Source: Balneolales bacterium
Lineage (GTDB): Bacteria > Bacteroidota > Rhodothermia > Balneolales > HLUCCA01
Assembly: GCA_024711145.1 (NCBI GenBank)
Contig: JANJTJ010000049.1
Span: 1 to 42,745, forward strand
Length of the DNA stretch: 42,745 bases
Direction of reading: 5' to 3'
Part shown: one piece after another, positions 1-42,745 of the stretch
Layout of the letters: every line of letters starts with the position of its first letter
Numbering within the stretch: position 1 is the stretch's first letter
The notes under the pieces: generated by a model
Seen by the model: only the letters and a program-made list of their open reading frames with translations
Databases searched by the model: none
What the model was told of the DNA's origin: nothing
Translations under genes and position numbers: made by a program

Positions 1-1
1 G

Positions 2-1336
2 CCCGTGGAGTTGCCCCCCGGCGGCTACCACATCGTGCCGGGGCTGCCCACCTTCCTGAAAACTCGGGGTGCGCTGGGCATCCGCAGCAGGAGCGCCGTG
101 CTCATCGACACCCTCGCCTACGACGCCCGCTGGAGCATCCCCGACGACCGTAGCATGGAGCGGAGCTGGCCCGCCGTGCCCACTGCCGATCCGCGGAACT
201 GGGTGCCGCACCCCACCGCCGACTCGCGCGGCGCCATAAACCGTGCCCATGCGCCACCCGCATCATCCCCCCGCCTCCGCATGGCCGAGCAGCTCCCGGG
301 CGGCCTGCGCCTCCGGTTCGACCGCCATCTGGAACCGGTCGGCACCGAGCGCCTCACCGTGGACGGCGAGTCCCTGCCCCTGCCGCCGGTCGATCCCATC
401 CATGCCGATACCTGGTGGATTCCCGGTGCGGCCGGCCACCGCCTCGGGTTGGAGTCCGGGGCCTGGAGGTTCGAGACGTACATCGCGCATCCGCCCGGCG
501 AGCAGGAGCTGCGCATCACGGAGATCCACCATCGGCCGGCGGCGGGACAGGCGCCCTTCGTGGAAGTGCGCAACAACGCCGACCGGGCGCTGAACCTGGA
601 GGGAACCGGGTTGCGCGGGGTATCGGATGCGGGCGGGGCCACGGCCTTCGCCTGGCTGCCGCCCGGCGCCTATGCCATCTACCATGCCGATACCCTGGAG
701 GAGGGGCGGTTGCTGGCCGTCTGGCCGGAGGCCAGGGACGCGGTGCGCATCCGGTACGCGCGGTCCACCCTGCCGCATGGCAAATCGGGCGGCACCGTGG
801 TACTCACGGCCGCCGGGGATCGGGCGTTGGATTCGCTCACCTACGAGGGCAGCTGGCACCATCCGGTATATGGCGATGCGGACGGCCGCAGCCTGGAAAA
901 ACGGCGGCCGGAGGGGGCCTCCGACGATCCTACCGGATGGACCACCAACACCACGGCGGCCGGCGCCACGCCCGGGCAACCGAACAGCGTGACGCAGGCG
1001 GCATCCGAACCCGGGCAGGGCCGTGTGTTGCATGCCGAACCGAACCCGTTCAGTCCGGACGGTGACGGGCGGGACGAGTCCCTGCTGCTGCGGGTGCGCC
1101 TGCCGGATCCGGGCCAGGCCCTGCGGGTGCGCATATTCGACCGCTATGGCACCCTGGTGCGGCGGTTGGCGGTGGACCGGCCGGCCGGAACCGGCACCGA
1201 ACTGCATTGGGACGGCCTGGACGACCGGCGGAGGCCCGTGCCGCCCGGGTCCTATCTGGTGCTGGTGGAAACCTACGGAGGTGGCCCCGGGCGGGCATAC
1301 CGCCTGGTGGTAGCCGTTGCGCGGGCCTATCGGTAA
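2..1336 (+). CDS. C-terminal part of a secreted protein with lamin-tail-like segments and a C-terminal FlgD-Ig-like domain (5' truncated by window)
   Basis: Frame open from base 2 to TAA 1334-1336; C-term 'PNPFSPDGDGRDESLLLRVRLPDPGQALRVRIFDRYGTLVRRLAV...GSYLVLVETY' is FlgD/T9SS-like; 'ITEIHHRPAAGQAPFVEVRNNADRALNLEG' is lamin-tail-like. Confidence 0.75.
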   Translation, partial: PVELPPGGYHIVPGLPTFLKTRGALGIRSRSAVLIDTLAYDARWSIPDDRSMERSWPAVPTADPRNWVPHPTADSRGAINRAHAPPASSPRLRMAEQLPGGLRLRFDRHLEPVGTERLTVDGESLPLPPVDPIHADTWWIPGAAGHRLGLESGAWRFETYIAHPPGEQELRITEIHHRPAAGQAPFVEVRNNADRALNLEGTGLRGVSDAGGATAFAWLPPGAYAIYHADTLEEGRLLAVWPEARDAVRIRYARSTLPHGKSGGTVVLTAAGDRALDSLTYEGSWHHPVYGDADGRSLEKRRPEGASDDPTGWTTNTTAAGATPGQPNSVTQAASEPGQGRVLHAEPNPFSPDGDGRDESLLLRVRLPDPGQALRVRIFDRYGTLVRRLAVDRPAGTGTELHWDGLDDRRRPVPPGSYLVLVETYGGGPGRAYRLVVAVARAYR

Positions 1337-1375
1337 GGCTTGCCGGAGCGGCGGCCCGGGCCGTATCCTTGCGCC

Positions 1376-2188
1376 ATGAAGCCCAGCCCAAGTTCCCCGA
1401 TCGGGGTGTTCGATTCCGGTATCGGCGGTCTGACCGTGGTCAAATCGGTGATGGAACGCCTGCCCGAAGAGCACATCCTGTATTTCGGAGATACCGCCCG
1501 GGTTCCCTATGGCATCAAGTCCATGGAGACCGTGCGCGAATACGCGCTTCAGATCACGGATTTCCTGCTGCGCCGGAACGTGAAGATGATCGTGATCGCC
1601 TGCAACACGGTGTCGGCGGCGGCGGAGCAGGATGTCCGCCTCCGGGCCGGTGAGATCCCCGTGATCGGCGTGGTGGAAGCCGGCGCCCGCGTGGCCGCCG
1701 AAGCACCCCATCCGCATTCGGTGGTGGGTGTGATCGGCACCCTGGCCACGGTCGGTTCGGGCACCTACGAACGGTCCATCAAAGCCATCGATTCCTCCAT
1801 CCAGGTTTTCTCGAAAGCCTGCCCCTTGCTGGTCCCGCTGGCCGAAGAAGGCTGGGTGGACAACGACGTGGCCCTGCTCACCCTGGAACACTACCTGGCC
1901 GATTTCAAGACCAAGGCCCTGGACGCCCTCATTCTGGGATGCACGCACTACCCCCTGTTCAAGGAGGGCATCGCGCAGGTGATGGGCGAGGGCACCCGCA
2001 TCATCGATTCGGCCGACGCCGTGGCCGACATGGTGGACGCCCGCCTGCGGGCCGCCGGACTCCGGAACACGGAAGGAACCGGCGGTTTCGAATGTTTCGT
2101 TAGCGACAAACCCCAACGGTTCCAGACCCTGGCCGAGCGGTTCCTCGGCAAGGCGGTCCACCGGGTGGAAATCGTCAACGTCTCATAA
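1376..2188 (+). CDS. murI: Glutamate racemase
   Basis: 'IGVFDSGIGGLTVVKSVMERLPEEHILYFGDTARVPYG', 'VIACNTVSAAA', 'LILGCTHYPL'; ATG 1376 preferred over the upstream ORF start. Confidence 0.95.
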   Translation: MKPSPSSPIGVFDSGIGGLTVVKSVMERLPEEHILYFGDTARVPYGIKSMETVREYALQITDFLLRRNVKMIVIACNTVSAAAEQDVRLRAGEIPVIGVVEAGARVAAEAPHPHSVVGVIGTLATVGSGTYERSIKAIDSSIQVFSKACPLLVPLAEEGWVDNDVALLTLEHYLADFKTKALDALILGCTHYPLFKEGIAQVMGEGTRIIDSADAVADMVDARLRAAGLRNTEGTGGFECFVSDKPQRFQTLAERFLGKAVHRVEIVNVS

Positions 2189-3511
2189 CAACCGGCTGGC
2201 CAACGACGCCAGCTCCGAGCGTTCCCCTTTTTCCAGGGTGACGTGCGCATACAGCGGGTTGTCCCGGATGCGGTCGATGAGGTAGCTCAACCCGTTCGAT
2301 TCGGCATCCAGGAAGGGTGTATCAATCTGGAACACATCTCCCGTGAAGATCACCTTGGTGTTTTCTCCCGCCCGGGTGATGATGGTTTTCACCTCGTGGG
2401 GCGTGAGGTTCTGGGCCTCGTCCACAATGAAGATCACGTTGCTCAGGCTCCGGCCGCGGATGTAGGCCAGGGGCACGATGTGCAGTTTCTCCTGCTCCAC
2501 CAACTCCTCGATCTTCTTGAACTCCTTGTCTTTCTCCCCATACTGGTTCTTGATGAGGGTGAGATTGTCCCACAAGGGTTGCATGTAGGGGTTGATCTTC
2601 GATTTGATGTCGCCCGGCAGGTACCCGATGTCCTTGTTGCTGAGGGGCACGATGGGGCGGGCCAGGTAGATCTGCCGGAATTCGCGGCGTTGCTCCAGGG
2701 CTCCGGCCAGCGCCAACAGGGTTTTTCCGGTACCGGCCGAGCCCGAAATGGTAACCAGCAGCACATCCGGATTCAGGATGGCGTGCAGGGCGAAGGTCTG
2801 TTCCGCATTGCGGGCCTTGATGCTGGCGGCCGATTCGCGCGAAACCCGTTCCACCAGTTTCGTGTGCGGGTTGTAATAGGCCAGAGCCGTCACGTGCTCG
2901 TGGGTGAGGGTGATGTACTGGTTGGCGACCATGGGCGCATCGGTCACGGCGGCCGGTTCCACGGCTCCCTCCCGGTACAACCGGGATATGACGTCCGGAT
3001 CGGCCACCTCCACCTGGATCTTTCCGGTGTACAGATGGTCCACATCCTTCACCTTGCCGGTCTCATAATCCTCGGCCGGCAGATTGAGGGCCCTCGCCTT
3101 CAGGCGGAGGTTCATGTCCTTGGTGACCAGCACCACCTTCTTCTTCTTTTCGGTTTCGGCCAACCGCATGGCCGCGTTCAGGATGCGATGGTCGTACTTG
3201 TGCGCCCCGAAAGCCTGGGAACTGTCCACCTTGGAGTCTTCGTCGGTAAGCACCTTGATGCTCCCGTGCGAGGGCCCGTCCAGCGAGATCCAGTTCTGCA
3301 TGAGGTTCTTGTCGGAGAGCTTGTCCAGATACCGGATGAAGTCCCGGGCGTGGAAATTGATGACCGTGTTCCCCTTCTTGAAATTGTCGATTTCCTCGAG
3401 CACGGGTATGGGAATGGCCACATCGTGTTCCTGGAAATTGAAGATGGCGTTGAAATCGTACAGGATGACCGAGGTATCGAGCACGAAGATTTTCTTGCCG
3501 CTTGGAGACAT
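2183..3511 (-). CDS. PhoH family ATPase with N-terminal PIN domain (YlaK-like)
   Basis: PIN start 'KKIFVLDTSVILYDFNAIFNF'; Walker A 'GSAGTGKTLLALA'; 'VIFIVDEAQNLTPHEVKTIITRAGENTKVIFTGD'. Confidence 0.93.
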   Translation of the reverse strand: MSPSGKKIFVLDTSVILYDFNAIFNFQEHDVAIPIPVLEEIDNFKKGNTVINFHARDFIRYLDKLSDKNLMQNWISLDGPSHGSIKVLTDEDSKVDSSQAFGAHKYDHRILNAAMRLAETEKKKKVVLVTKDMNLRLKARALNLPAEDYETGKVKDVDHLYTGKIQVEVADPDVISRLYREGAVEPAAVTDAPMVANQYITLTHEHVTALAYYNPHTKLVERVSRESAASIKARNAEQTFALHAILNPDVLLVTISGSAGTGKTLLALAGALEQRREFRQIYLARPIVPLSNKDIGYLPGDIKSKINPYMQPLWDNLTLIKNQYGEKDKEFKKIEELVEQEKLHIVPLAYIRGRSLSNVIFIVDEAQNLTPHEVKTIITRAGENTKVIFTGDVFQIDTPFLDAESNGLSYLIDRIRDNPLYAHVTLEKGERSELASLASRLL

Positions 3512-3521
3512 GGAATCGGGG

Positions 3522-4298
3522 CTACGGGTTCACGTTCGGATTTCGGGACAAGGCGATGGATGCGGCGACCGCCGCGTTCAGACTCTCGACGAGATGGGCG
3601 TTGCCCGGAATGCGCACATCGGTGGCCGGCAGGGCGCGTACCGCTTCCGACAGGCCGTTGCCTTCGTTTCCGAGCACCCAGATGGCATCGGCGGGGATGG
3701 TTATGTCGGATAGGGAGACGGAGACCGGGCCGGCATCGAGCCGGAACAGGGGCCGCCCGATGCGCCGGGCGGCCTCGGCCCATTCGGAAATGATGCCGGT
3801 GGCGTAGGGCAGGGCGCCGGTGGCGCCGGCCGTGCTGCGCACCGTTTTCGGATGGAAGAGGTCCACGGTGCCGGTGCCCAGGCCTATGCCCACGGCGCCG
3901 AACCAGGCGGCGCTGCGGTACACGGTGCCCAGGTTGCCGGGGTCTTGGAGCGCGTCGAGCCAGAGCAGTGGACCTGTGCGGCGGGCGAGCAGGTCGGCCA
4001 TGGGTGTGGCATCCGGAATGCGGCACACGGCGATGACCCCTTGGTCGGATTCGGTGGTGGAGAGGGAGCGGAAGTCGTCGGGCTCCACGGTGCGCATCTC
4101 GCAAGGCGGAAGCGGGGGAACGGGGCGGGATGCGTCCAGCACCACCGTTTCCACTTGGATCAACCCGTGGGTGAGCAGCTGCTCCACGGTCCGGAGCCCT
4201 TCGGCGAGGAACCGGCCGGACTCCTCCCGATGTTTGCGGAGGGCCAGTTTGCGGATTTCCGTTCGTTTGGGCCGGCTCAACGGCGGCGGTGCCTGCAT
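3522..4298 (-). CDS. TrmH/SpoU family RNA 2'-O-methyltransferase
   Basis: 'LDALQDPGNLGTVYRSAAWFG', 'WVLGNEGNGLSEAVRALPATDVRIPGNAHLVESLNAAVAASIAL'. Confidence 0.92.
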   Translation of the reverse strand: MQAPPPLSRPKRTEIRKLALRKHREESGRFLAEGLRTVEQLLTHGLIQVETVVLDASRPVPPLPPCEMRTVEPDDFRSLSTTESDQGVIAVCRIPDATPMADLLARRTGPLLWLDALQDPGNLGTVYRSAAWFGAVGIGLGTGTVDLFHPKTVRSTAGATGALPYATGIISEWAEAARRIGRPLFRLDAGPVSVSLSDITIPADAIWVLGNEGNGLSEAVRALPATDVRIPGNAHLVESLNAAVAASIALSRNPNVNP

Positions 4299-4334
4299 GG
4301 GGCCAATGTAGCAAATTGGTAAGTTGTCCGTGCC

Positions 4335-6245
4335 ATGCGCACTCGGTTGTCGCTCGTTTTATGGATGTTGCCTGTGGCCGCCATGGCCCAGGGGTCGGGC
4401 GGCGAGACCCGGTTCGTGCGCCGGCTCGATGCGGTGGAGTGGCGGCACGGGTCGGTTTGGCAATGGGCCGGCGAAGGTGGGGCATTGGCGTTCGAGCAGA
4501 CGGCGGCCTCGCGGTTCTTCCTGTTGGGTGGCCGGGCAACCAACATCCAGGACGAGTACCAGGGCCGCCTCCGGGTGGAACGGCCCGTGCGGGAGCGGTG
4601 GTCGGTGGTTGCCGATGCGCGCACCCTCACCTACGCCGCCACCGACCTGCGCCAGGATGCGGCCTTGGCCGGCGTAGGCTACCGATCGGCTTCCGGCATG
4701 TCGGTTCGGCCCATGGCCGGGTTCATGCGCGACCGCCGGGGCGGGTTCGACGACGCCGGCTGGGTGGGCTCACTGGACCTCACCGCGCCCGAATCGGAGT
4801 GGGGAGATGGTTGGCATATCCGGCCCGGCGCCTTCCTGGAATACGGCGATCTCGGCGCCCGCCGGATCCTCACCACCCGGTACGCCACCGGCATCCGCTA
4901 CGAGGAAGCCGGCATGCGCCTCGGCCTGGACCTACGCCACGGGCGCAGCCGCCGTGAAGGGTACACCAGCTCCGGTTTCCTCAATTCGACCCCTTCGCCC
5001 CATATCGAATCCATCCGGACCGACACCACCGGGTTCCGGTTCACCCTGGGTGGGCCGTTGACCCGTACCTGGCGCATCGGGTTGGATGTGGACGCCTGGA
5101 ATGTGCTCCGGCGCGTGGAAAACCGGTATCGGTCGGAAGGCGTGGACCCCCTCTACGATTCCCAATCCTTGCGCCAATCCCTGGATTCGCGCATCCATCT
5201 GGTGCGGAACGGCCCCCGGTTCGACACCGATCTGAGCATCGCCTGGGGCGTGGGGATCCGCAGGGCGTCGCTGGTGAACACCCAGGGCTTGCCCCAGGAC
5301 CAGGTGAACCGGCGCGAAGCCTTGCTGGCCGACACCGAAGCCGACCAGGACCGCCTCGAAGTGGCGCTCGACCAGGCGTGGACGCCCGGCGGGCGATTTT
5401 CCTGGTACTGGGGGGGCAGCGCCTCCATCCTCCGGTACGACACCCCCGAATCGAACCCCGACGACCGCGACGAGCTGGCCCTGGCCGTACGGCTGGGGCA
5501 GGAATACCGGTTGTCCGAGGCCTTCAATACCCGGATCGACCTGGCCGGCGAAGCCACGCATTATGTGTTTCTGAAGGCGGTACGCAGCATCGAAAACAAC
5601 TGGAGGCGGAGCATCCGTCTGCGCAACACCAGCGATTGGACCCCCATCGAAGCGCTCACCGTGCGGCATCAGGTCTGGATCCGTGCCAATTATACCGTGG
5701 AGGATTTCCAGCTGGCCGGGAGAACCGGCAACGACCAAAGCGCCCGGGAATGGGGTTTCGAAACCGATACCGACCTCCGGTTGACACCGGGCTGGTACCT
5801 GCGCACCCGGGTGGGGCGGCAGGAATTGCGCATCGGGAAACTGTTCTGGGGCGAATTCACCGAGATCCCGTTGGATACGCTGGTGACCTGGGACGCCACC
5901 ATGGAAATACGGCATGTGCGGGCCGGTGGGGAATGGAGCGTGGGCATGCGGGTATTCCGCAGAACCGATTTCCAGCCCCGGGCCGTGAACCGCATACCCG
6001 AAGGAACCCGCACCGCCACGGGTCTGCAAACCACGCATCAATGGGGGCCGGTGGTCCGGTGGTCGCTCCCCTTGCGCGGGGGCCACGAGATCGCGGTTGC
6101 GGGTTGGTACCAGGTGCAGGCCGTGCGCACCCGCCTGTACACCATCTATCCCGAAGCCCAGCGCGAAGCCTACCTGGCGAACGAACGGCGGGCCGTGTGG
6201 CGCACCTTCCCCAATCTGGACGCCAGCGTGCGGTTCGCCTTCTGA
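4335..6245 (+). CDS. Predicted outer-membrane beta-barrel-like protein of unknown function
   Basis: Signal peptide 'MRTRLSLVLWMLPVAAMAQ', alternating aromatic strands, C-terminal 'LDASVRFAF'. Confidence 0.65.
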   Translation: MRTRLSLVLWMLPVAAMAQGSGGETRFVRRLDAVEWRHGSVWQWAGEGGALAFEQTAASRFFLLGGRATNIQDEYQGRLRVERPVRERWSVVADARTLTYAATDLRQDAALAGVGYRSASGMSVRPMAGFMRDRRGGFDDAGWVGSLDLTAPESEWGDGWHIRPGAFLEYGDLGARRILTTRYATGIRYEEAGMRLGLDLRHGRSRREGYTSSGFLNSTPSPHIESIRTDTTGFRFTLGGPLTRTWRIGLDVDAWNVLRRVENRYRSEGVDPLYDSQSLRQSLDSRIHLVRNGPRFDTDLSIAWGVGIRRASLVNTQGLPQDQVNRREALLADTEADQDRLEVALDQAWTPGGRFSWYWGGSASILRYDTPESNPDDRDELALAVRLGQEYRLSEAFNTRIDLAGEATHYVFLKAVRSIENNWRRSIRLRNTSDWTPIEALTVRHQVWIRANYTVEDFQLAGRTGNDQSAREWGFETDTDLRLTPGWYLRTRVGRQELRIGKLFWGEFTEIPLDTLVTWDATMEIRHVRAGGEWSVGMRVFRRTDFQPRAVNRIPEGTRTATGLQTTHQWGPVVRWSLPLRGGHEIAVAGWYQVQAVRTRLYTIYPEAQREAYLANERRAVWRTFPNLDASVRFAF

Positions 6246-6278
6246 AGGAAGTACCGCGGGGAAGCGGTATTTTGAGGC

Positions 6279-7805
6279 ATGGAATTTCTGAAACGCCTCG
6301 GGCTTGAAGCCCACAATGCCGGCACCACCACCGGTGCCCAATGGTTCCGTTCGGCCGAAGCGCCCGTACTGGAATCGACCACCCCAATCGACGGCCGCCG
6401 CATAGGCACCGTCTCCACCACCACCCGGGCCGAATACGATGCCGTGGTGGCGGCCTCGCAGGCCGCTTTCGAGGTCTGGCGGAACATGCCGGCACCCAAA
6501 CGGGGCGAGATCGTGCGGCAGATCGGCAACAAACTGCGCGAGCACAAAGAGGACCTGGGCAGTCTGGTATCCCTGGAGATGGGCAAGATCCATCAGGAAG
6601 GGTTGGGCGAAGTACAGGAGATGATCGACATCTGCGATTTCGCGGTAGGCCTGAGCCGGCAACTGTATGGGCTCACCATGCATTCCGAACGTCCCAACCA
6701 CCGCATGTACGAGCAATGGCATCCGCTCGGGCCCGTGGGCGTCATCTCCGCTTTCAATTTCCCGGTGGCCGTCTGGAGCTGGAACGCCATGATCGCGGCC
6801 GTCTGCGGCGACACCATCATCTGGAAACCCTCCGAAAAGACCCCGTTGTGCGGCGTGGCCTGCCAGAAGCTCATCCAGGATGTGCTGGTTGAAAACGGGC
6901 TTCCCGAAGGCGTCTTCTGTCTGGTCACCGGCGGTCGCGACCAAGGCCAGTGGTTGGCCGAAGACCGGCGCATCCCGTTGGTTTCGGCTACGGGATCGGT
7001 GCGCATGGGCAAGGCCGTAGGCGCCACCGTGGGTGCCCGCCTGGGCCGCAGCCTGCTGGAACTGGGGGGCAACAACGCCATCATCGTTTCGGAGAAGGCC
7101 GACCTGGAAATGGTGATGCGTGCCGTGGTATTCGGTGCGGTTGGCACGGCCGGCCAGCGTTGCACCAGCACCCGCCGCCTCATCGTGCATCGGAGCATTT
7201 TCGACACCGTGGTGGAACGCCTCAAGAAGATCTACGCGGCCCTGCCCATCGGCGACCCGCTCAAAGCCGGCAACCTGGTGGGTCCCCTGATCGACCGCGA
7301 CGCCGTGGCCAACATGCGGAAAGCGTTGGATGAAGCCGTGAAACACGGCGCCACCGTGCTCTTCGGCGGCGAAACGCTGGAAGGCCCCGGCTACGAAACC
7401 GGTACCTATGTGCGGCCCGCCTTGGTGCTGGCCTCCAACGCGAACCCCATGGTGCAGGAAGAGACGTTCGCGCCGATCCTGTACCTGATGCCCTACGACA
7501 CCTTGCACGAAGCCATCGGCATGCAGAACGGGGTGGTGCAAGGCCTCAGCTCCTCCATCTTCACGCTGGACATGCGCGAGGCCGAACGGTTCCTGTCGGC
7601 CGCCGGCAGCGACTGCGGCATCGCCAACGTGAACATCGGCACCTCGGGCGCCGAAATCGGCGGTGCGTTCGGTGGGGAGAAGGAGACCGGTGGCGGCCGC
7701 GAATCGGGTTCCGATTCCTGGAAAGCCTACATGCGCCGGCAGACCAACACCATCAACTACGGCACCGACCTACCCCTGGCCCAGGGCATCACGTTCGACG
7801 TGTGA
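6279..7805 (+). CDS. Aldehyde dehydrogenase, ALDH7 / aminoadipate-semialdehyde dehydrogenase-like
   Basis: 'WNAMIAAVCGDTIIWKPSEKTPL', 'LLELGGNNAIIVSEKADL', 'GTAGQRCTSTRRLIVH', C-term 'YGTDLPLAQGITFDV'. Confidence 0.92.
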   Translation: MEFLKRLGLEAHNAGTTTGAQWFRSAEAPVLESTTPIDGRRIGTVSTTTRAEYDAVVAASQAAFEVWRNMPAPKRGEIVRQIGNKLREHKEDLGSLVSLEMGKIHQEGLGEVQEMIDICDFAVGLSRQLYGLTMHSERPNHRMYEQWHPLGPVGVISAFNFPVAVWSWNAMIAAVCGDTIIWKPSEKTPLCGVACQKLIQDVLVENGLPEGVFCLVTGGRDQGQWLAEDRRIPLVSATGSVRMGKAVGATVGARLGRSLLELGGNNAIIVSEKADLEMVMRAVVFGAVGTAGQRCTSTRRLIVHRSIFDTVVERLKKIYAALPIGDPLKAGNLVGPLIDRDAVANMRKALDEAVKHGATVLFGGETLEGPGYETGTYVRPALVLASNANPMVQEETFAPILYLMPYDTLHEAIGMQNGVVQGLSSSIFTLDMREAERFLSAAGSDCGIANVNIGTSGAEIGGAFGGEKETGGGRESGSDSWKAYMRRQTNTINYGTDLPLAQGITFDV

Positions 7806-9152
7806 GAGCAACCGCACGAGGCGCGCGGCCAATTCGGTCGCGTAGCCCTCGTGGCCGGGTTTCATGAGCACGCTGCGGAGCACGGTCACCGTGTCGGCGT
7901 CGGCTTCCAGGCCGTACCCGGCAAATCGGGAAGCGGGCAGTTGGTACAGACTCAGGAAGAGCTGATCCGGACCCGCTTGCATCCCCTTCCGGAATACCGC
8001 TTTCGATGCGGCGGAGAGGTCGGACAAGCGCCGGGCGCCGGTCGGCCGGGGATGATACACCACGATGTCCAAGTCGGGCGCATCTACAACGGCATAGGTG
8101 CCTGAATCTTCCAGGGCCGCGGCGAACGCCAGTGCGGCCCGGCGGCAGGCCGCCAGCATGCGGGCCAGGCCGCTGTCGGTGCCCCCGCCCAGCAGGCGCC
8201 AGGTGGCCCACAAGGCCGCGGCCGATGCCCCGGCACGGGAACATTCCAGGGAGATCTCGCCCAGGTGCAGCTCATCGCTGGTGAAATAGGTGTAGGGCGA
8301 ATCGTGCTTGTAGTGGCGCCCCACGGCCGGATCCCGGAAGAGCACGCATCCGCATCCGTAGGGCTGCAAGCCGTGTTTGTGGGGGTCCACCACCAGGCTG
8401 TCCACGGCGCCGGTCAGGGCCCAGGGCGCGGCATCCAGAGCCCCCGACGCCTCCAGCAGCTTGTAGAAGCCCCCATAAGCGGCATCCACATGCACCCGCA
8501 GGCCGGCCTGGCGGCAGAACGGCAGCAGCTCGTGCAGCGCTTCCACCCGACCCATGCCCGTGGTACCCAAGGTGACCACCACCGTACCGATGCGGTGGGC
8601 GGACGCTTTCAGAACCGACATGTCCCAGCTTCCATCGGCCGTCGTCGGAATGACCACCGACTCCACCCCGAGCACGGCGCACATGCGGGCATGGGTGTAA
8701 TGGGCCTGGTCTGAAAAGGCGATCGCCTTGCCGGGGTGGGTCTCCCGCGCCACCCATAACGCCTCCAGATTGGCGGCGGTGCCACCGCTGGTCAGGTGAC
8801 CCAAATGGGTTCGGAACCCGAACAGGCGCGCCAGATCGGCCACCACCTCTTTCTCCATTTCGGAGGTGGGAGGTCCGCCGTCCAGGGCATGGTTGTTCGG
8901 ATTGATGGTGCTGGCCAGCACGTGGGCCATCCATGCCACCGGATGTGGGGGTTTGAGCATCTGGCCGGCATACAGGGGCGAATGGAACGGGTAGTTGCCT
9001 TGCAGCCGCCGGGCCAGCTCGGCCAATACCTGCCCCAGGCGGTCCTCGTCCACCTGCATGAGCGGGTCGGCGGCATCATCGGGCCAGGCGGCCCGCCACT
9101 GGTCCAGCGCCTCCAGCGCCGGTTTCAGCGCATCGAGCCGCCGGCTCCACAT
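7770..9152 (-). CDS. PLP-dependent group II decarboxylase family protein
   Basis: 'TSGGTAANLEALWVARE', 'VHVDAAYGGFYKLL', PLP-lysine motif 'DSLVVDPHKHGLQPYGCGCVLFRD'. Confidence 0.88.
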   Translation of the reverse strand: MWSRRLDALKPALEALDQWRAAWPDDAADPLMQVDEDRLGQVLAELARRLQGNYPFHSPLYAGQMLKPPHPVAWMAHVLASTINPNNHALDGGPPTSEMEKEVVADLARLFGFRTHLGHLTSGGTAANLEALWVARETHPGKAIAFSDQAHYTHARMCAVLGVESVVIPTTADGSWDMSVLKASAHRIGTVVVTLGTTGMGRVEALHELLPFCRQAGLRVHVDAAYGGFYKLLEASGALDAAPWALTGAVDSLVVDPHKHGLQPYGCGCVLFRDPAVGRHYKHDSPYTYFTSDELHLGEISLECSRAGASAAALWATWRLLGGGTDSGLARMLAACRRAALAFAAALEDSGTYAVVDAPDLDIVVYHPRPTGARRLSDLSAASKAVFRKGMQAGPDQLFLSLYQLPASRFAGYGLEADADTVTVLRSVLMKPGHEGYATELAARLVRLLSHVERDALGQG

Positions 9153-9153
9153 T

Positions 9154-9996
9154 TCAGAGGAAGGTGTAATTGAACCCGACCGACAGCACCTGTTTCACCT
9201 GCAGCTCCCGGGTGACATTGTCATCGTAGATGATGGCGAAATTGATGTTCGCCGACAGGTTCGAATTGATCTTGCCCACCAGGTCGTTGTTGAATTTGAC
9301 CACCGTGCTCGAAACGGGCCTCAGGAAATTGGTGAACGTCTCCAAGCGGCCGGCATAGCTCACATTTTCGACCACATGCCATGTGGTTTTGGCACCCAGG
9401 GAAAGACCGCCCTCGTTGCGGAAGCCGTCGCCGGGCATGAGGCCGTAACGGGTGGACAGGGTCGTGTCGGCCATGAAAGTCTGTTTGAGCGAGATACCCG
9501 CATCGAGCTGGGTGTCTTTCACCGGGGTGTAAGCGAAACCGACCGTCTGGGTGAGATACCCCGGTGCCATGAACTTGGACACCACGTTGGTGTAGCTCTT
9601 GTCGTAACCCAGGTCGAACTGGGTCAGGAAGTTGAGTTGGCCGATGAGCGAGAACCGGGGATCGTCGAATTTGCGGCTGATCTGGTTGCGGAAGGCGATT
9701 TCGTCATCCGTCTTGCGCGATTCGTTCCCATTGATGCGGGCACGGCCGTAGCGCAGGCTGGAATTGAATTCGTACACATACCGTTCGTGCGAGTAGCGGG
9801 TCTGGAACCGGGTGCCGGCCGTTACGGCCACCTGGTTCACGCCCCCCTGGGCCCAATTGTGGTACTGCGCCTGGGATCCGTTCAGACTGCCCACCCAGGT
9901 GGTTTCCCAGCGGGTGGGTTCGGCGGCCGTGGAATCGGATTGGGCATGCAACGGGTTGGCGGCCAATGCGAGGGCCGCGAAAATCAGCATCTTCAT
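9154..9996 (-). CDS. DUF3078 domain-containing protein
   Basis: Signal peptide 'MKMLIFAALALAANPLHAQ'; 'WVGSLNGSQAQYHNWAQGGVNQVAVTAG' and 'LGYDKSYTNVVSKFMAPGYLT' typical of DUF3078; internal Met at 9996 preferred. Confidence 0.8.
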   Translation of the reverse strand: MKMLIFAALALAANPLHAQSDSTAAEPTRWETTWVGSLNGSQAQYHNWAQGGVNQVAVTAGTRFQTRYSHERYVYEFNSSLRYGRARINGNESRKTDDEIAFRNQISRKFDDPRFSLIGQLNFLTQFDLGYDKSYTNVVSKFMAPGYLTQTVGFAYTPVKDTQLDAGISLKQTFMADTTLSTRYGLMPGDGFRNEGGLSLGAKTTWHVVENVSYAGRLETFTNFLRPVSSTVVKFNNDLVGKINSNLSANINFAIIYDDNVTRELQVKQVLSVGFNYTFL

Positions 9997-10015
9997 GATG
10001 CCGGGAAGATACGGA

Positions 10016-10516
10016 TCAGCGCAACAGGTAAACCGATTCGGGTACCCAGTCGGCATCGAACTGCACATCCACATGTTCGGCGAACTTGGTGGGCGATTTG
10101 ATGCCGGTGAAATCGGGCTGTACCGGAAACCGGCGATGGCCCCGGTCTACCAGTACCGCCACACGCAGAATGGCGGGTACCTGAACCATGAGCAGGCGTT
10201 TGATGGCACGGACCATGGTGGTACCGCTGAAGAGCACATCGTCGGCCACGATCACATACTCGTCGGGGCCGGGTGCTTCGGGTGGGGGAGCCGACTCGTC
10301 GCGCACGGCCAGCCGACGCGCGGGGCCCGGGTCTACCCCGATGGTGCGCAGCGCGGCGGCCAAGGCCTGGGCGGTGGCGAAGCCGCGGTCGTCGATGCCG
10401 TAGATCCGCATGGGGCCGGCATCGCGTTGGTCTTCGCGGATCTGGTGGGCCATGCGGAGCAGGGTGCGTTCCACCCGTTCCCGATGGAACAGTTCGATCC
10501 GTTCACGACCGCTCAC
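10016..10516 (-). CDS. PyrR-like phosphoribosyltransferase
   Basis: PRPP loop 'YVIVADDVLFSGTTMVRAIKRL', 'LRVAVLVDRGHRRFPVQPDFTGIKSPT'; GTG start overlapping the upstream gene's TGA. Confidence 0.85.
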   Translation of the reverse strand: MSGRERIELFHRERVERTLLRMAHQIREDQRDAGPMRIYGIDDRGFATAQALAAALRTIGVDPGPARRLAVRDESAPPPEAPGPDEYVIVADDVLFSGTTMVRAIKRLLMVQVPAILRVAVLVDRGHRRFPVQPDFTGIKSPTKFAEHVDVQFDADWVPESVYLLR

Positions 10517-10938
10517 TGGAACATCGACTTGATGCTGCCCCAGGTGCGGCGGATGGCCGTGGACGTGTAATTGACGGTTACCGGGCCGCGGATTTCGGTC
10601 GAACCGTTCGATTGGATCACCACGAGGCGGTAATACACGGCGCGGGTCTCATCCTGCTTGTACACGCTGCGGTCTTCGAACCGGAATTCCACGCCGTTGG
10701 GGCCGTTCCGGCCATCGGCCACGATCGGATTCCAGACGGTGACGAATTGGGTGGCATCGCCCAGGCTGCGTTCGAGCCGGAACGCGGCGGCGGCATCAGC
10801 GGAAGACAGGTTCCACATCACCTCCACGATATTCCGGTCCTCGGGCTTCAGGCGGGCCTGGAAGCCGGTCACGGAAGCGCTCTGGAAAGCGGTGGCCAGC
10901 AAGATCAGGGCCAGGATGGGGAACTGCGAACGTCTCAT
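10513..10938 (-). CDS. Small secreted protein, single FN3-like domain
   Basis: Signal peptide 'MRRSQFPILALILLATAFQSASVTG' then FN3-like 'NIVEVMWNLSSADAAAAFRLERSLGD'; longer ORF start (11589) rejected. Confidence 0.6.
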   Translation of the reverse strand: MRRSQFPILALILLATAFQSASVTGFQARLKPEDRNIVEVMWNLSSADAAAAFRLERSLGDATQFVTVWNPIVADGRNGPNGVEFRFEDRSVYKQDETRAVYYRLVVIQSNGSTEIRGPVTVNYTSTAIRRTWGSIKSMFQ

Positions 10939-11096
10939 ACACGGATGATAGCGGATTGGTAAGCTACAATGCCTCCGCATGAAATGGTAGTCTTTTGATT
11001 TTATTCCGATTCCGGAACGAAGTTCCTTGCAAAGGGTTGATACGGATGACGTTATTCCGACCGTTGACCCATCAACCAACCCATCAGTAGAACCCC

Positions 11097-11357
11097 ATGT
11101 CCACGAAAGCGTCCACCCTGCTGGCCGTAGCCGCCGGAGCCTTTTTGGGAGGCTTGGCCGCCGGTCTGTTGTTGTCCCCGCGAACCGGGCGCGAAAACCG
11201 GGATTACCTGCGCAAGAAATCGCAGGAATGGTCCCAGCGCGCCGGCAAGAAAGGTCGGGAAATGAAAACGAAGATCCGGGATACGGTACCGGATCTGTAT
11301 GAAGCCACCGCCCAGTTCGGCCTCGAGGAAGAAGATCTGAAAGGATCCAGGTTGTGA
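11097..11357 (+). CDS. YtxH domain-containing protein
   Basis: 'AAGAFLGGLAAGLLLSPRTGRENRDYLRKKSQEW'. Confidence 0.85.
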   Translation: MSTKASTLLAVAAGAFLGGLAAGLLLSPRTGRENRDYLRKKSQEWSQRAGKKGREMKTKIRDTVPDLYEATAQFGLEEEDLKGSRL

Positions 11358-12448
11358 AAGAGGCGGTCTTCCACCGTGTGTGGGAAGACCGCCATTTCAG
11401 GACCCTCGATTGGCGCACCACCGACGGCACCCCCGTCCGCTTGGTCGAACCTGGTGTGCGGAACCCCGGAGCCGGGCCCGATTTCCGCTTCGCTGTTGTG
11501 GAAATCGGCGGATTGCGTTGGTGTGGGGATGTGGAATTGCATGTGACCTGTGCCGATTGGTACCGGCACGGGCACCATACCGACCCCATCTACAACCGTG
11601 CCTTGTTGCACGTGGTGTGGGAAGAGCACGACGCCGGGCCCGTGCTTCGGGCCGACGGTACCGCGTGTCCCACGGTGGTGGCGGGCGGTGCGGTGCGTGC
11701 GGGGGCGCTGACGCACTGGAAGCGGGCCGGGCGTTGGAACCGGCCGGCCTGCCACGGCATGTTGGCCGATGTGCCGGAAGCCGTGGTGATGGCACAGCTG
11801 GAGGCGGCCTCGGCGGAGTATTTTGACCGGAAATGCGGGGATGTGGCCGCATTCTGGACGGGAGGGCCCGATGAAGACGAAGCCTGGAGGCGTGCGGTAG
11901 GCATGGCCCTGTTCGATGCGTTGGGCATACCTCGGAACCGGTTGGCCATGCGGGACCTGTTCGTGCGGATCGCCCGGTGGGACTCCACGGCGCCGTGGTT
12001 CGAGGAAGCCGTGCTCAAAGAAGCCGAGCCCCTGGGCTGGGAGTACGCGGGCGCGCGGCCGGCCAGTGCGCCCCGGGTTCGGATACGGCAGGCCGCGCGC
12101 CTGTGGGCGCGGCTGCGCCCACCCGGCGCCGGGGAGGACCTGCGTGCGGGCTTCGAGCGGTGGGTGGCCGGCGCCGGGCTGGGGCCGGAGCGCCGCGGCG
12201 TGGTGTACCGGAACGTGTGGTGTGCGGGCGCGGCGCTCCGGCAGCCGGCCGCGGCCGCGCGCGCCTGGAGGGCGTCGGCCGATCCGGTACCGGAAGCCAG
12301 CGCGCGGCCGCTGCGGGCGGCGGGCTTCCCGCCCGCCGCCGAGCACCACGCCGGCACCCCGTGGATGATGCGCGGGTGGTGCGGGCCCAAACGATGCGGC
12401 CAATGCCGCATCGGCCGTCATCTGACCGATTCGGGCGACAGGGATTGA
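11354..12448 (+). CDS. DUF2851 family protein
   Basis: 'NPGAGPDFRFAVVEIGGLRWCGDVELHVTCADWYRHGHHTDPIYNRALLHVVWEEH'; overlaps ytxH stop by 4 nt. Confidence 0.85.
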   Translation: MKEAVFHRVWEDRHFRTLDWRTTDGTPVRLVEPGVRNPGAGPDFRFAVVEIGGLRWCGDVELHVTCADWYRHGHHTDPIYNRALLHVVWEEHDAGPVLRADGTACPTVVAGGAVRAGALTHWKRAGRWNRPACHGMLADVPEAVVMAQLEAASAEYFDRKCGDVAAFWTGGPDEDEAWRRAVGMALFDALGIPRNRLAMRDLFVRIARWDSTAPWFEEAVLKEAEPLGWEYAGARPASAPRVRIRQAARLWARLRPPGAGEDLRAGFERWVAGAGLGPERRGVVYRNVWCAGAALRQPAAAARAWRASADPVPEASARPLRAAGFPPAAEHHAGTPWMMRGWCGPKRCGQCRIGRHLTDSGDRD

Positions 12449-12475
12449 CTAATTGCCCTCAGACCGATATCTTTG
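12445..12475 (+). promoter_or_regulatory. Putative Bacteroidota-type promoter for tRNA-Gln
   Basis: TTG (12445-12447) and TATCTTTG (12468-12475) match TTG/TTTG-N19-20-TAnnTTTG; about 21 nt upstream of the tRNA. Confidence 0.6.
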
Positions 12476-12496
12476 GTGTCTGCCATTTGACCACAT

Positions 12497-12567
12497 TGCC
12501 CGGTCGTCTAAAGGCAGGACAGCGGGTTTTGGTCCCGTATGTGGGGGTTCGAATCCTCCCCGGGCAA
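12497..12567 (+). tRNA. tRNA-Gln (anticodon TTG)
   Basis: Acceptor TGCCCGG/CCGGGCA, anticodon loop TTTTGGT with TTG at 34-36, T-arm GGGGGTTCGAATCCTCCC. Confidence 0.95.
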
Positions 12568-12591
12568 CTCTTACGATCCAGATCACCACGG

Positions 12592-12621
12592 AAGGATGTT
12601 TCGACCGAACCATCCTTTTTT
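12592..12621 (+). terminator. Intrinsic terminator downstream of tRNA-Gln
   Basis: AAGGATG ... CATCCTT followed by TTTT, with inner TTC/GAA pairing. Confidence 0.75.
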
Positions 12622-12639
12622 ATTGCCCAGCCCGGACCG

Positions 12640-13572
12640 GTGGAACAACCCTTGGCTCTTTTCGCGGGACGCAGCAACATCGCACTGGCGAGAGCGATTG
12701 CGGAGCAGTATGGCACCACGTTGGGTGAGGTCACGATCAAGAACTTCTCCGACGGGGAGCTTTATGTGAAGTACCAGCAGAGCATCCGTGGGTCGGATGT
12801 CTTCGTGGTGCAGTCTACCCCGCCGCCGGGCGACAACCTCATGGAGCTCCTGCTCCTGATCGATGCGGCCAAGCGGGCTTCGGCCTACCGCATCACGGCC
12901 GTGATCCCCTATTTCGGATACGCGCGCCAAGACCGGAAAGACCAACCGCGGGTGTCCATCGCATCCAAGCTGATGGCCAACCTGCTCACCACGGCCGGGG
13001 CCGACCGGGTGCTCACCATGGACCTTCACGCGCCGCAGATCCAGGGCTTCTTCGACATCCCGATGGACCATCTGTATGCCAGTTCCATCTTCGTGGAGCA
13101 TCTGACCCGGGAGCCCATGGACAACCTGGTGGTCGTGGCTCCGGACGTGGGCAGTCTGAAAATGGCCCGATCCTATTCCAAACGACTGGGCGCGGGCCTG
13201 GCCTTTGTGGACAAACGCCGGCCGCAGCAGAATGTGGCCGAAGTGATGAATATCATCGGGGAGATCGAGGGCAAGAACATCCTGCTCGTAGACGACCTCA
13301 TCGATACCGCCGGCACGATCACGAACGCCGCGTCCGCTTTGCGGGAGCGCGGTGCCAAGAACATCATCGCCGCTTGCACGCACCCGATCCTGTCGGGGCC
13401 CGCGTTCCAGCGCATCGAGGATTCGCCGATCGACCTGATGCTGGTGACCGACACGGTGCCGCTGAAACGCCCATCCGCCAAGATCAAGGTCTTGAGCGTC
13501 GCCGGAATCTTCGCCGATTCGATCCGTCGCATCTATACCGACGATTCGATCAGCACGCTATTTGACGATTAA
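12640..13572 (+). CDS. prs: Ribose-phosphate pyrophosphokinase
   Basis: 'LALFAGRSNIALARAIAEQYGTTLGEVTIKNFSDGELYVKYQQSIRGSDVFVVQST', 'VVAPDVGSLKMARSYSKRLG', 'NILLVDDLIDTAGTI'; likely GTG start. Confidence 0.95.
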   Translation: MEQPLALFAGRSNIALARAIAEQYGTTLGEVTIKNFSDGELYVKYQQSIRGSDVFVVQSTPPPGDNLMELLLLIDAAKRASAYRITAVIPYFGYARQDRKDQPRVSIASKLMANLLTTAGADRVLTMDLHAPQIQGFFDIPMDHLYASSIFVEHLTREPMDNLVVVAPDVGSLKMARSYSKRLGAGLAFVDKRRPQQNVAEVMNIIGEIEGKNILLVDDLIDTAGTITNAASALRERGAKNIIAACTHPILSGPAFQRIEDSPIDLMLVTDTVPLKRPSAKIKVLSVAGIFADSIRRIYTDDSISTLFDD

Positions 13573-13591
13573 TCCCTAGTTCCCCACCGCC

Positions 13592-14218
13592 ATGGAAAAA
13601 CCCACCACCATCGAACTCACCGGCTTCGCCCGTGAGACCGGCAGCAAAGCCGCAGCCGAAGAGCGTTCCGACGCCCGCGTTCCCGCCGTCCTGTACGGCC
13701 CGTCGGTCGCTGAGAACATGCACTTCTCGATCGACCGCCTGAAATTGGAAAAGCTGTTGGCTGTCAAAAACATCCAACTCGTGAACATCACCCTGGAGAG
13801 CGGCACCGCCTTCCTGTGCCTGGTGAAAAAGGTGGACTTCCATCCGGTCAACGACCGTCCCATCCACGTGGATTTCTACGTGTTGGAGCCCAACACGCCG
13901 GTAACGCTCACGGTACCCATCAAACTGACGGGTAGCGCCCGCGGAGTGATCGAAGGCGGCCGTTTGTACCAATCGTTGCGCGAATTGTCGGTCAAGTGCC
14001 TGCCGGCGGCCATCCCGTCGTTCCTGCCCATCGACATCAGCAAGCTGCGCATCGGCCAAGTGCTCCGCGTGAAGCACCTGACGCTGGACGGCCTGGCTCC
14101 GCAGTTGTCGCCCGAGCGCACCATCGTGATGGTACGCCCGGCCAAAGGTGCTGCCAAAGTGGCGGTATCCGAAGTCGAAGACGAAGAAGAAACCGCCGGC
14201 GAAGCCGCCGAAGCCTGA
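13592..14218 (+). CDS. rplY: 50S ribosomal protein L25/CTC family
   Basis: 'RVPAVLYGPSVAENMHFSID', 'FHPVNDRPIHVDFYVLEPNTPVTLTVPIKLTGSARGV', acidic C-tail. Confidence 0.92.
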   Translation: MEKPTTIELTGFARETGSKAAAEERSDARVPAVLYGPSVAENMHFSIDRLKLEKLLAVKNIQLVNITLESGTAFLCLVKKVDFHPVNDRPIHVDFYVLEPNTPVTLTVPIKLTGSARGVIEGGRLYQSLRELSVKCLPAAIPSFLPIDISKLRIGQVLRVKHLTLDGLAPQLSPERTIVMVRPAKGAAKVAVSEVEDEEETAGEAAEA

Positions 14219-14227
14219 TCCGACGCC

Positions 14228-14785
14228 GTGGTCCTGATCGTCGGATTAGGCAATCCCGGCCCTGAATACGATGGAACCCGACACAACGTCGGGTTCCATA
14301 TTTTATATGAGGTCGCCGAAACACTGGGTGCCCGTTTCGAACGTGGCCCCGGCCCTTTCCGGGTGGCGTCGGTCTCGCACCAAGGTCGAAAAGCCGTCTT
14401 GCTCCTTCCAGACACCTACATGAATCTGAGCGGAACCGCCGTGAAAAAGGGCTTGGCCCTGTATCGCGGCAGTGTGCCCGATTGCCTGGTGGTGACAGAC
14501 GACCTGAACCTGCCCACGGGCAAGGTCCGGCTCCGGTTGACCGGCAGCTCCGGGGGGCACAACGGCCTCACCCACATCATCGAAACCCTGGGCCGCGAGG
14601 ATTTCCCCCGCCTGCGTTTCGGGGTGGGAAACGATTTTCCCAAAGGGCGCCAAGCCGATTACGTGCTTTCGCCGTTCCGTGCCGACGAACAGGAGGCCGT
14701 GGAGGCCGGTGTCCGTCGTGCGCACGATGCCATTCTCTGCTTCATCAAGGAAGGCCCCACAACGGCCATGAACCGCTACAACTGA
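14228..14785 (+). CDS. pth: Peptidyl-tRNA hydrolase
   Basis: 'VLIVGLGNPGPEYDGTRHNVGFHILYEVA', 'LLLPDTYMNLSG', 'GHNGLTHIIETLGREDFPRLRFGVG'; GTG start. Confidence 0.95.
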   Translation: MVLIVGLGNPGPEYDGTRHNVGFHILYEVAETLGARFERGPGPFRVASVSHQGRKAVLLLPDTYMNLSGTAVKKGLALYRGSVPDCLVVTDDLNLPTGKVRLRLTGSSGGHNGLTHIIETLGREDFPRLRFGVGNDFPKGRQADYVLSPFRADEQEAVEAGVRRAHDAILCFIKEGPTTAMNRYN

Positions 14786-14809
14786 CCCCTTCATCCAACC
14801 ACACCTGAC

Positions 14810-17017
14810 ATGACATCACTCATCTATCTGATTCCGGTCGCGGGTGTCCTAGCGCTGATCTACACCTACGTCAAGTCGGCGTGGATCGCCAAGCAGGATC
14901 CCGGCACTGAAAAAATGGTCAAGATCGCCGCGGCGATCTCGGAAGGCGCCATGGCGTTCCTTCGGGCCGAATACAAAGTACTGGCCATCTTCGTGGTCGT
15001 TGTGGCGGCCCTGTTGGGCTTCCAAGGCGCCAACACCGAAGGCAGCTCGTATCTGGTGGCTGTTTCCTTCATCGTAGGGGCCATGTGCTCGGGGCTGGCC
15101 GGTTACATCGGCATGAAAGTGGCTACCAAAGCCAACGTGCGCACCACGCATGCCGCCCGCACCTCCTTGGGCGACGCCTTGAATGTGGCGTTCACCGGCG
15201 GATCCGTAATGGGCTTGGCCGTTGTAGGTCTTGGCGTGCTGGGTCTGTCCATCCTGTTCATCGTGTACTCGAACATGTACGGTACCGACATGGCCAACAT
15301 GAACAAAGTGTTGACCGTGCTCACCGGCTTCTCCTTCGGAGCCAGCTCCATCGCCCTGTTCGCACGGGTAGGTGGCGGCATCTACACCAAAGCCGCCGAC
15401 GTGGGCGCCGACCTGGTGGGCAAAGTGGAAGCCGGCATACCGGAAGACCACCCCTTGAACCCGGCCACCATCGCCGACAACGTGGGCGACAACGTGGGCG
15501 ACGTGGCCGGCATGGGTGCCGACCTGTTCGAATCGTTCGTGGGTTCCATCATCGCCGCCATGGTATTGGGGGCGACCTTCATGACCTCCACCGACTACAT
15601 GGACGGCTTCAACGGCCTGGGTGCCGTGCTGCTGCCCCTGTTCCTGGCCGGGTCGGGCATCGTGATCTCCATCATCGGCACCTTCTTCGTTAAAGTGAAA
15701 GAAGGTGGCGATCCCCAGCGCGCCCTCAACCTGGGTGAGTTCGGTTCGGCCGGCATCATGCTGGTCGCCTTCTGGTTCATCATCACCGGCGTATTGCCCG
15801 AGAGCTGGACCTACGAAGACCTGCTGTACCGCAACGACGACGGCACCAACCTGATCCGCACCATGACGGCCGCCGGCGTATTCTATGCCACCATCATCGG
15901 TCTGGTGGCCGGCGTGCTCATCGGCATCATCACCGAGTATTACACGGGCTACGGCAAGAAACCCGTGCTCGACATCGCGCGCCAGTCCATCACCGGAGCG
16001 GCCACCAACATCATCGCGGGTCTTCAAGTGGGTATGATCTCCACGGCCGCCCCCATCCTGGTATTGGCCGTCGCCATCATCGGGGCCTTCCACTTCGCCG
16101 GCCTGTACGGCATCGCCATCGCCGCCGTGGGCATGTTGGCCAACACGGGCATCCAGCTGGCGGTGGACGCCTACGGACCCATCTCGGACAACGCCGGCGG
16201 CATCGCCGAAATGGCCGACCTCCCCAAAGAAGTACGTGGCCGTACCGACCGTCTGGATGCCGTAGGCAACACGACCGCCGCCATCGGCAAAGGCTTCGCC
16301 ATCGGTTCCGCCGCCCTTACGGCATTGGCCCTCTTCGGCGCCTACATGTCGGCCGCCGGAATCGGCAGCATCGACATCTCCAAAGCCAACGTGATGGCCG
16401 GCCTCTTCATCGGCGCCATGTTGGTATTCGTGTTCTCGGCCCTCTCCATGGGTGCCGTAGGTCGTGCCGCCATGGCCATGATCCAGGAAGTGCGCCGTCA
16501 GTTCGCGGAAATCCCCGCCCTGAAAGCCGCTCTGGAAGTCATGAAACGCAACGATGAAAAAGAGATGGCCGATTGGTCCAAAGCCGACCAGGACACCTTC
16601 CACGCGGCCGAAGGCACCGCCGAATACGGCAAATGCGTGGAAATCTCCACCAAAGCCGCCATCCGCGAAATGGTGGTACCGGGTCTGTTGGCCGTAGCCG
16701 CTCCCGTGGTCATCGGGTTCATGCCGGGTATGGGCAAAGAGGCCCTGGGCGGCATGCTGGCCGGTGTCACCGTAGCCGGTGTGCTCATGGCCATCTTCCA
16801 AGCCAACGCCGGCGGCGCTTGGGACAACGCCAAGAAGATGTTCGAAGCCGGTGTGGAGATCAACGGCAAGATGTACTACAAGAAGTCGGAGCCGCACAAG
16901 GCCGCCGTTGTGGGCGACACCGTGGGCGACCCGCTGAAAGACACCTCCGGGCCGTCTCTCAACATCCTGCTCAAGCTGATCTCGGTCGTAGCCCTGGTGA
17001 TCGCCACCGCGCTCTGA
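14810..17017 (+). CDS. hppA: Membrane-bound ion-translocating pyrophosphatase
   Basis: '[45 protein letters not shown]', '[57 protein letters not shown]', '[26 protein letters not shown]'. Confidence 0.97.
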
Positions 17018-17041
17018 CCCCCGCTTCCGAACGACGATCCA

Positions 17042-17073
17042 GAGGCCCTGCCGGAGAAATCCGGCGGGGCCTC
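17042..17073 (+). terminator. Hairpin downstream of hppA (14-bp stem, GAAA tetraloop; weak T tract)
   Basis: GAGGCCCTGCCGGA gaaa TCCGGCGGGGCCTC; one T.G wobble. Confidence 0.6.
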
Positions 17074-17086
17074 GTACTTTACGGCC

Positions 17087-17746
17087 ATGCATCTTTTCAA
17101 ACTGCTGTTCGAGCACGACATGCTCCTCGAGCAATTATCCGCTCCCGGCGATGTCCACAAACCGGCCAAAGAATCCTCCCTGGAGGATTTCATGAAGCCG
17201 GTTCCCACTTACTCGCGGTTCTACCTGACGGCCACCCGCCTCGGAGACGACCCCAAGTTCGGCCTGAACGTGCTGCCCGACTTCAGGCAGTTGGTCTATG
17301 ACCTTCAGATCGCCTTGGATGCCAAATACTGGCTCCGGAGCGATGGCAAAAGCGAGCGGGACCTATGGACCCTGCTGGAGACCGCCACCACCGACCAAGC
17401 CCTGGTGGGGGTCATGAACGACGGGTTCGTGTGCCCCTTGCCGGGATTGACCAACCGCCAGGGCCTGCGCGAACAGATGGCCGAATTGTTGGAGAACCTG
17501 GATGCCGGCCATGTGGCCCTGTTTCTGGAGAAAGCGCATCATGGTGTCGATTTCCACCTGTTCAGCAAAAAGAACCGGTATCCGGAGCTGTTTCACGCCT
17601 TCAAGCCGCACATCAGGCCCGATTGGCGGTTTTTCAGCATCAACGGCAAGCGGGCCCGAAGCGAGCGGTTGTTCCAATTCGAGACCTGGACCCTGGACAG
17701 GCCGCCCCACGGATTCGAAGAAGTATTCCGCGATACCCGGCTTTGA
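17087..17746 (+). CDS. Hypothetical protein, 219 aa
   Basis: Complete ORF between hppA and the TonB receptor with a TACTTTAC box 4 nt before ATG; no family recognised. Confidence 0.65.
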
Positions 17747-17769
17747 AGAACTGACCGGTCATAAATCCT

Positions 17770-17800
17770 TTTGACAACCCCTCCGGTTGGCGTAATTTCG
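17770..17800 (+). promoter_or_regulatory. Bacteroidota-type promoter of the TonB-dependent receptor gene
   Basis: TTTG (17770-17773) - exactly 19 nt - TAATTTCG (17793-17800), close to TTTG-N19-TAnnTTTG. Confidence 0.72.
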
Positions 17801-17855
17801 GTATGAAAGGGCTTCCACAGAGCCCTTTTCCATATCCACGAACCAAGGTTGTACC

Positions 17856-20606
17856 ATGACCATCAAGTCGTCTATCCTGTCTCTACTAGTCGTGTTCGCC
17901 ACCGGTCTCAGCGGTGTGCTCGCTCAGGGAGGTCTGCAAGGGACCGTTACCGATTCGGGCAACCGCGAAGTGCTTACCGGGGCCAACATCCTTGTCTCCA
18001 GTTCGGATGGGGCGGTTTCCCGAGGCACCAACTCCGGAATCGACGGCACCTATTCCTTCACCAGCCTGCGCGCCGGCACCTACACCGTGCGTGTGAGCTA
18101 CGTGGGCTACAACGACCGCACCATCAACGATGTCGTGATCCGCGACGGTGCCGTAACCCGGTTGGACATCGACCTCACGGCCGGTGTGAGTCTGAACCCG
18201 GTGGTCATTTCGGCTTCCAAAGCCCAGGAGAAAGTGACCGAAGCGCCCGCATCCATCCAGGTGGTATCGGCCCGCGACATCGCGAACGTCTCCACCACGG
18301 GTTCGGCCGACTACGTGAAAGGCCTCACCGCCGTGGACGTGGCCCAGCAGGGCATCGCCTCCCAAACGGTGGTCACCCGCGGCTTCAACAACATCTTCAG
18401 CGGCTCCCTGTTGGTGCTTACCGACAACCGCATCACCCACATCCCCTCGCTGCGCGCCAACGTGCTGCACTTCATCCCGCAGACGAACGACGACATCGAG
18501 AGCGTGGAACTGGTGCTGGGTCCGGCCGCCGCCCTGTACGGCCCCAACGCCAACAGCGGCGTGATGCACATGCTCACCAAGTCGCCCCTCACCTCGGCCG
18601 GTACCAGCATCGGCGTGTTCGGCGGCAACCAGAGCTTCTTCAAGGTACAGGCCCGTTCGGCCCACCGCCTCAGCGACCGGTTCGGTCTGAAGGTATCCGG
18701 CCAGTACGTGCGCGCCAGCGAGTTCGAGCTGGATCCTAACAACCCGTACCGCCAGCAGGAAACCCAGGCCCGTACGGCCTATCTGGGTGGCGGCGGCGAC
18801 CCGCTCTCTCCGTTCGGCCGCCGCATCGGTGTGCGCGACTACGACATCGAGAAGCTCTCGATCGACGCCCGTGCCGACTACCAGGTGAGCGACAACCTCA
18901 CGGCCATCTTCAACACCGGCTTCAACCGGGCCAACAACATCGACCTGACGGGTCTGGGTGCTGGCCAAGCCGTTGATTGGACCTACAGCTACTACCAGGG
19001 CCGCATCCTGTACCGCAACTGGTTCTTCCAGACCTTCCTGAACCAATCCAACTCGGGCGACACCTACATCATCCCAACTGGGAACGCCATCGTGGACAAA
19101 TCCAACCTGATGGTGTCGCAGCTGCAGCACCAGGCCGATTGGAGCCGGTTCAACTTCGTGTACGGGGTGGATTACATCCGCACCAATCCCCAGACCGAGG
19201 GTACGGTGAACGGGCAGTATGAGAACCAGGACACCTACCAGGAATTCGGCGGGTACCTGCAAACCAAGTACACCTTCAGCGAGAAGCTGGACCTGCTGGC
19301 CTCCTTCCGGTTGGACCAGCACAGCGAGCTGAACGACCCGGTGTTCTCGCCCCGTGCGGCCTTGGTCTTCAAGCCCATCCCGAACCACAACTTCCGGGTG
19401 ACCTACAACCGCTCCTTCAGCACGCCCAGCTCGAACAACCTGTTCCTGGACCTGCTGGCCCGTCAACAGGTGATTTTCCCCGGATATAATGGTACCGGGT
19501 TGTTGGATGTGCGTGCACAGGGTGTGCCGAAATCAGGATTCACCTTTGACCGCGGTATGAACGGTTTACCACTCTGGCAACTAAATTTACCCGCAGTAAT
19601 GCCAGGGCAACCTACATCCGATCTCGAATTCGATCCTTCCAATATCAATCCGGCCCACTGGGCAGTAATTCGGAACGTATTGGCTGGTGCCATCGCCGCA
19701 AATCCGAATCTGCCGGCTGATGTCAAGGCCTTGAATTGGGGGTCTGCCGCTCAACCAGGCACCAGTAGTCTTCCTTCCATTGGTCTACTTATGTTCAACC
19801 CGCTCACGGCTTCGGTTGTGAGTGATGTAACCGACATCGACGCCATCAAGCCGACGATCTACAACACCTTCGAAGTGGGTTACAAAGGCATCTTCAACAA
19901 CAACCTGCTGTTGAGCGCCGATGTGTACTACACCAAGGCCGAAAACTTCGTGGGTCCCTTGCTGGTTGAAACCCCGACTGTCAACATGAATCCCAACAAT
20001 GCCGGTTCATACTTGGGCGCATTCATGATTTCGAACGGAATAAATCCAGCGGTTGCGGCGGCTGTGGCAGCCCAACTTGCTCCTGTAGTGGCTCAAATTC
20101 CCTTGGGCGTGGTAACGCCCCAGGAGGCTTTCGACCGCCGCGCCGTGATGCTCACCTACCGCAACTTCGGTGAGATCACCTACTGGGGTGTTGACCTCGG
20201 CTTCGAGTACCTGATGGGTGCCCGCTACCGCCTCATGGGCAACATGAGTTATGTGAGCGAAGACCAATGGCTCGACCTGGACGGCAACCCCGATTTCGAC
20301 ATCAACCTGAACGCGCCGAAAACGAAGTTCATGTTGGGCATCGGGTACGACAACCGCGATGCCGGCTTCGACGCCGCCGCCAAATTCCGCTACGTGGGCG
20401 GGTTCCCGGTAGAATCGGGCATCTATGTGGGTGAAGTGGACGCCTACTACACCTTGGACGTGAACGCCGGGTACAACCTGCGTGCCGTTCCGGGGCTGCG
20501 GTTCTCGGCCAACATCAACAACCTGACCAACAACCAGGCGCCCCAGTTCGCCGGTACGCCCGACATCGGCCTGTTCGCCACGGGTGGGATCACCTACTCG
20601 TTCTGA
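17856..20606 (+). CDS. TonB-dependent receptor with carboxypeptidase-regulatory-like N-terminal domain
   Basis: 'GLQGTVTDSGNREVLTGANILVSSSDG...GIDGTYSFTSLRAGTYTVRVSYVGY', plug 'VTEAPASIQVVSARDIAN...VELVLGPAAALYGPNANSGVMHMLTKSP', C-term 'GIFATGGITYSF'-like barrel end. Confidence 0.93.
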   Translation: MTIKSSILSLLVVFATGLSGVLAQGGLQGTVTDSGNREVLTGANILVSSSDGAVSRGTNSGIDGTYSFTSLRAGTYTVRVSYVGYNDRTINDVVIRDGAVTRLDIDLTAGVSLNPVVISASKAQEKVTEAPASIQVVSARDIANVSTTGSADYVKGLTAVDVAQQGIASQTVVTRGFNNIFSGSLLVLTDNRITHIPSLRANVLHFIPQTNDDIESVELVLGPAAALYGPNANSGVMHMLTKSPLTSAGTSIGVFGGNQSFFKVQARSAHRLSDRFGLKVSGQYVRASEFELDPNNPYRQQETQARTAYLGGGGDPLSPFGRRIGVRDYDIEKLSIDARADYQVSDNLTAIFNTGFNRANNIDLTGLGAGQAVDWTYSYYQGRILYRNWFFQTFLNQSNSGDTYIIPTGNAIVDKSNLMVSQLQHQADWSRFNFVYGVDYIRTNPQTEGTVNGQYENQDTYQEFGGYLQTKYTFSEKLDLLASFRLDQHSELNDPVFSPRAALVFKPIPNHNFRVTYNRSFSTPSSNNLFLDLLARQQVIFPGYNGTGLLDVRAQGVPKSGFTFDRGMNGLPLWQLNLPAVMPGQPTSDLEFDPSNINPAHWAVIRNVLAGAIAANPNLPADVKALNWGSAAQPGTSSLPSIGLLMFNPLTASVVSDVTDIDAIKPTIYNTFEVGYKGIFNNNLLLSADVYYTKAENFVGPLLVETPTVNMNPNNAGSYLGAFMISNGINPAVAAAVAAQLAPVVAQIPLGVVTPQEAFDRRAVMLTYRNFGEITYWGVDLGFEYLMGARYRLMGNMSYVSEDQWLDLDGNPDFDINLNAPKTKFMLGIGYDNRDAGFDAAAKFRYVGGFPVESGIYVGEVDAYYTLDVNAGYNLRAVPGLRFSANINNLTNNQAPQFAGTPDIGLFATGGITYSF

Positions 20607-20627
20607 GGCCGGCGCCAACGCCTTCCC

Positions 20628-20662
20628 AAGCCCTGTCCGGTTCGCCGGGCAGGGCTTTTTTT
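20628..20662 (+). terminator. Rho-independent terminator of the TonB receptor gene
   Basis: AAGCCCTGTCCGG ttcg CCGGGCAGGGCTT followed by TTTTT. Confidence 0.9.
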
Positions 20663-20681
20663 ATGGGTATCTTGGCCCGCC

Positions 20682-21458
20682 ATGGCAACCTATCTGGAAA
20701 AACTGCAGGCTTCCGTACGCCGGAGCGGCTCCGTCTTGTGCGTGGGGTTGGACCCCGAGCCCGACGGAAGCGACCTGTTGGGTCGGTTGAAGCGCCTGAT
20801 TGACGAGACCGCCGATTCCGCCGCAGCCTACAAGCCCAACCTGGGCTTTTTCGAAGCCATGGGCACGGCGGGCATGGAGCTGTACGAAGCCGTACTCGGC
20901 CACATACCGGCCGGCCACATCGTGGTGGCCGATGCCAAACGGGGCGACATCGGCCACACGGCGGCCCGGTACGCGCACGCCCATCTGCGGGCGTGGCCGG
21001 CCGACGCCGTCACCGTGAATCCGTTGATGGGATGGGAAACCTTGGATCCGTATCTGACCGATGCGGCCAAGGCCGCCTACGTCTTGTGCCTGACCAGCAA
21101 CCCGGGTGCCGAAGACCTGCTGTTGCGGCCTTTCGCCGCCGCCGAGAGCCTGGCCCACCACATTGCGGCGACCGTGGGTGCCCGCCGCGATGCCGGCACC
21201 GCCGGCCTGGTTGTGGGAGCCACCCGGCCCGAGCGGCTGGCCTCGGTCCTTGCCGGCGCGCCGGACGCCCCTCTGCTCATCCCCGGCGTGGGAGCCCAGG
21301 GCGGCGACCCGGCGGCCTTGGGCCACGCCTTGCGCGGGCACCGGGGCATTCCCCTGGTGAACGTGACCCGTGCCATCGCCAACGCCGCCGAAGGTGCCCG
21401 CGCCGCCGCCCGCCGCTACCATGCGGCCCTCCTGCCCTTGGCCGAACCCCATGTCTGA
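20682..21458 (+). CDS. pyrF: Orotidine 5'-phosphate decarboxylase (PyrF type 2)
   Basis: 'SVLCVGLDPEPDG', 'AAYKPNLGFFEAMG', 'HIVVADAKRGDIGHTAARYA', 'PGVGAQGGDPAALGHALRG'. Confidence 0.93.
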   Translation: MATYLEKLQASVRRSGSVLCVGLDPEPDGSDLLGRLKRLIDETADSAAAYKPNLGFFEAMGTAGMELYEAVLGHIPAGHIVVADAKRGDIGHTAARYAHAHLRAWPADAVTVNPLMGWETLDPYLTDAAKAAYVLCLTSNPGAEDLLLRPFAAAESLAHHIAATVGARRDAGTAGLVVGATRPERLASVLAGAPDAPLLIPGVGAQGGDPAALGHALRGHRGIPLVNVTRAIANAAEGARAAARRYHAALLPLAEPHV

Positions 21459-21906
21459 GGCCCTTCCCGAGGTCGTGCTCTATACCGACGGGGCCTGCAG
21501 CGGCAACCCCGGTCCCGGAGGCTGGGCGGCCCTCCTCCTCTGGAACGGCCGCGAACGCGAGCTCAGCGGGCACCACCCCGCCACCACCAACAACCGCATG
21601 GAGATGACGGCCGTGATCGAAGGCCTCCGGGCCCTCAACCGCCCCTGCCGGGTCACCATCTGCTCCGACAGCGCCCTCATCATCAACGCCTTCCAAGACC
21701 GGTGGATCGATAGCTGGATGAAGCGCGGCTGGCTCAAAGCCGACAAGAAACCCGTCGAAAACCGGGACCTGTGGGAAGCCATGCTGCAAGCGGCCGCGCC
21801 CCACCACATCACCTGGAAAAAAGTGAAGGGTCATTCCACCGACCCCCTCAACAACCGGGTGGACGCCCTGGCGGTGGCGGCATCGAAGCTGACAGCTGAC
21901 AGCTGA
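21451..21906 (+). CDS. rnhA: Ribonuclease HI
   Basis: 'VVLYTDGACSGNPGPGGWAALL', 'TTNNRMEMTAVIEGL', 'SDSALIINAF', 'VKGHSTDPLNNRVDALA'; ATG overlaps the pyrF stop (ATGTCTGA). Confidence 0.95.
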   Translation: MSEALPEVVLYTDGACSGNPGPGGWAALLLWNGRERELSGHHPATTNNRMEMTAVIEGLRALNRPCRVTICSDSALIINAFQDRWIDSWMKRGWLKADKKPVENRDLWEAMLQAAAPHHITWKKVKGHSTDPLNNRVDALAVAASKLTADS

Positions 21907-21909
21907 CAG
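21887..21909 (+). repeat. Heptanucleotide array (AGCTGAC)x3+AG at the rnhA 3' end
   Basis: AGCTGACAGCTGACAGCTGACAG read directly; spans the rnhA stop. Confidence 0.95.
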
Positions 21910-21920
21910 TATATTCAGCC

Positions 21921-24644
21921 ATGCACCTCATCCTTCTTGTTGTCCTTTTCCTGCAGCTGCAGCCGCCGGACACCCTGAGCCTGGCCGATACCACGCGCTG
22001 GGGCAGCATCAACATGGCGAGAACCGAGGGATGGACGCTGCGCACCGCGGCCGATGCGGCTCCCGTGCCGGTGCGCATCAACGCCATGGACAGCATACGG
22101 GCGTTGCCGATCTGGAACGGTTACGGGCTTTTCGAAACCACCCTGATGGTGGACTCCGTGCTGAGCACCCGGCCCTGGATGTTGGGCTACTACTCGCCGG
22201 GCGGCGTGCGCATATGGGTCAACGAAACCCTGGTGTTGCAAACCGGAAAGCCGTCGCCGACGGCCGATGGCGAGGTATTGGGCCGGTTTCTGAACATTGT
22301 GGATCGGCCGGTGCGCCTGCTCGAAGGGCCGAACACCCTGCGCATCGAGTTGTCGGAGCATACCGTTCCGTTCCGATTCGTGAACGGATTGGGAAACGTG
22401 CGACCCGGCATGATCGACCTGTATCTGAAGAAACCGGGAACCGATGCGGTTCAACGCCGGCAACGGGCCTTCATCTTCGGCGGCACCATGTTGGTACTGC
22501 TCACGCTCATCCTGCTGCACGGCTTCCTATCGCTCCAATTCCGCAACGACTACCACCGCAACGTGATGCTCACCATCGGGTTCATCGCCTTGCACGCCTT
22601 CACCACCATGTCGGACAGCATCGTCGATTGGACGTTCGCCTACGCGCCGTTCTTCGAGATCTCGTACGCCACCACATTCATCTTCGTCATCTACTATTTC
22701 TCCCTATCGCTCCGGCATCTGTACCGGTTGCGTCCGCATCTCGCGCCCATGCGGGCGCTGCTCGGGGTGTCGGTGGCCATAGCCCTGTACGCGGCGTTCC
22801 ACTCCCGATATCCGCTCCACATCCTGCATCCCGTGTTGGCCTTGCTGACGGTCGGTTATGCCATTTGGACCATGCGGGAAGCCAAGCTGGCGTCGGCCGA
22901 CCACGAGATCGGCATTCTGCTGGTCGGATTTCTGATAACCATGGGCGGTGCCATCGGCTACTCCCTCGTGTACCTGGTATTGGGCATCGATAGCAACGCC
23001 GTACTCATCGTATCGGCCTTGAGCGCCTACGCCGGCCTACCGATCGCGCTCACCTTCAACATAGCCAAGAACTATTCGGGCCTGTTCAAGACCATGGAGC
23101 TGAAGGTGGTGGAGCGCACGGCCCAGTTGCAGCAGGCCAACGAATACAAGACCCGCTTCTTCGCCAACATCTCGCACGAATTCCGCACCCCGCTCACCAT
23201 CGCGCGGGGGTTGTTGGACCGGTTGGCCGGGCGCCGGCCCCACGATGCCGCCCTGTTGGCCGAGCTCTCGCCGGTGCAACGCAACCTGAGCCGCCTGGGC
23301 GACATGGTGAATCAGATCGTGGACCTGACCAAATCGGACCACGACCAGATGGCCCTCAACCGGAAAGTGTACCGGGTGGATTCGATCGTGACCTTGTCGG
23401 TGGAGTCGTTCCGGTCCTTGTCGGACCACCGCAACCAGACCCTGGTATTCGCCTCCGGAACGCCCGATGCGGCGGTGCATGCCGACCGCCTGAAGCTCGA
23501 GATCATGATCAACAACCTGGTTTCGAACGCCATCAAATACACCCCGGCGGGAGGCACCATCCGGGTGTCGACCAGCGCGGACGGGGGCCGATTCTACCTG
23601 CGTGTGGAGGATACCGGCCGCGGCATTCCGGCCGAAGAACGCGAAGCCGTCTTCCAACGCTTCCACCGCATCCGGCAGAACGATACCGAATATGTGGAAG
23701 GCATGGGCATCGGGTTGGAGCTCAGCCGCACCCTGGCCCGGTTGCATGGGGGCGAGATCCGCCTGCTCGCATCCGAAGCGGGTACCGGTTCCACATTCGA
23801 ACTGGAACTGCCCCTGTCGGATGCCGCCGGAGCCGAAGACATCCTGGAGGATTTCGACACCCATTTCCGTTCCCTGCCGCAGCCACCGGCGCCGGGGTCT
23901 GCCGAAAACCGCATCCTGCTGGTCGAAGACAACGACGACATGGCCGCCTACATCACCGATGTGTTGCAGGACGTGGGCACCGTGGAACGCGCCATCCACG
24001 GAGAGGATGCCCTGGCCAAACTGGCCGCAAGCCGGCCGGAACTCATCATCACCGACCTCATGATGCCCAGGATGGGCGGAAGCGCGTTGATCGCTGAACT
24101 GCGGAAACGGGACGAATGGCATGATGTGCCCGTGGTGGTGCTCACCGCCAAAGCCCTGGAGGCCGACAAACTCGACCTGCTGCGCATCGGGGTGGTCGAT
24201 TACATCACCAAGCCCTTCTCGGTGGATGAGTTGGTTTTCAAATCGCGCACCTTGTTGAACCTGGGCCGGAAGCGGAAGAAGGCGCGGATCATCCTGAGCA
24301 CCGAAGAAGCCTCGCTGGATCGGGAGCGGCTCACCCCGGAAGCCGCCGAATGGGTGAAGGCGAACATCAAAGACCAAAGCCTCTCGGTGGATGTGTTGGC
24401 CGACCACCTCAACATGAGCCGCCGCACCCTGTACCGCCTCATCGAAGCCGAAACGGGCATGTCGTCGGCCGAGTTCATCCGCGAGATCCGGTTGCAGACG
24501 GCCCGGCAGCTCCTGCACAACAGCACGTCGGCCACGTTGGAGCAGATCGCGGAAGCCGTAGGGTATGCCGGCGGGCGCACCTTCCGCAAACACTACCACG
24601 ATCGGTTCGGGCTGCACCCCCTGGATGAGCTCAAAAAGGCCTGA
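21921..24644 (+). CDS. Hybrid two-component sensor: periplasmic beta-sandwich-like domain + multi-TM (7TMR-DISM-like) + HisKA/HATPase + receiver + AraC-type HTH
   Basis: H-box 'FFANISHEFRTPLTIARGLLDRL'; 'VEDTGRGIPAEEREAVFQRFHRI'; receiver 'RILLVEDNDDMAAYITDVL...IITDLMMPRMGG...VLTAKA...YITKPF'; HTH 'SVDVLADHLNMSRRTLYRLIEAETGMSSAEFIREIRLQTARQLL'. Confidence 0.92.
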   Translation: MHLILLVVLFLQLQPPDTLSLADTTRWGSINMARTEGWTLRTAADAAPVPVRINAMDSIRALPIWNGYGLFETTLMVDSVLSTRPWMLGYYSPGGVRIWVNETLVLQTGKPSPTADGEVLGRFLNIVDRPVRLLEGPNTLRIELSEHTVPFRFVNGLGNVRPGMIDLYLKKPGTDAVQRRQRAFIFGGTMLVLLTLILLHGFLSLQFRNDYHRNVMLTIGFIALHAFTTMSDSIVDWTFAYAPFFEISYATTFIFVIYYFSLSLRHLYRLRPHLAPMRALLGVSVAIALYAAFHSRYPLHILHPVLALLTVGYAIWTMREAKLASADHEIGILLVGFLITMGGAIGYSLVYLVLGIDSNAVLIVSALSAYAGLPIALTFNIAKNYSGLFKTMELKVVERTAQLQQANEYKTRFFANISHEFRTPLTIARGLLDRLAGRRPHDAALLAELSPVQRNLSRLGDMVNQIVDLTKSDHDQMALNRKVYRVDSIVTLSVESFRSLSDHRNQTLVFASGTPDAAVHADRLKLEIMINNLVSNAIKYTPAGGTIRVSTSADGGRFYLRVEDTGRGIPAEEREAVFQRFHRIRQNDTEYVEGMGIGLELSRTLARLHGGEIRLLASEAGTGSTFELELPLSDAAGAEDILEDFDTHFRSLPQPPAPGSAENRILLVEDNDDMAAYITDVLQDVGTVERAIHGEDALAKLAASRPELIITDLMMPRMGGSALIAELRKRDEWHDVPVVVLTAKALEADKLDLLRIGVVDYITKPFSVDELVFKSRTLLNLGRKRKKARIILSTEEASLDRERLTPEAAEWVKANIKDQSLSVDVLADHLNMSRRTLYRLIEAETGMSSAEFIREIRLQTARQLLHNSTSATLEQIAEAVGYAGGRTFRKHYHDRFGLHPLDELKKA

Positions 24645-24732
24645 ATGGCACAACCGCGCATGCAAAATGGCATGATCGCGACGTAGCGGGCGGTGTAATC
24701 TCATGATGCCCATCATCCAGCCCGAGGCCATC

Positions 24733-27700
24733 ATGAGAACCGCACTGCTTACCGCCTTCCTGTCCATCGCCGCCACCGTATCGGCGCAACTGCCTGCCGA
24801 CGGCCTCCGCGTCCATCTCCGGGCCGATGCCGGCACCTCCACCACCGTCGAAAACGAAGGGATAACTTCGTGGACCGACCAATCCGGAAACGGATTCAAT
24901 GCCTCCGCACCTGGCGGGCAACCGGTCTATGTGTCGAATGCGATCAACGGTCAGCCGGCATTGTTCTTCAACGGCACCCAGTATCTCCACATCGCCAACA
25001 CGGGCACGCTCGGACTTGTGAACAGCGATTACGAGATGTTCTTCGTGGCGAAGAGCAGCCACAGCGGCATCCAGTTTCTGGGATCGGGCAGCTTGGGGCA
25101 CCACGAGGTGCATCTGAACGGTCTGGGCGCCCTGCGTTTCATTCCGAATGAGGAAGTCGGCATCAACCATGGCACGGATGGGGATTACACCGACGGCGAA
25201 CAGCGCATCTACAGCGTGCGGGCGACCACCACCCACGGCACCGCCCGGGTGAACGGCGTGGATGTGGGCACCACGGCGAACGCGCGGTCGGCATCGGATG
25301 CCCTGTTCAGCCTGGGCAACCGCAGTGTGGGCGGTTATCCCCTCGTCGGCCACATCGCCGAAGTGATCATCTACAACCGGGTATTGAGCAAGGTGGAACG
25401 GAACCAGGTGGAAGCCTATCTGGCCGAGAAATATGCGGTGACCGAGGTCTTCGCGGCCGCTCCCACCGTGGTGCTCGATTCGTACCAAACCAGCCATCAG
25501 CTCGGTGTGACATTCTCCGGATTGGTGAACCCGAACGGATCGGCCACCACCTACCGGTTCCTGTATGGTACCGACCCGGACAACCTGAACTTGAGCACCG
25601 AGCCGGTGTCTGTGGGTAGTGGGAACGCCTTCGTGGCGGCCTATGTCTCCGTGCCGGGCCTATCGCCGGCACAGACCTACCATGTGGTGTTGGAAGCCGA
25701 GAACGCCGCGCATGCGGTCCGATCTCCGACCGGGGAAGTCGCCATCACGGACCAACCCACGGGCACGCCCGTCGCGTCGATTCCCGCCTCGGGGCTTCGG
25801 GTACACCTCAAAGCCGATGCGGGCACCTCCACCACCGTGGAGAACGCGGTGGTGGACCAGTGGCTCGACGTGTCGGGCAACGGGTTGCGGGCGTTCCCCC
25901 CGGCCAGCCAGCCGGTCTACAGCCCGAACGCCATCAACGGCATGCCGGCCTTGCAATTCAGCGGGGTGCAAGCGCTCCATATCGCCAACACCAGCACGCT
26001 CGGCCTCACCGACAGCGACTATGAGATGTTCGTTGTGGCCAAAAGCGGCAACCCGGCCATCCAGTTCCTGGGATCGGGTGGCCTGGCTTACCACGAGCTG
26101 CACCTGAACGGTGCCGCCGGGCTCCGATTCATCCCCAAAAATCCGATGTTCGTGGACAACGGCGCCGACCAGGCGTTCACCGACGGCACGCCTCGGATTT
26201 TCGGCGTTCGGGCGTCCGCCACAACCGGTGTGGCCCGGGTGAACGGTGTGGACGCCGGGCAGTTCGGCGATGCCCGATCCGCCACCGACGCCATGTTCCG
26301 GCTGGGTATGCGGAACGACGGGACTTACCCCCTGTACGGCCACATCGCCGAAGTGCTCATCTACGACCGCACTCTGAGTGCCCCGGAACGCACCTTGGTG
26401 GAGCGCTATCTGGCCAGCAAGTATTCCATTTCGGGTGCGGCGCTCACCAGCCCCACGCTCGTGCTGAACACCCCCACCACGACGCAGGACCTCGGCGCCG
26501 TGGTCTCCGGCACCGTGAACCCCAACGGCGTGGCCACCACCTACCATTTTCTGTACGGTACCGATCCGGACAACATGACCCATGGCACCGAGACCGTCTC
26601 GGCCGGCGCCGGCACCGAACCGGTGGAGGTGGAGGCGGCCCTCGAGGGATTGGACCGCAACCAGGTCTATTACGTGAAGCTTGTGGCCGAAACCGCCTCC
26701 CAGATTGTGGAAACGGCAGCCCAGCGTTTCGATACCTCCTACCTCGAGGTGCTCGGCTTCGGCACCGATGTGGCGGTCGACAGCGAAAACCCGCAAGCAA
26801 CCCGCCTCACCGCCACGGTCCGGCTCGGGCTCCCCGCCGGTAGTGGCTCGGAGTACAAGATCCGATATGGCGCTTTCGAAACCGACTTCATCCCCATTAA
26901 CGCCACCGGCACGCTCGACGAGACCGTGTGGTTGCCGAACGACGACCTGGTATTCGGCCAGACGTATGACCTCGTGCTGATCGGGAAAGGTCCGACCGGG
27001 AAACTGACCTACAGCGATACGTTGTCGGTGGTGTATTACGGGATTCCATCTGCGGTTCTATCCTCGGCAGTGCCGTCTCCTGACGGAAGCGTCGTTGTGA
27101 CCGGAAGTGCGAATCCGAACGGATTTGCGACATCCTACTCCATCCTCTATGGAACGGATCTCGAAAGCCTGACAGCCACCGATGCGGTGGCATTGGGGAA
27201 CGGGACCTCGGCCGTCGCCATCAACCGCACCCTCGAATCGCTGACTCCCGGGCAGACGTACCACATCGTGTTGAGCGTTTTCAACAACGACGAAGTGGTC
27301 AGCCAGTCGGACACGCTCACGTTCAGCACCCGATGGCCCGGCGCCGACCTCACCCTGGCGGATGCGGACCCGCAGACCGGCGCCACCTTCGGCGGAGCGG
27401 TCTATCCGAACGGCTTCGATGCCGAGTACCGGTTCCGGTACGGCACCACCACGGAATTGGGCTCCGCTACCGAATGGTCCGCCGCCGGTTCGGGTACCGA
27501 AGCCGTCGAGGCCTTGGCGAGCGGAATCGCCATCGACAACAACGCCATCTATCAGGTAATCATGGAGGCGCGGATTGGGGCCAACCTCATCCGAACCGAC
27601 ACGCTCTCGTTCGATACCTATTTCGTAGAGAACCCGCAGGTGGAGCTGGGCCTGGCCTATGCGGACGGAGCCGAGCACATCCGGGTGAGCGGCAGTTTCG

Positions 27701-30700
27701 ACGCGGCCGGTTCTTCGGAAGCCACCTATCGCATCCTGTTCGGAACCGATGCGGAAGCCCTGGCGGCAGACCAGACCGGATTCGCCCCGGGAAACTTCAA
27801 CAACCCCGACCAGACGACGGGTTTTGAACGCTACCTGAATCCGGGCGAGGCGTTGAGCCCCGGTACCACCTATTTCGTGCGGGTGGAAGCCCGGAGCGCC
27901 ACCGGCAGAACCGCTTTCAGCGAAATCGGAAGCATCCTGTTCGCCGGTTTGCCGACCGCCACCTTGGATAGCATAACCACATTCCAAAATTTCAGCGCAC
28001 GGTTCCACGGCAGCATCCAAGCGAACAGCGGAACGGTGACCTCGGTAGTCCAGTACGGCACCGACCGGAACAACCTGGACCTCACCGGTCCGGATTCGCT
28101 CCTCACCAACCTGACCCCCGGCCTCATCTATTACGCCGCCTTGGCGGTCACGAATGCCAGCTATCCGACCCAACGTAGCGACACCCTCGCGATCGACATG
28201 CGGTATGCGACCATCTCGTTCTTCAATCCGGATGTGGTTACGCCTACCAGCGTTACCGCTTATTACGGCACCAATGCGCATGGGTCCCCGAAAAGCGGAT
28301 ATATCCGCTTTGGAACCGATGAAACCGACCTGAGCCAGACCGTCGCCGATCCGAACCAGATCACGGGTTCCACGATGGGTACCCGCACGCTCGACATCAG
28401 CGGCCTGACACCTGATGCCAGGTACTTCGGGCAATGGGTGGTCGAAGATCTGAACGGCGGACCCACCACCTATTCGGATGTCGTCGAATTCAACACCACA
28501 TTTCCGGAAGTGACGCTCGATTCGGTGCGCATGGGCGACAACCTGGTGCTGAACGCCTACGCCACCGTCAACACGAAAAACCAGAACGTCACCATTCGTG
28601 GTCAATACGCCGCCCAAGGCGACACCGATTTCGACACGCAGGACAGCAGATACTCCGTGACAGCCAGCGCCAGCACCTCTCCGGTCAATGTCGTCGTTCC
28701 GATGACGAATCTCAACGAAGACGAGACGTTCTCAATCCGGCTTCAGGCCACCAATCCATCGAACAAGAGCGGTTATTCCGACACGCTGAATGTCGACACC
28801 TACTTCGTCGATTACTACCAACCCACCGTCTCCTATTCCGGTGCGGATGTGGCAATCCGTGTCGAACTCGAAGCACAACCCGACCTCGAGTACGCTTACC
28901 GGATTCTGCGGGGAACCCGTGCCGATTCGCTTACCGCGATGAGCGACTTCGTGACCTTGACCACTTCCGAGCGCTACACCGACATCGAGGCCATCTTGGA
29001 AGCGGAAGCGTTCACTCACGGTACCACCTACCACTTCGCCATACAGGGGCGTGGCGCATCCGGCTGGCTCACGCAGAGCGACACCCTCAGCCTGTTCTTC
29101 CAATCGCCTCCGTTCGCCCGAACGCCGGTGGTGCAGCTCCTGCCGGACCTGAGCGCCACCGTATCCACAACGGTATTCCCGAACGGCCGCAGCCTCGACC
29201 ATCAGTTCCTCCTGGGCACCCCGCCCGACAGCTTGGTGGCCATCGGTACGCCGATGCGCATCAGCGGCTTCGATTCCGTGGTGGTAACCCGTGCCTTGGA
29301 AGACCTGGACCGGTTCGCCGACTACCACTTGACCCAACGGTTCACGGTTGTGGGGTCGGCCGACACCACCCGATCCGACACCGTGGCGTTCGACACGAAC
29401 TACCCCGGCGTTACCATCTACGACTATACCACCTATGTCGAGGTGGACTCCATCGGCGAACCGATTTACGGTTCCATCATCGGATACATCGAACCCGGCG
29501 GACTCGAAACCACCGCATGGGTAACCTACCGCGAAGAAAACGGAACCTTGGTGCAGACCACAGTGCCCGTGCAGGTGGAAACCCTGGAGGACCAGATCAC
29601 CGAGGTACCAATCCGTTTCGGTCCGTTGGACCCGAACACCGCCTACCGTGCCCGGCTGGTGGTTAGCAATGGCGAACGCACCAACGCAAGCGACAGCCTC
29701 TGGTTCGACACCACCTTCCCGCGCATCAACCGGGAAGCAGTCCAGCCCCAGGAGGACGGATCGGCATTCATAACCGCCAAGATCACCCGGGAAGGCAGCA
29801 CCGGCTATTACGGCTTGCTGTACGGAACCCACCCCGATTCCCTGATCAACCAGTACGAATGGCGCAACTACGGATCGTCGGATGCGGAGGAATTCACCAC
29901 CAATTTCAGTTTGTCCGGGTTGGATGAATCCAAGACCCATTTCGCCCGCCTGGTGATCATCCGCGGGTACGACCAACGCACCTACCGTTCGGCGGTCTTC
30001 AACTGGAACTATGCGAAACCGGTCGTGCTCAGCAGCCAGGTGACCCAATTCCAGGATCTGACCGCCCGGGTGGATGCCATGATCGACACCAAGGGCAAGG
30101 ATGTGCAGTTCTGGGTGGAATGGTCGAACAACCAAGTCGGGTCCGAATCGACGGATTTCGTACTCGTAGCGGGTAGCGACGAGCCCGTGGCCGTGCAGGT
30201 GACCCTGCCGGCGGTGCCCCGATACAGCGGCACCGTGTTGGCTTTGGCGGCTCAGGCCAACGGGTTGTCGCCGACCTACGCCGACACCACCACCATCCTC
30301 TTCGACTTCCCCGAACTCCTGGCGTTCGCGCAAACGCCGGCGATACTATGGTCGGACAACTCCCTGATGATCGACCTGGCCATGACGAACCCGTCGCGAT
30401 CCACCGATGTGGTGGCCCGATTCGGGTACCACCCGCATCCCGACAGCCTGGTGCATGTCTCGGAAACCATGACCTTCATGACGGAAGGCATCAACCAATT
30501 CAACTTGCCCATGGGTCCCGTGGTGCGCAATGACACGGTTTACTATCAATTCGAGTTGAATCACAACGGGTATGTCACCCGATCCGCGATCGGTTCGGTC
30601 TTTACCCGATCCCAGATCATCACCCTGGGCGAAGTGGACGTGACCTCTACCGGAGGCGGCACCTTCCGGGCCGTGGTGAACAGTGTGGTTGACCCGAACG

Positions 30701-33700
30701 GCCTTCCCACCACCATACAGGGGTTGATCTCCTCCACGCCGGACCTGGCGAATCTGGCCAATTTCGGCGATACGCAGTTGACCGAGCCTTCCGAACAAGC
30801 CTACAGCGTCAGCTTCGACGGGCTCACCATCGGCCAGACCTACTATGCCGTGTTCTCCGCTTATGACCACGTCAACTTCAACACATTCATCTTTTCCGAC
30901 ACGCTGGCCATCGCCTTCACCGCCGCTCCGCTGGCCGTGGAACTGGCCCTGCGGCCCGATTCCAGCCTGCAAGCCGTACTCACAGGCGTCGTGATTCCGG
31001 CCGGCCGCGACCTCACCTACCGCATCGCTTACGGCACCCAGCCGGGCACCCTGGACCAGACCACCGCTTCGGTTGCCGTATCGGGAGACAGCGCCACCGT
31101 GGCCATCACCGAAACCCTTGCCGGGCTCGACCGCTTCAGCACCGTATATGCCTCCGTGGTCCTGGAAAGCGAGGGCTACGACCCCATCCGGTCCGACACG
31201 GTATCCACCACCCTGGCCTACCCCGCCTTCACGTTCGGCACTCCCAGCCGCACCGCCGAAGGCGACCTGCAGGTTCCCATCATCGTGGACAACGGCGGAT
31301 TCGACACCTATGTGAAGCTGTGGTACGGCATCGGATCCGCAGACCCGGCCTCCGCAACCGATTCCATCGAAGTGGCCGGCTCGGAAGTACCGGTAACCAT
31401 CAACCGGCTGATACCCACCCCCGGCATCCACGTCGATGTGCGGTTCCTGGCCGAAGCCCGAACCGACGGATTGGTGAGCCGGAGCGACACCATGAGCTTC
31501 ACCACGCCGGGCCCCGACTTCACCTTCGTCCGCGCCTTCACCACCCCCGATCAGAAAGGCTTTTTTGAAGCGGTGGTGAACCCCAACGGCATACCCACGC
31601 AAATCCGGTTCGATTACGGAACCGGAGGATCGTTGACCCAGGCAACGGCCGTGATCGATGTCGGCAGCGGTACCGAGCCGGTAACCATCACGAACAACAT
31701 GGTGGACCTGGACTACCAGGCCACCTACATGGCGCGCATGTCGGTCTTCGGGGCCGGGTTCGATGTGGCATCCGACACCATCCACTTCAACACCATCCTG
31801 CCGGGTGCCGCCATCACCAATCTGACGGCCGACGCCAACGGCCAGGGCAGCGTAACGGTGGAACTCTTCAACCGCGGGTTGAATACCTATCTGCGCTTGG
31901 CGTACGGGCTGGTGGGGCAAGGCTATACCGACACCACAGCGGCCGTTTACGCCGCCTTCGTTTCCGATCCCCAGATCGTCCATCTGAATGTGTCCGGTCT
32001 GGCTCCGGTAACCGAATACGAAGTGAAGGTGTTGGTACAAGACGCGGCCGATCCGAACAAAGTGACCGTCTCGTCGGCGGTACCCTTGGTCACCCCGGCC
32101 GGAATACCCCTGGTGGAATTGCATGGCATCGTAGTCGATCCGCTAGACGAATCGATCACCGCCATCGGGCGGGTCAATCCCATGGGCCAGGCGATCGTCG
32201 TACGTGCCAACTATGTCAATCCGGATCTCGGCAACTTCCAAATCAACTACAATTACGGGCAAGAACTCACCGGTACCGAGTGGATCGACATCGAGCTCCC
32301 ACTGGTCACATCGATCGAAAAAAGACTGCCGGGCGGCGAAGGATCCACCGTGCAGGAAGACCATGAAGGCGTCTTCCCAACCGTCACCCTCATCGCACAA
32401 TACTTTGATTTCCCGGCAGGCTCGGATGCGCAGGTCAGCAGCGAAACCATACCCGCCAGCACGTCCGGCACCACCTATTTCGTAACCTCCCTGGCCGACA
32501 CGGACCACGGCGTAGGCCAGCACGGCACCCTGCGCTATGCGATGACACGATTGAATGAGACCGTGGTGGAAGGGCCCCGCAAACTCCGGCCGGGAGACGC
32601 CGCACGCACCGCGGACGGCCCCAAAACGAACGTGATCCATATCGTAGTGGAAGGCAGCCTGATGTTGACGGCTCCCCTGCCCACCGTCACGTCGAGTATG
32701 GCGTTGCTTGGTCCTGGCCGCGACCTCTTCACCATCGATGCGGGCGATCAGTTCCGTCCGTTCACCGTGGGTACCGATTCCATCTTCCGCTCGAACAGCG
32801 AGCCATACTTGTCTTTCGAGTTGAGTGATATGACCGTGAGCAACGGGTTCGCCCGCGGAACGGATGGTGTGGATGGAGGCGGAGGCGGCGCCGGCATGGG
32901 TGGCGCCCTGTTCGCCCACTACGGTTCTGTAACGGCATACAACGTGCTGTTCCACAGCAACTCGGCCACCGGCGGACTCGGCAGCGAGTTGGTAGGTATG
33001 GGCGGCCGTGGTGGCGACGCACCCGGTGTGGGCTTGGGTGGCACCGGTAACGGCGGTTTCGGCGGCGGTGGCGGTGCCCCCGGAGGTGCCGGTGCCTTCG
33101 GCGGTGGTGCGGGGGCCGGCTCACCTGTAGCGCCAAGCGGATTCGGCAACTATAACGTCGCAACCAGCACCCGCGGCGCCGACGGCTACAGTTTCGGTGG
33201 CGCCCTCTTCCAGCGTTCCGGTTACCTGACCCTCATCCAGATCGAGTTCGTCGGAAACCAGGTCCAAAACAACCGCTTCGGGCAGGGCGTCTTCATCATG
33301 AATACGCAGATCGACTTCAACGATGTCGTATTCGACGATGGGTATTATGATCCGGACCCGGAATTCGGAAGCAACCAATTCTACACCCACTTCGATGTTT
33401 CGCCTGCGCAGGCGCCGGTGTCGGCTGTAGCACACTACCTCACGACGACCACCGCGCGCATCGATGTGGAACGAGGCTCCGGTACCCACCGGTTGATCCT
33501 GGCCTCCACAATTGGTAACGAAGAAAGTGGTGGCGGCATCAGTGCGCATTGGTTCGAAGGCCTGCGGTTCCGGGCATCTACCGACATCACCGATCCCACC
33601 ACCGAAATCCAGAACGGCTACCGTGTGGTCTATGCCGACACCGGCGCATCGGTCACAGTTACCGGACTCGAGCCGGGCACCAGCTACGAGTTTATGGTGT

Positions 33701-36700
33701 TCGAATACTACGACACCCAGCAGGGCGATCTGTATGTCGCCTACAACCGGAACTACCTGGCCATCAATCACACCCATGTCCAGGGAGTGCCGGCGTTCAC
33801 GGATGTGGCCGGCAACGCCCTCCGCTTCTCCGGAGACGATGCCATAACCCTGGGCAACGCCACCGACGACTTCTACCTGGCCGACCACCTCACCCTTTCG
33901 ATGTGGGTGAACCCTTCGGCAATAGACCAACCCGCCACCTTGCTGCGCAACGGGCAGCGGTTCGCCCTTGGCACCACCCCGGCCGGCGCCGTGTATTTCG
34001 TGGCCGACAACGGCACCGTGCGCGACTCCGTGGCCACCTCGGCCGGTCTCATCCAAGCCGGAACCTGGCACCATATCGGTCTGGTCTCCGACTCGCTCCG
34101 CCACCGCATCTACGTGGATGGCATGGTGCGGGCAGATGTGTCGAGTGCCGGGGACACCCTGGTCTTCGGTGGAACCGCCGACCTGATAGCCGGGGAAGGC
34201 TATCGGGGCGACCTCGACGAACTCGCCATCTATCGTGCCGGTGGTACGCCGCTGTGGTCCATCCTCCATACGATGAACCGGATCGTGAGCGCACCCACAG
34301 CCGGTATGGTCGCCGCCTTCCAATTCAACGAATCTGCGACAGACACCACCATCAACAGTGTGAATAGCTCGTCGATCCACCTGGGAAGTAGCAGTCGGTT
34401 CGTTCCGGCCGGATATCGGATGTACCCCGGACTGACCTTCGCCTACGACGTGACCGACGTACTCATCGCCGGTACCAACCTGAAACTGCAGCGGGTGGTG
34501 GAGGAAGGAGACCCCGAGCCGATCGATGCCGTGTTGCTGGGGCAATACATGACCCCCGTGGCCAACGCACCCGATACCCTGGCCTTGGTCACCAACGACC
34601 GCATCTTCGTGTTGCAGCTGTTCGACACCACCGAAGACCTCCTCGCGCTGCATTTCAGCCTGCCGGGCGGATTCGTCACCGGGTCGGTCGCCATGTCGCA
34701 ATTCAAATTGTACCACCGACCGTTGCGCAGCGATGCCGGATGGACCCGAGTAGCCGATGCCGCCTCGTTCCAGCAAGGCAACGACATCGTGTTCGAACTC
34801 GATTCCACATCGAATGGCGAATACATTGTGGCGCGAGACATCCAGGTGGCATACCAACAGACCGCGGGCAATGCCCACCGCTTCGATGGGAACACCGCCT
34901 ACATCTGGTTCGCCAACAACACGTGGTTGAACAGCCTCACCAGCCACACCATCCAGATGTGGTTCAAGACCGACGATGCCACCCGGGCCGTGCAGTTCCT
35001 CACCTCCAAAGGCAACGAGTTCATGGAGTTGCACCTTTCCGGAGCCAACCGCTCGCTGCGGTTCATCCCCCGAGCCGGTGCCTTCTATGACACGCAGGCC
35101 AACTCGATCCGGTCGGGTGAATGGACCCACGTAAGCGCCACCTTCGATGTGGCCGGTGCCAGGGTCAGCGTGTACCTGAACGGGGTGGAAGTTCCGCTGA
35201 CCGCCTCCGGTTACACTTCCGGGAATCCGTACACCGGCACCTACACCACAAGCGAATCGCTCAACATCGGGATTCGCACCGATGGCGGGTATCCGTTCGT
35301 CGGCACCATCGACGAACTGCGGGTTTGGAATGGTAGTCGTACCCCGTTGCAGATCTGGGACGACATGCACGGCACCCTGCCGCCCACCTTCCAACCCGCT
35401 CTCGTGCTGTATGCGCAATTCAACGAGAGCACGGGGAATCTCGTGAGCGATGCCGCGCTCGGTACCCAGGGCTACCGGACGAGCTTCTTCGACAACGGCA
35501 ACTGGGTGGCCTCCACCATTCCGATCAACCAGCAAGCGGAATACTCGGCGCAGTTGACCGGCCAGGCCGGTTGGAGGCTTCTGGCAAGTCCGGTACCGAC
35601 CACGGTCGGCGACCTGCTCGACGGGATATGGACCCAGGGTTTCGAAGGCACCGCCAACCCCGACGCCAACCCGCACGTGTTCACCTGGAACACGGCCAAC
35701 GGATCGAACAGCGCGGCGAACTGGGTACCGGTAAGCAGCAGTTCGCAACCCCTGCAGCCGGGTGAGGGCGTCTTCGCCTATGTGTACGCCACCGATCCCG
35801 ACGGCCAGGGCAGTTTCCCCAAAACACTGGCGGTAACGGGCCAAGGCCTCCTCCAGGACGCGCCCCTTACCACGCGTCTCAACCCGAACACCGACGGATG
35901 GGCGCTCGTGGGCAACCCGTATGCCACCGACATCCTCTGGGGCGACCTCACCCGGAATGGCGTGTATGATGTGCCTTACCTGTGGGACGCCAACGCCGAC
36001 GAGTGGGTCACCTGGAACGGTAGCACAGGCAGCCTTACCGACGGCCGCATCGGGGCATTCAATGCCTTCTTCGTAGCCACCATGGGCGAAAGCCCCAGCC
36101 TTGCCGCACCCTTCTCGGCGCGGCGTGCCGGCGCGACGCAATTCGTGGGCAAAGTGGTGCAGACCCAGGCCGCCGCCACCTTCGCGCTGAAGGTCGAGAG
36201 CCCCGACGGTCGCTCCAACCGCGCCTGGTTCTCCTTCGATGCCGAAGGAAAACTCGGGTTGGACGCGCACGACGCCTTCAAGCTGGCTCCCTACTCGGCG
36301 CAGTATGTGCAGTTGGCTTCGGTCATCCAAGACAGCATCCGCTTGGACATCAACCACTTGCCCCTGCTTACCGAAGAGCTTGCGGTACCGCTGCGCATCC
36401 GATCGACCGCCAGCGGCACCTACCGCCTCGTACTGCATGCGAACGCCTTGCCGCAGGGCTGGGACTACGCCGTGCTCGACACCGAAACCGGTGCGGTCAC
36501 CCGCCTGGAAGAGCCGCTCGAATTCGCCTGGACCGGCGCCGGCGCCGAGCTCACGCGGTTCGTGCTGAAGCTCTCGCCGATCACCATCACCCAGGTAGAA
36601 CCGCCCGCCGATGGGCCGCTCGTGTTCGGGTTGGACCAGAACTATCCCAACCCCTTCAATCCGTCGACTACCATCGCCTACCGGTTGGCGGCCGCCGGCA

Positions 36701-36882
36701 ACACCCGGCTCACGGTCTATGACCTGCTGGGGCGCGAGGTGGCGGTACTGGTGGATGGGGCCATGCCGGCCGGTCGCCATACGGTGAGCTTCGACGGAGC
36801 CCGCTTCGCCTCCGGCGTGTACCTGTACCGGCTCGAATCGGGCGGGCGCGTGCTCACCCGCAAATTCACCTTACTCAAATAG
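24733..36882 (+). CDS. Giant (~4,049 aa) secreted multidomain T9SS substrate: LamG-like domains, ~21 FN3-like modules, Gly-rich beta-helix-like segment, C-terminal type A sorting domain
   Basis: Signal peptide 'MRTALLTAFLSIAATVSAQ'; C-term 'FGLDQNYPNPFNPSTTIAYRLAAAGNTRLTVYDLLGREVAVLVDGAMPAGRHTVSFDGARFASGVYLYRLESGGRVLTRKFTLLK'; one uninterrupted ORF; in-frame ATG 24703 is less likely. Confidence 0.93.
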   Translation: MRTALLTAFLSIAATVSAQLPADGLRVHLRADAGTSTTVENEGITSWTDQSGNGFNASAPGGQPVYVSNAINGQPALFFNGTQYLHIANTGTLGLVNSDYEMFFVAKSSHSGIQFLGSGSLGHHEVHLNGLGALRFIPNEEVGINHGTDGDYTDGEQRIYSVRATTTHGTARVNGVDVGTTANARSASDALFSLGNRSVGGYPLVGHIAEVIIYNRVLSKVERNQVEAYLAEKYAVTEVFAAAPTVVLDSYQTSHQLGVTFSGLVNPNGSATTYRFLYGTDPDNLNLSTEPVSVGSGNAFVAAYVSVPGLSPAQTYHVVLEAENAAHAVRSPTGEVAITDQPTGTPVASIPASGLRVHLKADAGTSTTVENAVVDQWLDVSGNGLRAFPPASQPVYSPNAINGMPALQFSGVQALHIANTSTLGLTDSDYEMFVVAKSGNPAIQFLGSGGLAYHELHLNGAAGLRFIPKNPMFVDNGADQAFTDGTPRIFGVRASATTGVARVNGVDAGQFGDARSATDAMFRLGMRNDGTYPLYGHIAEVLIYDRTLSAPERTLVERYLASKYSISGAALTSPTLVLNTPTTTQDLGAVVSGTVNPNGVATTYHFLYGTDPDNMTHGTETVSAGAGTEPVEVEAALEGLDRNQVYYVKLVAETASQIVETAAQRFDTSYLEVLGFGTDVAVDSENPQATRLTATVRLGLPAGSGSEYKIRYGAFETDFIPINATGTLDETVWLPNDDLVFGQTYDLVLIGKGPTGKLTYSDTLSVVYYGIPSAVLSSAVPSPDGSVVVTGSANPNGFATSYSILYGTDLESLTATDAVALGNGTSAVAINRTLESLTPGQTYHIVLSVFNNDEVVSQSDTLTFSTRWPGADLTLADADPQTGATFGGAVYPNGFDAEYRFRYGTTTELGSATEWSAAGSGTEAVEALASGIAIDNNAIYQVIMEARIGANLIRTDTLSFDTYFVENPQVELGLAYADGAEHIRVSGSFDAAGSSEATYRILFGTDAEALAADQTGFAPGNFNNPDQTTGFERYLNPGEALSPGTTYFVRVEARSATGRTAFSEIGSILFAGLPTATLDSITTFQNFSARFHGSIQANSGTVTSVVQYGTDRNNLDLTGPDSLLTNLTPGLIYYAALAVTNASYPTQRSDTLAIDMRYATISFFNPDVVTPTSVTAYYGTNAHGSPKSGYIRFGTDETDLSQTVADPNQITGSTMGTRTLDISGLTPDARYFGQWVVEDLNGGPTTYSDVVEFNTTFPEVTLDSVRMGDNLVLNAYATVNTKNQNVTIRGQYAAQGDTDFDTQDSRYSVTASASTSPVNVVVPMTNLNEDETFSIRLQATNPSNKSGYSDTLNVDTYFVDYYQPTVSYSGADVAIRVELEAQPDLEYAYRILRGTRADSLTAMSDFVTLTTSERYTDIEAILEAEAFTHGTTYHFAIQGRGASGWLTQSDTLSLFFQSPPFARTPVVQLLPDLSATVSTTVFPNGRSLDHQFLLGTPPDSLVAIGTPMRISGFDSVVVTRALEDLDRFADYHLTQRFTVVGSADTTRSDTVAFDTNYPGVTIYDYTTYVEVDSIGEPIYGSIIGYIEPGGLETTAWVTYREENGTLVQTTVPVQVETLEDQITEVPIRFGPLDPNTAYRARLVVSNGERTNASDSLWFDTTFPRINREAVQPQEDGSAFITAKITREGSTGYYGLLYGTHPDSLINQYEWRNYGSSDAEEFTTNFSLSGLDESKTHFARLVIIRGYDQRTYRSAVFNWNYAKPVVLSSQVTQFQDLTARVDAMIDTKGKDVQFWVEWSNNQVGSESTDFVLVAGSDEPVAVQVTLPAVPRYSGTVLALAAQANGLSPTYADTTTILFDFPELLAFAQTPAILWSDNSLMIDLAMTNPSRSTDVVARFGYHPHPDSLVHVSETMTFMTEGINQFNLPMGPVVRNDTVYYQFELNHNGYVTRSAIGSVFTRSQIITLGEVDVTSTGGGTFRAVVNSVVDPNGLPTTIQGLISSTPDLANLANFGDTQLTEPSEQAYSVSFDGLTIGQTYYAVFSAYDHVNFNTFIFSDTLAIAFTAAPLAVELALRPDSSLQAVLTGVVIPAGRDLTYRIAYGTQPGTLDQTTASVAVSGDSATVAITETLAGLDRFSTVYASVVLESEGYDPIRSDTVSTTLAYPAFTFGTPSRTAEGDLQVPIIVDNGGFDTYVKLWYGIGSADPASATDSIEVAGSEVPVTINRLIPTPGIHVDVRFLAEARTDGLVSRSDTMSFTTPGPDFTFVRAFTTPDQKGFFEAVVNPNGIPTQIRFDYGTGGSLTQATAVIDVGSGTEPVTITNNMVDLDYQATYMARMSVFGAGFDVASDTIHFNTILPGAAITNLTADANGQGSVTVELFNRGLNTYLRLAYGLVGQGYTDTTAAVYAAFVSDPQIVHLNVSGLAPVTEYEVKVLVQDAADPNKVTVSSAVPLVTPAGIPLVELHGIVVDPLDESITAIGRVNPMGQAIVVRANYVNPDLGNFQINYNYGQELTGTEWIDIELPLVTSIEKRLPGGEGSTVQEDHEGVFPTVTLIAQYFDFPAGSDAQVSSETIPASTSGTTYFVTSLADTDHGVGQHGTLRYAMTRLNETVVEGPRKLRPGDAARTADGPKTNVIHIVVEGSLMLTAPLPTVTSSMALLGPGRDLFTIDAGDQFRPFTVGTDSIFRSNSEPYLSFELSDMTVSNGFARGTDGVDGGGGGAGMGGALFAHYGSVTAYNVLFHSNSATGGLGSELVGMGGRGGDAPGVGLGGTGNGGFGGGGGAPGGAGAFGGGAGAGSPVAPSGFGNYNVATSTRGADGYSFGGALFQRSGYLTLIQIEFVGNQVQNNRFGQGVFIMNTQIDFNDVVFDDGYYDPDPEFGSNQFYTHFDVSPAQAPVSAVAHYLTTTTARIDVERGSGTHRLILASTIGNEESGGGISAHWFEGLRFRASTDITDPTTEIQNGYRVVYADTGASVTVTGLEPGTSYEFMVFEYYDTQQGDLYVAYNRNYLAINHTHVQGVPAFTDVAGNALRFSGDDAITLGNATDDFYLADHLTLSMWVNPSAIDQPATLLRNGQRFALGTTPAGAVYFVADNGTVRDSVATSAGLIQAGTWHHIGLVSDSLRHRIYVDGMVRADVSSAGDTLVFGGTADLIAGEGYRGDLDELAIYRAGGTPLWSILHTMNRIVSAPTAGMVAAFQFNESATDTTINSVNSSSIHLGSSSRFVPAGYRMYPGLTFAYDVTDVLIAGTNLKLQRVVEEGDPEPIDAVLLGQYMTPVANAPDTLALVTNDRIFVLQLFDTTEDLLALHFSLPGGFVTGSVAMSQFKLYHRPLRSDAGWTRVADAASFQQGNDIVFELDSTSNGEYIVARDIQVAYQQTAGNAHRFDGNTAYIWFANNTWLNSLTSHTIQMWFKTDDATRAVQFLTSKGNEFMELHLSGANRSLRFIPRAGAFYDTQANSIRSGEWTHVSATFDVAGARVSVYLNGVEVPLTASGYTSGNPYTGTYTTSESLNIGIRTDGGYPFVGTIDELRVWNGSRTPLQIWDDMHGTLPPTFQPALVLYAQFNESTGNLVSDAALGTQGYRTSFFDNGNWVASTIPINQQAEYSAQLTGQAGWRLLASPVPTTVGDLLDGIWTQGFEGTANPDANPHVFTWNTANGSNSAANWVPVSSSSQPLQPGEGVFAYVYATDPDGQGSFPKTLAVTGQGLLQDAPLTTRLNPNTDGWALVGNPYATDILWGDLTRNGVYDVPYLWDANADEWVTWNGSTGSLTDGRIGAFNAFFVATMGESPSLAAPFSARRAGATQFVGKVVQTQAAATFALKVESPDGRSNRAWFSFDAEGKLGLDAHDAFKLAPYSAQYVQLASVIQDSIRLDINHLPLLTEELAVPLRIRSTASGTYRLVLHANALPQGWDYAVLDTETGAVTRLEEPLEFAWTGAGAELTRFVLKLSPITITQVEPPADGPLVFGLDQNYPNPFNPSTTIAYRLAAAGNTRLTVYDLLGREVAVLVDGAMPAGRHTVSFDGARFASGVYLYRLESGGRVLTRKFTLLK
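24786..25440 (+). repeat. LamG-like domain copy 1 within the giant protein
   Basis: 'LPADGLRVHLRADAGTSTTVENEG...GGYPLVGHIAEVIIYNRVLSKVERNQVEAYLAEKYAV'. Confidence 0.75.
25785..26431 (+). repeat. LamG-like domain copy 2 within the giant protein
   Basis: 'IPASGLRVHLKADAGTSTTVENAV...GTYPLYGHIAEVLIYDRTLSAPERTLVERYLASKYSI', clearly homologous to copy 1. Confidence 0.75.
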
Positions 36883-36892
36883 GGACCCCGCC

Positions 36893-37072
36893 ATGAAATA
36901 CCTAGTGATGATCCTGTTGGTGCTCGGCACGGCAACCGTTCTGGTGGCCCAAGCCCCGCCACCGCCCACCCTGCTACCACCGCCGGCCCAGGCTCCCATC
37001 GACGGGGGCTTGGGGTTGTTGGCGGCGGCCGGGGCCGGTTATGCCTGGCGCCGACTCAAAAAGCGCACATAG
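36893..37072 (+). CDS. 59-aa small secreted/anchored protein with PID-CTERM-like C-terminus (absent from the ORF track)
   Basis: MKYLVMILLVLGTATVLVAQAPPPPTLLPPPAQAPIDGGLGLLAAAGAGYAWRRLKKRT*; ATG 36893-36895, TAG 37070-37072; signal peptide, Pro-rich linker, PIDGG, TM, basic tail. Confidence 0.82.
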   Translation: MKYLVMILLVLGTATVLVAQAPPPPTLLPPPAQAPIDGGLGLLAAAGAGYAWRRLKKRT

Positions 37073-37088
37073 CCCCTAATTTGCGGGC

Positions 37089-38066
37089 ATGAAGCTCATG
37101 ACCGCCGCCGTGGCGCCCGCCTACGGCCCACCCGAAGTGCTCCGCCTGGAACAGGTACCCGTTCCGCAACCCAAGGCCGACGAGCTCCTCATCCGGGTGC
37201 GTGCCACCACCGTGAACCGCACCGATTGCGGCTTCCGAAGCGCCGAATACGCCATCATCCGGTTTGTGGGAGGCGGGTTGCTGAAACCCCGGCATCCGAT
37301 CCTGGGCTGCGAATACGCCGGCGAGGTGGTGGCCGTGGGCGACCGCGTCACCCGGTTCGCGCCGGGCGACCGCGTGTTCGGTTTCGACGACGCCCGGTTC
37401 GGGTCGCACGCCGAATACCGCATTTCGCGCCAAACCGATGCCTTGGCCCGCATACCCGATGGCTGGACCTATGAGGAAGCGGCACCCCTGCTCGAAGGCG
37501 CCCACTATGCCGATTGCGACTGGCGGGCCGCCGGGCTGCGCGCCGGCATGCGGGTGTTGGTGAACGGAGCCACCGGCGCCATCGGCTCGGCGGCGGTGCA
37601 ACTGGCCAAACAGGCCGGCGCGCAGGTTACCGCCGTGTGCGCCACCCCGCACCTGGAACTGGTGGCCTCGCTCGGCGCCGACCAGGTGGTCGATTACACC
37701 CGAGAGGACGTGGTGGCGCGGGGCGGTACCTACCATATCGTGTTCGATGCCGTGGGCAAACGCCGCTTCCGCGATTTCATCTCCGTGCTCGAACCCGACG
37801 GGGTGTACATGAGCACCGAACTGGGTCCGCGGGCCGAAAACATCACGCTGGCCCTGCGCGGCCTATTCACCAAAGGCAAGCGGGTCCTGTTCCCCATACC
37901 CACCATTTCCCAGGCCGATGCCGAACGGTTCGCCGCCCTGGCCTCATCGGGCGCCTACCGGCCCGTGATCGATTCGGTGCGGCCGTTCCGGGAAATCGTG
38001 GATGCCACGCGCCACGTGGAAACCGGTATGAAAACCGGCAACGTGGTGCTCCGCCACGACCCCTGA
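37089..38066 (+). CDS. NAD(P)-dependent alcohol dehydrogenase / quinone oxidoreductase-like protein (MDR superfamily)
   Basis: 'PEVLRLEQVPVPQPKADELLIRVRATTVNRTDCGFR', 'HPILGCEYAGEVVAVGDRVTRFAPGDRVFGF', 'VLVNGATGAIGSAAVQLAKQAGAQVTAV'. Confidence 0.92.
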   Translation: MKLMTAAVAPAYGPPEVLRLEQVPVPQPKADELLIRVRATTVNRTDCGFRSAEYAIIRFVGGGLLKPRHPILGCEYAGEVVAVGDRVTRFAPGDRVFGFDDARFGSHAEYRISRQTDALARIPDGWTYEEAAPLLEGAHYADCDWRAAGLRAGMRVLVNGATGAIGSAAVQLAKQAGAQVTAVCATPHLELVASLGADQVVDYTREDVVARGGTYHIVFDAVGKRRFRDFISVLEPDGVYMSTELGPRAENITLALRGLFTKGKRVLFPIPTISQADAERFAALASSGAYRPVIDSVRPFREIVDATRHVETGMKTGNVVLRHDP

Positions 38067-38067
38067 A

Positions 38068-38493
38068 TCATTCCGGCAGTCGGCTCAACCGCAACCAGAA
38101 CTCCTCGATCTTCAGCACGGCCGTCAGGAATCCCTCCATGTCGAGGGGCTTGGTCACGAAGCTGTTCACATGGTGCTCGTAGGCCCGGTTCACATCGAGC
38201 CGGCTGGACGACGTGGTGAGCATGATGACAGGGATCTTCTTCAGCTCGGGGGCTTCTTTGATGCGCATGAGCACGTCGTGCCCGCTGTACACCGGCAGGT
38301 TGATGTCCAACAGCACCAGGTCCGGTCGCACGGCCTGGCTGTGCGCACCCTGCCTGAAGAGGAAATCCAACGCTTCCTGCCCGTTGCGGGCCACATGGAT
38401 GCGGGTTTTGATCTTGCTTTCCTCGAAGGCCTCGAGGGTGAGCACGATGTCGCCTTCGTTGTCTTCCACCAACAGGATTTCAACATCACGCAT
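38068..38493 (-). CDS. Response regulator, single receiver domain (Rcp1-like)
   Basis: 'VEILLVEDNEGDIVLTLEAFEESKIKTRIHVARNGQEALDFLF...LVLLDINLPVYSGHDVLMRIKE...IPVIMLTTSSSRLDVNRAYEHHVNSFVTKPL'; ATG overlaps the kinase stop. Confidence 0.92.
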   Translation of the reverse strand: MRDVEILLVEDNEGDIVLTLEAFEESKIKTRIHVARNGQEALDFLFRQGAHSQAVRPDLVLLDINLPVYSGHDVLMRIKEAPELKKIPVIMLTTSSSRLDVNRAYEHHVNSFVTKPLDMEGFLTAVLKIEEFWLRLSRLPE

Positions 38494-40318
38494 GGTCGGG
38501 TTTGGGTAGGGTGAAATGGAAGGTAGTGCCCTCGCCGGCCTTGGAATCGAGCCAGATGCGGCCACCCCAGGATTCGATGTTCTTCTTGGCGATGGCCAGA
38601 CCGATGCCGGTACCGCCGTATTGGTCCCGGTTGTGCAAGCGCTGGAAGATGATGAAGATCTTTTCGTGGAACTGGGGTTCGATGCCGATGCCGTTGTCAA
38701 GCACATGGAATACCCAGGCCTCGGGGGTATCCTCCACTTGCAGACGGATTTCCGGCGGCACGCCCTCGCGGGCGTATTTGATGGCGTTGTCCAGCAGGCC
38801 GTGCAGGGTTTGGGTCAATGGTGCCTTATACCCCATCACCACGGGTAGTTCGGGCACGTGCAGCACCACGTTCTTCTCGTGCATCACGCGCGAGCGGAGC
38901 ACCTTGTAATCGGTAATGATGCCATTCAGGTCCACAGGCAGTGCCGTTTCGTCGGGGTGCCCGGCGCGGCTGTATTCGAGCAGGTCCATGATGATCTGTT
39001 TCATGCGGACGGCCCCGTCCGTGGCGAACCCGATGTATTGCCGGGCCCGCTCGTCGAGCTGGTCGGCATACTTGCGCTCCAACTGGTTCAGGAAACTGGT
39101 GATCATGCGCAACGGCTCCTGCAGGTCGTGCGAGGTGATGAAGGCGAACTGCTCCAACTGCTGGTTCGACCGCTTCAACTCGGCATTCAGGGCCATCATC
39201 TCCTGTTCGTGGGTTTTCCGCAGGGTGATGTCGCGGAAGAACACGCTGAGGCCGTTCTCGGCCGGGTAGGCGTTCACTTCCAACCAAACGCCGTAATAGT
39301 CTTCGAAGGTGGCCGGGTGGCCCGTTTCGAGCACCTGGTGGTAGTAGCGGTAACTGGGTAGGTCCACCGCATCGGGGAAAACGCTCCACAGGTTCTTTCC
39401 GATCAGATCCGTCCGGTTCACTCCGAGCAGCCGCTCGGCGGTGTGGTTCCAGTAGGTGACGGTGAAATCCCGATCTATGGTGAAGAAGGCGTCGCCGATA
39501 CTTTCGATGATGGAGATCTTTTCGGCATAGGCTTTATTGAGCGCTTCGGCGGCGGCACGGCGTTCGTTGATGTTCTTGAAATAGACCGATACCCCCCCAC
39601 CCGACGGGTAGACGCTCACATCGTACCAGTTGCCGTCGCCCGGATAGTAGTATTCCATCTGGTGGCGGAGGTCGTGCTCGGCCACCCGTCGGTACAAGGT
39701 TTCCAACACGGTGCCCACCACCGCCGGAAACACCTCCCAGATGTCGCGGCCGATCACCTCATCGGCCGATCGGCCCAACAACCGCTCGGCTTCCTTGTTG
39801 AAATAGGTGAAGCGCCAGTTCCGGTCAACCGCATAGAAGGCGTCGGATATGGAAGCGAGGATTTCGGCCACCTTCAATTCGGCCAGTCCGGAATAGTGGC
39901 TCTCCCGGCCGATGCGGGGTTCGATGTCGGTGAGCTGGTCCGGATGTTTGCGCAGATGGTAGTCGGACTCGGTCACGTCGATCACGGTCACCAGCACGCA
40001 GGGGCGGCCGTGCAATTCCACCTTGTGCCCGTTCGCCTCGACCTGGATGAGGGTGCCGTCTTTTTTGCGATGGGTGAACACGCCCAAACGCAAGTTGCCG
40101 ACTTGGTTGTCGAACATGTGCCGGATTTCGGCCACCCTATGGACTTCCTCCGGCGGCCTCAGGTCGCGGATGTTCAGCCCCAGGAATTCGTCCCTTGTAT
40201 AGCCGTAGTGGTCCAGAGCCGCCTGGTTCACCGCGCAAATGTCGAGCGTTTCCGCATCGTACACCCAGTTGGGCAGGGGGTTGTGGTGGAAAAGCGTGCT
40301 GTAATCGAACGTTTCCAT
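38486..40318 (-). CDS. Multi-PAS sensor histidine kinase
   Basis: Several PAS modules ('ILASISDAFYAVDRNWRFTYFNKEAERLLGRSADEVIGRDIWEVFP'), 'QLEQFAFITSHDLQEPLRMITSFLNQLERKY', 'GGTGIGLAIAKKNIESWGGRIWLDSKAGEGTTFHFTLP'. Confidence 0.92.
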   Translation of the reverse strand: METFDYSTLFHHNPLPNWVYDAETLDICAVNQAALDHYGYTRDEFLGLNIRDLRPPEEVHRVAEIRHMFDNQVGNLRLGVFTHRKKDGTLIQVEANGHKVELHGRPCVLVTVIDVTESDYHLRKHPDQLTDIEPRIGRESHYSGLAELKVAEILASISDAFYAVDRNWRFTYFNKEAERLLGRSADEVIGRDIWEVFPAVVGTVLETLYRRVAEHDLRHQMEYYYPGDGNWYDVSVYPSGGGVSVYFKNINERRAAAEALNKAYAEKISIIESIGDAFFTIDRDFTVTYWNHTAERLLGVNRTDLIGKNLWSVFPDAVDLPSYRYYHQVLETGHPATFEDYYGVWLEVNAYPAENGLSVFFRDITLRKTHEQEMMALNAELKRSNQQLEQFAFITSHDLQEPLRMITSFLNQLERKYADQLDERARQYIGFATDGAVRMKQIIMDLLEYSRAGHPDETALPVDLNGIITDYKVLRSRVMHEKNVVLHVPELPVVMGYKAPLTQTLHGLLDNAIKYAREGVPPEIRLQVEDTPEAWVFHVLDNGIGIEPQFHEKIFIIFQRLHNRDQYGGTGIGLAIAKKNIESWGGRIWLDSKAGEGTTFHFTLPKPDHA

Positions 40319-40400
40319 TGTCTGGTCAAGTAACGACTTATCCGGGACGGACAGCAAGCGCCACGCCTTATTTTCAGATAATCCTATCCGGAAACCTCCA

Positions 40401-41243
40401 ATGGCACACCCTTGCTTCTGGTTCGAATCCCAAGCCACCGCAGCCGCCGCACGCTATGCGGAACTCCTCCCCGAAACCAGGATCGTCTCCGACAACGGCT
40501 TCATGGTGGAATTGAGCATGGGTGGGCACCCGGTCCATTTCATGAATGCCGGCCCCAAATACCGGCCCAATCCCAGCATATCCTTGTTCGTGTTTTTCGA
40601 GACGGATGAAGCGCTGGACTGCGTGCATGCGGGGTTGGTCGAAGGCGGAAGCACGCTGATGCCGTTGGATGCCTACCCCTGGGCCACCCGCTACGCCTGG
40701 ATCGCCGACCGCTGGGGTGTGAACTGGCAGCTCATGCGCTTGGTCAAGCCGCTGGAGGGGCCGGCCATCGTACCCGCCCTGCTGTTCACCGGAGCCCAGG
40801 CCGGCCGGGCCGAAGAGGCCATGAACCGGTATGCAGCCTTGCTGCCGAACTCGCACATCGAGTTCATCAAGCGCTATGCGGAAGGCGACGACAACACGGC
40901 GGGGTTGGTGAGCCATGCCCGATTCGTGCTGGACGGGCGCCCGTTCATCGCATCCGAAAGCGGTTACGACCACGGGTTCGCCTTCGACGAGGGCGTATCG
41001 CTCATGCGGTTCTGCGCCGACCAGGCCGAAATCGACCGCCTGTGGAACGCACTCACCGCCGAGGGTGGCGAGGAAAGCCGTTGCGGCTGGCTACGCGACC
41101 CCCACGGCGTAAGCTGGCAGATCGTACCCACCGACCTGGGCCGGTGGTTGTCGGACCCGGTACACGGCGCGGCCACCACCCAAGCCATGTTCGGGATGCG
41201 GAAGCTCGTGATCGACGAGTTGCGGCCGCCGGCCGGTGCCTAG
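40401..41243 (+). CDS. VOC family protein (PhnB-like), two tandem domains
   Basis: 'CFWFESQATAAAARYAELLPETRI' and 'ALLFTGAQAGRAEEAMNRYAALLPNSHIEF' mark two VOC halves; 'DPHGVSWQIVPTDLGRWLSDPV'. Confidence 0.9.
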   Translation: MAHPCFWFESQATAAAARYAELLPETRIVSDNGFMVELSMGGHPVHFMNAGPKYRPNPSISLFVFFETDEALDCVHAGLVEGGSTLMPLDAYPWATRYAWIADRWGVNWQLMRLVKPLEGPAIVPALLFTGAQAGRAEEAMNRYAALLPNSHIEFIKRYAEGDDNTAGLVSHARFVLDGRPFIASESGYDHGFAFDEGVSLMRFCADQAEIDRLWNALTAEGGEESRCGWLRDPHGVSWQIVPTDLGRWLSDPVHGAATTQAMFGMRKLVIDELRPPAGA

Positions 41244-41677
41244 CGGATTTCCTCGTGGCGGATCTCGCCACCGGTAGCGCCCGTGCGCACGCCGGTCGCA
41301 ATGGCGCCTAAGGCCACCACCGCCACCAGCACCGGCACCCATTTCTGCGCACCGGGGCGCTTGAACGACACCCATAGCGCCAGCAACGACACGGCGGCCA
41401 GCACATAGGTGGCATAGGCGAACACCTCGGCGGCCTCCTCATGCGGTTCGATGTAGGTTTCGGCCTGGGGAATCACGCCTTCAAGCGCGTGCTCCGCCTC
41501 TTCGCCGCTGAGCATGGACGCGCCGGCCGCGAATGCCGCCGCCACGAACAGCACATAGGCCGTGCGTTTCACCGCCTCCGAATTCGACCACATGCCGGCC
41601 AATAGTATCAATAGGCCGATCACCGGCAACAGGATCGGTACGTGGTTCACCAACAAGTGGGCGTGTGTGGCATCCAT
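41240..41677 (-). CDS. Small multi-TM membrane protein (DUF2231-like)
   Basis: 'HAHLLVNHVPILLPVIGLLILLAGMW' plus further TM helices; AGGAGG 8 nt before ATG. Confidence 0.65.
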   Translation of the reverse strand: MDATHAHLLVNHVPILLPVIGLLILLAGMWSNSEAVKRTAYVLFVAAAFAAGASMLSGEEAEHALEGVIPQAETYIEPHEEAAEVFAYATYVLAAVSLLALWVSFKRPGAQKWVPVLVAVVALGAIATGVRTGATGGEIRHEEIR

Positions 41678-41734
41678 ATGGAAATCCTCCTGCAGGGAAG
41701 TTCCGCATCGGCACTTCGGATATGTTGCGCTATC

Positions 41735-42187
41735 CTACACTTGTTCCGGCTTCGACCAACTCCGGCGGATGGCCACCCAGAGGATCACGACCACCCCACC
41801 GATGGTGTACCCATAGAAAACGGGATGCAGGTCGGTACGCCCGCCCAATGCCACCTCCACCGTGTTCCACAGGATGAGCAGGAACAGGGCGGCCACCCAC
41901 ACCCGCACGCGCGACAGGAACCGCAAGGCCCAGGCTTTCTCCACGTCGGGGTCGCGCCCCTTGGGGATGTTCATGGGCAACACGGTGGAGAGTTTCACCG
42001 CGCCGGCCATCATGCCCTGCACTACAATGCCCAATACCACCGGCAGAAAGATGGAATAGGGTCCACCCCAGCCATCGGGCGTACCGTCCGGCCCGAAATG
42101 GATGGGTATGCGCGCCGGCAGCCGGGGAAATGCCCAGAACGCGTAGGCGGCGGTCAGCAGGGTGATATACCAGGCAAGGCGATTCAT
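41735..42187 (-). CDS. DUF1648 domain-containing membrane protein
   Basis: 'FPRLPARIPIHFGPDGTPDGWGGPYSIFLPVVLGIVV'. Confidence 0.8.
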   Translation of the reverse strand: MNRLAWYITLLTAAYAFWAFPRLPARIPIHFGPDGTPDGWGGPYSIFLPVVLGIVVQGMMAGAVKLSTVLPMNIPKGRDPDVEKAWALRFLSRVRVWVAALFLLILWNTVEVALGGRTDLHPVFYGYTIGGVVVILWVAIRRSWSKPEQV

Positions 42188-42215
42188 GTGGTGGGTGATG
42201 GGTGGTGGGTGATAA
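42188..42215 (+). repeat. Heptanucleotide-period array GTGGTGG/GTGATGG/GTGGTGG/GTGATAA
   Basis: Read directly; abuts the start codon of the minus-strand DUF1648 gene. Confidence 0.9.
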
Positions 42216-42225
42216 TATCTTCATT

Positions 42226-42260
42226 CATCCTTCATCCTTTATCCTTTATCCTTTATCCTT
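42226..42260 (+). repeat. Heptanucleotide array (YATCCTT)x5
   Basis: CATCCTT CATCCTT TATCCTT TATCCTT TATCCTT read directly. Confidence 0.95.
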
Positions 42261-42266
42261 CACTAG

Positions 42267-42745
42267 TTGCTTTCCTGGTTCCGCCGCCCGCCCACACCCC
42301 TCACGACCGACGAAATCCGGTTCCTGCACGACGAAATACCGTTCTTCGCATCGTTGGATGAGCCGCTGCGGACCCGCCTTGCGGAGCGCATACCGACCTT
42401 CCTGAAGCGGTATCCGTTCGAAGGGTGCGACGGCATTTCGGTATCGCGGGAGATGGAGCTGGTGGTAGCCGCCTACGCCTGCCGCATGCGGCTGGGCCAT
42501 GAGGACGACCGCTATCCCGACCTCAAGCGCATCCTCCTCTATCCGGACGATTTCCGGGTGCCCATCCGCGAAGCCGACGAGGTCGGCATCGTGACCGAAG
42601 GCACCGAGTGGCGTTCGGGCGAAAGTTGGCACCAGGGCTATGTGGTGCTTTCCTGGCGCGAGATCGGCTACGACCTCGAGGAGGCCTGGCATCGGTTGGA
42701 GGCCGGTCCGCGGCACGGCGCCTTCCCTGCGCGCAACCTCATCGT
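42267..42745 (+). CDS. MtfA-like zinc-dependent peptidase, N-terminal part (3' truncated by window; absent from the ORF track)
   Basis: Frame opens after TAG 42264-42266 with TTG 42267: 'LLSWFRRPPTPLTTDEIRFLHDEIPFFASLDEPLRTRLAERIPTFLKRYPFEGC...RILLYPDDF...WRSGESWHQGYVVLSWREIGYDLEEA', resembling MtfA; no stop before the window end. Confidence 0.72.
   Translation, partial: MLSWFRRPPTPLTTDEIRFLHDEIPFFASLDEPLRTRLAERIPTFLKRYPFEGCDGISVSREMELVVAAYACRMRLGHEDDRYPDLKRILLYPDDFRVPIREADEVGIVTEGTEWRSGESWHQGYVVLSWREIGYDLEEAWHRLEAGPRHGAFPARNLI

Follow-up and report, generated by a model that had tools for sequence, protein, structure and literature searches.

A giant T9SS cargo gene between a regulator and a mini-protein gene

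The analysis of a 42,745-nucleotide stretch of Balneolales DNA (hereafter the window) reveals a giant gene for a T9SS type A cargo, preceded by the gene of an HTCS-type regulator and followed by that of a PID-CTERM mini-protein, which starts 10 bp past its stop. On balance, and with moderate confidence, we favor the reading that the giant protein is a regulated, non-enzymatic surface adhesin or matrix fibre, exported by T9SS and encoded in a cassette with its regulator and a mini-protein processed by the exosortase XrtX. The gene structure, the domains, the T9SS core genes, XrtX, the conserved neighborhood and the co-occurrence are direct findings of the analysis; the surface location, the ligand, the regulation, the exosortase cleavage and the role of the mini-protein are inferred. 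The features of the locus are as follows.

21921..24644, + strand: hybrid sensor histidine kinase/response regulator/AraC regulator (HTCS type), directly upstream of the giant gene
24733..36882, + strand: giant T9SS type A cargo gene, 4049 aa, open end to end
24733..24786, + strand: Sec signal peptide MRTALLTAFLSIAATVSA, by-eye reading of the sequence
24790..25440, + strand: LamG/ConA-like domain 1, residues 20-236 (PF13385, 31.3 bits alone)
25459..25749, + strand: FN3-like module 1, residues 243-339 (iterative HMM)
25780..26430, + strand: LamG/ConA-like domain 2, residues 350-566 (PF13385 stretch; 62% identity to domain 1)
26449..32097, + strand: FN3-like modules 2-20, residues 573-2455 (iterative HMM; PDB profile matches)
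32101..32472, + strand: degenerate FN3-like segment, residues 2457-2580 (marginal HMM match)
32473..33402, + strand: Gly-rich conserved domain, residues 2581-2890 (35-39% identity to relatives)
33415..33762, + strand: FN3-like domain 3' of the Gly-rich part, residues 2895-3010 (fn3, 22.4 bits, under the cut-off of 25)
33790..34332, + strand: LamG/ConA-like domain 3, residues 3020-3200 (PF13385 stretch; Laminin_G_2 at 3073-3164)
34405..34872, + strand: unnamed segment from LamG 3 to LamG 4, residues 3225-3380 (inside a continuous alignment to relatives, 2888-4049)
34879..35412, + strand: LamG/ConA-like domain 4, residues 3383-3560 (top PF13385 stretch, 3385-3541)
35530..36612, + strand: C-module, ~350 aa, residues 3600-3960 (GWRLLASPV...WTQG...; alignment to relatives)
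36643..36867, + strand: T9SS type A sorting domain (TIGR04183, profile match above cut-off)
36893..37072, + strand: PID-CTERM mini-protein, 59 aa (NF046080, 41.6 bits, cut-off 26)

The initial annotation had described a single 12-kb ORF of ~4,050 aa, and this description holds: the frame is open throughout, a run of 4049 stop-free codons has a chance probability of ~1e-49 at the same composition, and the codon-position GC of 0.59/0.48/0.79 follows the pattern typical of true coding DNA. An in-frame alternative ATG lies at 24703, 30 bases 5' of the ATG at 24733. The latter appears to be the better start because it places a clean signal peptide (MRTALLTAFLSIAATVSAQ) at the N-terminus and has GAGG just 5' of it; read by eye, this N-terminus looks like a typical Sec signal peptide. 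The encoded protein has a mass of ~430 kDa and a pI of 4.5, with 0 cysteine and 0.9% lysine.

Domain architecture of the giant protein

The two N-terminal and two later LamG-like domains that had been proposed were recovered as four stretches of Laminin_G_3 (PF13385), which together reach 163.8 bits on the giant protein against the Pfam cut-off of 27.6. The identity between domains 1 and 2 points to a recent duplication, and domain 4 has the arabinanase 5hon as its PDB relative. The segment between domains 3 and 4 had no match in the Pfam search.

The proposal of about 21 FN3-like modules was likewise borne out, with 20 modules located by the iterative HMM (every E < 1e-18), together with the degenerate segment and the one domain beyond the Gly-rich part. 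The shuffled-sequence control for this HMM gave a single match at E 0.28, and the module profile matches FN3 chains in the PDB, namely those of titin, RPTP-delta, integrin beta-4 and Dscam. The degenerate segment was without a match in the Pfam search. Pairwise identity between modules averages ~20%, for which reason the array appears to be old; a recent FN3 expansion was considered and ruled out by this mean identity and by the little decay of identity with distance between modules.

Between the FN3 modules and the second LamG pair, the initial annotation had noted a Gly-rich segment; it is present, yet it is more than a mere segment, being a conserved domain of ~300 aa that is common to relatives. 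Profile searches of Pfam and the PDB gave no Pfam match and no credible PDB match for this domain. Its Gly-rich, short-rung sequence suggests that it possibly folds as a right-handed parallel beta-helix.

The segment between LamG domains 3 and 4, the C-module and both flanking genes were absent from the earlier reading. Many cargos across the order carry the C-module ahead of their sorting domain, and its alignment, sorting domain included, comprises 24 sequences with 22 invariant columns. Its predicted structure is all-beta (pLDDT 85.9). Sequence searches found no family for it in Pfam and no relative in the PDB, and in the fold search with the C-module model it was the sorting domain, through its Ig-like matches, that occupied the rows. 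Each of the 59 genomes searched, that of the window among them, encodes relatives of the C-terminal region, with the proviso that in the weakest of the 59 the match may be to the sorting domain alone; the top named relatives of this part belong to Balneolaceae (Rhodohalobacter and others). The C-module is a widespread surface-protein domain that lacks a Pfam family and merits a model of its own.

The suggestion that the architecture may be undescribed stands for the exact order and falls for the parts. Across the 59 genomes, no other protein showed the exact domain order with 18 consecutive FN3 modules, and within this sample the window protein alone has the 18-module FN3 stalk; the nearest architectures, however, encoded in two genomes of related families (G052, 3207 aa; G004, 3232 aa), share both ends and the domain types. 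The matching N- and C-terminal parts are ~26-43% identical to the window protein, and the middle is shuffled. Common to all three proteins are an N-terminal LamG, the Gly-rich domain, a LamG pair, the C-module and the sorting domain, and their genes are alike in having an HTCS gene before and a PID-CTERM gene after. In the G052 and G004 proteins there are five or more LamG domains but few FN3 modules, whereas the window protein combines four LamG domains with the long FN3 stalk. A still larger protein was observed in G052 (G052:C10:332000-347800), where a T9SS ORF, 4978 aa or longer and still open where the retrieved region ends, exceeds the window protein in length and has a C-module and a PID-CTERM partner.

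Export and sorting

The C-terminus had been read as a T9SS type A sorting domain, and two models agree above their cut-offs (TIGR04183, 38.8 bits, cut-off 23; Por_Secre_tail PF18962, 28.7 bits, cut-off 27). The C-terminus of the predicted structure aligns with latent PorU (6za2, Z 8.8) amid many Ig-like rows. The initial annotation had named a genome lacking T9SS machinery as grounds for refuting its reading, and this is not the case here: profile searches recovered both SprA (1514 bits) and PorU (1009 bits) as complete proteins; the 2.3-Mb genome also has 58 sorting-domain matches, 56 of them above the model cut-off. The sorting domain, SprA, PorU and these 56 domains make export of the giant protein to the cell surface, by Sec and then T9SS, a well-supported prediction, and anchoring there by the PorU sortase via the type A domain is probable. 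The window protein resembles other T9SS type A cargos (TIGR04183/PF18962) in its probable signal peptide, in its C-terminal type A domain and in being encoded alongside SprA and PorU in one genome, and differs from most of them in being very large, in carrying the unnamed C-module and in being paired with PID-CTERM.

The PID-CTERM partner and the exosortase

The mini-protein is laid out as a signal peptide, a Pro-rich stretch, an APIDGG motif, a hydrophobic helix and a basic tail. A T9SS type A cargo gene lies directly upstream on the same strand in 49 of the 54 sampled PID-CTERM genes, 45 of them with a C-module, and the five exceptions include a second PID-CTERM copy in tandem. These counts derive from ~50 gene maps whose loci were drawn from the PID-CTERM match list, mostly before the adjacency was known, and whose detection models (sorting domain, C-module) were built on this order, such that distant families may be undercounted; the adjacency is seen in distant families too. 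Within the window genome, eight of nine PID-CTERM genes sit behind a cargo gene (chance ~0.9% each, ~3e-16 overall). The majority of T9SS cargos in this genome have no PID-CTERM neighbor, which argues that the mini-protein is not a general T9SS need. No description of the T9SS cargo/PID-CTERM pairing was found, nor was the name PID-CTERM found in the literature searched.

Variations on this arrangement were observed at several loci. On G000:C24, in the window genome, a contig-cut cargo is followed by four tandem T9SS C-module cargo genes with three PID-CTERM genes interspersed, and on G027:C1 a single T9SS cargo of 3082 aa is followed by a tandem pair of PID-CTERM genes. In some related families (f3), C-module cargos occur with PID-CTERM nearly absent; some f3 genomes (g11) retain an exosortase, and another substrate class may exist there.

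Both members of the PID-CTERM/XrtX system are present above cut-off in the window genome, the mini-protein and an XrtX at G000:C135:593-1099 (NF046081, 193.8 bits, cut-off 170). A search with PF09721 had returned no exosortase for this genome, a false negative given that NF046081 detects XrtX, and identity as XrtF was ruled out, with TIGR04128 below and XrtX above cut-off. Among 198 genomes of the phylum, an XrtF/XrtX-type exosortase occurs in 38 of the 38 with PID-CTERM vs 27 of the 160 without (p 2e-23, a value too small because genomes share ancestry, as are the p-values for adjacency). By the XrtX-specific model, 29 of the 30 genomes above cut-off have PID-CTERM. The PID-CTERM gene lies directly 5' of the exosortase gene in three genomes (G099, G121 and G156), the last with the order C-module cargo, PID-CTERM, exosortase. 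The NCBIfam models for PID-CTERM, XrtX and an XrtX-associated protein have consecutive accessions (NF046080, NF046081 and NF046082), so the link between PID-CTERM and XrtX was probably recognized previously by NCBIfam curators; no paper on XrtX in the exosortase sense was found among those listed.

The upstream regulator

The regulator at 21921-24644 combines HisKA, HATPase_c, Response_reg and HTH_18 in one protein, and an HTCS-type regulator also adjoins the genes of relatives. Of 11 LamG-headed cargos, 10 have such a regulator next to them, vs 4 of 34 other C-module cargos (p 3e-6, likewise too small given shared ancestry). It is probable that the upstream regulator switches on the giant gene upon an outside cue. 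In the window genome, no more than three of the long matches to its kinase-to-AraC part extend as far as the AraC end: the window's own, one on C39 that points away from a C-module/PID-CTERM pair (divergent orientation), and a third, on a short contig, with a truncated secreted ORF behind it. On G000:C31, the kinase-to-AraC part of a regulator is 47% identical to that of the window's; there the regulator is followed by a signal-peptide ORF, RCC1-like by eye, that is ended by the contig edge.

Proposed function and alternative explanations

In the mechanism that we propose, Sec would carry the giant protein first and T9SS next, and PorU would anchor it through the type A domain. The two recently duplicated LamG domains could form a binding head, presented by a flexible long stalk of 18 consecutive FN3 modules and the degenerate one, with the Gly-rich domain, two further LamG domains and the C-module lying beyond the stalk, the last beside the anchor. 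The giant protein would bind glycans or other surfaces without enzymatic activity. The kinase/AraC regulator would sense an outside cue and turn the giant gene on, and the PID-CTERM mini-protein, made at the same time and processed by XrtX at the inner membrane, may aid cargo maturation, retention or matrix assembly. An adhesin, matrix or glycan-binding role, as the initial annotation had put forward, fits the domain anatomy. Searches with Pfam and TIGR profiles found no catalytic family in all 4049 aa; LamG domains occur in secreted enzymes too, which counts against a non-enzymatic reading.

HTCS regulators typically control polysaccharide utilization loci, and the cassette could instead belong to a polysaccharide-use system, in which the giant protein captures polysaccharide for separate enzymes under HTCS control, in a PUL-like manner. 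The TonB-dependent receptor gene at 17856-20606 is in keeping with such a role, as are the LamG-type domains carried by glycosidases such as the arabinanase 5hon. The receptor, however, reaches 15.8 bits against the SusC/RagA signature cut-off of 46.2 and forms no SusC/SusD pair, an unrelated OMP decarboxylase gene separates it from the regulator, the window genes that were scanned include neither a glycoside hydrolase nor SusD, and housekeeping genes flank the cassettes of relatives, all of which makes a polysaccharide-use system unlikely. Far less probable still is an SprB-like adhesin for gliding motility, moving along the cell surface: the protein is T9SS-secreted, giant and repetitive, and the genome has SprA, but the sorting domain is of type A and not of type B (CHU_C), and the SprB locus is not known to have HTCS or PID-CTERM neighbors, which also speaks against this identity.

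A further alternative concerns the mini-protein, whose pairing with cargos could be an operon habit, in which case the mini-protein would have its own exopolysaccharide or membrane role and contribute nothing to the cargo. PEP-CTERM/exosortase systems have been linked to exopolysaccharide genes (PMC7468200), and 5 of the 54 sampled PID-CTERM genes lack a T9SS cargo directly upstream; adjacency in the other 49, distant families included, is nevertheless difficult to account for unless the two genes are selected to be expressed or to function together, and we regard a mere operon habit as rather doubtful. Beyond the favored reading of a regulated surface fibre, we tentatively put forward, as a possibility somewhat short of an even chance, that two sorting systems cooperate, with C-module cargos needing the adjacently encoded, exosortase-processed PID-CTERM protein for secretion, anchoring or matrix assembly.

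Exosortases matter for biofilm in Bacteroidota, and their link to T9SS is open (PMC10936215). Flavobacterium johnsoniae has an exosortase of the same superfamily, which is XrtF where that of the window genome is XrtX, and it uses T9SS for surface attachment; deletions of xrtF, sprA, porV and porU each abolish zorbs and strongly cut biofilm and surface colonization, and according to the authors the substrates of the exosortase are still to be identified (PMC10936215). If the two systems do cooperate, the XrtX/XrtF exosortases of Bacteroidota would gain defined substrates, and there would be an explanation for the surface-colonization defect that F. johnsoniae shows both when its exosortase and when its T9SS is mutated. 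The T9SS/PID-CTERM pairing is a candidate explanation of these phenotypes and no proof; together with the exosortase co-occurrence, it supplies specific candidate substrates and a partnership that experiments can address. An ORF at the window edge, 5-1336 (+), combines a part resembling the Lamin Tail Domain with a tail similar to FlgD_ig/CHU_C, and its product is possibly exported too.

Follow-up and report, generated by a model that had tools for sequence, protein, structure and literature searches.

Here, we found a mini-protein gene of 59 codons directly behind the giant T9SS type-A cargo gene of the window (the whole 42,745-nucleotide stretch of Balneolales DNA analysed in this study), and genes of this kind recur behind one class of T9SS-A cargos that share a domain. 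In the best reading overall, the mini-protein is probably a substrate of exosortase X (XrtX) whose production alongside these cargos would serve their assembly or anchoring at the cell surface. PID-CTERM and XrtX are already known as models; what appears to be new here is the coupling of candidate mini-protein exosortase substrates to T9SS-A cargo. The relevant features of the window are as follows:

24703..36882, + strand: giant gene that precedes the mini-protein gene and encodes a T9SS type-A cargo of 4059 aa (TIGR04183, Laminin_G_3, fn3)
35551..36624, + strand: shared cargo domain of ~370 aa, referred to as the GNPF domain (match 35557-36621, 343 bits)
36643..36867, + strand: T9SS type-A sorting domain of the giant (TIGR04183, 45 bits; 38.8 bits on residues 3981-4055 of the 4059-aa protein, cut-off 23)
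36893..37072, + strand: PID-CTERM mini-protein gene, 59 aa (NF046080 match and codon-position test)
36893..36949, + strand: predicted signal peptide, residues 1-19, with cleavage at VLVA↓Q (helix 2-18 in the structure model; Q-rule, PMC5837995)
36950..37003, + strand: residues 20-37 (QAPPPPTLLPPPAQAPID), predicted to form the mature Pro-rich stub in the periplasm and the PID motif
37004..37069, + strand: Gly/Ala-rich helix followed by the basic tail, residues 38-59 (PID_CTERM model on 34-58; model helix 37-58)

The mini-protein ORF starts with the ATG at 36893, 10 bp past the stop of the giant gene (24703-36882), and its stop codon ends at 37072 (59 codons; MKYLVMILLVLGTATVLVAQAPPPPTLLPPPAQAPIDGGLGLLAAAGAGYAWRRLKKRT). 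The next gene (37089-38066), which encodes a zinc-type dehydrogenase/quinone oxidoreductase, starts 16 bp past this ORF. The preliminary description had placed a 59-aa ORF with a PID-CTERM-like tail at exactly this position (the final Thr was omitted from its sequence), and the tail was borne out by the model search that it had proposed: NCBIfam NF046080 (PID_CTERM) matched with 41.6 bits (cut-off 26, E 7e-11) over all 25 model positions (1-25), at residues 34-58 of 59 and thus at the C-terminus. No Pfam family matched above its cut-off; scores were also insufficient for Pfam PEP-CTERM (PF07589, 7 bits, cut-off 20.7) and for the LPXTG sortase substrate model (TIGR01167, 10.9 bits, cut-off 15.9). 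In the 25-codon core, differences at codon positions 1/2/3 were 0.27/0.22/0.68 among homologues and 0.23/0.21/0.50 among the paralogues of the same genome. Because these differences fall mostly at third positions, the PID-CTERM frame is under selection as a protein. The ORF is conserved in relatives, the lack of which had been named beforehand as a reason to abandon it. Its short length, under the usual gene-calling cut-off, would suit a chance ORF or a decayed remnant of the 3' end of the cargo gene, an explanation that is practically inconceivable and was rejected on the match to a curated model, the nine paralogues, the conservation across families and the third-position bias of the substitutions.

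The structure model of the mini-protein contains two helices (2-18 and 37-58) with a Pro-rich linker between them and no strands. By pattern only, the hydrophobic helix 2-18 followed by VLVA↓Q corresponds to a Sec signal peptide. In Bacteroidetes, cleavage by signal peptidase I leaves a Gln exposed, which turns into pyroglutamate (the Q-rule; PMC5837995, PMC10653852). A small-x-small↓Q cleavage site was found in 122 of the 137 evaluable homologues, several of the other 15 also showing AQ or SQ, and in most members the stretch from this Q to PID measures 14-20 residues. P35, G38 and G39 are invariant and D37 is conserved in at least 90%; the best-conserved part as a whole is the PID-helix-basic segment, an arrangement that is the usual make-up of a sorting signal. 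An AxA↓Q signal-peptidase site is present in most precursors, so that cleavage probably leaves a Pro-rich stub of 14-20 residues on a single membrane helix as the mature product.

Two variations of this architecture were observed. Seven PID-CTERM ORFs (L087, L054, L056, L174, L176, L180 and L121) have an in-frame N-terminal segment of ~45 aa with a zinc-ribbon-like CxxC...CxxC pattern, which precedes the signal-like helix and had no Pfam match in the one member tested. At another locus (L156, G191:C1:2167132), the PID_CTERM match ends a 995-aa open frame and has a poor motif (VPIDGEVWVLLAGG); this match may come from a larger PID-CTERM protein or have arisen by chance.

The genome that contains the window (2.3 Mb, 138 contigs, 90% complete) has nine PID-CTERM ORFs above the cut-off and 58 T9SS-A tails. 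For eight of the nine, a T9SS-A tail lies directly upstream on the same strand (p ~3e-12 by chance, with a background of ~3% of genes and the gene number estimated), and the ninth copy, on contig C25, follows a same-class cargo of that contig at a distance of 3.7 kb. PID-CTERM ORFs occurred in 25 of the 41 genomes of the order-level sample. Over all fetched loci, within the order and beyond, TIGR04183 was present in 102 of 117 distinct same-strand upstream neighbours, against 26 of the 83 downstream ones, a number that includes several cargos coming next in an array; the median gap between the cargo stop and the inferred PID start was 84 bp. The same cargo-then-PID order was observed in six genomes outside the order (G103, G191, G071, G140, G148 and G258). 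A search of genome contigs for related loci returned two loci only, one of them in a Balneola metagenome-assembled genome (MAG; L127) with the same gene order, whose cargo tail and PID ORF are closely similar to those of our genome. Judging from this similarity, the order sampled here is probably Balneolales. It had been proposed that such ORFs might recur 3' of giant T9SS genes. They do recur directly 3' of T9SS cargo, and the second refuting condition named beforehand, the lack of such a neighbourhood, does not apply either. The partners, however, are not giants as such but a class of T9SS-A cargos of any size (median 1037 aa) sharing one domain.

Some PID ORFs have no cargo neighbour, including four behind fumC (class II fumarate hydratase) in genus g7 (L061, L062, L068 and L080), and the flavobacteria-like f27 genomes carry single PID copies away from cargo, some of them behind a prenyl synthase gene. 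Our own genome has an array on one 18.6-kb contig (L049, G000:C24), where three PID-CTERM ORFs are interspersed among five T9SS-A cargos with the domain. In the window, the giant gene is preceded on its strand by genes for a TonB-dependent receptor and for a hybrid histidine kinase whose output domain is of the AraC type (17856-24644).

An alignment of 52 PID-linked cargos revealed a common block of ~370 aa ahead of the T9SS tail, preceded by diverse N-terminal parts. This GNPF domain has the motifs GWRxLSxP...QG...GNPF...YVWD...IAPxQGFxV...DAxKLxPL, and no model in Pfam or NCBIfam covers it. Its structure was modelled as all-beta (pLDDT 91.4, pTM 0.89), and a fold search in the PDB gave no convincing match (best E 0.09, query TM at most 0.19 among the matches listed). 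The domain was detected in 93 of the 94 T9SS cargos linked to PID, the exception being in G258. In our own genome, 14 of all 58 cargos contain it, as do 6/6 PID-adjacent cargos complete enough to judge (p 7e-5). GNPF-domain cargos are also present in some genomes with neither PID nor XrtX (up to six candidates were scored per genome, which gives presence and not counts). Secretion of these cargos thus needs neither of the two.

A scan with Pfam PF09721 found one exosortase of ~175 aa in most PID-positive genomes, whose type is NCBIfam exosortase X (XrtX, NF046081). The same scan missed the exosortase of our own genome, which then looked discordant; it was found with a relative's protein and NF046081 (G000:C135:608-1090, 193.8 bits, cut-off 170), and it contains the active-site Cys, Arg and His in the motifs DGCNG, NILR and HDYS. 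In the phylum sample, where an exosortase was called by an XrtX-model match with E below 1e-10, all 50 PID-positive genomes had an exosortase versus 42 of the 247 PID-negative genomes (table [[50,0],[42,205]]; Fisher p 1.6e-31, a statistic that ignores phylogeny). Matches of 60-120 bits in distant genomes are probably of the XrtF or XrtY type rather than XrtX. Within the order, 35 genomes had both, none PID only, one the exosortase only and eight neither, and presence and absence were both found inside genera g13, g18 and g24.

In the nearer sample, XrtX was identified in 22 of 25 PID-positive genomes (one as a fragment); the three others (G004, G012 and G033) are all assemblies of 330-440 contigs. 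Six genomes showed the reverse, XrtX without a PID match: G035 and five of genus g11 (G015, G018, G021, G024 and G030). Since G035 has nine cargo-domain matches, diverged PID substrates may have been missed there. Gene order points in the same direction as co-occurrence: an exosortase gene directly follows the PID ORF in five genomes, in three of which it is XrtX above the cut-off (G103, G297 and G081), while that of G140 is XrtX-like (134 bits, under the cut-off of 170) and that of G071 is XrtY-like (115 bits, under its cut-off of 160). In both G140 and G071 these genes form cargo-PID-exosortase rows, and the cargo is a T9SS-A protein with the GNPF domain. XrtX is therefore likely to be the processing enzyme of PID-CTERM mini-proteins, and this predicted enzyme-substrate link is well supported by genomics.

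Besides, many genomes of the order have a gene for a membrane protein of ~165 aa that overlaps xrtX or lies behind it (e.g. L188:3324-3848(-), L192:3712-4242(-) and L205:3794-4300(-)), and no NCBIfam or Pfam model matched this protein. The Flavobacterium-like genus g58 has an XrtF-like-scoring exosortase and weakly scoring domain-bearing proteins, mostly without a PID_CTERM match, which makes it a candidate source of XrtF substrates.

Within genomes, the PID sequence did not significantly track the cargo domain of its neighbour (rho 0.13, p 0.11), whereas the cargo domain and the T9SS tail do covary (rho 0.41, p 0.001). The lack of tracking counts against one-to-one recognition or a private chaperone role, and a handle or peptide common to the cargo class and produced in step with it fits better. 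It also bears on the possibility that the product is an unprocessed small membrane protein, either a two-helix hairpin or single-pass, which assists the cargo encoded with it, during periplasmic passage or at the T9SS, in a chaperone- or SprF-like manner; the co-occurrence with exosortase would then reflect shared lineage history. Such a helper could well be encoded directly behind the cargo, as sprF is behind type B cargo (PMC12618676), and the N-terminal CxxC...CxxC segment of seven members is compatible with an N-in hairpin. Against it stand the PID-exosortase gene pairs of five genomes and the fact that every PID-positive genome of the phylum sample has an exosortase; T9SS-A cargo is also encoded in PID-negative genomes, and conservation is highest in precisely the segment that makes up a sorting signal. 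We therefore regard an unprocessed helper as unlikely.

For the XrtX substrate, we propose the following course of events, in which the mini-protein would serve the single XrtX of the cell as a dedicated substrate. Judging from its sequence, it would be exported by Sec and cut by signal peptidase I at VLVA↓Q. The resulting peptide would span the inner membrane once, with a short Pro-rich stub in the periplasm, probably capped by pyroglutamate, followed by PID, the Gly/Ala helix and a basic cytoplasmic tail. Co-occurrence and operon linkage suggest that XrtX might then cut at or near PID↓GG and transfer the stub to an envelope acceptor. Because genes of this kind lie just behind T9SS-A cargos with the GNPF domain, the peptide would be co-produced with that cargo class. 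Most tentatively, the XrtX-processed peptide may help to assemble or anchor these cargos at the surface, acting as a handle common to all of them and not as a private partner of each. Co-transcription with the giant gene, as had been suggested, would suit the 10-bp gap between the two genes, and the suggested anchoring role is a conceivable function.

The processed stub may alternatively have a role of its own as a signal or structural peptide, either free or linked to an acceptor (e.g. in the organisation of exopolysaccharide), so that adjacency to cargo would couple only its dosage to an adhesin regulon. This would agree with the general tie of exosortases to exopolysaccharide and biofilm (PMC12188702), with PID sequences that are unmatched to cargo within genomes and with the single-copy PID ORFs away from cargo in flavobacteria-like genomes. 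On the other hand, dosage coupling alone does not predict an adjacency restricted to one cargo domain class (93/94), and we consider an independent peptide quite improbable. A bolder reading is a two-sortase system for surface assembly, in which XrtX would make a periplasmic peptide conjugate from the co-encoded mini-protein, and GNPF-domain T9SS-A cargos would be bound to this conjugate at the cell surface, covalently or via the domain, beside or replacing the PorU/A-LPS route; it is a doubtful proposal at present.

Previous work on Flavobacterium johnsoniae reported that XrtF mutants lose biofilm and surface colonisation, like the porU, porV and porZ mutants of the T9SS in the same study (PMC10936215). 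This resemblance fits a shared surface function without proving one. The targets of XrtF were stated as not yet known in a 2025 paper (PMC12188702, citing PMC10936215). For the exosortases of Bacteroidota, the present analysis names concrete candidate substrates, mini-proteins small enough to slip past gene calling, and it joins exosortase and T9SS sorting, two systems that have been studied apart, through one cargo class with a new domain.

With regard to known systems, the closest are the PID-CTERM (NF046080) and exosortase X (NF046081) models themselves: the motif, helix and basic tail score above the curated cut-off here, as does XrtX in the same genome. Because the two accessions are consecutive, their curators probably saw them as a pair. 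The substrates described here differ in being mini-proteins with almost no passenger that are tied to T9SS-A cargo and a shared domain. In the openly accessible literature, no paper naming PID-CTERM was found, nor one that links PID-CTERM/XrtX to T9SS-A cargo or the shared domain, or one on small proteins encoded downstream of T9SS cargo.

XrtF and its associated protein in F. johnsoniae (PMC10936215) offer another parallel, in that XrtF is a Bacteroidota exosortase of the same superfamily and some f27 genomes with PID-CTERM ORFs have an XrtF-like-scoring exosortase. However, for the exosortases studied here, scores with the XrtF model do not exceed 89 bits (cut-off 90) and those with the XrtX model reach 249, and the XrtX-adjacent protein of this order matches no NCBIfam model. 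The SprB-SprF and PorP-SprF-like shuttles (PMC12618676) resemble our loci in having an accessory gene directly 3' of the cargo gene at several loci per genome, but the cargo here is type A and not type B, no cargo-specific matching was detected, and the product is a 59-aa peptide with two predicted helices instead of an outer-membrane beta-barrel. Finally, PEP-CTERM/EpsH shares with this system a tripartite C-terminal signal and a membrane enzyme with Cys, Arg and His, whereas here the motif is PID and not PEP, the passenger is only 14-20 residues long and the genes are tied to T9SS cargo.
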